Below are positions 1 to 64,000 of a DNA stretch of 64,000 bases, in pieces. The notes beneath the pieces are model-generated. The model did not search any database, was not told where the DNA came from, and saw only the letters and a program-made list of their open reading frames with translations. The DNA comes from an uncultured Candidatus Saccharibacteria bacterium. Lineage in GTDB: Bacteria > Patescibacteriota > Saccharimonadia > Saccharimonadales > Saccharimonadaceae. The position numbers and the translations under genes are program-made. The stretch is from assembly GCA_946530965.1 (NCBI GenBank), contig CAMNAK010000002.1:248001-312000 (forward strand). The letters are read 5' to 3'. Every line of letters starts with the position of its first letter. Positions within the stretch are counted from its first letter, which is position 1.

Positions 1-312
1 CTTCTAAAAACTGGCGAGATCGACGGCCTAATTCATTCGAACGTCTTTGACATCGAGAAGGTGGCAGAGAATAGTACTATCGACCCGTATCTCGACAAAG
101 ACATCTTGTTTATTCGCGATGATTATTCTGTCGAAGAAATCTTCTCGGCCTTCCTACGAAGCGAAAAGAATTATGCGCTCGTAATAGATAGCAAGAAGAA
201 ACTTGTTGGCTGTTTGTCGCTAGAGAGGCTATTTGCTCAGCTATTCGATTTTAAGGCAAGCACGGACTTTTGCGATGATTTTAATCCTGACGCGGTTGCT
301 CGGGGTAAATAG
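1..312 (+). CDS. CBS-domain protein, C-terminal part (5' end outside window)
   Basis: Frame 1 is open from base 1; translation ...DILFIRDDYSVEEIFSAFLRSEKNYALVIDSKKKLVGCLSLERLF resembles a CBS repeat. Confidence 0.6.
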   Translation, partial: LLKTGEIDGLIHSNVFDIEKVAENSTIDPYLDKDILFIRDDYSVEEIFSAFLRSEKNYALVIDSKKKLVGCLSLERLFAQLFDFKASTDFCDDFNPDAVARGK

Positions 313-355
313 TCCTTCCTGGCAAAACTGGTAGCGCTTATGCTAAAATATTCTT

Positions 356-1303
356 ATGCTGTGGGTACTTTTGCCAGTTGTGGCAGCTATCTTCTACGGA
401 ATTGGTAGTTATGTCGAAAACCATGTCGTAGATAATGAATTTCAGCGTAAAAAGGCGGGCGCGTTTATTTTGTCGCGCATTCCAATTTTCTGTATTTCGC
501 TAATCGTGCTCCTTCTGATTTTTGGCCGCTCCGTCTTTATGGTTACTCCAATGGATGCTCTTGGCTTGATGCTAGCGGGCGTAATAAATGTCATTGGTAG
601 TGTCTTTTATCTTAAAGCTCTAAGAGAAGGCGATACGGTTGATATTACGATATTTAGTCAGGTTGGGCCTCTAATTTCGCTTGGTCTTGGCGTTGTAATG
701 TTGAATGAAAAGATTAATTCTAGTCAGTCGCTCGGCTTTCTCTTTATTATGGCTGGCGCCTGTGTTGTGGCTCTAATGAGTGACGGCAAGAAGAAGCATA
801 CTCCAGATTTTAGAGTGGCAGGAATCACGTTAATCTCCGTTTTCTTCTCGATGCTTTCTGATGTTGTCTACGTCTACTTCTTAAATCGTGGCGGCACAAC
901 AAACCTTGTTTTGTTTGGCCAAACTTTCTTCTTCTTCCAGATTGGTAGCTTGGTCGCTATGATTGTTGCCGCGGTATTGTTTGAAGGTTGGCGCAGTGCA
1001 CTAGGCAGGGTGTTTATTCATGGCAAGAAAAAGAAGGTAAACTATGGTCTTGCGATGATAGAGAATATTACCTGGGGTATAGCCGATTCCTTGGCAAAAC
1101 TCGGCCTAATCTTGACGCCAGTAGTTGCACTCTTTAGCGCTGTTGGCCGCGCCTCTGGTCTGTTTGTGTCGCTCTTTATTACCTTCGCGATTTCAAAGAT
1201 GTTCCCAAGACTCATCAAGATTAAAAAGATGTCGAAGCAAGCTGTTTTTAGATATATGCTGTCGGCGATTCTGATCGTCGTCGGTATTATTGTGATGGTC
1301 TAA
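356..1303 (+). CDS. EamA/DMT-type multi-TM transporter
   Basis: About 10 hydrophobic segments, DMT-like 'GDTVDITIFSQVGPLISLGLGVVMLNEKI'; extended -10 TGcTAAAAT at 341-349 directly upstream. Confidence 0.75.
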   Translation: MLWVLLPVVAAIFYGIGSYVENHVVDNEFQRKKAGAFILSRIPIFCISLIVLLLIFGRSVFMVTPMDALGLMLAGVINVIGSVFYLKALREGDTVDITIFSQVGPLISLGLGVVMLNEKINSSQSLGFLFIMAGACVVALMSDGKKKHTPDFRVAGITLISVFFSMLSDVVYVYFLNRGGTTNLVLFGQTFFFFQIGSLVAMIVAAVLFEGWRSALGRVFIHGKKKKVNYGLAMIENITWGIADSLAKLGLILTPVVALFSAVGRASGLFVSLFITFAISKMFPRLIKIKKMSKQAVFRYMLSAILIVVGIIVMV

Positions 1304-1322
1304 AGTGGTAGCTTGTCGAACA

Positions 1323-1350
1323 TTAGCACTCTTGCACCATAGAGTGCTAA
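1323..1350 (+). promoter_or_regulatory. CIRCE-like HrcA operator
   Basis: TTAGCACTC-N10-GAGTGCTAA perfect inverted repeat upstream of a DnaJ-family gene. Confidence 0.85.
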
Positions 1351-1368
1351 ATGCTATAATCTGTTGAT

Positions 1369-2259
1369 ATGAGTAAGAGAGATTACTACGAGGTTCTTGG
1401 TGTTTCGAAAGGCGCTTCTGACGATGAAATTAAGAAGGCGTTTCGTAAACTTGCCGTAAAATATCATCCAGACAAAAACCCTGGCAATAAAGAAGCTGAA
1501 GAAAAATTCAAAGAGGCAAACGAGGCCTATTCTGTCCTTAGCGATAAGCAAAAACGTGCTCGCTATGATCAATTTGGTCATGCTGGTATGGGCGGTGCAG
1601 GTTCCGCTGGCGGTAATCCTTTCGAAGGCTTTAATTATGGCGGACAAAGCTTCAACTTTGACTTTGGCGGCGGCGGCTTCGAAGATATCCTTGGTTCTCT
1701 CTTTGGTATGGGTGGTGGTTTCCGTGGTGCTCGTCGTGGTCGCGATTATAGAACCACTTGCACAATCGACTTCGATGAAGCAATCTTTGGCGTTACGAAG
1801 AAAGTCAGCATTGATGGTAAAGAAATCTCTCTTAAAATCCCTGCCGGTATCTATGACGGTCAGAGTATTCGCTTGAACGGTCGTGGTGGCCCAGCTCCAC
1901 AAGAAGGTGGTCAGCGTGGTGATCTTTATGTCGAGATTCGCGTTCGTGCGCATAAGACTTTGACTCGCGAAGGTAACCTTATTCTATCTGAAGTTACAAT
2001 TCCTATGGTTGATGCAGTTCTTGGTACAGAAGTTGATGTTGAGACTGTTGATGGTACGGTTACGATGAAAGTCCCAGCTGGTACTCAGCCAGGCACAAAC
2101 TTCAAGCTTAATGGCCATGGCGCCCCTCGCGTTGGTTCCGAAGAACGTGGTCCTCAGATTGTTACAATTAATATCGAGATCCCAAAGAAGCTTTCGAAGA
2201 AGCAAAAAGATCTTATGGAACAATTCCGAGATAGCAAAAAGCGCGGTCTATTCGCCTAA
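1369..2259 (+). CDS. DnaJ/CbpA-type J-domain chaperone (no zinc finger)
   Basis: J domain with HPD ([29 protein letters not shown]), G/F-rich linker, DnaJ C-terminal domains; no CxxCxGxG repeats. Confidence 0.92.
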
Positions 2260-2260
2260 A

Positions 2261-2289
2261 AAAATATCCCCTTGATTAGGGGATATTTT
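2261..2289. terminator. Bidirectional intrinsic terminator
   Basis: AAAATATCCCC-ttgatta-GGGGATATTTTT between convergent genes. Confidence 0.85.
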
Positions 2290-3290
2290 TAACTTCTCAA
2301 GATAAAATCTTTTGCGGCCTGCGTTACGACGCGACCTTTTGGCGTGCGCTGAATAAAACCAAGCTGCATAAGATAAGGCTCGTAGAAATCTTCGATTGTG
2401 CTGGCTTCGTCACCTGTAAGGGCAGCGATTGTATTGAGACCGACCGGCTTGTCGCCATATTTCTCAATCATGAGCTTGAGCATGTTTCTGTCGCCTGGAT
2501 CTAGGCCTAATTCGTCGACTTCTAGCATCTTTAATGCGGCCGTCGCGGTAGCAGTGTCGATAATTCCATCAGAGTTGACGTCGGCGTAGTCACGTACGCG
2601 TTTTAGTAATCTGTTTGCAATGCGTGGCGTTAAGCGAGAACGGGTCGAAAGCATCTTGGAAGCATCTGGCTCAATCTTGGTTTCTAGAAGCCCTGCAGAG
2701 CGCTCGATAATCTTCTGGATGTCTTTTTCTTGGTAGTATTCCAACCTAAACTGATGACCGAAGCGATCGCGAAGCGGGGCAGCAAGCGCGCCAGTTCTAG
2801 TTGTAGCGCCAATAATAGTAAACTTCGGCAAATCTAGACGTACGCTTCTGGCGGCAGGGCCTTTACCAATCACAATATCCAGCTTGTAATCTTCCATTGC
2901 GGAATACAAGATTTCTTCTACAGCGCGGCGAAGGCGGTGAATTTCATCAATAAACAAAACATCGCCATCGGCAAGGTTAGTAAGAATACTTGCCAAATCT
3001 CCGGCTTTCTCAATACTAGGGCCAGAAGTAACACGGAGGTTCGCGTTCATCTCGTGTGCAATGACGCCTGCCATCGTAGTCTTGCCAAGACCTGGAGGGC
3101 CAAACAATAGAACGTGATCCAGAACGTCACCACGTTTCTTGGCGGCATCAATGGCGAGTTTAAGATTAGTTTTGAGCCTGGTCTGACCAATGTATTCGTC
3201 GAAAGTAGTCGGACGGAGAGAAAACTCTACAGCTTTTTCCTCTGGATCATCCTCATGAATACTGGTATCTATTACCCTCTCAATTCCCAT
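2289..3290 (-). CDS. ruvB: Holliday junction branch migration helicase RuvB
   Basis: Walker [28 protein letters not shown], full-length RuvB architecture. Confidence 0.97.
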
Positions 3291-3376
3291 ATCACTAGTA
3301 TAACAGAGTATAACGCTTATGCTGGAAGTCTTAAGCTAATAGCGTGATAAAATAGAGGAATAAACATGGAGGTGAT

Positions 3377-3916
3377 ATGAATTTGAGCGGAACTAAAACC
3401 GAGGCTAACTTGAATGCTGCTTTTGCTGGCGAATGTCAGGCACGTGTAAAATACGGCTACTTTGCAAGCAAGGCCAAGAAAGAGGGCTACGAACAGCTAG
3501 CTGCTATCTTTGAAGAAACTAGTGACAACGAAAAAGAGCATGCCAAAATCTGGTACAAATTGCTCAAAGGTGGCGAGGTAAAGGATACGATTTCTAACCT
3601 TAACGAGGCTATCGAGGGTGAGAACTACGAAGAAACCGAGATGTATGTAAAGTTCGCAGCCGAAGCTCGCGAAGAAGGTTTTGACGAGATTGCAGAACTC
3701 TTCGAAAAGGTTGGCAAGATCGAGGCTAATCACGAAGAGCGCTATCGCCGTGTACTAGAAAAGATAGAGAAGGGCATCGTCTTTGAAAGTGATGGCGTTG
3801 CTGTCTGGAAGTGCCGCAACTGCGGATATATCCATATTGGTAAAGAAGCTCCAAAAGAATGCCCAGTTTGCAAGCATCCTCAGGCTTACTTCGAAATTAG
3901 CGCCGAGAATTACTAG
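3377..3916 (+). CDS. Rubrerythrin
   Basis: Ferritin-like E..EHAKIWYKLL plus C-terminal rubredoxin CRNCGYIH..CPVCKHP; strong SD ggaggtgat. Confidence 0.95.
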   Translation: MNLSGTKTEANLNAAFAGECQARVKYGYFASKAKKEGYEQLAAIFEETSDNEKEHAKIWYKLLKGGEVKDTISNLNEAIEGENYEETEMYVKFAAEAREEGFDEIAELFEKVGKIEANHEERYRRVLEKIEKGIVFESDGVAVWKCRNCGYIHIGKEAPKECPVCKHPQAYFEISAENY

Positions 3917-3919
3917 TCC

Positions 3920-4678
3920 ATGGCAAGCAAGACCAAGAGGAGACTTAGGCGAGTTTTGGCGGTTGTAGGCGGCTTGGCTGCCTTTGTGGCGTATCTGGTT
4001 ATGAATCCAGATATGTACAAGAATTTTATCCCGGGCGAAAACTACAACTTTTTTGGCGCCTCTCAAGTAGATTTGCCGGAAATGAAAGAGTTTCAGACGA
4101 CCGCCGATTCCTTTTTGGCGCGCGATGTTCTAGAGGATTTGGCTGTAAAGGAAAAGAACACGACCGAGAAATACTATCGTAAACTCTTTTACGATAACTG
4201 GGGTATGACTGCCTCTGGTTGCAATACGCGCGAGGCGATTCTGGCTCGAGATTTAAAGAATGTTGTCTCAAAGGGCTGCAAGGTTCAATCTGGAACACTC
4301 GAGGATCCGTATACCGGCAAAACAATCGAATTTACGCGTGGTCAGGAAACGTCTAGCGAAGTCCAGATTGACCATGTTGTTGCTCTAAGCAATGCCTGGT
4401 CGACCGGTGCATATTTAATGGACGAAGAAACTCGCTATGAAATTAGCCAGGATCCATTGAATCTTCTTGCAGTGGATGGCCCGGCAAACCAAGAAAAATC
4501 TGACGGCGATGCAGCTATGTGGCTTCCGTCAAACGAAAGCTTCCGATGCGAATATGTCGCGCGTCAGATATCTGTAAAATATAAGTATCAACTTTGGGTA
4601 ACCCCAGAAGAAAAGCATGCCATGCAGGCTGTGCTCGTAAATTGTCCGACCGAGCCGACGGTTGGCCTAGAAGATTAG
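3920..4678 (+). CDS. Membrane-anchored/secreted HNH nuclease, DUF1524-like
   Basis: N-terminal TM/signal; 'VQIDHVVALSNAWSTGA...DPLNLLAVDGPANQEKSD' matches DUF1524 HNH core. Confidence 0.8.
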   Translation: MASKTKRRLRRVLAVVGGLAAFVAYLVMNPDMYKNFIPGENYNFFGASQVDLPEMKEFQTTADSFLARDVLEDLAVKEKNTTEKYYRKLFYDNWGMTASGCNTREAILARDLKNVVSKGCKVQSGTLEDPYTGKTIEFTRGQETSSEVQIDHVVALSNAWSTGAYLMDEETRYEISQDPLNLLAVDGPANQEKSDGDAAMWLPSNESFRCEYVARQISVKYKYQLWVTPEEKHAMQAVLVNCPTEPTVGLED

Positions 4679-5613
4679 TCTAGGATTACGAACTTTGTAA
4701 TTCTAAAGTTATCGCCAGAGACTTCGGCGGCAGCCAGTTTTACCTGGCATTTAAGTGTGCTCGAAGCAACGTAGGCTTCGGCTGAAAAACGCATCTGTTC
4801 AAGCTTTTTATCATCTATGCGGTCCAAACCGCTAGATTTTGCTGTATTTCTACAATACTTCACCTCTGTAAAATAAACAGTATTGTTGTAAGAGCTAACG
4901 ATATCAATCTCGCAGAACTTCGTGCGCCAGTTACGCGCAATAATATTATGGCCACGCCTACGCAAAGCTTCCGCCACGATATCTTCGGCATGCTTGCCAG
5001 CCTCGGCGGCTTTTTCTTTGTGTTTCTTCTGGACTTTTGGATCTTTCTCTAGCTTAGCGAACTGCGCGATTGGTCTAAAACTTCTGCGATGCTCTGGGCA
5101 AAGGCCAAAATCCTCAATTGCCTTTTTATGAGCGGCGGTGCCATAGCCCACGTGTTTTTCGAAGCCATAGTTAGGATATTTCTCGGCGAGCTCATACATG
5201 TAATGGTCTCGTGAGACCTTAGCAATAATAGAAGCCGCGGAAACCTCAGGCACGAGCAAATCTGCCTTTGGCTTTATTTGGCAAATATTCTCATATTCTG
5301 TGCCGCGCAAAAAGTTTATCGTGCCGTCAATAATAACCTCGTCAAACTCGGCATTAATCTGACTGACGGCGTCTCTGGCGGCCTTACATAAAGCTTCGGT
5401 AAGACCAAGACTATCCAGTTCCTCGGCAGGGACCCAGCCAAGCCCAAAAATAGCCTTCTCGCGAATTTCTTCTGCGAGCTCCTCGCGTTTCTTGATGCTT
5501 AGTTTTTTACTGTCGGTTAAACCTTCAATTGGGGTTGGCAAAAAGCACGCGCCAACAACAAGAGGCCCTGCCCAAGGACCTCTTCCAACTTCATCTATTC
5601 CAAGAATAGCCAA
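4675..5613 (-). CDS. rnhB: RNase HII fused to C-terminal YraN/UPF0102 endonuclease-like domain
   Basis: N-term GIDEVGRGPWAGPLVVGA and VSAASIIAKVSRD (RNase HII); C-term AEDIVAEALRRRGHNIIARNWRTKFCEIDIV...TEVKY (YraN). Confidence 0.9.
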   Translation of the reverse strand: MAILGIDEVGRGPWAGPLVVGACFLPTPIEGLTDSKKLSIKKREELAEEIREKAIFGLGWVPAEELDSLGLTEALCKAARDAVSQINAEFDEVIIDGTINFLRGTEYENICQIKPKADLLVPEVSAASIIAKVSRDHYMYELAEKYPNYGFEKHVGYGTAAHKKAIEDFGLCPEHRRSFRPIAQFAKLEKDPKVQKKHKEKAAEAGKHAEDIVAEALRRRGHNIIARNWRTKFCEIDIVSSYNNTVYFTEVKYCRNTAKSSGLDRIDDKKLEQMRFSAEAYVASSTLKCQVKLAAAEVSGDNFRITKFVILD

Positions 5614-6042
5614 TTAGGCTTCTGCCTTTGCTTCTTCAGCTTTTTCTTCAGCAGCTTCTTCTACTGGTAGAGCGTTAACTGCTTTGCGGTCAAAATCTTT
5701 ACCGATCAAGCGAGCGGACTTACCAGAGCGTTCGCGTAGGTAGCGCAAGTTGTTGCGGCGAACCTTACCACGGCGAACGATTTCAATTTTTTCTACGAGT
5801 GGGCTGTGAATCAAGAAAGATTTCTCAACGCCAACACCACTAGTAACTTTGCGAACAACAAAGCGCTCAGTATGAGAAGCTTTGCGATCTACACGGATAA
5901 CAGTACCTTCAAAAACCTGAATACGGAACTTGTCACCTTCCTTAATTTTCTGTGACACACGCACTGTGTCGCCAGAACGCACATCAACAACGGCGTTCTT
6001 CTTTTGGGCATCTCCCACCATTTTTAGTAGTTCAAACGACAT
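5614..6042 (-). CDS. rplS: 50S ribosomal protein L19
   Basis: GDTVRVSQKIKEGDKFRIQVFEGTVI..., Glu/Ala-rich C-terminal tail. Confidence 0.95.
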   Translation of the reverse strand: MSFELLKMVGDAQKKNAVVDVRSGDTVRVSQKIKEGDKFRIQVFEGTVIRVDRKASHTERFVVRKVTSGVGVEKSFLIHSPLVEKIEIVRRGKVRRNNLRYLRERSGKSARLIGKDFDRKAVNALPVEEAAEEKAEEAKAEA

Positions 6043-6126
6043 ATTCTTACCTTTTAATAATTAAAACTTGTCTTATTTTAGCATATTTTTGCGGGATTGA
6101 AAAGGGGTAAATAAGATAAGCGCCGT

Positions 6127-7737
6127 TTAGATAACTCTTCCGACCTCTTCGATAGTTGTGTCGCCTCGAAGCGCGGCCAAAACGCCCTTTTGTTCGAGGG
6201 TTAGCATGCCGTTTGCGCGAGCGGTTTTCTCGATAGCTTTGGTATCAAAGCTCTCTTTTTCGCCACGTAGGAAAGCCTGAATTGGCTCAGAAACAATCAT
6301 CTGTTCCATGATGGCTGTACGACCATTGAAGCCAAATGGATGTTCCTGATTTGGGACGGCTTTGTAGAGAGTAATATCGTCAAGATTGTAATCGGTCTGA
6401 ACGCCATCAAGAACTCTTTTGATGTAGTTAACCGTGGTCTGGTCTGGCTTGTAAGCCTGCTTGTGACTATCGAGCTTTCTGACAAGACGCTGAGCAATCA
6501 AAAGGCGAACCGAAGTCGAGAAGATAGGGTTTACGCCAATCAAATCAATCATACGAGCAAAAGCGGCGCTCGTAGAGTTGGCGTGGAAAGATGAAAGCAC
6601 TAAGTGACCAGTGATAGATGCTTGAATTGCGGTCTTTGCAGTGTCGGCATCGCGAATCTCGCCAACCATAACTACGTCAGGGTCGAGACGAAGCACGGAG
6701 CGAAGGCCTTCAGCAAACGAGCCGCCGTCATTTGTAACAATCGGAATCTGAGAAATACCACCAATGCCGTACTCGATTGGATCCTCAAGGGTAATAATCT
6801 TGCGGTCGGTAGTGTTGAGCGCGTTAAGGATAGAATAAAGCGTTGTAGACTTACCAGAACCTGTAGGACCAACCATCAAGAGCAAACCGCGTGGGTGGGA
6901 AACGACCTCTGAAATTGCGGCGCGTTCTTCTTTGGTGATACCAAGAAGGTCAAGATTCAAAAGGCTTTCGTCGAAGTTGAAGAGACGGAGAACGGCATCC
7001 TGGCCATACATAGTAGGGACCATCTCGACGCGGAGGTTTAGAAGGTGAGTTGCGCCATTTCTTGTAATATCTTTCTGCATGTGGCCAGATTGTGGCTTGT
7101 TGCTTGCGGTAGAGATATTGGCACGACTACTAAGCTCGCCCATGAAAATGCGGTAACGATCGCGAGAAATCTCTGCGACTGGGTGCAAAATACCATCGAC
7201 GCGCATACGAATGCGAATCTCTTTGCGCATATTTTCGATGTGGATATCGCTGGCGCCAAGCTTATCCGCCTGATCAAGAAGGTAATCAAAAACCTTATCT
7301 GTTGCGACAGTATTCAAAAGCTCGGAAACCTGCTGGATCGTCTCGCTGTCGCCTTCTTTTGCGATTTCGATATCGTCATAAGTGACCTGTACTGGTGGGT
7401 CATAGCGAAGCATCAAGACACGAAAAGCAGACTCGGAGATAAGATAGAACTCGATACGCTGACCTTGCTCGTTGTAGCTGTTGCCCAAACGATTAATGGC
7501 GCTGCGTGGTGTCTGGCTGGTAACCAAAAACTGGTAAGGGCTACCGTTCTCGCCTGCGCGCAAAGGAACCATATGATCCTGATGCATCTCTTCTTTAGAG
7601 AGCAAGTTAGGAACCAATGGGGTCGTCTCTTCGAAATCACGAGTATCTAGATATGGAAGACCAAGAATCCTCGATCTTCGTTCAGTATTTTCTTCTTCAT
7701 TCTGCCTGCGCTTGCGCTGTATCTCACCTTCGTCCAT
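6127..7737 (-). CDS. Type IV pilus/type II secretion ATPase (PilB/GspE family)
   Basis: Walker A GPTGSGKSTTLYSIL, ITLEDPIEYGI, VMVGEIRDADTAKTAIQASITGHLVLSSFHAN. Confidence 0.93.
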   Translation of the reverse strand: MDEGEIQRKRRQNEEENTERRSRILGLPYLDTRDFEETTPLVPNLLSKEEMHQDHMVPLRAGENGSPYQFLVTSQTPRSAINRLGNSYNEQGQRIEFYLISESAFRVLMLRYDPPVQVTYDDIEIAKEGDSETIQQVSELLNTVATDKVFDYLLDQADKLGASDIHIENMRKEIRIRMRVDGILHPVAEISRDRYRIFMGELSSRANISTASNKPQSGHMQKDITRNGATHLLNLRVEMVPTMYGQDAVLRLFNFDESLLNLDLLGITKEERAAISEVVSHPRGLLLMVGPTGSGKSTTLYSILNALNTTDRKIITLEDPIEYGIGGISQIPIVTNDGGSFAEGLRSVLRLDPDVVMVGEIRDADTAKTAIQASITGHLVLSSFHANSTSAAFARMIDLIGVNPIFSTSVRLLIAQRLVRKLDSHKQAYKPDQTTVNYIKRVLDGVQTDYNLDDITLYKAVPNQEHPFGFNGRTAIMEQMIVSEPIQAFLRGEKESFDTKAIEKTARANGMLTLEQKGVLAALRGDTTIEEVGRVI

Positions 7738-7751
7738 AATCTAATTGTAGC

Positions 7752-8276
7752 ATGAAAAAGCTTATCATTATTCTCTATAATATCCGCTCAACCTACAATG
7801 TTGGCGCAATTCTTCGCACCTGCGACTGTTTGGGTGTTGGCGAAGCAGTTTTTGCTGGCTATACGCCTTTTATAGATAAAGGTCTGCCGCATGAGCAAGA
7901 GAAGTTACGAAAGCAGATTCATAAAACTGCTCTTGGTGCCGAAGAAACGATAAAATACCATCGCTGTGCAGATATTTTTGAAGAAATCGAAAGCCTCAAA
8001 AAAGCAGGCTATAGCGTCTGTGCTTTGGAGCAGGGCGAGAAATCTCTAAACCTTGCAGAGCCTCAGGATTTCAATAAAGACATCGCTCTGATCTTAGGCG
8101 AAGAAGTCCACGGCATTCCAAAAGAAATTCTCGACCAGTGTGATAATCTGCTCGAGATTCCGATGTGTGGCTCAAAAGAATCGTTCAATGTTTCGGTCGC
8201 GACCGGTATTGCTCTCTGGGAGCTTAGAAAGACGGACCTGAACGATAAAAGAAAACATCTACGTACGCAAATATAA
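7752..8276 (+). CDS. SpoU/TrmH-family RNA methyltransferase
   Basis: NIRSTYNVGAILRTCDCLGV, LILGEEVHGIP, EIPMCGSKESFNVSVATGIALWEL SPOUT motifs. Confidence 0.92.
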   Translation: MKKLIIILYNIRSTYNVGAILRTCDCLGVGEAVFAGYTPFIDKGLPHEQEKLRKQIHKTALGAEETIKYHRCADIFEEIESLKKAGYSVCALEQGEKSLNLAEPQDFNKDIALILGEEVHGIPKEILDQCDNLLEIPMCGSKESFNVSVATGIALWELRKTDLNDKRKHLRTQI

Positions 8277-8682
8277 CGCCACCAACCATCAGAATTCCCT
8301 TAATGCCGTTAATCCAATCGGCTAGCTTGACGGTCATAGAATCGTAGTTAAAGATTGTTGCAGCGAGGCCAGATAACAAAATCGTGAGCATTAGGGCAAA
8401 AATTGCCGACTCTACGATGCGGAGAATCCCAAATAGTCCACTCCTGCCGACGCGGAAATAGAGAACAATTGGAATAATTGCGACGAACAATCCATAAAGC
8501 ACCTGTTGTGCAATCCAGGTATCGATAGCTGGAATCCAGGTATGGATTGCCTCAGCAAAAGAAGCACCAAAGGCATCGTAAACTGTAACACCGGCAATCA
8601 TGGCAAGAAAAGGGATGCCAACATGGTGTCTAAAAATCAGAAAACAAAGCAGCAACGCAGCTAATATCATTGCTAAAGCCAT
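8224..8682 (-). CDS. Multi-TM membrane protein (CvpA-like topology)
   Basis: Four hydrophobic helices. Start placed at ATG 8682 because a TATAAT at 8689-8694 overlaps the longer ORF start at 8700. Confidence 0.6.
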   Translation of the reverse strand: MALAMILAALLLCFLIFRHHVGIPFLAMIAGVTVYDAFGASFAEAIHTWIPAIDTWIAQQVLYGLFVAIIPIVLYFRVGRSGLFGILRIVESAIFALMLTILLSGLAATIFNYDSMTVKLADWINGIKGILMVGGVIFAYVDVFFYRSGPSF

Positions 8683-8716
8683 AAGCGTATTATAAAACAA
8701 TTTTTGATTTGCATCA

Positions 8717-8748
8717 AAATACCCCGCGCTTGTTGGCGGGGTATCTAT
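8717..8748. terminator. Intrinsic terminator
   Basis: ATACCCCGC-gcttgttg-GCGGGGTAT flanked by A/T tracts. Confidence 0.75.
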
Positions 8749-9399
8749 TTAAGCTTCTTTTGCTTCTTCAGAAGCCATCTCTTTTGCGACCTCTGCAGCG
8801 GCCTTTGCTTCTTCGCGAGCCTTGCGATGGTGGCTGGCCTTGACTAGCTCGGAAATCCTTTCGACCTCATCGTGTGGAGTATCGAGCATTGTAAAGGTGT
8901 AAGTTGTCTCGTCGCCGACCGTAGACATCCTTAGTGTACCAATATTGAAAAGAGTATCTAGAAGGCCGTTCTTATGGAAAGAAACATCCTCGATTTTCTG
9001 CAATTCAATAATATTTGTAGATGTATTAAAGAGAGAAGTGCGAACAACCTGAATTGCGCGCTGATTTGTGATCAGCATGGTATTCGACTTGTAGACCATA
9101 TGAAGAATAAATGGAATTAATAGAGCCAAGATATATAGAATCGCGATAATGATATAGAGGCAATTGCGGGCGTTATCTTGAAGCTTGTTCATCATATCTT
9201 TTACGTTTTGATCGCTAAAGACAATAATAAGAATAGTAGTAATCGCAACGATAAGGATGGCAGAAATAAGCCAAATGGCAATAATGCCAAGCATGGAGCG
9301 CCTCATCGAAAGCTCAACATGCTCATCATCGTTGAGTTTGATATTTGGAAAATCTTTTGCACTACGAGCGTGGCGTAGTTTCTCGAGGTCGGCTTTCAT
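8749..9399 (-). CDS. PH-like (bPH2/YdbT-type) membrane protein
   Basis: Two TM helices then 'LITNQRAIQVVRTSLFNTSTNIIELQKIEDVSFHKNGLLDTLFNIGTLRMSTVG'. Confidence 0.8.
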   Translation of the reverse strand: MKADLEKLRHARSAKDFPNIKLNDDEHVELSMRRSMLGIIAIWLISAILIVAITTILIIVFSDQNVKDMMNKLQDNARNCLYIIIAILYILALLIPFILHMVYKSNTMLITNQRAIQVVRTSLFNTSTNIIELQKIEDVSFHKNGLLDTLFNIGTLRMSTVGDETTYTFTMLDTPHDEVERISELVKASHHRKAREEAKAAAEVAKEMASEEAKEA

Positions 9400-9460
9400 A
9401 CTGCTATTATATCATGAGGACTCTTACCTGTTAAATTTGGTCATTTCGGTGATTTAACCA

Positions 9461-9489
9461 TTGACATTTTCGCACTTTTTTGGTATAAT
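9461..9489 (+). promoter_or_regulatory. Consensus sigma70-like promoter
   Basis: TTGACA (9461-9466) - 17 bp - TATAAT (9484-9489). Confidence 0.85.
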
Positions 9490-9520
9490 AAGCCTGTATT
9501 TTTTTAGAAGTATTTTTGTT

Positions 9521-10024
9521 ATGAAAAAGCTAATCATAGGTCGCGAAGCCAAGGTAGATATCGAAGGTTACGCCATAGGTGTTCCTGCGAAGATTGACAC
9601 CGGCGCCGACGGCTCTGCAATATGGGCAAGCAATATTCATGTCAATAAAGATAACGAACTCTGCTTCTGTCTTTTTGATAAAAAATCCGATTTTTATACC
9701 GGTGAAGAAATCCGCACAAAAGATTTCTCTGTGGCCGAGGTAAAAAGCGCATCTGGACACCTTAAACTGAAGTTCTGTCCGCGCTTCTCGATAACCATAG
9801 CGGGTGTCGCAATGAAGGTAAGATTCGGTCTATGCGATCGTTCGACTCATAAATACCCAATATTAATCGGAAGACGTACGCTATCGGAAAAGTTTCTAGT
9901 AGATGTTAGTAAAGATGAAGGACTTATTGTATCTAGACACGAAAGAAGCAGAAACTTACGCAAGAAATTAAAAGAAAATCCATACAAATTTTATAAAGAA
10001 TATTATCTAAAAGAGGACGAGTAA
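9521..10024 (+). CDS. RimB-like/retropepsin-fold 'ATP-dependent Zn protease' family protein
   Basis: MKKLIIGREAKVDIEG...AKIDTGADGSAIWASNI...YPILIGRRTL; start moved from the TTG at 9461 (which is the -35 box) to ATG 9521. Confidence 0.8.
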   Translation: MKKLIIGREAKVDIEGYAIGVPAKIDTGADGSAIWASNIHVNKDNELCFCLFDKKSDFYTGEEIRTKDFSVAEVKSASGHLKLKFCPRFSITIAGVAMKVRFGLCDRSTHKYPILIGRRTLSEKFLVDVSKDEGLIVSRHERSRNLRKKLKENPYKFYKEYYLKEDE

Positions 10025-10025
10025 A

Positions 10026-10937
10026 ATGAAAATCGCTATTCTATCCAACGGAGACAAGAACTATTCTACTCAGCGATTAGTAGAAGAGGCCAAGGCTCGT
10101 GGTCACGAAGTAGAAATCGTAAAGTACAAGAACTGTTATGTATCTATCGCTAAGGGTCAAAATGCCGTTTTCTATAAGGGCAAACCACTAGATAAATACG
10201 ATGCAGTTATTCCTCGTATTGCTAGTTACATGACAAAATATGGTACGACAATCGTACGTCAGCTAGAAATGCAGGGTGATTATGTACTTTCTAGGTCTAT
10301 CGCAATTACTCGCGCTAGAAACAAGCTTCGCTCTATGCAGCTTCTAGCTAAGGCTAATATCGATATTCCAAAGACTGTCGTATCTCGTAACACTGCGGAT
10401 ATTGATGAGCTTCTTGATCAGCTAGGCGAAATGCCAGTTATTATCAAGCTTGCAAGCGGTACCCACGGTAACGGCGTTGTTCTAGCAGAAACCAAGAAAG
10501 CTGCTAAGTCCGTTCTTCAGGCTTTCTATCTTACAAATGATGATGGTGTTAACATTCTCTTGCAGGAATTCGTAAAGGAATCCGCAGGTACAGATATTCG
10601 CGCTTTCGTCGTTGGTCAGAAAGTTGTTGCTAGTATGAAGCGCCAGAGTCTTGATGATGATTTCCGTTCCAATCTTCACAAGGGTGGTACTGGTACCCCA
10701 ATCAAGCTAACTCCAGAAGAGGAAAAGGTTGCCGTAAAGGCCGCCAAGGCTATGGGTCTAAGCGTTGCTGGTGTAGATATTATGCGTTCCTCACGTGGTC
10801 CACTCGTACTCGAAGTTAATGCTTCCCCTGGATTTGGTATCGAGAAAGTTACTGGCCGCAACGTTGCTGGCAAGATTATCGAGTATGTCGAGCGTAATGC
10901 AAAGCATACTATCCGCCGCGACAAAGTTGGTGCTTAA
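10026..10937 (+). CDS. rimK: RimK-family ATP-grasp ligase
   Basis: ATP-grasp motifs MPVIIKLASGTHGNGVVLAE, LLQEFVKESAGTDIRAFVVG, GVDIMRSSRGPLVLEVNASPGFGIE. Confidence 0.92.
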   Translation: MKIAILSNGDKNYSTQRLVEEAKARGHEVEIVKYKNCYVSIAKGQNAVFYKGKPLDKYDAVIPRIASYMTKYGTTIVRQLEMQGDYVLSRSIAITRARNKLRSMQLLAKANIDIPKTVVSRNTADIDELLDQLGEMPVIIKLASGTHGNGVVLAETKKAAKSVLQAFYLTNDDGVNILLQEFVKESAGTDIRAFVVGQKVVASMKRQSLDDDFRSNLHKGGTGTPIKLTPEEEKVAVKAAKAMGLSVAGVDIMRSSRGPLVLEVNASPGFGIEKVTGRNVAGKIIEYVERNAKHTIRRDKVGA

Positions 10938-10943
10938 AACAGT

Positions 10944-10978
10944 AAAAATAAGTCAGGTTTCATCCTGGCTTATTTTTT
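10944..10978 (+). terminator. Intrinsic terminator
   Basis: AAAAATAAGtCAGG-tttcat-CCTGgCTTATTTTTT. Confidence 0.8.
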
Positions 10979-10984
10979 CTCTAA

Positions 10985-11380
10985 TTAGTTGCGATTAGTT
11001 TTGACGTAATCTTCTTCTTTTTCCATTACGGCGCGAAGCTTGTATTTCTTGCAGTGATTATCTTCGTCGCAGTTCTCGGCCTCGTAGCTATAATCGCCAC
11101 CTTCTACCCAGAGGTTAATGCCGTTTGGGTCAGTGAAGAGGTTTGGATCAATCCAAGGAAGCTCTTCGGCGGTCGTGATTGATTCTGGATAATAGCCGTT
11201 GTCTTTGTAATATCCTTCTTCAAGAGCGTAATAGATTGCATTGATAGCGATTTTGCGCTGTTTGTCGCGGTCCATCTTGGCGACGTCTTGCTTTTGTAGG
11301 AAAAATAGCACTACAAAAATGCCAGCAATTACGATACAAATAATAATTTCTAAAACAGTAAAGCCACGCTTATTCTTCAT
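10985..11380 (-). CDS. Type IV prepilin-like protein
   Basis: MKNKRG|FTVLEIIICIVIAGIFVVLFFLQ class III signal peptide. Confidence 0.85.
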   Translation of the reverse strand: MKNKRGFTVLEIIICIVIAGIFVVLFFLQKQDVAKMDRDKQRKIAINAIYYALEEGYYKDNGYYPESITTAEELPWIDPNLFTDPNGINLWVEGGDYSYEAENCDEDNHCKKYKLRAVMEKEEDYVKTNRN

Positions 11381-11467
11381 TCTGTAGTTATTTTAACATA
11401 TTTTCTAGGCTGAGCTACTGACACTAAAAATCCCCAAATCTCTCGACTTGGGGCTTAAATTCGATAA

Positions 11468-11544
11468 TGGTAGCACCAACTGGGATCGAACCAGTGACCT
11501 TAGGCTTATGAGTCCTACGCTCTAACCAGCTGAGCTATGGTGCC
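11468..11544 (-). tRNA. tRNA with CAT anticodon (elongator Met or Ile2)
   Basis: GGCACCATAGCTCAGCTGGTTAGAGCGTAGGACTCATAAGCCTAAGGTCACTGGTTCGATCCCAGTTGGTGCTACCA; CCA encoded. Confidence 0.92.
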
Positions 11545-11568
11545 ATACTAAATGTTAAATTATCTCAC

Positions 11569-11652
11569 GCTCAGCTGGTTAGAGCGAACGCTTGATAATG
11601 ATTTCTCGGCGCCTTCGCGCCTCGACACCGCAGCTGAGCTATGGTGCCATAC
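11569..11652 (-). other. Rearranged partial tRNA copy / hairpin element
   Basis: 22-nt copy of tRNA 5' end plus 4 nt of flank (11631-11652, identical to 11527-11548) and an inverted 18-nt D-arm copy (11569-11586, reverse complement of 11518-11535) around GGCGC-cttc-GCGCC (11608-11621). Confidence 0.75.
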
Positions 11653-11698
11653 GGGTATTTTACCAAAAAACGCTTTGCTTTTCTAGCACAAGCATAAA

Positions 11699-11787
11699 TG
11701 GCGGAAGGAGTGAGATTCGAACTCACGGAGCTTTTTACACTCGCTGGTTTTCAAGACCAGTACCATAAACCACTCGGTCATCCTTCC
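11699..11787 (-). tRNA. tRNA-Ser (TGA)
   Basis: GGAAGGATGACCGAGTGG...CTTGAAAACC..., long variable arm, TTCGAAT, CCA encoded. Confidence 0.95.
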
Positions 11788-11900
11788 ACTCCGCTATCTT
11801 ATCATAATTTTACCCCTCTGGCAAAACATGTCATAATATAAGCATTCGAGAGAAAATGCGCCATATTAGATCCGAGGTATAATTTAAGAAAAGGAGTGTA

Positions 11901-12338
11901 ATGAAGGTTAGAATCAAGAAAATTGCTGAAGATGTAATATTGCCACAATACGAGACGCCAGGTGCGGCTGGTTTTGATTTTCATGCCTATATCAAAGAGC
12001 CTTATGTCTTGAAGGTTAACAAGCGCTACGCTGTGCCAACTGGTCTAATTTTTGAGATTCCAGAGGGCTACGAATTGCAGATTCGCGCTCGCTCAGGTCT
12101 TGCTGCTCGCAATGGCATCACTATGATGAACGGCGTCGGCACGATTGATTCGGATTATAGGGGCGAAGTTCACGTTTTGCTTACAAACCGTGGCGAAGAA
12201 GATTTTGTAATTGAGCCTGGTATGCGCATTGCTCAGGGCTTATTCGAAAGAGTCGATCAGGCAGAGTTTGAACTAACTGACGAAGAATTTTCTGAAACAA
12301 AAAGAGGTAAAAAAGGCTTCGGTTCTACCGGAGTCTAG
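11901..12338 (+). CDS. dut: dUTP diphosphatase
   Basis: PGAAGFDF, GLIFEIPEGYELQIRARSGLAARNGI, GTIDSDYRGEV, RIAQGLF, C-term RGKKGFGSTG. Confidence 0.97.
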   Translation: MKVRIKKIAEDVILPQYETPGAAGFDFHAYIKEPYVLKVNKRYAVPTGLIFEIPEGYELQIRARSGLAARNGITMMNGVGTIDSDYRGEVHVLLTNRGEEDFVIEPGMRIAQGLFERVDQAEFELTDEEFSETKRGKKGFGSTGV

Positions 12339-12359
12339 AAAAAATAGGGCGTGGAAAAG

Positions 12360-12384
12360 GCGGGTCGCGATGACCCGCCTTTAT
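12360..12384. terminator. Bidirectional intrinsic terminator
   Basis: GGCGGGTC-GCGAT-GACCCGCC-TTTAT between convergent genes. Confidence 0.75.
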
Positions 12385-12389
12385 GAGCA

Positions 12390-12743
12390 TTAGTCCAGAT
12401 TGTGGGAGCAGGATGTGCCGTCGGAGTAGTGAACGCAATTGCTTCCACCAGCGAGGATAGTTCCGAGTCTTGACACTATGCGTGCTACGGCGATTTTCCA
12501 GGCGTTGATGCGATTTTCGTCCAGCAGGGCGGGAGAATCGAAGTCGATCTTGATAGCCGGGCGGCCACAGCAGCGTGCGTTGGTAACGGTTGCATAAATC
12601 ATCTCGCCGCCAATAAGCTCGAGGATTATGTCCTCAATGCCCTTCAGGTCCGGCTGGCCTTCGTATTCGAAGTCGCCGCACATGATGCTGATTGTGGTAA
12701 AAGCCCACATTCTGTTTTTTGTAAAAAGTTCTGAGTTACCCAT
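12390..12743 (-). CDS. Orphan hypothetical protein, Cys-rich
   Basis: 117 aa; SD GGAGGTTAT; consensus promoter upstream; no family recognised. Confidence 0.7.
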   Translation of the reverse strand: MGNSELFTKNRMWAFTTISIMCGDFEYEGQPDLKGIEDIILELIGGEMIYATVTNARCCGRPAIKIDFDSPALLDENRINAWKIAVARIVSRLGTILAGGSNCVHYSDGTSCSHNLD

Positions 12744-12780
12744 AATAACCTCCGAATAAAAGTGAAGCGATGTACTTTAA

Positions 12781-12792
12781 GCGGTATTCCGC
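12781..12792 (-). promoter_or_regulatory. 5' leader hairpin shared with the gene at 12921-13289
   Basis: Minus-strand TTGCGGAATACCGCTTAAA. Confidence 0.55.
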
Positions 12793-12829
12793 AACTCCAC
12801 TTTTGCCTCTGCTCAATGAGACAATATAT

Positions 12830-12858
12830 ATTATAGCATAAGCGTATTAAAAAGTCAA
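12830..12858 (-). promoter_or_regulatory. sigma70-like promoter with extended -10
   Basis: TTGACT - 17 bp - TATAAT (with TGc) on the minus strand. Confidence 0.85.
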
Positions 12859-12920
12859 TATAGCTACACCAAAACGGTAAAAAGTCAAGAAAAAGCGGAC
12901 TCAGAAGAGCCCGCTGTTTT

Positions 12921-13289
12921 TTAGAGAGTAACAAGATATCCTAAGTCATCAAGGACAACGACCGCCTCGTTTTCGGCATTGAACTCTTTCAGAAGAAAGA
13001 TTACGACTTCTTCGAAAGCCTGAAACCACTGAGTATAATCATTGTCTTCGACAACAGTAGCGGAAAAAGTTGAACTAATCGTAATTGCGGCGCTCTCGTT
13101 GCAGGAAGCGGCTACTTTTCTGCTGTCTGAGACTACGATTTCGATGCCGGACTGAATACAAGCGTTATTGGCACGCATAAAAATGCCCAGTTCGATGCCG
13201 ACCATGCCTGCACTATAGTCCTTATTTACGCTACTCGGGGTGCGAAGGCTTGCAGTGGCGACGTGAACATGATCTAAGAACGTATTCAT
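12921..13289 (-). CDS. Orphan hypothetical protein
   Basis: 122 aa; SD GAGGAGATAGC; no family recognised. Confidence 0.7.
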   Translation of the reverse strand: MNTFLDHVHVATASLRTPSSVNKDYSAGMVGIELGIFMRANNACIQSGIEIVVSDSRKVAASCNESAAITISSTFSATVVEDNDYTQWFQAFEEVVIFLLKEFNAENEAVVVLDDLGYLVTL

Positions 13290-13322
13290 GCTATCTCCTC
13301 TTCTAGAGCTGTAAGAATTTGA

Positions 13323-13334
13323 GCGGTTTTCCGC
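13323..13334 (-). promoter_or_regulatory. 5' leader hairpin (second copy)
   Basis: Minus-strand GTGCGGAAAACCGCTCAAA, similar to the 12781 element. Confidence 0.55.
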
Positions 13335-13363
13335 ACTCTAGGATAGTAAAGAACGATATGTAT

Positions 13364-13392
13364 ATTATGCTATAAAAAGCTAGAAACGTCAA
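13364..13392 (-). promoter_or_regulatory. sigma70-like promoter
   Basis: TTGACG - 17 bp - CATAAT on the minus strand. Confidence 0.7.
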
Positions 13393-13420
13393 AAAAGACC
13401 CTGGTTATAGGGTCTCTTTT
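13391..13420. terminator. Intrinsic terminator (for YebC gene)
   Basis: AAAAAGACCC-tggttata-GGGTCTCTTTT. Confidence 0.75.
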
Positions 13421-13424
13421 GGGA

Positions 13425-14126
13425 TTAGGCTGCGTTTGTATGAACTGCGACAACGTCGTCTAGGTCGTCGATAGCATCGAGAATCTTCTCGACCTTTTCG
13501 GCGGTTTCGCCTTCGACAGCAACTTCGTTGTTTGGAATATACTTGAGTTCGGCTTCCTTAATCTCGTAGCCGGCAGCAATCAATGCTTCACGAACCTTTG
13601 CTAGGTCGCCAGATGCAGTGTAGATAGTTGTGCCATCTTCTTCGTCAAGGACGTCTTCTGCGCCAGCGTCTAGGGCTGCCATCATGATTTCGTCACCCTT
13701 GCTCTCGGTAAAGATTACGCCTTTGCGAGAGAACTGGAACATGACTGAGCCTGGATCTGCCATACGGCCACCATTCTTTTCTAGGGTGTGGCGTACTTCT
13801 GGCATTGTACGGTTCTTGTTATCTGTTGCTACTTCGATAATGATTCCGATACCTCCCGGACCGTAAGCCTCGTATGTTTCTTCGATAAGAGCAGCTGCGC
13901 TCTTGTCTGCGACACGTGCAATTGCACGTTCAATATTGGCTTTCGGCATGTTTGCCAGGCGAGCCTTTTCGAGGACCATGGCTAGGGAAGGGTTCATGGC
14001 AGGATCTGTGCCGCCGCGTGCAGCGATTGCGATTTGGTTGCCAATCTTTGTAAACAAGGCACCGCGCTTCGCATCGACGACCGCTTTTTGGCGTTTTGTG
14101 GTTGCCCACTTTGAGTGTCCGCTCAT
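13425..14126 (-). CDS. YebC/PmpR-family protein
   Basis: MSGHSKWATTKRQKAVVDAKRGALFTKIG..., GGTDPAMNPSLAMVLEKARLANMPKANIERAI, YEAYGPGGIGIIIE. Confidence 0.96.
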   Translation of the reverse strand: MSGHSKWATTKRQKAVVDAKRGALFTKIGNQIAIAARGGTDPAMNPSLAMVLEKARLANMPKANIERAIARVADKSAAALIEETYEAYGPGGIGIIIEVATDNKNRTMPEVRHTLEKNGGRMADPGSVMFQFSRKGVIFTESKGDEIMMAALDAGAEDVLDEEDGTTIYTASGDLAKVREALIAAGYEIKEAELKYIPNNEVAVEGETAEKVEKILDAIDDLDDVVAVHTNAA

Positions 14127-14272
14127 CTCTTCTCCTTAGTTATTTATATCTGTTAATATCTTAACATATTATCCCCTAAAATTAAAAAAATGCAAAAAAC
14201 ATTAGACTAACGCTTTTTTATTTTGGACATGAATGTTATTTTAAGCACACAAATAAAAAAGGAGGTAAAAAT

Positions 14273-14677
14273 ATGAAAATTTTTCGAAGAATGCAGCTAT
14301 CTGCAACGGAGCTAGAACGCATTCGTGCGGAGCTTGATGATTATATTTGGCTCGCGCTGGATCTTCGCCGTTGTATTTTGAGTGCCGGAGATATTTATAT
14401 TGGGGATTTGCGCGATGCTATTCTAGCTCGTCGCGGCCGCGTTGACGATGTTTATTGTGCTGGACTAAATATGCGAACGGGCGAGGTAAATTATCTAAAG
14501 ACATTTAACCGTCGTAATCCAAAGGTTGGCTTCAATGGAGAAATAAGTTCGGACACAAAGAATAAGATAATGAAACAGATTGAGTATTTCTTTGGTAACT
14601 TGCCAATCTTTAGCGCAGAGGCGGCGCTGCCGAAATATTCGCGTAAGCATTTAATTTCGGCTTTATCGGTCGACTAG
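14273..14677 (+). CDS. Hypothetical protein
   Basis: 134 aa, SD aggaggt; no family recognised. Confidence 0.6.
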   Translation: MKIFRRMQLSATELERIRAELDDYIWLALDLRRCILSAGDIYIGDLRDAILARRGRVDDVYCAGLNMRTGEVNYLKTFNRRNPKVGFNGEISSDTKNKIMKQIEYFFGNLPIFSAEAALPKYSRKHLISALSVD

Positions 14678-14726
14678 ATTTTAGAGATGCTATCGGTTAA
14701 AATATAGCTATTAACAGGAGGTAATT

Positions 14727-15812
14727 GTGGCTAAGAAAAGTCAGGAAAATGCAGAAGTGGCTGGGGCGGCAGAGCAGACTTCTAAAACTACAAACAAAAA
14801 AGCAGAAAAACCAGCAATGGACGAAGGTAAAAAGCAGGCTCTAAGTCTAGCTCTATCTCAGATTACGAAGCAGTTTGGTGATGGCTCTATTATGAAGCTT
14901 GGCGAAAAGTCCAAGATTGATGTTGAGCTATTCTCGAGCGGTTCCTTGTCTCTAGATTTGGCTCTTGGCGGTGGTTATCCAAAAGGCCGCATCATTGAGA
15001 TTTATGGTCCAGAATCTTCTGGTAAGACTACTCTTGCCCTTCATGCTATTTCTGAGATTCAGAAACAGGGCGGCCAGGCGGCATTCATCGATGCTGAGCA
15101 CGCTCTGGATCCAGCTTACGCAAGAAGGATTGGTGTAGATACTGGCAACTTGCTTATTTCTCAGCCAGACAACGGTGAGCAGGCGCTAGAAATCTGCGAA
15201 ACCTTGGTTCGTAGTGGCGCTGTCGACTTGATCGTTGTCGACTCTGTTGCAGCGCTTGTCCCACAGGCCGAAATTGATGGCGACATGGGTGATGCTCAGA
15301 TGGGCCTTCAGGCTCGTCTTATGAGTCAGGCTATGCGCAAGCTAACCGGTATTATCAGTAAGACAAAGGCTACAGTTATCTTTATTAACCAGATTCGCAT
15401 GAAGATTGGTGTTATGTTTGGTAACCCAGAGACTACGACTGGTGGTAACGCTTTGAAGTTCTATGCTTCTGTTCGTATGGATATTCGCCGCATTGGTCAG
15501 ATCAAGAACGGCGAAGATATTTCTGGTAACCGCACTAAGATTAAGATTGTGAAGAACAAGATTGCTGCTCCATTCCGCACTGCTGAGTTCGATATCATGT
15601 ATAACGAAGGTATCAGTAAGGTTGGCGATGTTTTGGATTTGGCTGTTAAATATGGCGTCATGGACAAGGCTGGCGCATTCTTGAAATACAATGGCGAGAC
15701 TTTGGGCCAGGGCCGCGAAGCTGTAAAGAAGCTCTTCAAAGAAAAACCAGAGCTTATGGAAGAAATCGAAGCTAAGGTTCGCGAAGCTGCTAAGCAAGCT
15801 GAAGAATTGTAA
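14727..15812 (+). CDS. recA: Recombinase RecA (GTG start)
   Basis: [54 protein letters not shown]. Confidence 0.98.
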
Positions 15813-15818
15813 TAACAA

Positions 15819-16562
15819 ATGCTCGAAATAAACACGATTTTTGATGATCTCGGACCAGCGAAAAAGCCTGGAGATAAGCCGGCTCCAAAGCGGAGTATTA
15901 CGGATATAAAACAGGCGGTCCGAGACGAGAATCGTGTGAATATCTATATAGATAACAAGTTTTTCTGCTCCTTGGATATTTCTCAGGTTGTAGATTACCA
16001 TCTGAAGATCGGTAAGGTTTTAACTGAGGAAGAGTTGCAGGATATTCGACGTGCCTCGGATTTTGGCAAGTTCTATTCTAGGGCTCTTGAGTATGTATTG
16101 TCTCGACCGCATTCTGCAAAAGAAATTCGGGACTACCTCAAGAAAAAGACGCTTGATCGCACGGTTCGCGTCAAGAATCGTAAGACTGGTGAGTATCAAA
16201 CGAAGCAAAAAGAAGGCTATGATGCGAGTTTGGTCCCACTAGTTTTTGAGCGCCTAGAAAATCATGGCTATGTCGATGACGAGCGCTTTGCGAGGTTGTG
16301 GGTCGAGAATCGTAATGTCTCTAAAGGTATAAGTGAAAAGAAGCTGAAGCTAGAGCTGCAACAAAAGGGGATTTCTAGTAGTATTATTGAGCAGGTTCTA
16401 GAAGATAATTCTCGAGACGAACGCGAAGAACTTAGAAAAGTAATCGCAAAAAAGGCGAACCGGTATCAGGATAAACAGAAGTTTACGCAATATCTAGTTC
16501 GCCAAGGCTTTAATTATTCGGATGTCTTGGAAGAGCTTCTGGATTTCTTCTCGTCAGAATAG
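15819..16562 (+). CDS. recX: RecX-family regulator
   Basis: Downstream of recA; LEYVLSRPHSAKEIRDYLKKK, LENHGYVDDERFARLWVENR. Confidence 0.88.
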   Translation: MLEINTIFDDLGPAKKPGDKPAPKRSITDIKQAVRDENRVNIYIDNKFFCSLDISQVVDYHLKIGKVLTEEELQDIRRASDFGKFYSRALEYVLSRPHSAKEIRDYLKKKTLDRTVRVKNRKTGEYQTKQKEGYDASLVPLVFERLENHGYVDDERFARLWVENRNVSKGISEKKLKLELQQKGISSSIIEQVLEDNSRDEREELRKVIAKKANRYQDKQKFTQYLVRQGFNYSDVLEELLDFFSSE

Positions 16563-17128
16563 CTTGGCTTTCTGAACGGATTGACGTAATTTGGTACGAA
16601 ATCTTTTCCGCTATTCTTTTTTGGTAGCTTGATTTGCTGCTTGCTGTGTTTGACGGTAATTTTTTCGTCGTCAATTTCGGTAATCTGTGAACGATTGATT
16701 GTAAGCTCTGGATCGACGAAAGCTTCAAAGAATGGGCGCTGAACGATTAGCTGGTAGATAGAGAAAGATCCGGAGTCGATTGTGTAATCGATAACCTTGC
16801 CAAGCTTCTTGCCATCTTTGGTAACTACTTTGAGACCAATAAGTTTGAAGCCTAAATCCATAGTTTCGTCTAGATGGACGACGTCTTCGCGGTTAACTAA
16901 TCTGTCAGCTGAATCAATAATTAGACCGTCTTCGCTAAACTCGCGTACGTCGCGAATCATCAAGATGTTGCCGTTTTCTGGATCTTTGGTCGCGGCGCCA
17001 TCTAGTTCGTAGGCAATCACGCTTAGATCTTCTGGGTCAATGACTGGAGAGTCAGTAAAAGCAATCTCGCCACCAACATGGAGGCTGAGTACAGGGAAAT
17101 TAATTAGGTTAGAACCGACCACTAGCAT
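16514..17128 (-). CDS. PRC-barrel-domain protein
   Basis: GKKLGKVIDYTIDSGSFSIYQLIVQRP...SQITEIDDEKITVKHSKQ. Confidence 0.8.
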   Translation of the reverse strand: MLVVGSNLINFPVLSLHVGGEIAFTDSPVIDPEDLSVIAYELDGAATKDPENGNILMIRDVREFSEDGLIIDSADRLVNREDVVHLDETMDLGFKLIGLKVVTKDGKKLGKVIDYTIDSGSFSIYQLIVQRPFFEAFVDPELTINRSQITEIDDEKITVKHSKQQIKLPKKNSGKDFVPNYVNPFRKPSYSDEKKSRSSSKTSE

Positions 17129-17165
17129 TTTTCTTTAAACTCCGCTTATGGAATAATTATAGCAT

Positions 17166-17996
17166 ATGAAGAAGGTCTTAGCGGTGTCGGGAGGCATCGA
17201 CTCGGTTTGTTTGCTCCATCTTTTTCGAAACGACCCAGATGTTGTGGTCGCGCATTTTGACCACGGTATTAGGGGTAGCTCTGCTGACGACTGTGCTTTT
17301 GTCGAGAAACTGGCTAGGGATTACGGATTAGAGTTTGCCTCGAAGCGTGTCGAGCTCGGCGAAGATTGTTCTGAGGAACACGCACGCGAGATGCGTTACG
17401 ACTTTCTTGAATCTTTGCTAGAGAGTTCTGAAGATAAAATTTATACCGCTCATCATGCTGACGACATGCTAGAATCTGCCGTTATTAATCTTCTTCGCGG
17501 TACGGGCTGGAGAGGACTAGCGCCACTTCGTTCTAAGAAGCTAGAGCGCCCGCTACTATCTTGGACCAAGTCGGACATTTATCGCTATGCTGCAGAAAAC
17601 CGATTAGTTTTTCGTCTCGACCAAACCAATAACGAAGATAAATATCTAAGGAATCGTGTTAGAAGAGCTTTGAGGGAGCAAAATACCGAGAATCTCGACA
17701 AGCTAAAAGAGATTATTATTAAGCAGCGCCAGATTGCTGACGAGATTGATGATGTTCTTGAGATGGCTTTTAAGAAAGATAATAGATATAGTCGTGTAAT
17801 GTTTAAGGATATGGACGATTTGCTTGCACTGGAGATTTTAAAATATCTTTTGTCGGATTTTGCAAGCCTTACCAGGCCGCAATTATCGCGTGCTTTGGAG
17901 GCAATTCGAAGCTTCGTACCGGGGAAACGCTTTAGTTTGACGACCGGAAAGTTCCTAAAAATCGAGCGTTATTATTTTGGTTTTGAATCTGAATAA
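17166..17996 (+). CDS. tilS: tRNA(Ile)-lysidine synthase
   Basis: AVSGGIDSVCLLHLF PP-loop, AHFDHGIRGSSADD, YTAHHADDMLES. Confidence 0.94.
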   Translation: MKKVLAVSGGIDSVCLLHLFRNDPDVVVAHFDHGIRGSSADDCAFVEKLARDYGLEFASKRVELGEDCSEEHAREMRYDFLESLLESSEDKIYTAHHADDMLESAVINLLRGTGWRGLAPLRSKKLERPLLSWTKSDIYRYAAENRLVFRLDQTNNEDKYLRNRVRRALREQNTENLDKLKEIIIKQRQIADEIDDVLEMAFKKDNRYSRVMFKDMDDLLALEILKYLLSDFASLTRPQLSRALEAIRSFVPGKRFSLTTGKFLKIERYYFGFESE

Positions 17997-18044
17997 CAGG
18001 GGTAGTTTTTACAAATTAAAGAAATTATGTTAAAATGGACAGAT

Positions 18045-19235
18045 ATGAGAATACGTAACAAGCGGGTAAAAACCTCGCTATTACTACTCGGACTGGTCTT
18101 GGCTCTACTGGCACTAGGATTTATCGCTAAAGATCATTCTATTTTTGCTGACTCTGAAAAAGCTAACAGTACTGACCACTATATTAATATCTATGATGGT
18201 GGCGAGCATATTACTATTCGTAGTGATGCTGATACTGTTGCTGACGCGCTTTCTCGCGCTGGTGTAAAATACGATAACGCAGATATCGTTGAGCCTGGCC
18301 TTGCGGAGAAGATTGATGGTCGTGACTACAATATTAATATTTATCGCTCTCGCCAGGTCTTGGTTGTCGATGAAGGCAAAAAGAAATATATCGATACGGC
18401 TGCGATGAGTCCAGAAGCAGTTGCTGAAGCTGCTGGTATTAAGCTAAAAGATAAAGATTTGGTCAAGCTTGTGAAATATGATGACCTTCTAGAGAGTGGC
18501 TCGATGAACGCCTACTACATTAAGCGTGCCAAAGAGGTCAGCTTCGACTATTATGGTAAGAAGCTAACGGTTCGCACACAGACTAATACAATCGGCGAAT
18601 TTTTGGCCGAACAGGGTATTTCTGTCGATGAAGAAGAAAACTGGATTTCTATGCCGCTCGATACTGAGCTAGCCAAGGCCAATAATCTTTCGATTTATCG
18701 CCAGGGTAAGCAAACTATCTCGGTTGACGAAACTATCGCCTATACTACGCGCGAAGATTACGACTATGACCTAGATTATGGTACCGAGAAGATTTCTCAG
18801 GTTGGTAAGAACGGTAAAAAGACTGTTACTTACGAGATCGATATGCATAATGGCCAAGAGGTTTCTCGTGAGAAGCTATCTGAGATTGTAACCGAAGAAC
18901 CTGTCGAACAAGTTAAGATTATTGGTAGAAAAGTTAATCTTCCTGCTGGCTCTCATGAGGACTGGATGGCTCAGGCTGGTATTGCAGCTAGCGACTATGG
19001 TTACGTAAATTTCATTATTGAGCACGAATCTCACTGGCGCTATAACGCACAGAACGCATATAGCGGCGCTTATGGTCTCTGTCAGGCTTTGCCGGGTACG
19101 AAGATGGCAAGCGCTGGCGATGACTGGCAGATCAACCCAATTACTCAGCTAAGATGGTGCAATGGCTACGCTGTTGGCCGCTATGGTAGCTGGGCTGGCG
19201 CTTATGAATTCTGGCAGAGTCATCGTTGGTGGTAA
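18045..19235 (+). CDS. Secreted DUF348 (YabE-like)/G5 protein with C-terminal lysozyme/transglycosylase-like domain
   Basis: TM/signal N-terminus, two DUF348-like repeats, G5-like segment, C-term NFIIEHESHWRYNAQNAYSGAYGLCQALPGTKM. Start moved from 18027 to 18045. Confidence 0.82.
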   Translation: MRIRNKRVKTSLLLLGLVLALLALGFIAKDHSIFADSEKANSTDHYINIYDGGEHITIRSDADTVADALSRAGVKYDNADIVEPGLAEKIDGRDYNINIYRSRQVLVVDEGKKKYIDTAAMSPEAVAEAAGIKLKDKDLVKLVKYDDLLESGSMNAYYIKRAKEVSFDYYGKKLTVRTQTNTIGEFLAEQGISVDEEENWISMPLDTELAKANNLSIYRQGKQTISVDETIAYTTREDYDYDLDYGTEKISQVGKNGKKTVTYEIDMHNGQEVSREKLSEIVTEEPVEQVKIIGRKVNLPAGSHEDWMAQAGIAASDYGYVNFIIEHESHWRYNAQNAYSGAYGLCQALPGTKMASAGDDWQINPITQLRWCNGYAVGRYGSWAGAYEFWQSHRWW

Positions 19236-19250
19236 TTTGGAAAAGATTAA

Positions 19251-20018
19251 ATGAAGAATAGAAAATCACTTGGTCAGCACTGGCTCAAAGATAGGGATAT
19301 CTTGCTAGATATCGCGGATTCTGCGAGCGTCGAAGGTGTTAGTGAAGTTTTGGAAATCGGTCCAGGCCTTGGAACACTAACTTCTGCGCTCTTCCAGTTT
19401 TTTGATAAAGTTACCGCAATTGAGCTTGACGATAATCTTGCGAACAATCTTCCAAAATCTTTCCCAGGCAAAAACTTGCAGGTTATCCATGAAGATGTTC
19501 TAAAATTGGACCTCGACACTCTAGATTTGCCAGAAAAATATGTTGTAGCAGGAAATATTCCGTACTATATTACATCTCCAATTATTCAGAAATTCTTGCA
19601 TGCTGAGCATCGCCCAGAGAAGATTGTTATCTTGATCCAGAAAGAGGTTGCAGAACGTCTAGCCGCAGAACCTGGTGATTATTCTATTCTTGGCCTTTCG
19701 GCTCAGATTTATGCCAAGGTGACTCTTGGTCCGCTTGTAAAGAAAGAATTCTTTACTCCGCCGCCAAAGGTAGATTCTCAGGTCGTAATCCTCGAACCTC
19801 TCGAAACGCCTCTTGCTAGCGAAACGACAATGTCTCTTATTAAGCTTGGCTTTATTGCGCCGCGCAAGAAACTTATTGCTAACTTGGCTATCGGTCTTCA
19901 TAAATCTCGTGACGAGATTAAGGCTATTTTTGCTAAACTAAATCTCAACGAAAACGCGCGCCCAGCAGATCTAACAATCGAAAACTGGTGTGCTATTGAA
20001 AAAGAACTCAAAGCTTAA
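19251..20018 (+). CDS. rsmA: 16S rRNA dimethyladenosine transferase
   Basis: KSLGQHWLKD, EIGPGLGTLT, VAGNIPYYITSPII, FFTPPPKVDSQVV. Confidence 0.96.
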   Translation: MKNRKSLGQHWLKDRDILLDIADSASVEGVSEVLEIGPGLGTLTSALFQFFDKVTAIELDDNLANNLPKSFPGKNLQVIHEDVLKLDLDTLDLPEKYVVAGNIPYYITSPIIQKFLHAEHRPEKIVILIQKEVAERLAAEPGDYSILGLSAQIYAKVTLGPLVKKEFFTPPPKVDSQVVILEPLETPLASETTMSLIKLGFIAPRKKLIANLAIGLHKSRDEIKAIFAKLNLNENARPADLTIENWCAIEKELKA

Positions 20019-20086
20019 GCATTGACAAAACTCGGGCTACGATTTCGATGCTAGCGAGGCTATGATTTTGATGGTATAATATACGC

Positions 20087-21496
20087 ATGAAAAAATACTA
20101 TATCACTACAGCAATCCCCTATGTAAACGGTAACCCGCACCTAGGCCATGCTATGGATTATCTCCTGGCTGATGTGCTGAGGCGATATATGATGATGCGC
20201 GGCAAAGATGTTCGTGTTCAGGCTGGTACTGATGAGCACGGTAGCAAGATTTACAAGAAAGCTGCCGAGCAGAACATTCCTGTTCAGAAATTTGTCGACA
20301 AAAATGCAAAGAGCTTCCAGGATTTTATTCATTCTCTAGATGCAGAATATACAGATTATGTCAGGACTACCGACGAGGATCACGTCCGCCGCTGCCAATT
20401 GATTTGGGAAAAACTCAGTGATCATATCTATAAAGATAGCTATGAGGGCTGGTACTGTGAAGGCTGCGAACGTTTCGTAACAGATAAAGAATACGACGAA
20501 AATGGCGGCAACTGCCCAGATCACAACAAGCCATACCAGAAGCTAAGCGAAGAAAACTATTATCTTCGCATTGCAGATTTCAAGGATCAGATTCGTGAGG
20601 TAATCGAAAAGGACGAATTGAATATTTGCCCAGCTTTCCGCAAGAAAGAATTCTTGAATCTTCTCGACGATATGCCAGATGTTTCTATCTCTCGTCCAAA
20701 AGAGCAGGTTATCTGGGGCATTCCAGTTCCTGGCGACGAATCTCAGGTTATGTATGTCTGGATTGATGCGCTAGCAAACTATATTACGGTTCTTGGCTAT
20801 CCAGAAAAAGATATTACAGATAGCTGGCCAGCAGATGTTGAGGTTGTTGGTAAAGATATCTTGCGCTTCCACGCCGGTATTTGGCCAGCAATGCTATTTG
20901 CGCTTGATCTTCCGATGCCAAAGAATATCCTGGTTCACGGCTTTGTTACTGTTGGTGGTCAGAAGATGGGCAAGAGCCTTGGTAATGCTATTCCACCAGA
21001 AGAAATTATTGAGAAACATGGCCTAATCCCATTCCGTTATTACTTCCTACGCCATGGTTCAACCACTGACGATGTAGATTTTACCTGGGAAAAGTACGAA
21101 GCTGCATATAACGAGCTTGCAAACGACCTAGGTAACCTTGTTCAGAGGCTTGCAACTCTCTGCGGTAAAAATGGTGTTAATGGTATCAAAGTCGAAGAAA
21201 CAGAGAACAAAGAATTTGACGAACGCATGGAGAAGTTCGAGTTTAACTTTGGCTTCGATATCCTTTGGGGCCAAATCCAGGATTTGAACAAGCGTATTGA
21301 TGAAGAAAAACCTTGGTCAGTCGCAAAAGAAGACCCAGAGAAAGCTAAAGAAATCCTTCGCTCTCTAGTTCAGGATCTTGTAAATATTTGCCCACGTCTC
21401 GAAATCTTTATTCCTGACACGGCAAAGAAGATTGTCGAAATCTTTACCGCCGAAGAAATTAGTGCGCCAAAAACGCCACTCTTCCCAAAGAACTAA
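20087..21496 (+). CDS. metG: Methionyl-tRNA synthetase
   Basis: TAIPYVNGNPHLGHAMDYLLADV, AGTDEHGSKI, GGQKMGKSLGN (KMSKS variant KMGKS). Confidence 0.96.
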   Translation: MKKYYITTAIPYVNGNPHLGHAMDYLLADVLRRYMMMRGKDVRVQAGTDEHGSKIYKKAAEQNIPVQKFVDKNAKSFQDFIHSLDAEYTDYVRTTDEDHVRRCQLIWEKLSDHIYKDSYEGWYCEGCERFVTDKEYDENGGNCPDHNKPYQKLSEENYYLRIADFKDQIREVIEKDELNICPAFRKKEFLNLLDDMPDVSISRPKEQVIWGIPVPGDESQVMYVWIDALANYITVLGYPEKDITDSWPADVEVVGKDILRFHAGIWPAMLFALDLPMPKNILVHGFVTVGGQKMGKSLGNAIPPEEIIEKHGLIPFRYYFLRHGSTTDDVDFTWEKYEAAYNELANDLGNLVQRLATLCGKNGVNGIKVEETENKEFDERMEKFEFNFGFDILWGQIQDLNKRIDEEKPWSVAKEDPEKAKEILRSLVQDLVNICPRLEIFIPDTAKKIVEIFTAEEISAPKTPLFPKN

Positions 21497-21499
21497 TAA

Positions 21500-21528
21500 A
21501 AATAGGCCTCGAATAGGAGGTCTATTTT
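21500..21528. terminator. Bidirectional terminator overlapping the tsaB stop codon
   Basis: AAAAATAGgCCTC-gaatag-GAGGtCTATTTTTT. Confidence 0.75.
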
Positions 21529-21854
21529 TTGGGTTTCGAAACGTTTGCTTCGCGACCGTAGTTTGGCATGATGACTTTGTGCTTCTCGCCATTTTGGTCG
21601 AACAGAGGAATATTTAGCTGTTCTGCAAGAGCATTAACTACGCAGGCGCCAATTCTTAGTCCAGTAAAGCTACCTGGTCCAGAGAAGAAGCGAATCTCGG
21701 TCAAATCTTTCCAGTCGGCATTGTTCTCTTCGAGCTTGTCGTGAATGTATTTTAGGAGGTCTCGTGCTAGGTCGCGGCCAGATTCCCAAACATATTCTTT
21801 GTCGTCGAGGCGCATTATCGTGGTTCTGTCTGAGGTATCTAGGTATAGTTTCAT
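21522..21854 (-). CDS. tsaB: Short TsaB-like protein (N-terminal half only)
   Basis: LDTSDR..., FFSGPGSFTGLRIG motif; only 110 aa. Confidence 0.8.
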   Translation of the reverse strand: MKLYLDTSDRTTIMRLDDKEYVWESGRDLARDLLKYIHDKLEENNADWKDLTEIRFFSGPGSFTGLRIGACVVNALAEQLNIPLFDQNGEKHKVIMPNYGREANVSKPKK

Positions 21855-22255
21855 AGTTCGTTGACCTCTCTAGTATTCTCGTCGATGTATTTTACTTCGA
21901 TCTTGCGGTGCGATTCTGGCAGAAGTTCGGCAACACTTTGTCCCCACTCGACAATTACGACCGTATCTGGCGCATTGATTTCTTCGGCCAAATCGTCTGC
22001 CATGATTCCAGGATCCTCTAGACGATAAAAGTCAAAGTGGACTAGGCGAAGTTTCTTTCCTTGGTATTCCTTGGAGATTGTGAATGAAGGTGATGTGACA
22101 TCTTCTTCGATTCCGAGCCCTTCGGCAATGCCGCGCGTAAGAGTAGTTTTTCCTGCTCCGACATCTCCAAGAAGTTCAAAAACTACCGAAGAATCAAGCT
22201 CTTCGCCAATCTTTTTGCCAAAGTCTAGCATCTCTTGTTCGGAGCGAATTAACAT
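21851..22255 (-). CDS. tsaE: tRNA t6A biosynthesis ATPase TsaE
   Basis: LLGDVGAGKTTLTRGIAEGLGI, VTSPSFTISKEY, HFDFYRLEDP. Confidence 0.94.
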   Translation of the reverse strand: MLIRSEQEMLDFGKKIGEELDSSVVFELLGDVGAGKTTLTRGIAEGLGIEEDVTSPSFTISKEYQGKKLRLVHFDFYRLEDPGIMADDLAEEINAPDTVVIVEWGQSVAELLPESHRKIEVKYIDENTREVNEL

Positions 22256-22275
22256 AAATATATTCTACCATAATT

Positions 22276-23802
22276 CTAGGATTTTTCCAGTTGAGCGCGT
22301 GCTAGCTTTGCTGGTCTGTATGGATGAAAACTGTGCTTCGTAATAAGCCTTAGTAGTAGAAATATAGCCAGAGGCACAAGATATAAAAGAAAAACTTTTG
22401 GGTTTCCAGATTCTTTCTCGGTGCTGCTCCAGCTAATCTTGCTGAGTGTTTCAATGATATAAACATGTAGGCCCAGGATTACTTTCGCGAAGAAAGCAAG
22501 GGCTTGAGAAATAATTGGTATCCATGAAAAGAAGACGCTAAGTAGAGAAAGTAGCATTGCGACTGGAATTGTTGGTGGAATCAGGAGATTTGAAATTAGG
22601 CCCACGATTGAAAACGCGCCAAAATTATAAATACTAATCGGCAAACAGAGCAGCTGTGCTGAAATGGATTGAATGCAGGTGCTAGCTATAAAATTCGGTG
22701 AATCTTTACCATAAAAATAGTCGAGAAGTAGTGGCGTTAAAAAGATTATTCCAAGATACGAGCTAAAAGATAATTGCCAAGCCAAATCTGAAATATATCC
22801 AGGATTAATTAGTAGCGAAAGCGCTGCAATGTATAAAATCGCTCTCATCGGATGCATCTTTCTGCCGAAGTACCAAGCGAGCAGAGAAATGAGCGTCAAA
22901 AACGCTGCTCGGAACATACTGGCAGTCAGTCCTGTAATTGAAACAAAAGCAAAGATTAATAGTCCTGCTCCGAGCAAAGTTGCAAAACGAGAAATTTTAT
23001 AAAAGTACTTTCGTGCTAGTCCTGCAACAATCGCAAGATGAAAACCGGATGCTACGACAATATGTGAAAGACCCGCGCGCCGCAATGATTCGTTAAAATC
23101 TTCGGATATGTATCTTTTTTTACCAGTCAAATAGCCAAGCCCGAGAGCGCTCATTTCTGACACTCCGGAATCCTTCCCGTCAATAATCTCAATCAGTCTC
23201 ATGCTAAACCAATTTCTGAACTTTATAAACAAATCTGGCGGATCTGGCTTGGAAACTATAAGTACCTCTGGCTTATTAAAGAATGCGCAGTATTTGCCGA
23301 AAGCACCAGAATTTTTGCCTTTAACCAAAACTAGGTCGGATTTACTAATACTTATATCGCTCGGAACTAAGCTGAAATATGCAGGACAATTTATTGTCGT
23401 GTTATTGAGTCTTAAAACAGAACTCTCGAAACGAAGCGTCCCATTCTTAACGGCTGGATCGCTATCTACTTTTGTCTCAATAGTAACTTCCTGTTTCTGC
23501 GGCAAACTGGCAGAGCTAATTCCTAGATAGTATGCCTGTCCACGAATATACCCAAGGCTCACGCCTAGTAAAAATGAGAATAACAAGCGAAAGAATCCCT
23601 TAAATAGCAAAGAAAATAAGACGAAAATCGGAATGAGCAGAATAAGAGCAACATTATCAATCTTAAAAACTCCGAAAATCAAAAGAAAGACAAAGGTAAA
23701 AATCATGCCAATACAACACGTGATTGGGATGGCGGAATAATGAACTGTTTTGCTATTTTTCTTCATGCTAAGTTCATAAAACTTACAAATTGCAATTATC
23801 AA
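22276..23802 (-). CDS. comEC: ComEC/Rec2-type competence membrane protein lacking a visible lactamase domain
   Basis: LTGKKRYISEDFNESLRRAGLSHIVVASGFHLAIVAG, multi-TM; start could be the internal ATG at 23766. Confidence 0.87.
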   Translation of the reverse strand: MIIAICKFYELSMKKNSKTVHYSAIPITCCIGMIFTFVFLLIFGVFKIDNVALILLIPIFVLFSLLFKGFFRLLFSFLLGVSLGYIRGQAYYLGISSASLPQKQEVTIETKVDSDPAVKNGTLRFESSVLRLNNTTINCPAYFSLVPSDISISKSDLVLVKGKNSGAFGKYCAFFNKPEVLIVSKPDPPDLFIKFRNWFSMRLIEIIDGKDSGVSEMSALGLGYLTGKKRYISEDFNESLRRAGLSHIVVASGFHLAIVAGLARKYFYKISRFATLLGAGLLIFAFVSITGLTASMFRAAFLTLISLLAWYFGRKMHPMRAILYIAALSLLINPGYISDLAWQLSFSSYLGIIFLTPLLLDYFYGKDSPNFIASTCIQSISAQLLCLPISIYNFGAFSIVGLISNLLIPPTIPVAMLLSLLSVFFSWIPIISQALAFFAKVILGLHVYIIETLSKISWSSTEKESGNPKVFLLYLVPLAIFLLLRLITKHSFHPYRPAKLARAQLEKS

Positions 23803-23927
23803 GCATAAGCCTTTTCTTAATCTGTAAGGACTAAAAACTATAAAAATAATTTACAAATCAAAAAGCTAAAATTTTACAAATTTCTAGCCAAGGATAGAGT
23901 AAGCTCTAGCATGCTATAATGAGCTAT

Positions 23928-25868
23928 ATGAAAAAGCTTCAAAAGCTTGGGAGAAAAAAGAATCAAAACTCTGATGCTTCTTTTGTTGCCCGAATCAAGA
24001 AGTGGTTTTCTGGGCAAAGCGAAACGAAGCGCTATTATTTTTGCAGCATCATTGCGCTGCTTATTTCTTCATTGTTTCTAACATGGTTCCTTGAGTATCG
24101 TTACTTTATTAACGATATGTATCGTGCTTGGAGCTTTGCGCTTACTGCGTCGCTGGCTTTCTTTTGTAATGCACTAATTGTATTTACTGTTTTACTAGCT
24201 CTCTGGGCAATCGTAAACCGACCTCTTGCCGTCGTGGCTGTTGTTTGGGTGCTCGAGAATATTCTTGGCTATATCCACGTTAATAAATTCAATACCAGAG
24301 GCTACCCGCTTCTTCCTGAGGATTTTCAGCTTGCAGAGCAGGCGGGTAGTTTAGCAAAGTTCATTAATATTGATGGTCTCATTCGTCTAATTCTGTCCTG
24401 CGTCCTAATGGTTGTAATCGTTCTTCTTTTTGCGCATTTCTTCGAAAAGAAGCTTCATCTAAAGAATCCTAAAGAAGGCAAAACATTCCTCGGAAGACAC
24501 CAGATTGCATCTCGCGCACTAGTTATGCTGATTGCTGTAACGAGCTTTATGTATGTTACTGAATTTGCAAGACACAACTCTGGCGATAAATACGAAGAAA
24601 CTCCAATCGGAACCTACTTTACGGCCTGGAATCAGAATCGTAACTACGACGAGAATGGCTGCATCGTTGGCTTTTTGTATAACATTCAAAAGCTCAGTCT
24701 AAATGCTCCTGATGGTTACAATGAAGATTATATTAAAGAAGTTGCCGAGAAATACACTACAATCGCAGAAGAAAAGAATCTCGATCGCAAAGATCCAGCA
24801 AAAGAGAATGTGAATTTTGTTGTTATCCTAAACGAATCATTCTATGATCCTTCAGTAGAATTTAATGGCGTTAAATTCTCGGATTATTATCCATATACTG
24901 GCGGCGACGTAACTCCTAACCTTCATAGAATCCAGCAAAAATGTCCAAGCGGCAAGATGTATTCTATTGATTATGGTGGTGGTACGGCGAATATCGAGTT
25001 TGAAACTTTGACTGGCTATTCAAACTACTGGCTCGCCTCCGTTCCGTATACTGCAATCATTCCGAAGCTAAAATCCGTTCCGTCGATTGCGAATGATTTG
25101 AAAGAAGATGGCTATAATACGACTGCAATCCACCCATTCAATGGTGGCATGTATAAGCGCAATATCTCGCTCGAAAAAGAAGGTATCAATAACTTCATTA
25201 CCGAGTCGGAGATGACTTATACGGAGCATGATGGTGAATCTGAGTACATCAACGATAGATCCGCCTATAATGAACTCCTTAAAAACCTTAAAGAGAGCGG
25301 CGATAGACAATTCATAGCACTTATCACAATGCAGAATCATACGCCATATAACGATTGGACTTATGAAGAAAATAAGTACAAAATCACCGACGAATCTATC
25401 GACGAAGAAAACCGAAAACAGATCGAAACCTACTTCCAGAGTCTACATAATTCAGACAAATATCTTGGGGAATTTATCGACTCGCTAGATAGGATGGATG
25501 AAAAAGTTGTCGTTCTGTATTTTGGTGATCATTCCGCTGGCCTGTTCGAAAAACTCGCAAACAGTGATGATAAAAAATTGGTCGACCTTGCGCATGTAAC
25601 CCCATATTTCGTCTATGCAAACTTCGATATAGGGGTAGGAAACAAGAAACTCCCTACTACCTCGCCGAACTGCATGGTAAATACTACTCTAAATATCTTG
25701 AACTGGCAAAAATCTGCAAGATATTACATGTTGGACTCCGTCTGTAGTGAAGCGCCAATTCTTGCGCCGACCTATCTAGAAGATGGTGCGCCGGAGACAG
25801 AAATCTTAAAAGAATACGAGCTTACAATCTATGATATCCTTGGTGGCGAGCGCTACTGGTTAGAATAA
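23928..25868 (+). CDS. LTA synthase/sulfatase-family membrane protein
   Basis: N-terminal TM helices then NFVVILNESFYDPS, YGGGTANIEFETLTGYS, VVLYFGDHSAGLF. Start moved from 23919 because that ATG overlaps the TATAAT box. Confidence 0.88.
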   Translation: MKKLQKLGRKKNQNSDASFVARIKKWFSGQSETKRYYFCSIIALLISSLFLTWFLEYRYFINDMYRAWSFALTASLAFFCNALIVFTVLLALWAIVNRPLAVVAVVWVLENILGYIHVNKFNTRGYPLLPEDFQLAEQAGSLAKFINIDGLIRLILSCVLMVVIVLLFAHFFEKKLHLKNPKEGKTFLGRHQIASRALVMLIAVTSFMYVTEFARHNSGDKYEETPIGTYFTAWNQNRNYDENGCIVGFLYNIQKLSLNAPDGYNEDYIKEVAEKYTTIAEEKNLDRKDPAKENVNFVVILNESFYDPSVEFNGVKFSDYYPYTGGDVTPNLHRIQQKCPSGKMYSIDYGGGTANIEFETLTGYSNYWLASVPYTAIIPKLKSVPSIANDLKEDGYNTTAIHPFNGGMYKRNISLEKEGINNFITESEMTYTEHDGESEYINDRSAYNELLKNLKESGDRQFIALITMQNHTPYNDWTYEENKYKITDESIDEENRKQIETYFQSLHNSDKYLGEFIDSLDRMDEKVVVLYFGDHSAGLFEKLANSDDKKLVDLAHVTPYFVYANFDIGVGNKKLPTTSPNCMVNTTLNILNWQKSARYYMLDSVCSEAPILAPTYLEDGAPETEILKEYELTIYDILGGERYWLE

Positions 25869-25884
25869 AAGATAGATATCTTTA

Positions 25885-25920
25885 CCCCTTGTGATATAAT
25901 CTTCACAAGGGGGATTTTAT
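25885..25920 (+). terminator. Terminator-like hairpin whose loop is a -10 box
   Basis: CCCCTTGTGA-tataatct-TCACAAGGGG-gattttatt, perfect 10-bp stem. Confidence 0.7.
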
Positions 25921-25961
25921 TAACCAATTGATTTATTTAAAACAATTTAGAAAAGAGGGAC

Positions 25962-27479
25962 ATGCCAGTACTATTATGTATAGTCGCGCTTGTTGTTGGT
26001 GTCGCACTTGGTGCGGGGATTTTTGCATTCTACAACAAGAGCAAAGAGCGTGGTGGCCAGAATAAAGCAGACGAAATTGTACGCAAAGCAAAGCACGAAG
26101 CTTCAGAATTGGTCCTAAACGCTAAGAAGGAATCGACTAAAATTACCGAGCAGGCAAATCGTGAAGAAGCTAACCGTCGTAAAGAGTGGCAGAAGACCGA
26201 GAATCGCCTTGTCGAGCGCGAAGACTCTCTAGACAAAAAGCTCGATCAGCTAGACAAGAAGTCTGAAAAGCTTCGCAAACAAGAGGATGAGCTCGAAGAA
26301 CTAAAAGGTGAAATCCGCGAAATCCGCGACAAAGCTCAGCAAAAGCTAGAAAAAATCGCCGGCCTAAGCAAGCAGGAAGCTCACGACAAGCTCATGCAGA
26401 TGGTTGAACGCGATACGAAGAAAGATCTTGTTGATCTTGTCGTAAAAGAACAAAAAGCTATCAGTGATCATGCCGACGAGACTGCCGAAGCTATTCTTCT
26501 AACCGCTATGGAGCGTATGAGTAGCGAAGTTACGGCTGACCGTACGGTCACTAGCCTCAAGCTTCCAGATGACGATATGAAGGGTCGTATCATTGGTAAG
26601 GAAGGCCGCAATATTCAGGCACTCCAGCATGCCACTGGTGTCGACGTCCTCGTCGACGATACTCCAGGCATGGTTGTGCTTAGCTCCTTCGATCCAATCC
26701 GTCGTCAGGTTGCTCGCTATGCGCTTGAGCGTTTAATGAAGGATGGTCGTATTAATCCAGCAAGCATCGAAGAAGCAGTCGCAAAAGCAGAACGCGAAAT
26801 CGAAAAAGAAGTCGTTCGTGCTGGCGAAGATGCTGCTCGTGAAGTTGGCGTTGTTGGTATTCCTAGCGAGATTCTTCACCTACTTGGCGAATTAAAGTTC
26901 CGTACAAGCTATGGTCAGAACGTTTTGCTTCACTCTGTCGAGATGGCGCATATGGCCGGTATGATTGCGGAAGAAATCGGCGCAGATGTTAATATCGCAA
27001 AGACTGCGACTCTTCTTCACGATATGGGCAAATCTGTAACACACAAGATCGAAGGCAAGCATGCGGATATTGGTGCTGAACTAGCAAGAAAATATGGTAT
27101 GAACGAGAAAGTTGTCCATGCAATTGCTGCCCATCATGATGATATTGAGCCAACTACTCCAGAAGCTGTCATTGTTAAGATTTGTGATGCCGTTTCCGCT
27201 GCTCGTCCAGGTGCCCGTAACGTTTCCGCGGAGAACTTCGCAGAACGTATGCGTGGTCTAGAAAACGTCGCTACGAGCTTCCCAGGTATCGAGAAGGCTT
27301 ATGCAATCTCTGCCGGTCGCGAAATCCGTGTTATCGTCGAGCCAAAGACAGTTGATGACCTAACTGCCTTGAAGCTTGCAAGGGACATCGCGAACAAGAT
27401 TGAGGCTACGATGCAATATCCAGGCGTTGTAAAGGTTAACGTTATTCGCGAAACCAGAGCAATCGAATACGCAAAATAG
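25962..27479 (+). CDS. rny: Ribonuclease Y
   Basis: N-term TM, coiled coil, KH GRIIGKEGRNIQALQHATGVDVLVDDTPG, HD domain TATLLHDMGKS. Confidence 0.97.
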   Translation: MPVLLCIVALVVGVALGAGIFAFYNKSKERGGQNKADEIVRKAKHEASELVLNAKKESTKITEQANREEANRRKEWQKTENRLVEREDSLDKKLDQLDKKSEKLRKQEDELEELKGEIREIRDKAQQKLEKIAGLSKQEAHDKLMQMVERDTKKDLVDLVVKEQKAISDHADETAEAILLTAMERMSSEVTADRTVTSLKLPDDDMKGRIIGKEGRNIQALQHATGVDVLVDDTPGMVVLSSFDPIRRQVARYALERLMKDGRINPASIEEAVAKAEREIEKEVVRAGEDAAREVGVVGIPSEILHLLGELKFRTSYGQNVLLHSVEMAHMAGMIAEEIGADVNIAKTATLLHDMGKSVTHKIEGKHADIGAELARKYGMNEKVVHAIAAHHDDIEPTTPEAVIVKICDAVSAARPGARNVSAENFAERMRGLENVATSFPGIEKAYAISAGREIRVIVEPKTVDDLTALKLARDIANKIEATMQYPGVVKVNVIRETRAIEYAK

Positions 27480-27584
27480 TAATACGAATCAGAAAATCCT
27501 GCAGAAATGTGGGATTTTTTGTTGCTCTGACAGGCTGGTTCTCGGCTTTATAAATGGTAGCGCTTATGCTAAAATTAATATAAG

Positions 27585-28298
27585 ATGTCAGAATTAGAGG
27601 GTGAGAATAAGGTCAAAGACACAAACATTTCTTTTGATTCCTCGAAAATTGAAGATAATGATAAAAGCGAACTCTTCACAAAAATCGAGGGCGAAGAAGC
27701 TAGGAAAGCGGCCGCAGAGAGAGCTGCAAGATCCAAGCACGAAAAAGATATTAAAGAAAAAGCCAAAGAAATAGAAGACTCAAAGAAGCTCGACGAAAAA
27801 CTCAAGAAAGCAGAGAAAGAGTCGAAGAATTATGATGGCAAGAAAAAGAATAAGGTTCTAGAATTTTTCTTTGGTGGATGGCACAAGTGGGTGTTTGTTG
27901 TTGTGGTTCTTATTGTTCTCTTATTGGTTATTGTCGCGTTCTATTTCTTGAAAGACAGGAGAACTGCCGTAGAGCGAGCTAGCGAAAAAGTGGAAGCATT
28001 TAAAAGCTCTTGTGAAAGCGAAAAACAGGAAAACGGTTTTTGTTTCAGCTCTGTTGATGACATTGAAAATTACATAGAAAACGAAAACGATCAAGATGCA
28101 AAAACCGAATTACTAAAAAACTATGAAGAATATGTTATGTCGGAGTTCGGTGATGCTGGAAGAGTAAAAGCGTTTTTGGACAGAAATATTCCAGAAAAAT
28201 TAAGCGACCAGAACAGACAAACGCTTTGCGATGTATATAGTAATCTATATTATGAATCGGACAACTGGGAGGAATATGCAAAAGATTGTGAACTCTAG
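27585..28298 (+). CDS. Small single-TM protein, paralog of 32120-32815
   Basis: Charged cytoplasmic N-term with ISFDSSKIEDNDKSELFTKIEGEEARKAAAERA, one TM, extracytoplasmic helical tail with Cys. Confidence 0.75.
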   Translation: MSELEGENKVKDTNISFDSSKIEDNDKSELFTKIEGEEARKAAAERAARSKHEKDIKEKAKEIEDSKKLDEKLKKAEKESKNYDGKKKNKVLEFFFGGWHKWVFVVVVLIVLLLVIVAFYFLKDRRTAVERASEKVEAFKSSCESEKQENGFCFSSVDDIENYIENENDQDAKTELLKNYEEYVMSEFGDAGRVKAFLDRNIPEKLSDQNRQTLCDVYSNLYYESDNWEEYAKDCEL

Positions 28299-31200
28299 AA
28301 CTAATATAAGGATGACGGTTGCCCTTGCGCTATCTTTTGCTGGGGTGCTTGCCTGTTCGTCGTTAGTTTTTGGTGAAACTCAGAATGCTGATGGTAATTC
28401 AGAGAACTGTAATGGTTCTAGTATTGATTATGCTCCGAATTCGGCCAATGTATGTCAATCGGATACGACAACGTCTTATAGGTTTTCTAGGTGGGTTTAC
28501 TATACTATAAATACAGACAATCTTCCTACTGAAAATGGTAAAAAATATATACCTCCGATTGGTATAGCTAACAAGGGCAACGGTATTGCTGATAGTGGTG
28601 TGGATGGATGGCTTGTGGTAGAGCCGGCTATGTCTGATTGTATTGTTGAGAACGGTGGTTTTTGGAGAAGAGGATACTTTCAGAAGAAAAATGATATCTA
28701 TCAGGAAAGGAGTTATAAGGGCTTGACTTTTGGTGTAACGCAGAAAGGCGTTGCACCAGTAGGCTTTACGGGTAGATCTAGCAATAACATTAGTAGCGCT
28801 AATGAAGTCGGCCATAATGATTCTAGTCACACTGTAGGAGAATGGTACCCGACATTTAGTCTTGGTGAACAGACATTGTATGTGGGCGATAAGACCAAGG
28901 TTTGGGCCAAAATGGACACAAGTGCTGGGATGATAGATGATGCTGAGGCTCAGAACAGACTTAATGAATTTGCTAATTCTGGCAATCCTGAGACATTAGA
29001 CTACGGTGACTATTTCTTAAGCGACTATGATAAGAAAAATTATGGTGATGATGATTCGAGTAACGCTACAGTTCTTTTCTGCTACTCCGATATATCTCCG
29101 TTTGATGGCGTGGTTAAGATTGGTAGTGACGGATCGAATTATGCGTACAATAGCAAAAAAAATGGCGAAAGCAAAGATCAAGGCACATATAAAGACGGCT
29201 CTAAAATCAACAATGATAATACTATAGATTTAGGTGTAGTTAACGATTATGACTACACGCCAGGCTATCTATTGATGCAGGTTAGTAAGGCTAACGATAA
29301 GACTGGAAAAAGCGACTATTCTGCAGTTATGACCCTAAACAATGCAACTAAATATGCCTTTGATGGCTCGAATTGGACTAGTAAGGATCAGGCAATCGAA
29401 AATACGACTAGTTCGACCGTAACGTCGTCTACGAGCCCTAGCTTTGTGCTGGAAAAGGGAGATAATACAATCTGTATAGCGCTTGATTATAAAGAAAAAC
29501 AGAACGATAGCAGTGCTCAAAAATTGAAAGCATGTGCTAAGGTGAAATACGTCCCTCTAATCGCTACCGAAATCGATTCTAAGACTAGTGCTGTAGTTAG
29601 TGAAGGATCAAAATCTGGAGTAAGCGACCCAGATAATGGCGAAGCTGGCAATCCTGGTATCGACGCGAATGTTCCGTATGGCAAGAATGTTACTGTAAAC
29701 TGGAAACATTCTTTGGGTATCAAGAGGGTTGAAAAAGATGACGACAAACATGTTGCTCTTGATCCTCTAATGGGTAAATTTATAGTAAAGTACGCAAAAC
29801 TTGGCGAATCATGGGCGACGAGTGGTTTGTCGAAAGAGCTTAGTAGTGGCACATATAACAGTGGTCTAGATGATTTTAACGTAGATGATCTATATGAAAC
29901 AGATAATGTAAAGCTCCTTCCAGGAGATAGAAAAGAGCTGCTAAGAGGTATTGCTCATCCTCAGACGGTCAAAAACGACTCGACTGCAACATCTACAGGT
30001 AATGAATCATCCTCGCTTAAGGTAACTTTGACTGCCGATACTGTAAAGTGCGCGATTAATGACAAAGATATTGGCGTAAATAATCCAGATAACTATGCGA
30101 AGATGTCGCTTTCTGTTAGCGCGACTTACAAGTCTCGTACCGTAGGTGACGGTGTCGATGATAGCGGCAATCCATACCCTAGTAGCTCGACCGTTTGGTT
30201 GAAGGGTAACGATAAGATTAAAAAGTTTAGCTATAGTATCTGTGACGGTGCTCAGATTGCCAAGGATAGAGCTTGGTTAGATAGTAATCCTTCGGTTACG
30301 GATTGGACGAGCGCAAGCGTTACTAATCTTGATAAATTCGAGATCTCGATGAACCCTCTGAACAATAGCCTTAACGGAAGGTTATACAATACGAACTATA
30401 ACGGACTAACTCCGGCGACTAGTATCAAGTTGTCTGGCGTAGAGGGTAAAAGCATCCGAGCCGATGAAATCGGAGATAATAAATATCTTCAGGCTCGCGT
30501 AGATGCTGGTTATCAACTTGAAGATCAGAATACGGTTGCTGCTACGGAAGCAAGTTATCAGCTAGGTCAAACTATCGAGCATAGCATTAGCTTCCAGACA
30601 AGCAATAATGATGCTACCGTAAAAAAGTACTCCATCACGACAAAGGTTCCGTACAACTATATTATAGATCCGGGTTTCGATCAGTTTGATGGCAGTTCAA
30701 TCTATTATGGCGAAGATATTAGTGCAGTCTCTAATGTAAAAGTGAAAGGACGAGTAAACGAAGATACGGGCGCTACGGCTACGGATACTCCTACGCTTAC
30801 AAAAACAAGCAAGTATTATACTGCTATCTTTACGCTCGATGCAGGTAAAAATCACGATGATCTTTTGAATGGTATATCTGCCAGCGGCGCAACTCGTATG
30901 AAGGATAGTTTCGGAAAAGAAACAAGAGATTTCTATATCCAATCCGATGATGAATTTGAGAACATCGTGAATAATCAAATTGGCGGTACAGTAGTTGCGA
31001 GGACAACCGAAAAGGATGGTACTGCCACTACGAAGGTTGGCGAAGGTGTTGCGGTTAGCGTGGGTACGAAGTATTGCGCTGTTACTGCTGTTTGGCCTGC
31101 AGATAGCCATAACGACATGAATGTTACGGGCGATTCTGTAATCGCATCTGGCAACCTTCAGACGAACGCATTGATCGGGGATAATCCCGGTACTGGCGCA

Positions 31201-32052
31201 TACTGGCGCTTTGAGATTAGCTGTAGAACGCTAGGCAAAAAGCCTACCGTAAGCGTAGAAGGTTCTGGTATTGTGTCTGGCGGCGGCGTAATTACTTCGA
31301 CCACAAATTATGGCGGAAATATCTTTGGTTCTTGGTCTGAATATGGCCTAATTGCGGATAATAGTACTTCGGTTAACTTTGGTACTGGCGCCAGCTTGGC
31401 ATATCATGGTCCACAGTACTCTGTTAACGAGCAGGCTATTCCGTCCGAAGCGGGCTTAGACAAGAATGCGAAATGTATCGGCATTGAAACGGTAGGTAAT
31501 ATTAAATGTCTAGAGCAAGTTGGCCTAGATACATCTGAAGTTGACCAGTATGTTACTAATGCAAATAATATTAAAAGCCGGATAATAGGCAAGAATAATA
31601 TTTCTAAGCATAATGGCAGTTATGTTATTAATAGTAATGTTAGTAAAAACGCTGACGGCTCAACCCCGATAATCTATGCGGATAATATCAAGATTCATCC
31701 AGATGTTACGGAGATAAATGCGATTCTTATTGCTGATGACAATCTAGACACCTGTTACTTAGAAGACAAGCAAGACGAGACTACGCAGGGTGGAACTAAG
31801 GGCAACTCTGGTCTTAAAGATCTATGCGGCAAGCAGCTTGTTGTAAATGGTGCAGTGTTTGCGGATAGTATTGCTCTTGATCGTACCTTTGGTGGCGGTA
31901 GTTATGGAGACAACTTGTGGGTGCCAAGTCTAGTTCAGCGCGCTGAAATCTTTAACTTTGATCCATCCTATGTTTCGGAAGCTTACGAACAGTCTTTGGA
32001 GGAAGACCCAATTACGACTACTTATATCAAAGAACTTCCATCTCGCTACTAG
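28276..32052 (+). CDS. Giant secreted surface protein (about 1258 aa), paralog of 32802-36596
   Basis: SD gggagg before ATG 28276; signal peptide MTVALALSFAGVLACSSLVFG; Thr/Ser/Asn/Asp-rich; conserved C-terminal half. Confidence 0.85.
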   Translation: MQKIVNSRTNIRMTVALALSFAGVLACSSLVFGETQNADGNSENCNGSSIDYAPNSANVCQSDTTTSYRFSRWVYYTINTDNLPTENGKKYIPPIGIANKGNGIADSGVDGWLVVEPAMSDCIVENGGFWRRGYFQKKNDIYQERSYKGLTFGVTQKGVAPVGFTGRSSNNISSANEVGHNDSSHTVGEWYPTFSLGEQTLYVGDKTKVWAKMDTSAGMIDDAEAQNRLNEFANSGNPETLDYGDYFLSDYDKKNYGDDDSSNATVLFCYSDISPFDGVVKIGSDGSNYAYNSKKNGESKDQGTYKDGSKINNDNTIDLGVVNDYDYTPGYLLMQVSKANDKTGKSDYSAVMTLNNATKYAFDGSNWTSKDQAIENTTSSTVTSSTSPSFVLEKGDNTICIALDYKEKQNDSSAQKLKACAKVKYVPLIATEIDSKTSAVVSEGSKSGVSDPDNGEAGNPGIDANVPYGKNVTVNWKHSLGIKRVEKDDDKHVALDPLMGKFIVKYAKLGESWATSGLSKELSSGTYNSGLDDFNVDDLYETDNVKLLPGDRKELLRGIAHPQTVKNDSTATSTGNESSSLKVTLTADTVKCAINDKDIGVNNPDNYAKMSLSVSATYKSRTVGDGVDDSGNPYPSSSTVWLKGNDKIKKFSYSICDGAQIAKDRAWLDSNPSVTDWTSASVTNLDKFEISMNPLNNSLNGRLYNTNYNGLTPATSIKLSGVEGKSIRADEIGDNKYLQARVDAGYQLEDQNTVAATEASYQLGQTIEHSISFQTSNNDATVKKYSITTKVPYNYIIDPGFDQFDGSSIYYGEDISAVSNVKVKGRVNEDTGATATDTPTLTKTSKYYTAIFTLDAGKNHDDLLNGISASGATRMKDSFGKETRDFYIQSDDEFENIVNNQIGGTVVARTTEKDGTATTKVGEGVAVSVGTKYCAVTAVWPADSHNDMNVTGDSVIASGNLQTNALIGDNPGTGAYWRFEISCRTLGKKPTVSVEGSGIVSGGGVITSTTNYGGNIFGSWSEYGLIADNSTSVNFGTGASLAYHGPQYSVNEQAIPSEAGLDKNAKCIGIETVGNIKCLEQVGLDTSEVDQYVTNANNIKSRIIGKNNISKHNGSYVINSNVSKNADGSTPIIYADNIKIHPDVTEINAILIADDNLDTCYLEDKQDETTQGGTKGNSGLKDLCGKQLVVNGAVFADSIALDRTFGGGSYGDNLWVPSLVQRAEIFNFDPSYVSEAYEQSLEEDPITTTYIKELPSRY

Positions 32053-32068
32053 TCTAGCCTCGAATAAA

Positions 32069-32095
32069 GTGAGCCAATCATGCGTTGGCTCATTT
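32069..32095 (+). terminator. Intrinsic terminator between tandem modules
   Basis: GTGAGCCAA-tcatgcg-TTGGCTCATTTT. Confidence 0.75.
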
Positions 32096-32119
32096 TGCTT
32101 ATGCTAAAATAGTATTAGT

Positions 32120-32815
32120 ATGGCTGAAAATAATCAGGTTAATGGTCAATCGGGAGAGCCTCGCGTCTCTTTTGATTCTGCGAAAATTGCCGAAAAGGAG
32201 AGAGTTGAGCAATTTACTAATATAGCTGGCGAAAAAGAACGCCAAGTGGCCGCCGAGCGAGCGAAAAAAGAGGCCGAGAAAAAACGACAAGCCGCACGTG
32301 ATGCAAAAATCGAGCAAACAATTGAGCTTAGAAAAGCCGAAAAAAGAAGCAAAAAGCCTCTAATTATTATTGGCGCTGCTATAGTTTTGATTGCCTTAGG
32401 CGTTGGCGCTTTTATCTTCTTTAACAACACGCGAGAACAAACAACCGAGGAAAAAATCGCGGCAGCCAAGAATAAAGCTAGCGAGATTGGCTCTTTTGTA
32501 GATGAAAAGACTAGGGCAGAGAATCTGAATGAAGCATACGATCAAATAGAAGAAAAGTTTCAGCAGTCCTTAAGCGATGCTAAGAACGACTATGAAAAAT
32601 ACTATATCTTGATGAAATACGCCTCATTCAAATATACATGTACGAATGATGAAGAATCTATAGCGAGTATTATGGAGCAAATAGATAGTTTAACGTACAA
32701 AGATAATGATATTGAGTATAAATGTAGCGAATTAATGTATCGAAATAATGACGAGGAATGGGTTAGCGAAAATCCAGATATCGTAACGGAGTGTACGACA
32801 GATGAGGCGAGGTAA
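32120..32815 (+). CDS. Small single-TM protein, paralog of 27585-28298
   Basis: VSFDSAKIAEKERVEQFTNIAGEKERQVAAERA, one TM, Cys-containing tail. Confidence 0.75.
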   Translation: MAENNQVNGQSGEPRVSFDSAKIAEKERVEQFTNIAGEKERQVAAERAKKEAEKKRQAARDAKIEQTIELRKAEKRSKKPLIIIGAAIVLIALGVGAFIFFNNTREQTTEEKIAAAKNKASEIGSFVDEKTRAENLNEAYDQIEEKFQQSLSDAKNDYEKYYILMKYASFKYTCTNDEESIASIMEQIDSLTYKDNDIEYKCSELMYRNNDEEWVSENPDIVTECTTDEAR

Positions 32816-35800
32816 TATTACGAAAATAATAGCAGTCTTGCTGTTGCTTGTTGTGTCGGTTTTATCTAGTGAAAAAGCTTTTGCTGGAGGTATTTGGACG
32901 GATAGCGGCTCTGGTTCTGGTAGTGGCGATAGTGGCACCTGGTACGGCTCAACAGATGTTGGCGTATCGTATTTTTGGACGACGGTAGTCGCGTGGTTTG
33001 AGTATACGTACGATGATCCAAATTACGAAGGAGACGCCAGTGTGCCTGGTTTTAGCCGAGGCGGCTTGACGGCCCCAGGTGTTACAGTGCCGGCGGATTG
33101 TGCTAAAGGTTCAACTAAATTCTATAGTGCTGGCGCGGTTGGATATAAAAGGCCTTCGAGCGATATTGGCAAGAACTCTGCTGTCGTTAAATTTTATAGT
33201 GTCAATGGAAATACACAGCAGCTTGGCGTGTATCACAGAGGAAGTACGAGCGATTATGTCGGCGCGACGAGCAAGTCTTTAAGCTATGCATATGATACGG
33301 CATTTACGATTACAGGGAGTACTTGGCCGACATATGTTAATAATAACTATGTGAGCAATCGTGTTGCTACTGGTAGAATTGTGACTTATGCGGAGGCAAA
33401 TGCTGCTTGGAAAGCAGCGCTAGTAAGGCAGGGAGAATCGGAATATGAACTCAGCGCCGCCAAGAATGGCAGTAAAGGCGTAACGACCTTCTGTGCCTAT
33501 GATCAGCTTCCGCCTCCAGGTACGGAGCAAAGTGCTGCCGTGACAATCAATGTAAAAGGCACTGGCGGAGAGGGCTCTAATACCAGCGGCTCTGGCTCGA
33601 CGCCACTTGTTACTGTCAATTCGCCAAAAGTAGATTTTTGGTCGTCTTATGAATATACCAGGGAAGATAGCAGCGATGCAATGAGTTTCTATGCGAAAAT
33701 AAGTGCTTTGAATAGTTCTTATCCAAGTGGGGACGGTACACTTATTTCGTATTCCGCCGAGTCCGCTACAACATCGGCGACTAGTGGCACGGCTTCTTCG
33801 CCTACGAAAATTACTCTTTCGGAGCCGAATAAAGAGTATACTTACTGTTCGTCGACTAAGTATCCGGTAGAAATTACGGATACGGAGAACAAAAAAGTAT
33901 CTGATTCTGATCCGGAAGCTAAAGCTTGTATAAAAGTTAAATGGGATCCAGTCGTATCAAAGATCCAGTCCAAGACTAAGATTAGTGCCGCTGGTAAAAG
34001 CGCTGAATCCGACTGGGATTCTTATGCTGTTTTGGATCTCGGGACTGCGAAGCCAAATGCGGATGAATATAATAAAGGCATCGCGTATGGTTCTAATAAG
34101 TTCAATGTTACTTGGACTCATACTCTTAAAGTCACTGGACAGCAATACTATACGATACTCGAATCTGGGTCGGGTTATGGTGGCATCATCAATAATTCGC
34201 CAGTTAAACTCCATACCAGACCGGCCGATACTGGTTCGCTTGCTGGTCTAGATAAGCAAATCCAGAGCGTTACGCCAAACTCTATACGTACGATTAATAG
34301 CTGGGATTCAAATATCTTTAAGGATTCATCATTGCCATCGAGATACGTAAACGGCAAGATTTCTGAAACCGGGAATATCTTCCCAGGCCAAAAACTCGAC
34401 AGTGTTTCAGAGTTCATTTTTCATGATAGCGAGGTTTATGGTGACCTTAAATCATATAATGGTAACTTTAATGACAAGGAATCTCATGCAGCTCTAACTG
34501 GTGTTGCAAATTATGCAGAATGTAAGCTAACTGGCCCAGAAGGCAAAGACGTTACTTATTACATGGGTGTAGAGGGTGCCGCAAATGACTATGCGGGTCT
34601 CTATCTTGACTCGTCGAAGGGTCGCACTATAGTTGGCGATGGCTCCGACAAAACTACCGATATTGTTTGGCTGAAGGGTGATGGAACTAAGGCTAGTTTG
34701 AATTACGAAGCCTGCTTTGGCGCGCAGATTGCCGAGGATGCTGTAGGGGGAAGTGGTAAAGATTACTTCTTGCTAAATACGAGCAATGAGAGGCTATCTA
34801 ATAAGGTGGACATAAATAATAGATATGGCCTAGATCCATATTATTCGACCGCGGGCCCTATAAGAGACGATTATTATACTGGGCGCACCCCTGGACATAA
34901 TCCGGAATTAAAAAATATTCTTGCTGACGAAATAGGTGATGGCACTGTTAAGGGTAGGCTTGATAATAACTATACGGTTAAAGCGCGTACAAAGGAATTC
35001 GAGCAGCTCGTTCTTTTGGGAAAGAGCAATCTAAGCTATATTGCCAAAACAAACGGCGTAAGCTCTACTCCTAGCGATACATATGCGATAACCATGAATG
35101 TGCCGTATAACTATATTCTTAATCCGCAGCCGGCAGGAGGTAGTATGGCGCAAGAGCTCGGCACGGTCACTGTAGGTACGCCGATCAATTTCAAGGCAAA
35201 AATCGCAGTGTCGCCAAGAAAGAATAAAGACGTTCAGGATAGTGAGTATAGTACGGCTACAAAAACTACTACTATTAAGGCTAACGTCTTTACCGTAGGC
35301 CCTGATGAATCCATTGCAGATATTACGGGAGAACCAGGAGCTACGTATAAAGTATTTAACGTCCATGGTAAAGGACAGGATGCTTCTATCGCTGATTTGG
35401 TTGGCCATAATACCGTGCCGAATGTTGATGATGAAGTTAAGAATGAGTCGATAGGCACTTCTGGTACTACTATAGATACGCCAAAAGACAAGGTCTTTGC
35501 AGATACTATTGGTCAAAAGTACTGCATGGCTGTTGCTGTCTATCCAGCTGATAGTCACAATACAGAGACGACCGATATTGAAAAGAATGCCGATCAGAGT
35601 GTCGCACTAAGCGGTGACAATGCTGGGAACGGTGCTTATTGGCGCGTTTCTATAAGCTGTCGTACGGTTGCGAAATATCCTTCGATGAGCGTGGAGGGTA
35701 ATGCCTTACATGCTAGGGGTGATATCAGGACAACCAAAACAACTGTAAATGGCAATGTGTTTGGTAGCTGGGCAGAATATGGCATTATTGCGGGTTCCTC

Positions 35801-36596
35801 TACTATGGCTTCAGGTGCAACCTTGGCTTATGCTGGCCCACAGTTTGCGCCGAACCTTACAGGTGACGCTGGTGGTGTGCCGATATCTGATATCGTAAAA
35901 CGTCACGATATTGAAAGTATCGGTAATATAGATCCTAACGCTAATGCTGGTACGCCAGAATCTGTTATGGTTTCTGATGAAATCGCTAAGTTCAAAGATA
36001 AACTATCTAAGTATAGATCAGACAGCTGCGAAGGAATGCTTTCTGATGCGGATGGCAAGATCTGCGCCAAGACTGAAAACGGTATCTTTAGGGTTTGGGA
36101 TAACGCAAGTGCGATAGATCTCGAGGCGTATATAAATGGATATACAAACAATGCTGGCGGCTTCGATGTTCTTGCGGTTACGTATAAGGGAACATTAAAG
36201 CTAACCAATGACATTAAGAAAGAGAGTGGCGTCGCAAAGACTCGTCAGATTATTATCTTTGCAGATGATATCGAAATATCTAATAATGTTAAGCAGATAG
36301 ATGCATGGTTAGTCGTCGACGGTAATATTGACACCTGCTCGGAAAAAGACGTTGGCGACCTGACTATAGATGATTGCAATAATGAATTAATCATCAACGG
36401 TGCCGTTGTCTCGGATAGGCTTGAGCTGGATAGGACTTATGGTTCAGAGTCGGAAGGCGGTAATCTAAATGGCAATATTCGCCGTGGCGAAGTCTTTAAT
36501 TTCGATCCTTCAAGTGTTCAATGGGCGTACAAAGAATCTTTGAAGGAATCTAAAACCGAAATTCAATACGTTAAAGAGCGTGCCGTACGTTACTAA
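32802..36596 (+). CDS. Giant secreted surface protein (1264 aa), paralog of 28276-32052
   Basis: Signal peptide MRRGNITKIIAVLLLLVVSVLSSEKAFA; shares YCxxxAVxPADSHN, GAYWRxxISCRT, GSWxEYGxIA, NGAVxxDxxxLDRT(F/Y)G and R(A/G)E(I/V)FNFDPS with its neighbour. Confidence 0.85.
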   Translation: MRRGNITKIIAVLLLLVVSVLSSEKAFAGGIWTDSGSGSGSGDSGTWYGSTDVGVSYFWTTVVAWFEYTYDDPNYEGDASVPGFSRGGLTAPGVTVPADCAKGSTKFYSAGAVGYKRPSSDIGKNSAVVKFYSVNGNTQQLGVYHRGSTSDYVGATSKSLSYAYDTAFTITGSTWPTYVNNNYVSNRVATGRIVTYAEANAAWKAALVRQGESEYELSAAKNGSKGVTTFCAYDQLPPPGTEQSAAVTINVKGTGGEGSNTSGSGSTPLVTVNSPKVDFWSSYEYTREDSSDAMSFYAKISALNSSYPSGDGTLISYSAESATTSATSGTASSPTKITLSEPNKEYTYCSSTKYPVEITDTENKKVSDSDPEAKACIKVKWDPVVSKIQSKTKISAAGKSAESDWDSYAVLDLGTAKPNADEYNKGIAYGSNKFNVTWTHTLKVTGQQYYTILESGSGYGGIINNSPVKLHTRPADTGSLAGLDKQIQSVTPNSIRTINSWDSNIFKDSSLPSRYVNGKISETGNIFPGQKLDSVSEFIFHDSEVYGDLKSYNGNFNDKESHAALTGVANYAECKLTGPEGKDVTYYMGVEGAANDYAGLYLDSSKGRTIVGDGSDKTTDIVWLKGDGTKASLNYEACFGAQIAEDAVGGSGKDYFLLNTSNERLSNKVDINNRYGLDPYYSTAGPIRDDYYTGRTPGHNPELKNILADEIGDGTVKGRLDNNYTVKARTKEFEQLVLLGKSNLSYIAKTNGVSSTPSDTYAITMNVPYNYILNPQPAGGSMAQELGTVTVGTPINFKAKIAVSPRKNKDVQDSEYSTATKTTTIKANVFTVGPDESIADITGEPGATYKVFNVHGKGQDASIADLVGHNTVPNVDDEVKNESIGTSGTTIDTPKDKVFADTIGQKYCMAVAVYPADSHNTETTDIEKNADQSVALSGDNAGNGAYWRVSISCRTVAKYPSMSVEGNALHARGDIRTTKTTVNGNVFGSWAEYGIIAGSSTMASGATLAYAGPQFAPNLTGDAGGVPISDIVKRHDIESIGNIDPNANAGTPESVMVSDEIAKFKDKLSKYRSDSCEGMLSDADGKICAKTENGIFRVWDNASAIDLEAYINGYTNNAGGFDVLAVTYKGTLKLTNDIKKESGVAKTRQIIIFADDIEISNNVKQIDAWLVVDGNIDTCSEKDVGDLTIDDCNNELIINGAVVSDRLELDRTYGSESEGGNLNGNIRRGEVFNFDPSSVQWAYKESLKESKTEIQYVKERAVRY

Positions 36597-36655
36597 AATG
36601 CTTAAGTTAATGTATAATAATAACTATGAATAAAAGGGTGCAAGGCTAATCTTTT

Positions 36656-37597
36656 ATGTCTAGGCAAAAATCTGGCTTTACTATTATTGAGACGATGCTA
36701 TTTTTGGCAATCACTGGCTTGGTTTTTGCTGGCGTAGTTATTGGTACAAATGGCAGTCTTCGCAGCCAGCGTTATCGCGATACGGTCCAGAGTTTTGTGA
36801 ATAGCTTGCGTGATGTGTACTCTCGTGCTGAAAACACAGAGATTATTGACTATGGCAACCAACAGGCGAGATGTGGTTGGTGGAATAATAAGACCTCTGA
36901 CATAAGCGACGCTAATAGTGCTCGCGGAAGAAGTAGATGTGTTGTTTATGGTCTAGCCGTAGCTATTTATACGAATAATGATGGATCTTATGTCATGTCG
37001 TCTCTTCTGGGCGGTTTTGATGAAGCTCGAACGAAGGAAAATCTCAAAAGCACTGATAGTAGTCCGTATGATGATTTGCTTTATTTAAAGCATGCTGGCG
37101 TAAGCGAATTCTTTACCTATGATGCTGACCCTCCGTATAGATGGGAAAGAAAAGGCGAAGTAAAATCAAAACTTCTTTGGGGCGCCAAGGTTCATGTGTT
37201 ATGCAGCGAAGATATGGTATATTCGGGAAAATATGATTCTTGCGAGAGTATAGATGATACTGCTGATAATATCGGTATAGAAATGATTGTTTATCGTTCT
37301 CCGAATACCGGTTCGATTGAAAGTTTTGCTCGTTATACGGGGAATAGTGTTATTAATCCTATAGCTGGCAAGTCCTCTACTACTAATGCAAATGATAGTC
37401 TTATTAAATTTGATGATGGCATAGTGGGAGAACCGACGAAACTAAAACATCGCGATGTCTCATTCTGTATTGAGCCGGGTGATGGTATGAGTAGTTCTGG
37501 TGGCATGCGTATGGTAACGATTGATGGTGACGCTTCTGGCGAAAACGCAGTCCGCCTGATTGAGGCTGATTCGAAGGAGAATAGATGCAACAACTAA
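36656..37597 (+). CDS. Type IV prepilin-like protein (minor pilin)
   Basis: MSRQKSG|FTIIETMLFLAITGLVFAGVVIG. Confidence 0.85.
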   Translation: MSRQKSGFTIIETMLFLAITGLVFAGVVIGTNGSLRSQRYRDTVQSFVNSLRDVYSRAENTEIIDYGNQQARCGWWNNKTSDISDANSARGRSRCVVYGLAVAIYTNNDGSYVMSSLLGGFDEARTKENLKSTDSSPYDDLLYLKHAGVSEFFTYDADPPYRWERKGEVKSKLLWGAKVHVLCSEDMVYSGKYDSCESIDDTADNIGIEMIVYRSPNTGSIESFARYTGNSVINPIAGKSSTTNANDSLIKFDDGIVGEPTKLKHRDVSFCIEPGDGMSSSGGMRMVTIDGDASGENAVRLIEADSKENRCNN

Positions 37598-38514
37598 AAA
37601 AGCGAAAGGCAAATAATAGTAATATCTCGAGCAAAAAGACTCGCTACGGAGATACTATTGTTGAAGCTATTATTGCTATTTCGATTTATTCTATTGTCGC
37701 GGTTCTTGCTCTTAGCATGATGAACAGTGGGCTTTCTCGTGCTCAGAAAAACCTTGAAAGCACGATGTCTCGTCTTGCGATCGATTCGCAATCTGACACT
37801 TTAAGATATATATACGAGGCTTATATTACTGGCCTAAAGAGGGATCGTTCTTCTGAAGGCGATTTCTTTAGGGATGTTTGGAATACGAAAAGGAGTGGCG
37901 CTGCAGGCGCTCTGCCAGCAATGTATACCGTTACTAGCGATTCAGTAAGTAATGTTAATGAAGCTGCTACTTGTGATGAAGCGCTTAAGAATGACCGCGA
38001 AAAGTATCCAGTTTTTGTTTTGAATCCGCGCGCTCTTGCCTCTGTTGTGACTGATAGCGAATGGCGTACTAAAGGCTACTATGGTTTTGGCTCCGACGCT
38101 TTAAGAAGTACTTTGATCAACAACGTAGTTGTGTTCGATAATGGTGGCTATGTAGATGCTCCTTCTTCGAATATTAAAACAACGCTGCTATATCCTAGAC
38201 TAAGTTACAAGACTATGTCGGCCGAAGATGGTTCAGTGGTCAACTCGGATTATGGTATGAATATTCTAGCCGGCAATGGCGGTAAGAGCGGTGTTGTGAA
38301 TGCTGATGGCACTGAAGAATCGACTGTTTATTTGCAATCTAATATTTTGCAACGTTCCGAAGGCGTTTGGGTCTTTGGTTTGAAGCGTAATATTGCTTCT
38401 GATATTGATCAGACTAGCTATGATTTTTATATTCGCACTTGCTGGAATGCGGTTGGTGCTAAAGCTCCGTCGACAACTTCAACAGTAGTCCGTCTTTATG
38501 AGTATGGAGAATAA
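37585..38514 (+). CDS. Prepilin-like protein (minor pilin)
   Basis: TRYGDTIVEAIIAISIYSIVAVLALSMMNSG; overlaps the previous gene by 13 nt. Confidence 0.75.
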   Translation: MQQLKKRKANNSNISSKKTRYGDTIVEAIIAISIYSIVAVLALSMMNSGLSRAQKNLESTMSRLAIDSQSDTLRYIYEAYITGLKRDRSSEGDFFRDVWNTKRSGAAGALPAMYTVTSDSVSNVNEAATCDEALKNDREKYPVFVLNPRALASVVTDSEWRTKGYYGFGSDALRSTLINNVVVFDNGGYVDAPSSNIKTTLLYPRLSYKTMSAEDGSVVNSDYGMNILAGNGGKSGVVNADGTEESTVYLQSNILQRSEGVWVFGLKRNIASDIDQTSYDFYIRTCWNAVGAKAPSTTSTVVRLYEYGE

Positions 38515-38519
38515 TTGAT

Positions 38520-39440
38520 ATGAAGAATAACAAAAAGAAAGCTTTTACTCTTATCGAATTAATGCTTGCGGTTGCCTTCATTGGTACCTTGCTTCTCTCT
38601 GTCGCAATGCTAGCGATGCAACTTGTGAATATGTATACAAAGGGCGTTGCTATGCGCTCCATAAATGCGATTGGCGGAGATATTGCTGACGACCTAAAAC
38701 AAACAATTACTTCTTCTACGAAGTGGAGCAAAACTATCGACCCAGAATATGGCGGTACGTATTACACAAAAGATTTAGTTGAAGATGCAAAAAAAGAATA
38801 TTATGCCTATAGCGACAAAGGCTACGGCATATTCTGTACGAACAGCTATACCTATATCTTTAATTATCAGCCTGCAATGCTAAAATTCCGTGAGCAACCT
38901 GTTGCTATTGATACTGAAGATTACATTTCGATACTTCAAACCGATACTAATATCCAGCGCTCTTATGGCCTAGTTCGCGTAAAAGACCCCTCGGCAACCT
39001 TATGTAATTCTGCAAAAGCTGCCGACATAGATAGCACTAGTACGACCGACTTCTTCTTGAAAGATGATGAGAAGTATAAAAATGTAAAAGATGCTCATAT
39101 TATTCAAGTTGATTCTAAGGATTTGACGATCTTGCTTGATGGCAAAGATAGTAATGACGGTTCTGATCTAGAACTTTATGATTTTTCGGTTATGCATGCA
39201 ACGAAAAATAGTCTAACGGGGCAAGCCTTGTTCAGTGTTAGCTTTGTGATTGGTACGATGCGCGGTGGCATTAACGTTATGAGTTCGAGCAACTACTGTA
39301 GTCAGAAAGCTCAAGAAAATGCAGACGACGAAGTTGCTACGAAAGAAGCTAAAGAAAAAATGGCTAATGTTGGTATGAGTTACTGTGCGGTAAACCGCTT
39401 CGAGGTAACGGTTCGTCAAACTGGTAATGCTGGTATATAA
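38520..39440 (+). CDS. Prepilin-like protein (PulJ/PilW-like)
   Basis: MKNNKKKA|FTLIELMLAVAFIGTLLLSVAMLAMQL. Confidence 0.87.
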   Translation: MKNNKKKAFTLIELMLAVAFIGTLLLSVAMLAMQLVNMYTKGVAMRSINAIGGDIADDLKQTITSSTKWSKTIDPEYGGTYYTKDLVEDAKKEYYAYSDKGYGIFCTNSYTYIFNYQPAMLKFREQPVAIDTEDYISILQTDTNIQRSYGLVRVKDPSATLCNSAKAADIDSTSTTDFFLKDDEKYKNVKDAHIIQVDSKDLTILLDGKDSNDGSDLELYDFSVMHATKNSLTGQALFSVSFVIGTMRGGINVMSSSNYCSQKAQENADDEVATKEAKEKMANVGMSYCAVNRFEVTVRQTGNAGI

Positions 39441-39461
39441 TAGGAACAACTGGAGGTAAAA

Positions 39462-40712
39462 ATGTCGAAAAATAGCAAAACTAAGCAAGGTATGGCGTCT
39501 ATATACATTGTCGTATTTACGACTTTGTTGATTAGCATTATTACGCTTAGCTTTTTGCGCATTATGCTTTCCGAGTCTGGCCGTACTTCCAGAGATACTC
39601 TTTCTGATTCTGCCTACAACTCCGCTCTTGCTGGTATCGAGGATGCAAAAACGGCATATTCCTTATATCAGAAAGCTTTGTCTGGAGATAATAGTGCTGC
39701 GACGAAACAGGCCAAGGACGTTCTTGAGGCGAAAGGTCAACCTGACAGCTATCAACCTGAAAACGACTGTGACTTAGTTCGTAAAGCGTTAGGCGGTACT
39801 GGCTCCTCCGAATATACGATTGATAAAGACATTACTGACCAGGCCTATACTTGCGTATCAATGTCGCTTGAGGGCAACTTTGCAGGTTATATTACAAAAG
39901 ACGATCCTATGCTTGTTGTGCCGTTAAGAAGCAAAGAAAGCATGAGAGCCGATGATGGTAATGCTGACGCTATTAAGGCCGTTAGAATCGTCTGGCGCAA
40001 TCTTGGTAGTGCGAGCACTAACGAAATTCCTAATAGCTATGGATATACTACTGGAGACAACTTGACCGAGAAAGCAGAAGGTATCTTTGGTAAAAAAGGT
40101 ATGAAAGATGATGATTCAGCGGTTAATCTTAATGCTCTAAACGTAATGCTGGTTCAAAAATCAAAGAATTCCGATGCATATTATTATGCCTCTAACGGTA
40201 CGAATACGGATAGAGGCTATCTGACATTAGTTCCATACGAAGATGGCACGGCGAATTATGATAACATAATTGCTGCGTCCGATGTCGTTGCATCTGCCGA
40301 TAAAACTATGAATCAACCGATACCGGTTCACTGTTATACGGGTCAAGATTCTCACTGTGAAGTAGAGATCAAGATGCCGACCCCTATTGGCGGTTTTCCG
40401 CGTGATTCGCAGAACTTCTTCTTGGTCTTAAGCAAGATCTATTCTGATCCAGACCTTGACGTTACCGTAGAGATGCGCGGTGATGACGGAGAGATTAAAT
40501 TCTGGAATGTTCAGCCTATCGTCGATGCTACCGGCCGTGCTGGTGACCTTATGCGTCGTGTCGAGGCACGCCTAGGTACGAAGAATGGTGCTGACCTACT
40601 TCCTACAGCAGAACTCATCGTTGGTGGTAGTGGTGGCATCGAGAAAGACTTCTATGTCACGAAGAACTGTATCAAGGGTGTAGAAGAGTGTGATGATTCT
40701 GGCACAAACTAA
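39462..40712 (+). CDS. PilX/GspK-like minor pilin-type protein
   Basis: KTKQGMASIYIVVFTTLLISIITLSFLRIM...DSAYNSALAGIEDAK. Confidence 0.75.
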   Translation: MSKNSKTKQGMASIYIVVFTTLLISIITLSFLRIMLSESGRTSRDTLSDSAYNSALAGIEDAKTAYSLYQKALSGDNSAATKQAKDVLEAKGQPDSYQPENDCDLVRKALGGTGSSEYTIDKDITDQAYTCVSMSLEGNFAGYITKDDPMLVVPLRSKESMRADDGNADAIKAVRIVWRNLGSASTNEIPNSYGYTTGDNLTEKAEGIFGKKGMKDDDSAVNLNALNVMLVQKSKNSDAYYYASNGTNTDRGYLTLVPYEDGTANYDNIIAASDVVASADKTMNQPIPVHCYTGQDSHCEVEIKMPTPIGGFPRDSQNFFLVLSKIYSDPDLDVTVEMRGDDGEIKFWNVQPIVDATGRAGDLMRRVEARLGTKNGADLLPTAELIVGGSGGIEKDFYVTKNCIKGVEECDDSGTN

Positions 40713-40729
40713 CCTTTAGGATAACTATC

Positions 40730-40761
40730 AAAAATCCCCAATTATCATTGGGGATTTTTTT
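40730..40761 (+). terminator. Intrinsic terminator
   Basis: AAAAATCCCCAA-ttatca-TTGGGGATTTTTTT. Confidence 0.85.
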
Positions 40762-40771
40762 CGTACTAATA

Positions 40772-40858
40772 TGGTCCCCGAGGCAGGACTTGAACCTGTA
40801 CGTTATTGCTAACACTAGCACCTGAAGCTAGCGCGTCTGCCAATTCCGCCACTCGGGG
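40772..40858 (-). tRNA. tRNA-Leu (CAG)
   Basis: CCCCGAGTGGCGGAATTGGCAGACGC...CTAGCTTCAGGTGCTAG..., long variable arm, CCA encoded. Confidence 0.93.
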
Positions 40859-40930
40859 ATAAGATAATTATATCACCCCTTAAAGGGGATAGAGAATGCA
40901 TAGTATGGTCCCAGATGGTATAATTGAACT

Positions 40931-41371
40931 ATGAAACGCTTTTATACGGATGGTTCTGCAATTCCTAACCCTGGCGACGGTGGTTTTGCTGTAATTCTTG
41001 ATGGTTCTCCAGTCGCGCTTGGAAGCGAGAAAAACTCTACGAATATCCGTATGGAGGCTAAAGCTCTAATTGCCGCATTTGGTCTTGCCGAAGCGGGCGA
41101 TGAGATTATTACGGATAGCGAATTCTGGATTAATGTTGTGACAAAATGGGCTCCAACTTGGGAACGTAATGGCTGGAAGAAAAAAGGTGGCGAGATTAAG
41201 AATCTAGACCTTGTCCAAGAGCTATATGCTGCATATAAGGCCAATCAGGGTGTAAAACTCCAGTGGACGCGTGGTCACGTTGGTACTGATGGTAACGAGC
41301 TTGCCGACGAGTGGGCAAACAAAGCTCGTGCGGGTGCAACTATTGTAAATGGGGAAGTAATCGAGGGTTAA
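40931..41371 (+). CDS. rnhA: Ribonuclease HI
   Basis: FYTDGSAIPNPGDGGFAVIL, MEAKALIAAF, DSEFWINVVTKW, WTRGHVGTDGNELADEWA. Confidence 0.95.
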   Translation: MKRFYTDGSAIPNPGDGGFAVILDGSPVALGSEKNSTNIRMEAKALIAAFGLAEAGDEIITDSEFWINVVTKWAPTWERNGWKKKGGEIKNLDLVQELYAAYKANQGVKLQWTRGHVGTDGNELADEWANKARAGATIVNGEVIEG

Positions 41372-41385
41372 TAAAGAAAGAGTTT

Positions 41386-42021
41386 ATGAAAAAGGCAATA
41401 ATTAAAACGAAAATTCATAGCCGTGTGGGCTTTTTCGAAACTCTAGATAGTATTGGTTTTAATTTTGAACCAGATTATTGGCAGCATGATCGTATTTTTG
41501 TGCCAAAGAATTATGATCGCAATCGCGCTTACCCTCGCCTCTCGCTTCGTACTGTCGTGCGAAAAGATGGCGAAACGCTCTATGCGCTTGTCATGCGCCA
41601 GCATTTTACTCAAAACAACCTAGATATTATTAATCGCACGCTTGTTGGGGACTATACGGAGGCTGCGCATATTCTCTATAGCCTAGGCTACGAATTCAAG
41701 GCCGAGGTTAGTCGTCGCCGTAGCGAGCTTGCTATGGGCGAAACGGTTCGTATTTATGTAGATAAAATCGATGGCCTTGATGGCTATTATGCGAAGATCG
41801 AGACTATTCTAGACAAGAATGAGACTCCAGACGAGGCTCGTGAAGATTTAATTCAGAGCTTCCATGTTCTTGGCGTGGAAGATGTCGTGCCGATTAATAA
41901 GACTTATGGTGAGCTAGTGGAGTCTGCTGCTCATGATATCGAAGATATTCCAGAAACTGGTCACAATAGCCTCAGTGATACAAACTCGCAGATGGGTGAA
42001 GGTCACCTATCTATTAGATAA
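41386..42021 (+). CDS. CYTH-domain-like protein
   Basis: Internal start MKKAIIKTKI; LSLRTVVRKDGETLYALVMRQ..., YVDKIDGLDGYYAKIETIL resembles CYTH/TTM enzymes. Confidence 0.6.
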   Translation: MKKAIIKTKIHSRVGFFETLDSIGFNFEPDYWQHDRIFVPKNYDRNRAYPRLSLRTVVRKDGETLYALVMRQHFTQNNLDIINRTLVGDYTEAAHILYSLGYEFKAEVSRRRSELAMGETVRIYVDKIDGLDGYYAKIETILDKNETPDEAREDLIQSFHVLGVEDVVPINKTYGELVESAAHDIEDIPETGHNSLSDTNSQMGEGHLSIR

Positions 42022-42033
42022 TCCAAAAGCAAC

Positions 42034-42064
42034 AAAAATCCCCAGACTAACTGGGGATTTTTTT
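42034..42064. terminator. Intrinsic terminator
   Basis: AAAAATCCCCAG-actaa-CTGGGGATTTTTTT. Confidence 0.8.
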
Positions 42065-42069
42065 ATAAA

Positions 42070-42447
42070 CTATTTAGCTTCTTTTGCTGCAGCTTTTTTG
42101 GTTGTAGTTTTCTTTGCTGCTGGCTTCTTTGCTGCAGTAGTTTTCTTTGCAGTTGTAGCCTTGGTTGCAGTTTTCTTAGCAGCTGCTTTCTTTGCTGGCT
42201 TTGCGCCAGATAGAGCCTTTGCTAGTTTTGCAAGATTTGCCTTGCGGCGGCTAGCAGTGTTCTTCTTGATAAGGCCCTTCTTGTAAGCCTTGTCGATAGC
42301 GGACTGAGCGGCGGAAAGATTCTTTGTGCTTGGGTCTTTTGCGACAGCCTTGCGGGTGCTTGTGATCTCTTTCTTAATCGCTTCGTTCTTAGCTTTGCGC
42401 TTGATAGCTTGGCGCGCAGCTTTCTTCGCAGATTTAATAATCGGCAT
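42070..42447 (-). CDS. rpsT: 30S ribosomal protein S20 with Lys/Ala-rich C-terminal extension
   Basis: MPIIKSAKKAARQAIKRKAKNEAIKKEI...AIDKAYKKGLIKKNTASRRKANLAK, then histone-H1-like tail. Confidence 0.93.
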   Translation of the reverse strand: MPIIKSAKKAARQAIKRKAKNEAIKKEITSTRKAVAKDPSTKNLSAAQSAIDKAYKKGLIKKNTASRRKANLAKLAKALSGAKPAKKAAAKKTATKATTAKKTTAAKKPAAKKTTTKKAAAKEAK

Positions 42448-42635
42448 TAAATTCTATTCCTTTAAATATTATTTATACAATTAATTACATATTATAAGCT
42501 AAAATTCTCTAAAAGTAAAGGGTAACCCCTGTTATGCTCTGTTGTTATCTTAAAACCTTAGTTGTACCCCTTGCAAAGCTCTTGTGCTTATGCTAATCTA
42601 GGCTTATAAAAGGTCAAAAATAAAAAGAGAAAAAC

Positions 42636-44666
42636 ATGGCAAACGATAATAATAAGGGTAAGGGCACCCCTAATATCTTGACGCAAGTCGCGAATCGTAT
42701 CCGCGAATGTAGCAATGTCTTGGTCGCCCTTTCAAAGAATCCAAGCATCGATGAATTAACGGCCGCACTCGGTCTAACTTTTGTACTAGATAAAATGGGG
42801 AAGCGCGCGACCGCAATCTTCTCTGGAGATATCCCAAACATCATCGAGTTTTTGCAGCCAGAAAAAACCTTCGAGCAGAATACGAACAGTCTTCAGGATT
42901 TCATTATTGCTCTAGATAAGGAAAAGGCTGACCATATTCGCTACAAGATTGATGGTGACTATGTTAAGGTCTATATCACTCCATACAAAACCACCATCTC
43001 CGAAAAGGATATGGAATTTAGCCATGGTGACTTTAACGTTGACCTAGTTATCTCTTTGAATGTTGCAAGCGCCAAGGATCTTGATGGTGCTCTAACTGAG
43101 TATGGCAGAATCATGCATGATGCTAGCTCGATTAATATTTCTGCCTCCGCTCCTGGCAAGTTTGCTGATCTTGAATGGGGTAGTCCAGAGGCTTCCTCTA
43201 TCTCTGAAATGATTTCCATCCTCTCGAACGAGCTACGCGAGCCAGATAATCCTCTAATGGATAACAATATTGCAACGACTCTTCTTACGGGTATTATCTC
43301 TGCTACAAATCGCTTCTCGAACGAACGTACGACTGCAGATACTTTGGCTACAGCTTCTGCTCTTATGGCAGAGGGCGCTGATCAGCAGCTTATCTCCAAG
43401 AATGTTCCAGTAGATATTTTGACTCAAAAGCCAGAGCCAAAAGAGGAAGAACCAGAAGAAAAGAAAGAAGAATCAAAAGAAGAAAAAACTGAATCGGAAG
43501 AAAAAACAGAAGAGAAATCCGAACCAGAGCCAGAAAAGAAAGAAGAGTCTGCTAAGCCAGTGGATCCAACCGATTTCGCAATTTCTCACCAGGCCGAAAA
43601 GAAGGAAGAAAAAGTTGAAGCTCCAGCTTCAGAAACGCCTGTAGAAGAAAAGTCGGTTGAGGCTCCAGAACCTCCGGCAGAGGAAGATGACAAAGATATT
43701 GCGATCCCGAAACCAGAGCACAAGACCGAGCTAGAAGAGCGCCCAGTAAATAAGGTTAACGAAGATGAAGCTGCGGCTAAGCAGGCTGAGGATAATAATG
43801 ATATCAAGCTTGATGATGACGATGGTGGCGCAAAGCGCAATATTGCTCCACTTGATCAGGCTATGCTACCACCTGAACCGCCAAAAGATTATGCTCAGAT
43901 GCTCGATACTGAGCTCAAGGCTTCTGGTGCGGATAAAATGTATGTTCCGTCGTCTGTTGATGATTCTCCAACGCTCAGGAGTACGGATCCAACTCCAGCT
44001 CCAATGGCTCCACCAAGCAATGTCGAAGTCCCGGCTGCAGAGATTGGCCCGTCTGGCATTTTGCCGCCTCCGCCAGTTCCACTCTCCGCTATGATGCCAC
44101 CATCAAACCCTGAACCAGAAGAACCTAAGGACATATTTGAAGAAGCTGGAAGCTATATTCCAACCCCATCTGCCCTTGACGAGAGCAAGCCTGCTCCAAA
44201 GGAAGCTCCTACTAAAGAGGCTCCAGTTCAAACTCCAGCTCCAGCCCCAGCCCCATCGGAACCAACTCCAGCTCCAGCAGAGGAAGTTGGTCATATTCCG
44301 ACCGCAAATGAAATTGTTGCAAAACTTCAGAAAGAAAAAGCTGAGCAACAGAAAAAGGCCGCCGAGATTCCGGTTATGCCTGCCGTAAAATTGCAGATTC
44401 CAAGTCAGCCAACCGCTCCAGCGTTAGCGGGTGCGGCTAGTGCTCCAGCGACTCCTGCCGCTCAGGCTCCTGCAGCTACTCCAGCTCCTTCGGCTCCGGC
44501 TGGCGCATCTTTGGCTCCACGCCCAAGCACTCCGCCTACTATTTCTGCCGCTTCGGTTCCTGGCGCCAATCCTGCTAGCGCCGCTCCGGCTCCATCCCCA
44601 GCTCCAGCGCCTACGCCAAGCACGATTCAGGATGATCCTGGCGCCTTCCATATTCCTGGAATGTAG
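42636..44666 (+). CDS. DHH-phosphoesterase-like N-terminal domain (degenerate) fused to a long acidic/Pro-Ala-rich disordered region
   Basis: NVLVALSKNPSIDELTAALGLTFVLDKMGKRATAIFSGDIPNIIEFLQPEKTF; about 400 aa of E/K/P/A low complexity. Confidence 0.65.
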   Translation: MANDNNKGKGTPNILTQVANRIRECSNVLVALSKNPSIDELTAALGLTFVLDKMGKRATAIFSGDIPNIIEFLQPEKTFEQNTNSLQDFIIALDKEKADHIRYKIDGDYVKVYITPYKTTISEKDMEFSHGDFNVDLVISLNVASAKDLDGALTEYGRIMHDASSINISASAPGKFADLEWGSPEASSISEMISILSNELREPDNPLMDNNIATTLLTGIISATNRFSNERTTADTLATASALMAEGADQQLISKNVPVDILTQKPEPKEEEPEEKKEESKEEKTESEEKTEEKSEPEPEKKEESAKPVDPTDFAISHQAEKKEEKVEAPASETPVEEKSVEAPEPPAEEDDKDIAIPKPEHKTELEERPVNKVNEDEAAAKQAEDNNDIKLDDDDGGAKRNIAPLDQAMLPPEPPKDYAQMLDTELKASGADKMYVPSSVDDSPTLRSTDPTPAPMAPPSNVEVPAAEIGPSGILPPPPVPLSAMMPPSNPEPEEPKDIFEEAGSYIPTPSALDESKPAPKEAPTKEAPVQTPAPAPAPSEPTPAPAEEVGHIPTANEIVAKLQKEKAEQQKKAAEIPVMPAVKLQIPSQPTAPALAGAASAPATPAAQAPAATPAPSAPAGASLAPRPSTPPTISAASVPGANPASAAPAPSPAPAPTPSTIQDDPGAFHIPGM

Positions 44667-44672
44667 GCGAAT

Positions 44673-45440
44673 ATGAATCTGTTTTGTGACGTAGACGGTA
44701 CTTTTTGGCAGCACAGCGATACGAACTTTGTGCAGTACAAAAGAAATATTGAAGCCGTAAAGCGCTTCCGTGCTGCCGGAAATATCTTTGGCTTTGCAAC
44801 TGGCCGTGGCAGGCCTAGCATGCTCCGGAATTTTCCGGACTATATAGAAAACGCAGATTATCTGGTAGTAGATAACGGAAGCTTTGCTGTGGATGTTAAA
44901 AAAGACAAGCTCATTGGTGAGATTGTTTTTGAACCGAGCGAGCTCAAGAGGATTATAGATATCGCTACGAGTTTCTATCCAGATAATCGAATGGCGATTT
45001 CTTATCACGGCTATACGCAGGAGTATCGCTTTCCGATCGCTCCGATAGGAAAAGTTCGTTTATGGCTGCTTAGTGATAGCCTAATCGATCCTCTAATAGA
45101 TAAGATTATCTCTGAGCTTGGTGGTGACAAGATAAAAATGCATCACGAACGCCATGCTGTAAAATCTAGCCTTTCTTGGGTTGGTAGTGAATATAGCGCA
45201 TTTATAAATGTGATGCCTTTCGAATCTGGAAAAGAAGAGGCAATATCTAGACTAGTTAAGAGTGAAAAGCTACAGGGCGAGACGATTGTCTTAGGCGACG
45301 ACCTTAATGATATCGCCATGATAAAACGCTTTAATGGCTACGCAATGCGAGATTCTCATCCGAAATTACTTCAAGAAGTACCGGAAGATCATATCGTAGA
45401 TAGTCCTGAAGAGTTAATAGATAAACTACTAGAGAAATAA
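44673..45440 (+). CDS. HAD-superfamily (Cof-like) hydrolase
   Basis: MNLFCDVDGTFW, FATGRGR, VLGDDLNDIAMIKRFNGYAM. Confidence 0.92.
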   Translation: MNLFCDVDGTFWQHSDTNFVQYKRNIEAVKRFRAAGNIFGFATGRGRPSMLRNFPDYIENADYLVVDNGSFAVDVKKDKLIGEIVFEPSELKRIIDIATSFYPDNRMAISYHGYTQEYRFPIAPIGKVRLWLLSDSLIDPLIDKIISELGGDKIKMHHERHAVKSSLSWVGSEYSAFINVMPFESGKEEAISRLVKSEKLQGETIVLGDDLNDIAMIKRFNGYAMRDSHPKLLQEVPEDHIVDSPEELIDKLLEK

Positions 45441-45469
45441 AAAATATCCTCGAATCGAGGGTATTTTTA
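45439..45469 (+). terminator. Intrinsic terminator
   Basis: AAAAAATAtCCTCgaatcGAGGgTATTTTT. Confidence 0.7.
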
Positions 45470-45485
45470 GTGAAAATTCAAATTA

Positions 45486-45561
45486 TGGTCGGGGTTAGCA
45501 GGCTCGAACTGCTGACCTCGCGCTCCCAAAGCGCGCGCGCTACCAACTGCGCCAAACCCCG
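45486..45561 (-). tRNA. tRNA-Pro (TGG)
   Basis: CGGGGTTTGGCGCAGTTGGTAGCGCGCGCGCTTTGGGAGCGCGAGGTCAGCAGTTCGAGCCTGCTAACCCCGACCA. Confidence 0.95.
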
Positions 45562-45603
45562 TCAATAGAGGTATTATATCACAACTATGTTAAAATATAA
45601 AGC

Positions 45604-47019
45604 ATGAAACAGTTCTTTCTTGAGAGACGTCGACTTTTCTGTCTTTTGGCTCCAGCGCTGTTTGGTCTTGTTTATCTATTTTTATGTGTATCTCATCTGG
45701 AACAATCTGTTAATTTGAGTGAATCGCAAAATGTCTTCATGACTCGTTTTGGTGTTTTTGAAGCTATAAAAAACGCTCCGCAGGGCGCGAATTTGCCATT
45801 TTATTATCTTATGCTAAAGATTATTGGACGGGACATTTACTCGCTTCGCTTGTTATCTGCGGTACTTGGCGCGGCCGCAATCTTCTTTATTTTTAAGTGG
45901 ACGAAATACAAATATGGCGCAAAAGCCGCAATTCTTGGCGCACTTTTTGTGAGTATCTGTCCGTTCATGATTCATTCTGGTCAAAGTATCCAGGCGAATA
46001 CTCTAATAATTTTGGAGGCTTTCGCTTCGCTATATTTCTTGCAGCTTGCAATTGATACAAGAGAGAAGAAATGGTGGGTAGTCTATGTAATCATTCTCTC
46101 GCTCGGGCTCTGGACGCATCTATCATTTGCCTTAATTTGGCTTGTTCAATTAATCTATGTCGCTTCGATCTATAAAAAGGAATTCTTTGGCAAGAAGTTA
46201 TTTCTCCTGTTCGTAGTTCCGATTTTTACATTTTTGCCTTGTGTATTCATGCTAAACTTTAGCTCTGTCCCAGAAACGAGCCTAAATACTCTAACAGAAA
46301 CTCTAGCCGAGATGACGCTCTATTCTTCTGCGAACGAAACCAAGTCGCTCTCGTTGCTTCTTTTGCTCGCTGGCATTGTCGCGCTTACTTACCTATTTAT
46401 AAAGACAAAGAAAAAGGCAGTTGCGCCAGTCTTACTGATCGCCATGCTGGTATCTTTGCTCGCGGTCTTGTCTATTATTATCCCTGCTATCTCGTTCTCG
46501 TCGGAAAACCTTGCGGTTGTTCCGGTATCTATCTGCCTACTGGTCGCAATCCTTTTGGCTATCCAAATGAATAAGCGCGTCAAGAAAAACTATCAAAGCC
46601 GAAGAAATCTAAGAATTATAATCTGTAGCGTTATCTTTGTTTCTATTTCTGCTCTCGGTATATACAACGTTTTTGAAAAAGGCAGTTTTGATTTTGAATC
46701 AAATTCCCGCCCGGCTGCCAGCTTGCTCTACAAAAACATTGAAGCATTAAGTTATGGCAAGGAAGTTATTGTTACTTCTTCTGAGGAACTATATTTTGAG
46801 CTCAGTGCTTATGAAACTTCGGCGCATCCAGTCTACTTGCTCGGGAATAGTCAGATTGCAAATCGAATCGACAGTATAGAAGATATGAATAATTTCTGGT
46901 TCGCCTCAATAAACGAAGATGCTCTCCCAGATAGTGATCTAGAAGTAGTCGAGGAGGCCACCTTAAATCTAGATAAATATTCTCCTAGTTATTCCTTGCG
47001 CAAACTATCTGCTAAGTAG
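45604..47019 (+). CDS. GT39/ArnT-like polytopic glycosyltransferase
   Basis: FYYLMLKIIGRDIYSLRLLSAVLGAAAIFFIFKW and repeated TM helices. Confidence 0.72.
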   Translation: MKQFFLERRRLFCLLAPALFGLVYLFLCVSHLEQSVNLSESQNVFMTRFGVFEAIKNAPQGANLPFYYLMLKIIGRDIYSLRLLSAVLGAAAIFFIFKWTKYKYGAKAAILGALFVSICPFMIHSGQSIQANTLIILEAFASLYFLQLAIDTREKKWWVVYVIILSLGLWTHLSFALIWLVQLIYVASIYKKEFFGKKLFLLFVVPIFTFLPCVFMLNFSSVPETSLNTLTETLAEMTLYSSANETKSLSLLLLLAGIVALTYLFIKTKKKAVAPVLLIAMLVSLLAVLSIIIPAISFSSENLAVVPVSICLLVAILLAIQMNKRVKKNYQSRRNLRIIICSVIFVSISALGIYNVFEKGSFDFESNSRPAASLLYKNIEALSYGKEVIVTSSEELYFELSAYETSAHPVYLLGNSQIANRIDSIEDMNNFWFASINEDALPDSDLEVVEEATLNLDKYSPSYSLRKLSAK

Positions 47020-47042
47020 TTTCGTGTTATAATAACCCTTAT

Positions 47043-47118
47043 CGGGGCGTGGCGCAGTTGGTAGCGCGCGCGGTTCGGGACTGCGAGGTCGCCCGTTCAA
47101 GTCGGGTCGCCCCGACCA
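47043..47118 (+). tRNA. tRNA-Pro (CGG)
   Basis: CGGGGCGTGGCGCAGTTGGTAGCGCGCGCGGTTCGGGACTGCGAGGTCGCCCGTTCAAGTCGGGTCGCCCCGACCA. Confidence 0.95.
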
Positions 47119-47142
47119 TTTAATGAGTTTTTAGGAGTTTTA

Positions 47143-49038
47143 ATGCCAGAATACAAGAAAACGGCTAACAAAAAGCCAAACAAAAAGAAAACGAACAAAG
47201 TAGCAAACGGTTTCCGTCTTGTTGTTTTTTGGCTAATAATCCTTTGTATTGGCGGCGGCCTATTCGTGACTCTTTCGGGCGGTGAAGGCGGCGCAGAAAC
47301 CGAAAAAGATATTACTACTGTCCTTGGCTACGCTAACGAAGAGAAGCTCGACACGATTATTGTCCGTGGTAACGAACTTCATGTTATCCCTCGTGATGGC
47401 CAAGATTTGCCAAGAATGGTATCTAGAAAAGATGGTTCTGGTACGCTTCAGGAGCAGGGTTTCGAAGAAGCTATTACTTCTGGTAAGGTTAAGATCAAGA
47501 TTGAAGAAAATGTCGATATTATGGGCACTATCCTAGATATCGGTATGATTGTTCTTCCTGTCGTCTTTGTCCTATTGTTCTTGAGCTATATGATGCGTCA
47601 GGCTCAGAGCATGAACAACCAGTCTATGGGCTTCGGCAAGGCTAAGGCTCGTCTCTATGGCAACGAAAAGAAGCGTGTTACTTTCAATGATGTTGCTGGT
47701 AATGAAGCTGCAAAGCAGGATTTGTCCGAAATTGTAGATTTTCTAAAGAGTCCAAAGAAATACGAAAAGCTTGGCGCAAAGATTCCACGCGGTGTTCTTC
47801 TTGCTGGTGATCCAGGTACAGGTAAAACTTTGATGGCTCGTGCTGTTGCTGGCGAGGCAAATGTTCCATTCTTCTCAATCTCTGGTTCTGAATTTGCTGA
47901 AATGTTCGTTGGTGTTGGTGCCTCCCGCGTCCGCGACCTCTTTGATAAAGCCAAAAAGAATGCTCCAAGTATTATCTTCATCGATGAGATTGATGCCGTA
48001 GCACACAAGCGTGATGCAAGAGGTGGCGCTGGTCGCGAAGATGAGCAGACTCTAAATCAGATTCTTGTCGAGATGGATGGTTTCGAAAATGAAACAGGCG
48101 TTATCGTTATCGCCGCAACAAACCGTATCGATATGCTTGATAAGGCTTTGCTACGCCCAGGCCGCTTCGATCGCCATGTTAACGTAACTCTTCCAGAGCG
48201 CAAAGACCGTGTCGAGATTCTAAAGGTTCACTTCAAGAACAAACCAATGGCAAAGGATGTAAAGATTGATGCCCTTGCTGCGAAGACTGCTGGTTCGAGC
48301 GGTGCTGATCTTGCGAACATTGCAAACGAAGCTGCTATTGCCGCTGCGCGCGCAGGCCGCGAAGAAATTACAAATGCAGATATTACGGAAGCCTTCGAAC
48401 GCATCGCAATTGGTCCAGAACGCAAGTCTAAGGTCATGAACGATCAAGAGCGCAAGATAACGGCTTATCATGAAGCTGGTCACGCAATCGTTGGTCATGT
48501 CCTTCCAGATTCCGACCCAGTTCACAAGATTACAATCATTCCGCGTGGTCATGCCGGCGGTGTAACTTGGTTCCTGCCTCCAGAAGATCGCAGTTATAAG
48601 AATGTTTATGAACTAAAAGATATTCTCGCTCGCGCAATGGGCGGTCGTGTTGCAGAACGTATCATGTTTGGTAAAGATGGCGTAACGACTGGCGCAAGCT
48701 CTGATCTTCAGCATGTTGCAGAGCTATCTCGCGAGATGGTAACGACTGAGGGTCTTGGCAACAAGCTACGTGATCAGGTATTTAATTCTGACGAAGTAAA
48801 CTTCTTTGGCGATCGTGCAAGGAACTATTCCGAGAAAACTGCAGAAGTTATCGATCAGGAAATCGCCGATCTTGGTGCCGAAGCAGACAAGCGCGCAGAA
48901 GTTGTCCTAAAGGCAAACATGAAGAGCCTAGATATCTTGGCGAACGCTCTTCTAGAGAAAGAAACGCTCGAAGAAGACGAGGTTGTAAAATTGCTCGAAG
49001 GCGCAACTCTTCCAGAAGAAGCAAAACTTCACGAATAG
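47143..49038 (+). CDS. ftsH: ATP-dependent zinc metalloprotease FtsH
   Basis: [54 protein letters not shown] region. Confidence 0.98.
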
Positions 49039-49046
49039 CAAACAGA

Positions 49047-49076
49047 AACTGGAGCTACAAACTGCTCCAGTTTTTT
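49047..49076 (+). terminator. Intrinsic terminator
   Basis: AACTGGAGC-tacaaact-GCTCCAGTTTTTT. Confidence 0.85.
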
Positions 49077-49116
49077 GTTGTAAAAAATGTTAAAATAAAA
49101 AGCATAAGGAGTATAA

Positions 49117-49872
49117 ATGCAAGATCAAAATAATTTAGGTCAGGCAGCTCAGCCTACCCAAAGCGTTACGGTAAATAACGCATCTCAAAAATCATCAAAA
49201 GGCGCAGTGGTCGCCCTTACAGCAATCCTCGCACTATTAGTCGGTTGTGGTGGTACTTTTGCCGCAATGAAGTTAATTGATAACGGCGAAAACAAGGCTA
49301 ACTGTAGCGACAGCTCAAAGTCTGGCGATAATAATTCTGCAGAACCAAATGGCGCTCCAAATGCAGAAGATCAAAAATATGCAGAGGATCGCAATGCTTA
49401 TGAAGCTCTAAATAACTATATTGATTATAAATATAATATTGTCGGCAAAATTTTATACCCAGAATATCTCTTTCCTGGCGCTAAGCATGAGCAAGTTTCT
49501 TCTGAGCAAACCGACAACGCGCTCATTATAGTCGATAAGTATAGTAGCATCTCCTATGACGATTTTGTCGCTAAGGCGAAAGCAACCTATGCAGATAATA
49601 TTATTAATAGCAATCCTACCCTAGAATCTGATTCATACGCATTCGAAAACTGTGATGGCTCTCTTTGTGTTAGATATTATGGTGGGCTAGGCGGTATAGC
49701 TCCACTTTATGCAACGGATGCTTCCAGATTTGCTAAGGTATCTGATGGTATTTATGAACAGTTCGTATATGAAGACGGCATAGATGGTGTTGGCAAAAAC
49801 TATGTCTATCGCGCTACCTTCGACGCATCTGGTGTTATGACTGACGTAACGGTGACCGAAAAGACAAATTAG
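49117..49872 (+). CDS. Single-TM extracytoplasmic hypothetical protein
   Basis: TM GAVVALTAILALLVGCGGTFAAMKLI; SD aaggag. Confidence 0.7.
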   Translation: MQDQNNLGQAAQPTQSVTVNNASQKSSKGAVVALTAILALLVGCGGTFAAMKLIDNGENKANCSDSSKSGDNNSAEPNGAPNAEDQKYAEDRNAYEALNNYIDYKYNIVGKILYPEYLFPGAKHEQVSSEQTDNALIIVDKYSSISYDDFVAKAKATYADNIINSNPTLESDSYAFENCDGSLCVRYYGGLGGIAPLYATDASRFAKVSDGIYEQFVYEDGIDGVGKNYVYRATFDASGVMTDVTVTEKTN

Positions 49873-49882
49873 TCCCAAAACG

Positions 49883-49912
49883 AAGAGTAGCCCTCAAAAG
49901 CTACTCTTTTTG
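49883..49912 (+). terminator. Intrinsic terminator
   Basis: AAGAGTAGC-cctcaaaa-GCTACTCTTTTTG. Confidence 0.8.
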
Positions 49913-49943
49913 TATCTTATAGAATGGTATAATTATAGAGATT

Positions 49944-50585
49944 ATGTTTAAGAAGCTCAGTAAGAAAAACCTAATCCTGATTCTTTCTGGCTCTGCCATG
50001 CTTCTAGTACTAATCGTTGTGCTTTTTGCAACAATCTTCAAAAAAGACGCTGAGCTTTATGTCTTGGTTGCTCCAAGCACAGCTACAATAAAAATTGATG
50101 GCCACAAGGTAAAAAATGGGCGCGTTCCAATTCGCTCTGGCGAGCATAAAGCTGTCGTATCCGCTGACGGTCTAGAGACAAAAGAACAGAGCTTTACTAT
50201 TTCTAAAGGCGAAACTAAATCTCTAAACCTATATCTAACAGGTCAAAACAATAGCTTTGATTATTACAAATATTATCCAGATGAAATTGAAAACTTGGCG
50301 CTAGTTGCGGATAGCGACGAGGCTACCGAGGCGGTTTCCAAGCTTCGTCATATTGTTACGATCAGAGAATTGCTTCCTTATACGATTGGCTATGATTCTG
50401 GCAGGAAAACTGCAACTTTGAGCCTCGGTGAAAAATGTTCGAAGACTTTCTGTCTCAAAGAAACGGATGAAAATACAGATATGCAAAAGCAAATGCGCGA
50501 AGAAATAAAATCCCTTGGATACAACGCTGACGATTACGAAATAATCTACGAAAGAATCGATACGGTTGAGGCGGAAGAAGAATGA
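49944..50585 (+). CDS. PEGA-domain-like membrane-anchored protein
   Basis: N-term TM; LVAPSTATIKIDGHKVKNGRVPIRSGEHKAVVSADGLETKEQSFTI. Confidence 0.72.
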   Translation: MFKKLSKKNLILILSGSAMLLVLIVVLFATIFKKDAELYVLVAPSTATIKIDGHKVKNGRVPIRSGEHKAVVSADGLETKEQSFTISKGETKSLNLYLTGQNNSFDYYKYYPDEIENLALVADSDEATEAVSKLRHIVTIRELLPYTIGYDSGRKTATLSLGEKCSKTFCLKETDENTDMQKQMREEIKSLGYNADDYEIIYERIDTVEAEEE

Positions 50586-52405
50586 AAAAGATAGTAATCT
50601 GTGCGGCGTCTCTACTATTAGTAAGCTTCGTGGCGAGTCCAATTTTTGCTGCCTCTGAAGAAGATTTAATTAAAAACGACGTCCTGCTTTACGATCCTGC
50701 CGTCTGCAATGTTGAGGATAGCTCGATTCGCTCGCATGCGATAGACGAGGAATTAATTGGCCTGTCTACACTCCAGAAAAAGTGGATCGACGAAAACCAT
50801 GGAATCGCACAAAATCTGTCTGTAGAATTTGGTATTCCTTGGGAAGCTGTGATGGCTCAGAGTATTGTAGAATCTACTGCTGGTACGAGCTATTTTGCTA
50901 CGATGCGCAACAACTTTTTTGGTCTCGGTGCTTATGACTCAAATCCGGACAATGCTTACTATTACGATAATCTAGAGGCTGGTTGGCGTGGTTATTTTGA
51001 ACTAATCCAGCAAAACTATAAAACCTATGGCGCCAATGGTGTCTTTACAAAAGAAACCATGACTGACCCGTATAAATATCTTGAGGCTATCAAGGCTGCT
51101 GGCTATGCGACGGATCCAAATTATGTCGCCAAGGTATCGAACTATATTGATTATGTCGTTGCGCGCTCTATGCAGCTTGGCTGGCTCAGTTCTGCGGAAC
51201 TAGCGGAAAGCAACGAGAGAATGAGTGAACATGCCAATCAGAATAGTCACTCAAAAGATAATGTTAACTATATTCAGAATACGGTTCTAAACAACGATTG
51301 CTCTTGCTCGGACAGCTCAAAATCCTCGGGTACTCGCTTTAATGATGGCTGGATTGTTGGCGATAGTGTAAATGGCTTCCATAGAGAAGAAGTCATGGGT
51401 ACGAGCAGGGAATACTCCCTAAAAGCTAGCGACTATGGCATGACTTTTAAAGCCTCGGACAAAACCAATGGCGAGAAAAAAGCATATAAAATTGTCGTGA
51501 GCACTATATCTCCAAAAGACAACAAAATTGGCGAAATTTCGAATTATAGTAAGCTTTACGATGGCTATTATCCGCATATTACGGTAGATCTGTTTTCTAA
51601 ACGCACGGCACAACACTTCCCGATTAACAAGTCTGCCGCCTACTCGAAAGATTCGAACCGTGATGGTGTGATTTATATTACTCTTGTCGGGGATTTTTCT
51701 GATAGCAGTGCATGGAATCTAGGCGATAATAATCTCTCCGCGCTCAATGATTATTCCTATGCTTCAAAGATTGTTCTAGGCGTTGCGGAGCAATATGGTA
51801 TTACGAAAGATAAAATCGAGACTACTAGCTCAAAGCTCCAAGAAATTGCCACGACTAACTTTAGTGACGAAATCGCTAAGACTTATAAGTGCATGACTGA
51901 AACTGCCAAAAAGTCTGGCCTAGAAGAGCGCGAAATGAAGCGAATCATTAAACACTACAATTCCTCCTCAGTATCTGCGGAAGATTGGAATTTGCCGCTC
52001 GGGACTAAAAATAACGACACGAGTCTCGTTGCCTACTTTGTTCAGCGCTTCACGAATCTTGGTAAAGTTGACCGTGATTGGGGTTTGCCGCGCGACGTAG
52101 CAAAGAAACTCTCTGATGATTATCCTCAATTTTCTACTGGTACAGAGGTAAAACCACTCGCAGTCTTTAGTGTTACGGATGACAGTATTAAGTGTGGAGA
52201 TTACTCCTGTGGTCATACAGGAATTGTGCTTGGCTTCAAGGATAATCTGGTCTATACAATCGAGGCGGACTATCCAAATACTTCAGCGAAGATCAAAAAG
52301 CACCCTATCTCATATTTTGAAAACAGTGCCAATGGTGTAACTTTTGTATATCTCGAGTCGGAAATTAACCAGGAAGAATTCAATGTGGGAAAACAAGGTA
52401 ACTAG
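50582..52405 (+). CDS. Secreted peptidoglycan hydrolase: glucosaminidase domain plus C-terminal CHAP-like region
   Basis: LSVEFGIPWEAVMAQSIVESTAGTSYFATMRNNFFGLGAYD...; C-term KCGDYSCGHTGIVLGFKDNLVYTIEADY. Confidence 0.8.
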   Translation: MKKIVICAASLLLVSFVASPIFAASEEDLIKNDVLLYDPAVCNVEDSSIRSHAIDEELIGLSTLQKKWIDENHGIAQNLSVEFGIPWEAVMAQSIVESTAGTSYFATMRNNFFGLGAYDSNPDNAYYYDNLEAGWRGYFELIQQNYKTYGANGVFTKETMTDPYKYLEAIKAAGYATDPNYVAKVSNYIDYVVARSMQLGWLSSAELAESNERMSEHANQNSHSKDNVNYIQNTVLNNDCSCSDSSKSSGTRFNDGWIVGDSVNGFHREEVMGTSREYSLKASDYGMTFKASDKTNGEKKAYKIVVSTISPKDNKIGEISNYSKLYDGYYPHITVDLFSKRTAQHFPINKSAAYSKDSNRDGVIYITLVGDFSDSSAWNLGDNNLSALNDYSYASKIVLGVAEQYGITKDKIETTSSKLQEIATTNFSDEIAKTYKCMTETAKKSGLEEREMKRIIKHYNSSSVSAEDWNLPLGTKNNDTSLVAYFVQRFTNLGKVDRDWGLPRDVAKKLSDDYPQFSTGTEVKPLAVFSVTDDSIKCGDYSCGHTGIVLGFKDNLVYTIEADYPNTSAKIKKHPISYFENSANGVTFVYLESEINQEEFNVGKQGN

Positions 52406-53501
52406 TTCTAAACAGCCGGTAAAAAAGACTTCGGAAGAGAAGCAGGCGAAGGCCGAAGGAGAAAAGAAGCCTCATTTTGCGATGCCTCGCAAACTTAAAA
52501 AGATAATTACTATCTTCTGTGTATTTTTGATTGTCTCCTGTCTATTTGCTGGTATTGTCTCGAATTTTAATTTCAAGAAGCTGAACGTCGAAGGTTTTAA
52601 TGGCGAGTTGCGTAATATCTCTTCTTCGTCTCAGGCACTCGCTCAGCAAGAGATTAATAAAATTGTTCTTCTAAACACTGGTAACAAGAATACGAAAGCT
52701 ACCTTCACTGTGCGCGAGAAAAAGGATGGCGAATATGTTTACCGAACGGATGACGAAACCAAGCAGGGCTACGCTAGCTTCTATATTGATAGCGAAGATT
52801 TGCAGCTATCTCTTCTCGTTCAAACTCAGTGGGCGATCGGCTTCTTTACGGAAGAAGCTGGCGGTACTCCTGCACGCGTAAGTTGTGCCGAAAAAGAGCA
52901 TAGTAAATATCCTGAATCTACTTGTGTAGACATTATTTCGGATAGTTATTTGTGGGGAACGAATATTCTAGATAACTTCGCTCTGCTAAAGGCGGAAAAA
53001 TATGGCAGCCTAAACGATGCGAATCTTTCGGCTCTTAGAGAAACGCTTAAAAACTATCTAAAGAAATTTGAAAACAATCTGGATTCGATTATGACTATGC
53101 CTCGCTCCATTGTTAAAAACGGCAATAACGTTTCCGCAATTATTGAGACGAACAACGGAAAGAACTATCAACTCGTAATCGAAAATGTAGATAAAGAAAT
53201 AACAATCGTCTTGAAATCTGACGGTAATGAGCTTCTTCGTTATGATTCAAGCAAGATAAAAACCGCTTCACGCCACTTCTTGTTGCTCAAGAATTATCTT
53301 CCTGCTGAGATTGAATTAGATGACGGAACTGCTATTGCGATTCGTTTTGCGGGTGGCAAAAAGTTGAATGCAAACGTCGAAAACTGCGCCCTAGAAAAAG
53401 ATACAGACATGGCGAAAAAGCATATTAATGAATGGATAAAACTGCAAGGGTTTAATCCTGAAGATTTTGAAATTAACGTTATAAAACACTGCGAAAAATA
53501 A
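52383..53501 (+). CDS. Single-TM extracytoplasmic hypothetical protein
   Basis: Start at MWENKV (ATG 52383) overlapping the upstream stop; one TM IITIFCVFLIVSCLFAGIVSN. Confidence 0.65.
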   Translation: MWENKVTSSKQPVKKTSEEKQAKAEGEKKPHFAMPRKLKKIITIFCVFLIVSCLFAGIVSNFNFKKLNVEGFNGELRNISSSSQALAQQEINKIVLLNTGNKNTKATFTVREKKDGEYVYRTDDETKQGYASFYIDSEDLQLSLLVQTQWAIGFFTEEAGGTPARVSCAEKEHSKYPESTCVDIISDSYLWGTNILDNFALLKAEKYGSLNDANLSALRETLKNYLKKFENNLDSIMTMPRSIVKNGNNVSAIIETNNGKNYQLVIENVDKEITIVLKSDGNELLRYDSSKIKTASRHFLLLKNYLPAEIELDDGTAIAIRFAGGKKLNANVENCALEKDTDMAKKHINEWIKLQGFNPEDFEINVIKHCEK

Positions 53502-53546
53502 GCATTGTCTAAGTGATAAAACTGGACTGGATGGTATAATAAGAAC

Positions 53547-55211
53547 ATGCCGCGAAGAAAGAACTATGTACGCTCAGCAGTTTCTGCTGCTAACATGAAA
53601 TTGTCGGTCAAAGCCGCATCTTTGGTTCTTGCTTCGTCTACTTTGGTTTCTGCGCTTCTCGGTATTTTCCGTGATCGCTGGCTAAACTCTATGTATTACG
53701 ACACCTACCCGGAAGGTCTCGATGCTTATACGGCGGCTTTTACGGTACCAGATTTTTTGTACTTCGTTATTACATCTGGTGCTCTTTCCGTGACATTTAT
53801 TCCTATTCTTAACGAACGCTTGGTTGCGAAGAATAGAAAATCTGCCTGGGAGCTCAGCTCCAGTACGCTAAACTTCTTGGCGCTTCTTTGCTGCGTTGCT
53901 TCGATTTTTATCATGATTTTTGCCGACCCTCTAGTTCGCTATGTTGTTGCCCCGGGTCTTAATGAATCCTCGATGTCACTCGCAATCAACATGATGCGCG
54001 TGATCGCAATTAATCCATTCCTGTTCTCAATCACTACTGTTCTAAACAGTATGCAGCAGGCAGTCGGCCGTTTTGTCTTCTGTGCTGCCGCTCCAGCTCT
54101 CTATAACATCGGTATTATTGTTGGTATCCTGAGCTTTACGAAGGGTATTAATATCTTTGGTATTCAAATTTTCGAAGGTGGCATCATGGGCGTCGCAATC
54201 GGCGTTGTCTTTGGTGCTTTGCTTCAGCTCATCGTTAGTGTGATTGGCCTCATTGGCCTGGGCTTTGATTACAACTTCAAGATTTCGTGGAAGAATCGCG
54301 GTTTTAGGACCGTATTAAAGCTCCTTCCAACTCGTTCTCTTGACCAGGGTATCGACTACGTTACTGGTATCGTAAATACTAACCTTGCTTCTCATATGGG
54401 CGAGCAGTCGATCCGTGCCTATCAACAGGCTTCGAGTCTCCAGCTTATGCCAGTAAACCTAATTGGCGTCGCTATTTCTACTGCCTATTTCTCGAAGCTT
54501 AGCGAGGATGCTGCGAAGGGAAAGAGCAGCAAAGATAACTCGGCCTTTATTGAGACTTTCTGTAAGGCACTCCGTTCTATTGTTTGGATTGCGATGCCTA
54601 TCGCGGTGCTTGTATTCTTTGAACGTGGCTACGTTGTAAACTTTATCAAGAACGGTGGTGATCCAAAGATTGCTAGTGTCTTAGGTTCCTTTGTCTTAGC
54701 AATTTTCTGCCAGTCTGTATTTCATATTGCTTCGCGCGGCTTCTATGCACGCCAAGATGCAAAAACTCCGTTTATTATTTCCGTTGTCGCCTTCGTATTC
54801 TGGCTAATCGTGGTGTTTGCTTTGAATGCTCTTGGCTTTGGTCCAGATGGCTTGGCTTACGCTGTCTCGCTCTCGGCATTGTTCGAGGTTACGGTTCTTC
54901 TAATCTTCCAGAATAAGGCTCTAGATAAAAAGATCTTCACGCCAAAACTTTGGGGTGCTCTTGCTAGGATGTTGCTCGCCGCAGCTTGTACTGGTGTAGT
55001 CTGCTATATTATGACTCGTCTACTACCACTCCGTCAGGCAGATAACTCCTTCCTCGAAACCTTCCCGAAGTTCTGCGTTATCTCTTTCGTAAGCGTTGTG
55101 GCTTATGTGATTGTCTGCACTATCCTTCGCCTTGAAGAAGTTAAGCCTGTCTATGCTGGACTAAAGAAAATCCTATTTAGTAACAATATTTTCAAGAGTC
55201 AGAAGAAATAG
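53547..55211 (+). CDS. murJ: Lipid II flippase MurJ/MviN
   Basis: Polytopic; ASSTLVSALLGIFRDRWL, AFTVPDFLYFVITSGALSVTFIPI, ASRGFYARQDAKTPF. Confidence 0.93.
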   Translation: MPRRKNYVRSAVSAANMKLSVKAASLVLASSTLVSALLGIFRDRWLNSMYYDTYPEGLDAYTAAFTVPDFLYFVITSGALSVTFIPILNERLVAKNRKSAWELSSSTLNFLALLCCVASIFIMIFADPLVRYVVAPGLNESSMSLAINMMRVIAINPFLFSITTVLNSMQQAVGRFVFCAAAPALYNIGIIVGILSFTKGINIFGIQIFEGGIMGVAIGVVFGALLQLIVSVIGLIGLGFDYNFKISWKNRGFRTVLKLLPTRSLDQGIDYVTGIVNTNLASHMGEQSIRAYQQASSLQLMPVNLIGVAISTAYFSKLSEDAAKGKSSKDNSAFIETFCKALRSIVWIAMPIAVLVFFERGYVVNFIKNGGDPKIASVLGSFVLAIFCQSVFHIASRGFYARQDAKTPFIISVVAFVFWLIVVFALNALGFGPDGLAYAVSLSALFEVTVLLIFQNKALDKKIFTPKLWGALARMLLAAACTGVVCYIMTRLLPLRQADNSFLETFPKFCVISFVSVVAYVIVCTILRLEEVKPVYAGLKKILFSNNIFKSQKK

Positions 55212-55230
55212 AGAATAATAAAACCAACAA

Positions 55231-55258
55231 AAAGCCCGCTTATGAAGCGGGATTTTTG
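55231..55258. terminator. Intrinsic terminator
   Basis: AAAAAGCCCGCTT-atg-AAGCGGGATTTTT. Confidence 0.8.
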
Positions 55259-55266
55259 TAATCTAA

Positions 55267-55560
55267 TTATTCTTCGGATTTATCTTCGGATTTCTTTTTG
55301 AAATCTTCGATTTTGTCCTTGGCTGCGTCTTTGAGCTTTTCTGCTTGCTCGCCAACCTTCTTGCCGGCTTCCCGACCTTTCTTGATGGCTTTCTTGCCGC
55401 CTTCTTTAAGGTCTTTTCTGGTTTCTTTGCCAGATTTTGGAGCTAGTAGTACGCCAGCGATTGCACCAGCGGCGGCGCCTAGGATTGCACCAAGAGCGAA
55501 TTTGCCACCTTTGCCTTTGCAGCTGCAATCGTTGCAGTCACAGTTATCGCAATTACTCAT
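55267..55560 (-). CDS. YtxH-like protein with N-terminal Cys cluster
   Basis: MSNCDNCDCNDCSCKGKGGKFALGAILGAAAGAIAGVLLAPKSGKETR. Confidence 0.78.
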   Translation of the reverse strand: MSNCDNCDCNDCSCKGKGGKFALGAILGAAAGAIAGVLLAPKSGKETRKDLKEGGKKAIKKGREAGKKVGEQAEKLKDAAKDKIEDFKKKSEDKSEE

Positions 55561-55876
55561 CTTTATCCTCGCTTTCTTTGGAAGACTTGCCTTCCTTAGA
55601 GCTTATCTTCTTAGCAGAGTTGCGCTTTTTGCGTGCACTCTGCTTGTCCATGTAGTTGTCTACAAAATAACGAACTAAACCACCCACTGTTGTGAAATCG
55701 CGTACATTCTCCGCGATATCTCCAGCGGTTTCGGCAATATTCTGGCCTTGTAGCATGATTTTCTTGGCTTCTTTTGTGACTCCGATAAGTGCAATAACAA
55801 GCACGATTCCGAGAACTAAGAAGATAAATAGGGCTACAGACAAGAAGATTACCAATATCCAGGCTGGTGCTTCCAT
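55553..55876 (-). CDS. Small membrane protein (DUF948-like)
   Basis: N-term TM and short amphipathic/charged region. Confidence 0.6.
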   Translation of the reverse strand: MEAPAWILVIFLSVALFIFLVLGIVLVIALIGVTKEAKKIMLQGQNIAETAGDIAENVRDFTTVGGLVRYFVDNYMDKQSARKKRNSAKKISSKEGKSSKESEDKDE

Positions 55877-55877
55877 A

Positions 55878-56726
55878 TTACTGGTTTTCCTCCATGCTCA
55901 TGAATTCCTGGTAAGCCTTGTAGAAGTTTGCTGGATCACCAGTAGTTAGCCATTTACCCTTGCTCTTTGTGATGATAACGTCGCCGTCCTTGGTTAGGCG
56001 GGTAATAGCATCGACTGTCCAGAGTTCGTTGTCTAGGCCAGTGTTACTAGGAACAAGATACTTAAAGATATCTGGTGTAAGTAGGTAACGACCATAGGAA
56101 GTTAGATTTGATGGAGAATCTGCTGGAGTTGCTGGCTTTTCGACAATATGGTCGAGAGTCATCTTTTCCTTGTCTGCTAGAGCAATCATGCCATACTTCT
56201 TCCAAGTTTCTTCTGGCATTTCCTGAGCAGTAATGATTGCCTTTGCTTCTGGATTTACCTTGTAGGCTTCGAGAAGAGTCTTTACGTCGCCTTCACCGAA
56301 TACTAGATCGTCGCTATATAGAGCGACGAAAGCTTCGTCTTCGTTTAGGTATGGCTTTGCGCTTACGATTGGGGAACCGTTACCGTAAGGAAGGCTCTGG
56401 TCCTGCTCGATAACTGTAACGTCTGCCATGTCAAGAACTGCTTTGACGCTTTCGAAGCGATCAGATTTGCCCTGAGAAGCAAGCTGTTTTTCGATCTTTT
56501 CTACTGGATTGTTGAAGTAATCTTCGTAGATTGGCTTACCTTCAGGTGTAGCAACGATAATAATTTGCGTAATGCCAGCTGCGACACATTCTTCGACGAC
56601 GTGCTGCATGATCGGTTTTGGACCAAGTGGAAGCATAGCTTTTGGCACAGTCTTAGTAATTGGTAGGAAGCGGCTAGCAAAGCCTGCATCTGTAATTACT
56701 GCTTTGGTTGGCATTTTGTAGGACAT
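55878..56726 (-). CDS. galU: UTP-glucose-1-phosphate uridylyltransferase
   Basis: AVITDAGFASRFLPITKTVPKAMLPLGPKPIMQHVVEECVAAGI. Confidence 0.93.
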   Translation of the reverse strand: MSYKMPTKAVITDAGFASRFLPITKTVPKAMLPLGPKPIMQHVVEECVAAGITQIIIVATPEGKPIYEDYFNNPVEKIEKQLASQGKSDRFESVKAVLDMADVTVIEQDQSLPYGNGSPIVSAKPYLNEDEAFVALYSDDLVFGEGDVKTLLEAYKVNPEAKAIITAQEMPEETWKKYGMIALADKEKMTLDHIVEKPATPADSPSNLTSYGRYLLTPDIFKYLVPSNTGLDNELWTVDAITRLTKDGDVIITKSKGKWLTTGDPANFYKAYQEFMSMEENQ

Positions 56727-56743
56727 ATTTTCTCCTTTTATCT

Positions 56744-58162
56744 TTACGATAACTTCTTTTGAATTAACTTATTTACGGCGCCAGGGTTTGCCTTGCCCTT
56801 TGACTTCTTCATAACTTGTCCCACTAAGAAGCCAATCGCCTTCATTTCACCGTTTCGGACGTCTTCTGCTGCCTTCTGGCATTCAGGGGCGGCCAAAACT
56901 TCGTCAATAATTTGCTCTAGCGCACCCTCGTCGTTTTCCTGCAAGAGATTCATTTCCTTAGCAAGCGCGTGTGGTGTCTTACTAGTGTTTTTCTTATTAT
57001 ACAACTGAATGAAGACTTCTTTACCAGCAGTTGAAGAAAGTTCGCTTTTTTCTACCATTTCGGATAGCTCGGCAAGCTCGGCTGCGGTTGCTAGAGAGAA
57101 ATCTTTATCTAGGTTTTCTTCGGCAAGAAGAACACCAGAGAACCAGTGAGCGACGCGTGGTGCAAGCTTGATATTTTCTTCACAAACTTCGGCTAGACGG
57201 CCAGCAAGAAGTGGATAGTTAAGGATCGCTTCACGCTCGCTGTTGTCGAGCTTGAGTGGCTCAAACTTTTCGCGATAAAAATCTGGCATTGCTGGCATTT
57301 CGCTAGCAACTTTGTCTACGTATTCCTGAGTCAAAACAACTGGTGGAATATCTGGTTCTGGCATATAGCGATAATCTGCTGCGCCTTCCTTGCTGCGCTG
57401 TCCGGTAGTCTTGCCGGTAGCATCATTCCAACCACGGGTTTCCTGAACGACTTTCTCGCCCTTTTCGAGCAATGCAATCTGGCGAGCGGCTTCATATTCG
57501 ATTGCGCGCTCGACACTGCGGAACGAGTTGAGGTTCTTAACCTCAGTTTTGGTACCAAGTTCATCGGTCTTGGAAACGGAGGTGTTGACATCAAAGCGCA
57601 TATTTCCCTGATAGAGATCGCCGTTAGTTACGCCAGCATAAATCATGAGGCGATGAAGCTCTTCGGCGTAAGCACGTGCTTGCGCAGCAGAATGAATATC
57701 TGCCTCAGAAACAATCTCGATAAGTGGAGTACCGGCACGGTTTAAATCAACGAGAGAATAATCGTCGAAGTGAGTTAGCTTACCAGCATCACCTTCGAGG
57801 TGGGCGTGGTTAATGCGAACATCATCAAAACCCTGAAGATGGATTACGCCTGCGCCAATAATTGGCTTGTACATCTGAGTAATCTGGTAGCCAGCAGGGG
57901 AATCTGGATAGAAATAATGTTTGCGATCAAAGCGGCTTTCTAGACCAATCTTACAATTCATCGCAAGACCAGCCTGGACGGCTTTGTGGACAGCTTCTTT
58001 GTTAAGGACTGGAAGCATGCCAGGAAGTGCGTAGTCGAATGGGCTAACGCAGCTGTTTGGTTCTTTGTCTACGGCATCATTATCTACGGCGCTAAAAAGT
58101 TTTGTCTTAGTATTTAGCTGAACGTGACATTCGATACCGACAGTAATCTTATATTCACTCAT
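56744..58162 (-). CDS. gatB: Aspartyl/glutamyl-tRNA amidotransferase subunit B
   Basis: GIECHVQLNTKTKLFS, RFDRKHYFYPDSPAGYQITQ, ADYRYMPEPDIPP. Confidence 0.97.
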   Translation of the reverse strand: MSEYKITVGIECHVQLNTKTKLFSAVDNDAVDKEPNSCVSPFDYALPGMLPVLNKEAVHKAVQAGLAMNCKIGLESRFDRKHYFYPDSPAGYQITQMYKPIIGAGVIHLQGFDDVRINHAHLEGDAGKLTHFDDYSLVDLNRAGTPLIEIVSEADIHSAAQARAYAEELHRLMIYAGVTNGDLYQGNMRFDVNTSVSKTDELGTKTEVKNLNSFRSVERAIEYEAARQIALLEKGEKVVQETRGWNDATGKTTGQRSKEGAADYRYMPEPDIPPVVLTQEYVDKVASEMPAMPDFYREKFEPLKLDNSEREAILNYPLLAGRLAEVCEENIKLAPRVAHWFSGVLLAEENLDKDFSLATAAELAELSEMVEKSELSSTAGKEVFIQLYNKKNTSKTPHALAKEMNLLQENDEGALEQIIDEVLAAPECQKAAEDVRNGEMKAIGFLVGQVMKKSKGKANPGAVNKLIQKKLS

Positions 58163-58584
58163 TAAATAGCTCCTAAATCTTTTAAGGCCTGTTTGTAGGT
58201 TTCGAGTGCGTGCGAAGCTTGAGCGTAGGTTGGCTCAAAATCTGGTTCGTGTGCGATCTCGTTGCGTAGTTTGTGTGCGTGCCAGACGGCATTGAGCTGG
58301 CTAAATTTAGCTTTGCCAACTTTTTTCAATCTGTCGCCCATTGTACGACCAGAAGCACCAGTCTCGATAAGAGCGCGATCAAGGAGCTTGTCTCCGTTAA
58401 TAATCGCCATGGCGCAGCTGCTTGGATTGTCTTTCTGCAGAGAATTCTGGATTCTTAGGAAATCGATCTGATACTGTTCTTTGTCTAGCTTTGGGCTACG
58501 CTTCTTTGTAAGCTGGATTGTAATAAATAGCAAAATTGCTACAACAAGCACTGCGACTAGAAAGATTAGTGGGGTGTTGTTCAT
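58162..58584 (-). CDS. Membrane-anchored HEPN-like protein inside gat operon
   Basis: N-term TM; helical soluble part with 'WHAHKLRNEIAHEPDFEPTYAQASHALETYKQALKDLG' (R-N-xxx-H). Confidence 0.6.
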   Translation of the reverse strand: MNNTPLIFLVAVLVVAILLFITIQLTKKRSPKLDKEQYQIDFLRIQNSLQKDNPSSCAMAIINGDKLLDRALIETGASGRTMGDRLKKVGKAKFSQLNAVWHAHKLRNEIAHEPDFEPTYAQASHALETYKQALKDLGAI

Positions 58585-59978
58585 TACTTAGCCTCACTGT
58601 CTTCGATTTGCTTTGCGATGCTAAGAAGAAGCTGATCGCTTTGAGCGCGACCAATTAGCTGCGCGCCAACTGGAAGGCCAGCTTCGGTTTTGCCAGCAGG
58701 AACAGATAGAGCTGGAAGGCCAGCCATGCTTGCTGGAACTGTCATAGCATCTTCGAGATACATTGTAAGTGGATCGCTCGTCTTTTCGCCTAGCTTGAAG
58801 GCTGGGGTTGGAGCGACGGGGCAAAGCAAAGCATCATATTTTTCGAAAGCTTCATTGTAAGCATTAATCAAGAGAGTGCGTGCTTTCTGGGCTTTAAGAT
58901 AGTAAGCATCGTAGAAGCCAGAGCTTAGTACGAAGTTACCGATCATGATGCGACGCTTGTTTTCCTTCATAAAGCCTTCGTTGCGGCTATTTACATAGAC
59001 GTCGTCAAGACCCTTAACGTCCTTGCTGCGAAGTGCGTAGCGAACGCCATCATAGCGGCTAAGGTTGGAAGCAACCTCTGCGGGCTGAACGACATAATAA
59101 ATTGCAAGACCATACTTGAGGATTGGCATATCGAATTCTTCGATTTCGTAACCCTGAGCTTTAAGTTTGTCGCCATATTCGCGAACAATCTTTGCAACCT
59201 CTGGGTCGATACCGTCACCAAAACAGTCACGAATTAAACCAATCTTTTTCTTGGCTGGTTTAACTTCGTCTAGGCTCTTGTTCCAGTAATCTGGCAAAGT
59301 TGTAGAATCTTTTGCGTCCTGGCCAGCCATGATGCCCATAACTAGGTCGACATCTTCGGCTTTCTTTGCAAAACAGCCCATTGTGTCGGTAGAGGAGGCC
59401 ATAGCAACAACGCCATAGCGGCTAACTGCGCCATAAGTTGGTTTAATGCCATAAACGCCGTTAAAGCTAGCTGGCTGGCGAATAGAACCACCAGTATCTG
59501 AACCGAGGGCAAACTCTACGATATCTAGAGCAGTTGCAACTGCGGAGCCACCAGAAGAACCACCAGCGACGCGGGTGTTATCTGCGGAGTTTTTGGTTGG
59601 TCCAAAATAAGAGTTCTCGGTAGAACCACCATGGGCGAAAGCGTCAAGGTTTGCGCGACCAATCATGATTGCGCCTTCTGCTTCGATTTTTGCTACTGCG
59701 GTAGCTGTGATTGGCGAGTGGTAACTATCAAGAATGTGAGCTGCGGCGGTTGTATTGCCGTCGTGGCTAGAATAGTTGTCTTTGAGTGCGTAAGGGACGC
59801 CAGCAAGTTTGCCGACCTCTTCGCCCTTAGCAATTTTTTCGTCGATTTCAGCAGCTTTTGCAAGTGCAGCTTCGGCATTCATAGAAATAAAGACATTGTA
59901 ATCTTTGTATTCTTCGGCCTTGGCAAGCGCAGCTTTGACCAAATCGACAGCTTTGGTATTTTTGTCTGCTATTTTCAT
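58584..59978 (-). CDS. gatA: Aspartyl/glutamyl-tRNA amidotransferase subunit A
   Basis: GVPYALKDNYSSHDGNTTAAAHIL, RVAGGSSGGSAVATA, SDTGGSIRQPASFNGVYGIKPTYG. Confidence 0.97.
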   Translation of the reverse strand: MKIADKNTKAVDLVKAALAKAEEYKDYNVFISMNAEAALAKAAEIDEKIAKGEEVGKLAGVPYALKDNYSSHDGNTTAAAHILDSYHSPITATAVAKIEAEGAIMIGRANLDAFAHGGSTENSYFGPTKNSADNTRVAGGSSGGSAVATALDIVEFALGSDTGGSIRQPASFNGVYGIKPTYGAVSRYGVVAMASSTDTMGCFAKKAEDVDLVMGIMAGQDAKDSTTLPDYWNKSLDEVKPAKKKIGLIRDCFGDGIDPEVAKIVREYGDKLKAQGYEIEEFDMPILKYGLAIYYVVQPAEVASNLSRYDGVRYALRSKDVKGLDDVYVNSRNEGFMKENKRRIMIGNFVLSSGFYDAYYLKAQKARTLLINAYNEAFEKYDALLCPVAPTPAFKLGEKTSDPLTMYLEDAMTVPASMAGLPALSVPAGKTEAGLPVGAQLIGRAQSDQLLLSIAKQIEDSEAK

Positions 59979-60262
59979 AATACTTTTGGCACCTTTATCT
60001 GATTATCTTCGGATTCTGGAGCGAGAGCTAGCAAATCTTCACGCTTTGCCTCGAATTCCTGAATCTCGTCTTCGCGCCAAACATTCTGCATATCAAAGCA
60101 TTGGTAAGTTGGCTCGACGCCATCGGTATCTAGCTCGTTGAGCTGAGAAATGTAGGACACAATGCTGTCGAGATCTTTCTTAAGGGGCTCGATTTCTTCC
60201 TCGCTGATGCTAAGGCGAGAAAGTTCTGCTAAATGTAGCACGTCTTCTCTTGATATTGACAT
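59975..60262 (-). CDS. gatC: Aspartyl/glutamyl-tRNA amidotransferase subunit C
   Basis: VLHLAELSRLSISEEEIEPLKKDLDSIVSYISQLNELDTDGVEP. Confidence 0.93.
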   Translation of the reverse strand: MSISREDVLHLAELSRLSISEEEIEPLKKDLDSIVSYISQLNELDTDGVEPTYQCFDMQNVWREDEIQEFEAKREDLLALAPESEDNQIKVPKVL

Positions 60263-60336
60263 AGGAATATTATAACATCTTTTCTCTGGTCATAATAGGG
60301 GTGGGAAGGGTTAATTGACGCGAATTCGTACCAATT

Positions 60337-60366
60337 AAAAAATACCTCATAGCGGAGGCATTTTTT
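60337..60366. terminator. Intrinsic terminator
   Basis: AAAAAATaCCTC-atagcg-GAGGcATTTTTT. Confidence 0.7.
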
Positions 60367-60367
60367 A

Positions 60368-60931
60368 TTAACAGCTGTAATATTCGCAATTTCGGAGCGG
60401 AATAAAGTTCTCGTCGGTCTGTTCCGCAATTGCCTTGCGGCTATCGTCGGTAGAATGGCACTCGATAGTTATATCGGCCAAACCAAACCCAGTTCCAGTC
60501 TCGACCTTGCCGTCTTCGAAATGTCTCCATTCTTTGGCGAGGACGTAAGCGCCCGCAGAAAGTCCAGCCAAAATAACGTCGTTTTCTAGGGCATCTTCCA
60601 AAAGCTGTTTGCCGCCCCATTTTTGGATGACATCATACAAAACTTCCGTGCTACCGCCACCAAAATAAACCAAGCTAGCGCCAAGTAAAACCTCTCGCGC
60701 TTCTTCGGCTGTAGTGGTAGATTTTAGCATTACAAAATCTTTCTCGTCGCACATTGAAGCATAATAATTCTTAAAACATTCATAGTAGCTTTCGGAATCA
60801 TTTGCAGCTGCGCCAACAAATACGATAGCGCCAGACTTCTTGCGTGCCGCTAGTGCCGCGTGGTCAATTTCTTCGGTCTCGCGAGATATGATTTCGCCGC
60901 CACCAATTAGAAATACTTTCGGCTCGTCCAT
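60368..60931 (-). CDS. Peptidase S51/peptidase E-like
   Basis: FLIGGGEI, VYFGGGSTEVLYDV, ILAGLSAGAYVLAKEW (GxSAGA nucleophile). Confidence 0.87.
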   Translation of the reverse strand: MDEPKVFLIGGGEIISRETEEIDHAALAARKKSGAIVFVGAAANDSESYYECFKNYYASMCDEKDFVMLKSTTTAEEAREVLLGASLVYFGGGSTEVLYDVIQKWGGKQLLEDALENDVILAGLSAGAYVLAKEWRHFEDGKVETGTGFGLADITIECHSTDDSRKAIAEQTDENFIPLRNCEYYSC

Positions 60932-60938
60932 AAACTTC

Positions 60939-62480
60939 CTAAATATCGCTCAATAACTCGATATCTGCGCCAAGTTCGCATAATCTCTCGGCAAACTTTT
61001 CGTAGCCGCGCGCGATTGAGTAGGTGTTACGAATAATCGATGTGCCAGGTGCGGCGAGCATTGCGAGCATAATTACAACGCTTGGGCGAAGTGCAGATGG
61101 AGCCATCATCTCGGCTGGACGCCAGTTGGTTGGGCCATAGATAAAGATTCGGTGAGCATCGAGCAATTCGACCTTGGCATTAAGATTATTAAGTTCCGTA
61201 GAATAGATTGCGCGGTTCTCAAATACCCAGTCATGAATCATTGTGCGGCCTTCGGCTTGCGCGGCAATCAAAGAGAAGAATGGCAAGCTGTCGATATTGA
61301 GGCCAGGGAATGGCATTGGGTGAATCTTGTCGGCCGGAGCGACGAGCTTAGATGGATAGAATGTGGCGTCGATAAGCTTTGTAAAGCCATTCTCGCTGAT
61401 GTATTCCTTGGTAATTTCGATCTTCTGACCCATGCTGCGCATGACTTCGAACTCAATCTCGAGGAACTCGATTGGGATGCGCTTAATTTCTAGCTCGGAT
61501 TTGGTTGCGATTGCGGCTGCAATAAAGCTCATAGCCTCAATTGGGTCTTCACCAGGAGTAAAGTCTACATTGGTATTAATCTCTTCGACGCCATGGATGG
61601 TTAGATTTGTAGTACCGATGCCTTCGATCTTAACGCCAAGCTTCTCGACAAAGCGACAGACGTCTTGAACCATGTAGTTTGGGCTAGCGCCAACGATTCT
61701 GGTAATGCCAGGAGTCAAAGCGGCAGCCATAACGGCATTCTCTGTGACGGTATCGCCGCGCTCAATAAGCACAATTTTACGCTCATCGTCCTTGATAGGA
61801 TTTACGCGAGCAAGGTAGAACCCGGATTCGCTCTTGGCATCAACTTCTAGGCCAAAGTGACTAAGTGCCATAAGGTGTGGACCGACCGTGCGAGTACCAA
61901 GCGAGCAACCGCCAGCATAAGGCAAGCGGAAGCTACCGAAATGATGTAGAAGAACGCCCATAAGCATAATGACGGAGCGCGTGCGACGTGCAGCGGCATT
62001 ATCTAGGCTATCGATATCGAGTTTCTCTGGCGGAGTGATTTTTAGACTGTTATTCTTTTCGTCCCAAACAACCTTTACGCCAATAGATTTGAGGACTTCG
62101 ATAATACGATATACTTCCTCGATATGCGCAAGGTGATGTAGAGTGGTAGTACCCTTGTTGAGCAAGCTAGCGCAAAGAAGGCCTACAGCGGCATTCTTAG
62201 AGGTGTTAATCTTTGCGGAACCATGCAAAGCATTGCCACCACGGATGCGATAGCTCTGGGTAGAGCCATTGCTAATACTGACAATTTGTTGATTTAAAGC
62301 CTTTGAAATCTTGCTAATTATCTCGAGAGAGGCATTCTGTTTGCCGTGCTCGATGCGGTTGATCGCTGATTGGCTAGTGCCAATCTTTTTAGCAAGTTCA
62401 GTCTGGGTCATATTGCGACGCTCGCGAGCCTTAGCAATATCTTGCCCAATTTGTGCCATAAAATCTGCGATATCGTTCAT
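60939..62480 (-). CDS. murA: XRE-HTH domain fused to UDP-GlcNAc 1-carboxyvinyltransferase (MurA)
   Basis: HTH: RRNMTQTELAKKIGTSQSAINRIEHGKQNASLEIISKISKALN; MurA: GGNALHGSAKINTSKNAAV, PYAGGCSLGTRTVGPH (catalytic-Cys loop). Confidence 0.92.
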   Translation of the reverse strand: MNDIADFMAQIGQDIAKARERRNMTQTELAKKIGTSQSAINRIEHGKQNASLEIISKISKALNQQIVSISNGSTQSYRIRGGNALHGSAKINTSKNAAVGLLCASLLNKGTTTLHHLAHIEEVYRIIEVLKSIGVKVVWDEKNNSLKITPPEKLDIDSLDNAAARRTRSVIMLMGVLLHHFGSFRLPYAGGCSLGTRTVGPHLMALSHFGLEVDAKSESGFYLARVNPIKDDERKIVLIERGDTVTENAVMAAALTPGITRIVGASPNYMVQDVCRFVEKLGVKIEGIGTTNLTIHGVEEINTNVDFTPGEDPIEAMSFIAAAIATKSELEIKRIPIEFLEIEFEVMRSMGQKIEITKEYISENGFTKLIDATFYPSKLVAPADKIHPMPFPGLNIDSLPFFSLIAAQAEGRTMIHDWVFENRAIYSTELNNLNAKVELLDAHRIFIYGPTNWRPAEMMAPSALRPSVVIMLAMLAAPGTSIIRNTYSIARGYEKFAERLCELGADIELLSDI

Positions 62481-62510
62481 GCCTATATTATATCACCAAA
62501 TGCATAGAAT

Positions 62511-62535
62511 ATCGATATTTACATTTGTAATCGAT
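62511..62535. promoter_or_regulatory. Candidate operator upstream of HTH-MurA
   Basis: ATCGATATTTACATTTGTAATCGAT: TTACA-tt-TGTAA inverted repeat flanked by two ATCGAT palindromes. Confidence 0.4.
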
Positions 62536-62614
62536 TAGTCTTAAAATAGTGTTATGTTCGCATTAGCAAACACAAAAACTATAAAATAAAAATAGCGTAT
62601 AAGCAAAAGCGGAA

Positions 62615-62630
62615 ACACTATATATAGCGT
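62615..62630 (+). promoter_or_regulatory. NrdR box 1
   Basis: ACACTATATATAGCGT, close to the NrdR consensus. Confidence 0.8.
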
Positions 62631-62690
62631 CTGAAGCCAAAAAATCATCAATCTGTTGGGCGTTGTATTATTTACAAACAGTATTGCAGG

Positions 62691-62706
62691 ACTCCACATA
62701 TAGCGT
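62691..62706 (+). promoter_or_regulatory. NrdR box 2
   Basis: ACTCCACATATAGCGT. Confidence 0.7.
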
Positions 62707-62723
62707 TACCATTATTTCAACAC

Positions 62724-62739
62724 ACACTACATATGGCGT
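62724..62739 (+). promoter_or_regulatory. NrdR box 3
   Basis: ACACTACATATGGCGT. Confidence 0.75.
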
Positions 62740-62795
62740 GCTGGAATAACAAAATTCATTAGAAATCGAAAATTGAAAAAACATACGGAGGTAAT

Positions 62796-64000
62796 ATGTT
62801 TAAGTCAATTCGAAAGCGTGACGGCAAAGTCAAAGCTTTCAATCCAGAAAAAATAACAGAAGCCATCGCTAAGGCAGGTGCAGCCACGGGCGAATTTGGC
62901 CACGATCGTGCAGCAAATATCACCGAGAAGGTGCTTCGTGTTGCCGAGGAAGAAATAAAAGTTCGCATTCCTAGCGTCGAGCAGATTCAGGACATCGTTG
63001 AGAAGGTTCTCATGCAGTCCGCTTTCAAGAAGACCGCAAAGGAATATATCGAATATCGTGCAGAGCGCAACCGCAAGCGCGAGGCAAAGTCCAAGCTCAT
63101 GCAGACCTACCAGACGATTTCTGGTGCTGACGCAAGTGAGGATTCCGATGTTAAGCGAGGCAATGCAAACGTTGACGGTAACTCCGCTATGGGTAAGATG
63201 CTTCAGTTTGGTGCTGAAGGTTCGAAGGAATATGCCAAGATTTGCATTATGCAGCCACGCTTTAGCTATGCTCATGACAATGGCGATATTCATATTCACG
63301 ATCTAGATTTCCTAGCCACCGGTACTCTTACTTGCTGCCAGACCGACCCTCTAAAACTCTTTGAACATGGTTTCAATACTGGCCATGGTTTCCTCCGTAC
63401 GCCTCAGTCTATCGGTACCGCAGCCGCCCTATGTGCAATTATTCTTCAGGCAAACCAGAACGAGCAGCACGGTGGTCAGTCTATTCCAAACTTCGATTAT
63501 GCTCTCGCTCCAAGCGTAGATAAGACTTTCCGAAAGAGCCTAAGCGAAAACATCAAGAAATTTGAAGATTTCACTGGCACAGAACTAAAAGTTACTATCC
63601 CAGAAGACCTAAGCTATGGTGACGAAAAAGCCATCAAGAAGCTCAAGCTCCCAGAAGCAGTCGTCAGAGACGCTAACGAAGATACCGAAAGACAGACCCT
63701 TCAAGCAATGGAAGGCTTCATTCATAACCTAAATACGATGCATTCTCGTGCAGGTGCTCAGGTTCCATTTACGAGCATTAACTTCGGTACAGACACTACT
63801 CCAAGTGGCCGCCTTGTTTCCAAGATGCTCCTAGAGGCTACAATGAATGGTCTTGGTCATCACGAAACGCCAATCTTCCCAATTTCAATCTTCAAGGTAA
63901 AGGAAGGCGTCAACTACAATCCCGGTGATCCAAACTACGATCTCTTCAAGCGCAGTATGGAAGTCTCCAGCAAGCGCCTATTCCCGAACTTCACCTTCAT
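62796..64000 (+). CDS. nrdD: Anaerobic ribonucleoside-triphosphate reductase, N-terminal part (continues past window)
   Basis: ATG 62796 after SD ggaggt; ATP-cone VIKRDGKVKAFNPEKITEAIAKA-like start; GDIHIHDLDFLATGTLTCCQTD; GGQSIPNFDYALAP. Confidence 0.88.
   Translation, partial: MFKSIRKRDGKVKAFNPEKITEAIAKAGAATGEFGHDRAANITEKVLRVAEEEIKVRIPSVEQIQDIVEKVLMQSAFKKTAKEYIEYRAERNRKREAKSKLMQTYQTISGADASEDSDVKRGNANVDGNSAMGKMLQFGAEGSKEYAKICIMQPRFSYAHDNGDIHIHDLDFLATGTLTCCQTDPLKLFEHGFNTGHGFLRTPQSIGTAAALCAIILQANQNEQHGGQSIPNFDYALAPSVDKTFRKSLSENIKKFEDFTGTELKVTIPEDLSYGDEKAIKKLKLPEAVVRDANEDTERQTLQAMEGFIHNLNTMHSRAGAQVPFTSINFGTDTTPSGRLVSKMLLEATMNGLGHHETPIFPISIFKVKEGVNYNPGDPNYDLFKRSMEVSSKRLFPNFTF

Follow-up and report, generated by a model that had tools for sequence, protein, structure and literature searches.

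Pili have been implicated in host recognition by Saccharibacteria and other Patescibacteria. Cultured relatives require type IV pili to bind their hosts or to survive (PMC12206443; PMC10633639), and pili are probably the means by which Saccharibacteria, which are tiny parasites, seize host cells. In Nanosynbacter lyticus, PilX2 has been proposed as the adhesin on the thin pilus, T4P-2 (PMC12206443); for T4P-1, the thick and essential pilus, we came across no named tip adhesin in the literature. The locus described here, from a 64,000-nucleotide stretch of a Saccharibacteria genome (the window), raises the question of whether pairs of small and giant proteins encoded beside minor pilin genes could supply it.

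Paired small and giant proteins beside minor pilin genes

Two consecutive modules, each a small membrane protein gene (S) followed by a gene for a giant protein (G), lie in the order S1-G1-S2-G2 at positions 27585-36596, with four pilin-like genes directly downstream (Table 1). The four ORFs are present as described in an earlier, sequence-only reading of this DNA, as are the S-giant overlaps of 14-23 nt. The S1/G1 overlap is 23 nt when G1 starts at ATG 28276, which has GGGAGG just upstream and is a better start than the program-called 28231; the S2/G2 overlap is 14 nt. Alignments bear out the proposed tandem duplication: S1 and S2 share 29% identity over 127 N-terminal residues (E 4e-11), a region that includes their common SFDSxKI...FTxIxGExxRxxAAERA motif, and G1 and G2 are 29% identical between residue ~384 and the C-terminus (E 5e-67). 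Since the pair was found again at all those congener loci examined whose flanks are intact, the S-G match is not due to chance. The modules are also predicted to carry their own promoters, as an extended -10 element lies within 4-13 nt of the start in 16 of 23 S genes, 0 of 26 G genes and 26 of 208 other ORFs (p 9e-9). The S1 transcript is probably near-leaderless.

Table 1 Features of the S-G locus, in window coordinates.
Feature	Position	Strand
Extended -10 promoter TATGCTAAAAT, predicted, ends 9 nt before S1 ATG	27565..27575	+
S1, 237-aa single-pass membrane protein	27585..28298	+
G1, giant secreted protein, 1258 aa from ATG 28276	28276..32052	+
Hairpin TGAGCCAA-N7-TTGGCTCA then TTTT, between G1 and S2, terminator/attenuator-like	32070..32092	
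Extended -10 promoter TATGCTAAAAT, predicted, ends 9 nt before S2 ATG	32100..32110	+
S2, 231-aa paralog of S1	32120..32815	+
G2, 1264-aa paralog of G1, Sec signal (AFA/GG), conserved C-terminal region	32802..36596	+
pilH/GspH-like minor pilin, prepilin motif GFTIIE	36656..37597	+
pilV/GspI-like minor pilin, GDTIVE	37585..38514	+
pilW-like minor pilin, AFTLIE	38520..39440	+
pilX-like membrane protein without GFxxxE motif	39462..40712	+

The giants had been read as secreted, and both have Sec signal segments at their N-termini; each contains a single N-terminal hydrophobic segment and no C-terminal anchor, judging from the sequence and a script run on relatives. In the giants, the Sec signal is followed by two related stalk domains (~290-450 and ~480-690 in G1) and by a conserved C-terminal region of ~450 aa, which in G1 runs from VPYNYI through the ELPSRY end. 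The family signature of this region, present in the window giants, consists of VPYNY, two Cys pairs, GSWxEY, IDxxLIA..IDTC..C, LxRTxG and the ..ELPxRY end. All C-terminal motifs quoted earlier are present, and the majority of them are conserved in a 30-sequence family alignment. Sequence searches of the giants against Pfam, NCBIfam and the PDB gave no usable match, and no relatives were found in the viral contigs searched. An AF2 model of the G1 C-terminal region from a six-sequence alignment was uninformative (pLDDT 41), with no PDB match and meaningless Foldseek output. Across the family, protein length ranges from ~590 to 1730 aa, there are 1-3 copies in tandem, and the N-terminal modules differ. 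These modules are of binding type in some relatives, with CBM60 in one and VWA with DxSxS in two class members, the latter matches being slightly under the Pfam cut-off; hmmscan found no VWA domain in the window giants. The class III prepilin signal (GFxxxE) with its N-terminal helix is absent from S1, S2, G1 and G2, which rules out the giants as minor pilins. A relationship of the giants to the PilX-like protein was also ruled out (hhalign probability <2%, tested on the window's PilX-like family and not on TM7x PilX1 itself), in which respect the locus differs from N. lyticus PilX1/PilX2.

S1 has a charged cytosolic N-terminus with the motif SFDSxKI...FT.IEGE, a transmembrane segment at ~94-120 and an extracytoplasmic helical domain of ~115 aa with 4 Cys. 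The extracytoplasmic part of S2 (~131-230) forms helical hairpins in an AF2 model of moderate confidence (pLDDT 63-83), for which HAT/TPR solenoids head the Foldseek list with matches that are not significant. Pfam-type profile searches placed TPR matches of the window and genus S proteins below cut-offs. Among class S proteins, 13 of 32 match TPR_2 (best 6.7e-14), and profile-profile comparison aligns the extracytoplasmic part of the genus S proteins to the TPR domain of the class S profile (probability 95.8, E 6.7e-9). This points to a kinship of S with TPR proteins, which the sequence-only reading had missed. Weak Pfam names for S1/S2 (SLATT_5, DUF4446) and a PilM-like NCBIfam match of S2 were judged to be compositional, arising from transmembrane and charged-helix segments.

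Distribution and linkage to the type IV pilus operon

A profile of the C-terminal region detected the giant in 260 of 295 Saccharibacteria genomes (~88%), representing 104 of 126 genera, and the G profiles of the genus and of the class can be aligned across 451 columns, up to and including the final residue (probability 100, E 1.4e-51). We inspected 40 representative class loci outside the genus, picked solely for having the C-terminal domain. In 35 of them pilM is the next gene downstream of the giant, which at these class loci is usually preceded by a small membrane protein, in many lineages a TPR protein. Beyond Saccharibacteria, G-like or unnamed secreted ORFs occupy the same position in several classes. 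The adjacency to pilM indicates that S-G is the unrecognized head of a class-wide type IV pilus operon. This sequence-based identification of the giants as part of the operon is what is new here; the pair is apparently a duplicated, undescribed part of Saccharibacteria pili. The same pilus system is represented by T4P locus one of N. lyticus, which comprises pilM-N-O-B-T-C-A-D and minor pilins (PMC12206443). Locus one corresponds to TM7x_00415-00475. Since pilM is reportedly TM7x_00415 (PMC10768705), any S-G pair located 5' of it would fall outside the published locus.

Where the operon is split, S-G is kept with pilH-V-W-X and not with pilM-N-O-B, as seen in 14 congeners including this genome and at one locus of another genus (L097). 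This segregation favors a tip or minor-pilin role over one in the alignment complex. Linkage to pilins, which had been set as a check without noticing the class-wide operon, is therefore seen both within the genus and across the class. Orphan S-G modules away from pilins occur at at least 8 loci (L042, L050-L054, L096, L098) in this and neighboring genera.

Duplication and recombination of the giants

In a tree of the giants, G015, G014 (weakly supported), the clade of G000, G035 and G011 and the clade of G022, G024, G031 and G006 each have a duplication of their own. A single ancient duplication behind all tandem copies is thereby ruled out; within the genus, the module has undergone tandem duplication on at least three occasions. 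The giants had been portrayed as divergent tips on a conserved base. Between the paralogs this gradient is real, since G1/G2 identity is 16-28% at residues 1-700 and 26-49% at 700-1273. As a mode of evolution, however, it is reversed between near-orthologs (G000 versus G035 and G011), in which the N-terminal halves are more conserved and middle and C-terminal blocks diverge with very high dS. At residues 601-750 of G2, dS is 1.54 compared with 0.1-0.2 in the N-terminal flank, and dN/dS is ≤0.5 in every segment compared. The diverged blocks of very high dS, together with these ratios, show the giants to be mosaics produced by recombination and subject to purifying selection. Positive or diversifying selection on the tips is ruled out by the low dN/dS throughout and the strongly uneven dS.

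A putative pilus-tip module

PilY1 family proteins have a C-terminal seven-bladed beta-propeller (PF05567) and, in many members, an N-terminal VWA domain; PilY1 is located at the pilus tip and engages in beta-strand complementation with PilX. G resembles the PilY1/PilC proteins of type IVa pili in being large, Sec-secreted and linked to minor pilins, with pilH-V-W-X directly downstream of the giants here and in 13 congeners, as PilY1 sits with minor pilins. It also shares a conserved C-terminal and variable N-terminal part, VWA in some family members and several copies per genome (compare PMC13190605, Myxococcota). In contrast to PilY1/PilC, the C-terminal region of G belongs to another family, G has a dedicated, apparently TPR-type membrane partner, and for most of the class its gene is part of the pilMNO operon. 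PF05567 was absent by hmmscan from both giants and from their genus and class relatives. A six-frame search did not find it in 117 class genomes, so the PilY1 slot looks empty, bearing in mind that control genomes gave no match either. S resembles PilF/PilW/Tgl-type TPR accessory proteins as a small, putatively TPR-type protein tied to pilus assembly, but it is a single-pass membrane protein and not a lipoprotein, is one-to-one with G, and in this genus has a cytosolic motif tail. DUF7305 (PF23981) matches two class members weakly, in one within the C-terminal region (684-809 of 870 aa); these matches are below the curated cut-off, and none occurs in the window's own genome.

We consider it somewhat probable that S-G is a two-protein type IV pilus module, in which G is a PilY1-like, non-homologous tip adhesin and S its TPR membrane partner. 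After export by Sec, the C-terminal region of G would dock on the minor-pilin (PilH-V-W-X) tip-initiation complex, with the stalk of two domains and the variable N-terminal part exposed at the tip of the pilus. There G may bind the host cell or another surface, an unrelated protein taking the role of PilY1. S would be made just before G and translationally coupled to it, and could, as a membrane-anchored TPR-type protein, hold, fold or hand G over to the pilus machine, whilst the conserved motif in its cytosolic part may bind a pilus component in the cytosol. An ancestral operon S-G-pilM-N-O-B-T-C-A-D-H-V-W-X was presumably broken up in this genus. S-G would have remained beside rny together with the minor pilins, and tandem duplication of the module and its promoter would have produced two tips (one to three elsewhere) that are either alternatives or assembled together.

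G might instead belong to the envelope part of the pilus, filling the PilP/PilQ slot of the operon as a pore, a collar or a guide for the filament in the cell wall, and S might be a TPR pilotin-like assembly factor, with no host binding. S-G directly precedes pilM-N-O in the 35 class loci, where pilMNO partners are expected, and adjoins pilM in the ancestral operon too. TPR proteins (PilF/PilW) serve as pilotins for secretins in diderms, and conservation this close to universal is more in keeping with a structural part than with an adhesin specific to hosts. We nevertheless regard this as unlikely: split operons keep S-G with minor pilins and not pilMNO, the range of lengths, N-terminal modules and copy numbers is unlike a pore, and no secretin match was found. 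It is quite doubtful that S-G is a stand-alone surface adhesin system in which S anchors G to the membrane and only regulation is shared with pili. The orphan modules, the promoter of each module and the hairpin between the two would fit, but linkage to pilM or pilH is maintained across the class and reappears in other classes, a pattern poorly accounted for by chance or common regulation. That the giants are secreted, large and modular, with a CBM60 match in one relative, could also suggest pilus-delivered enzymes attacking the host envelope by glycan or protein degradation; we hold this to be very improbable, as 24 genus and 44 class members yielded no convincing catalytic family and no PDB relative was found. 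The adhesin interpretation, already offered by the sequence-only reading, is the best available, with surface secretion and pilin linkage supported and adhesion itself inferred.

The S-G pair, which heads the pilus operon, is thus a candidate for the missing tip adhesin, and the tandem, recombining copies in gut species would be a natural experiment on host specificity. More tentatively, Patescibacteria may possess their own tip-adhesin system unrelated to PilY1, with a TPR partner and a giant coupled at the head of the pilus operon, and the tandem S-G cassettes of ruminant-gut Saccharibacteria, reshuffled by recombination, might provide a collection of interchangeable tips and thereby determine host range.

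Tandem small-plus-giant modules beside minor-pilin genes

The window (G000:C2:248001-312000, part of a ~1.0 Mb Saccharibacteria genome) carries two modules, each pairing a small single-pass membrane protein (S1, S2) with a giant (G1, G2) that has a Sec signal and lacks a C-terminal anchor. The closest named relative at the locus is the sheep-rectum MAG RGIG6504 (89% identity in G2). ATG 28276, with GGGAGG in front, is the best G1 start and gives a 1258-aa protein that overlaps S1 by 23 nt; the S2/G2 overlap is 14 nt. G1 and G2 are 29% identical over a stretch that starts near residue 384 and runs to the C-terminus, with regional identity peaking past residue 900; S1 and S2 share 29% across their N-terminal 127 residues. 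Comparison of profile blocks by hhalign revealed two tandem related domains inside the giants (G1 ~290-450 and ~480-690; probability 99, E 4e-18), which we read as a putative stalk. The predicted structure of S2 contains helical hairpins only; prediction for the giants gave no usable model.

In 16 of 23 S genes the start is preceded, at a distance of 4-13 nt, by an extended -10 element (usually TATGCTAAAAT), against 0 of 26 G genes and 26 of 208 remaining ORFs (p 9e-9, indicative since rows are related). In both window modules it sits 9 nt before the S ATG, implying near-leaderless S mRNAs. The Shine-Dalgarno-like site of G1 is located inside S1, and between G1 and S2 there is a hairpin followed by a T-run. 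Every module looks like a separate transcription unit.

In ~20 further genomes of the genus, an S protein precedes the giant (mostly 1046-1730 aa) wherever the flank is intact, and the otherwise highly divergent S proteins keep the cytosolic motif FxSxDI...FVxVEGAExR. The module adjoins pilH in 14 genomes including the window's own, mostly between rny and pilH-V-W-X, as one copy (genomes G002, G018, G025), two (G000, G035, G031, G015, G014, G006, G024) or three (G022). Orphan modules occur at other sites (loci L042, L050-L054). The tree of C-terminal regions indicates that tandem duplication arose separately at least three times.

Features of the window, its genome (G000) and compared loci (L handles)
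Feature	Position	Strand	Remark
S1, G1, S2, G2, then pilH-, pilV-, pilW-, pilX-like genes	window 27585-40712		eight genes, same direction, 3' of rny; dispersed operon part
pilM-N-O-x-pilB	G000 C2:90.8-96.2 kb (L087)		dispersed operon part
pilT-C-A-A-D	G000 C2:55.2-59.6 kb (L088)		dispersed operon part
Second PilB-like ATPase, orphan pilin, recA-recX	window 6127-7737, 10985-11380, 14727-16562	-, -, +	clustered
LtaS-like Sulfatase-family membrane protein	window 23919-25868	+	just 5' of rny; Sulfatase E 1.4e-38
Secreted or membrane-anchored protein	window 3920-4678	+	appears HNH/DUF1524-like (QIDHVVALSNAW); candidate extracellular nuclease
607-aa secreted protein	window 50582-52405	+	resembles glucosaminidase-type muralytic enzyme
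Tandem giants, two	L098:6417-15589		neighbouring genus, one genome; each with two small membrane proteins, not one
~300-aa membrane proteins at S position	L089:5821-6729, L106:12405-13316, L126:6743-7654		SurA/PrsA-like by eye; no significant Pfam match for those of L089 and L126
G-type C-terminal domain	G062:C2:316102-316836 (L150)		ends apparent 25,343-aa open frame adjoining pilN; frame includes N stretch, length may be artefact
G2 and minor-pilin stretch, S16M_St_8	L035:1-7193		compared with window 33400-40712

A class-wide family in the pilus operon

A profile of the C-terminal region matches 260 of 295 genomes and 104 of 126 genera of the class Saccharibacteria; the core was also found in 77 sampled genomes from other classes, adjoining pilM in several. 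Among 40 loci examined outside the genus, selected solely for presence of the domain and spanning many families, also beyond the order, 35 have pilM as the next gene 3' of the giant, usually after 20-160 nt, and the gene order is [small membrane protein]-G-pilM-N-O-(x)-pilB-T-C-A-D-H-V-W-X. Genus and class giant profiles match up to the final residue (probability 100, E 1.4e-51). In many lineages S is a TPR protein (TPR_2 in 13 of 32 class S proteins, best 6.7e-14), and the genus S domain aligns to the TPR-bearing class profile (probability 95.8, E 6.7e-9). A SurA-N-like segment in the N-terminus of some giants (e.g. loci L111, L119) hints at a possible link between this position and protein folding or hand-over.

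Most of the class has the type IV pilus (T4P) operon in one piece; in the window's genome it is split into at least three loci. There, and in another genus (locus L097), the module is grouped with pilH-V-W-X, so it travels with the minor pilins and not with the alignment complex. Mainly because of this segregation, inferred from gene order, we prefer a role at the pilus tip over one at the base.

Two T4P are described for N. lyticus: the thick pilus has been assigned to locus one (TM7x_00415-00475), which encodes essential pilins, and PilX2 has been put forward as the adhesin of the thin pilus (PMC12206443). Because pilM is reported to be TM7x_00415 (PMC10768705), any S-G pair in TM7x would lie just outside the defined locus. 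The window's cluster of a second PilB-like ATPase, an orphan pilin and recA-recX resembles T4P locus two of N. lyticus, which is recAX-linked. In S. epibionticum the majority of T4P genes rank as class I essential (PMC10633639). In the main texts searched, mostly of open-access papers, no description of the pair was found.

Sequence evolution of giants and minor pilins

Between the window's genome and genome G035, identity is 100% for rny, 96-97% for S1/S2, 92-96% for the pilins and 89-90% for G1/G2; along the giants, 150-codon windows give dS values between 0.07 and 1.54, with dN/dS at most 0.5. Against genome G011, dS is 0.74-1.48 in G2 from about residue 601 and in all four pilins (one window saturated), except for a G2 block at residues 751-900 (0.28), and 0.2-0.35 in S2 and rnhA. 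Judged by dS, the putative tip genes are replaced mosaically through recombination. The sequence-only reading had proposed paired adhesins with divergent N-terminal tips on a conserved base; between orthologues the opposite holds, the N-terminal halves being better conserved.

In S16M_St_8, dS is 0.7-1.5 or more in each of the four minor pilins and over most of later G2, unlike S2 and rnhA (0.2-0.35). On these values its pilin cassette is a horizontal replacement.

Proposed role at the pilus tip

The giants resemble PilY1 in their conserved C-terminus, variable N-terminus, several copies and minor-pilin linkage (PMC13190605), but differ in lacking PF05567, which was not found across 117 class genomes in a search that gave no match in the control either. 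By sequence, the giant is not a PilY1, which serves as a functional parallel only. Some class relatives contain VWA with DxSxS or CBM60, modules that would fit a binding role.

Secretion signals, linkage, conservation and duplication are direct observations; gene context strongly supports involvement of the pair in the pilus and moderately supports tip adhesion by the giant. The giant would dock onto the minor-pilin complex through its C-terminal region and would present its stalk and its variable N-terminal region at the pilus tip, with S as its putative membrane TPR partner. That these pairs might set host specificity is offered only as a hypothesis.
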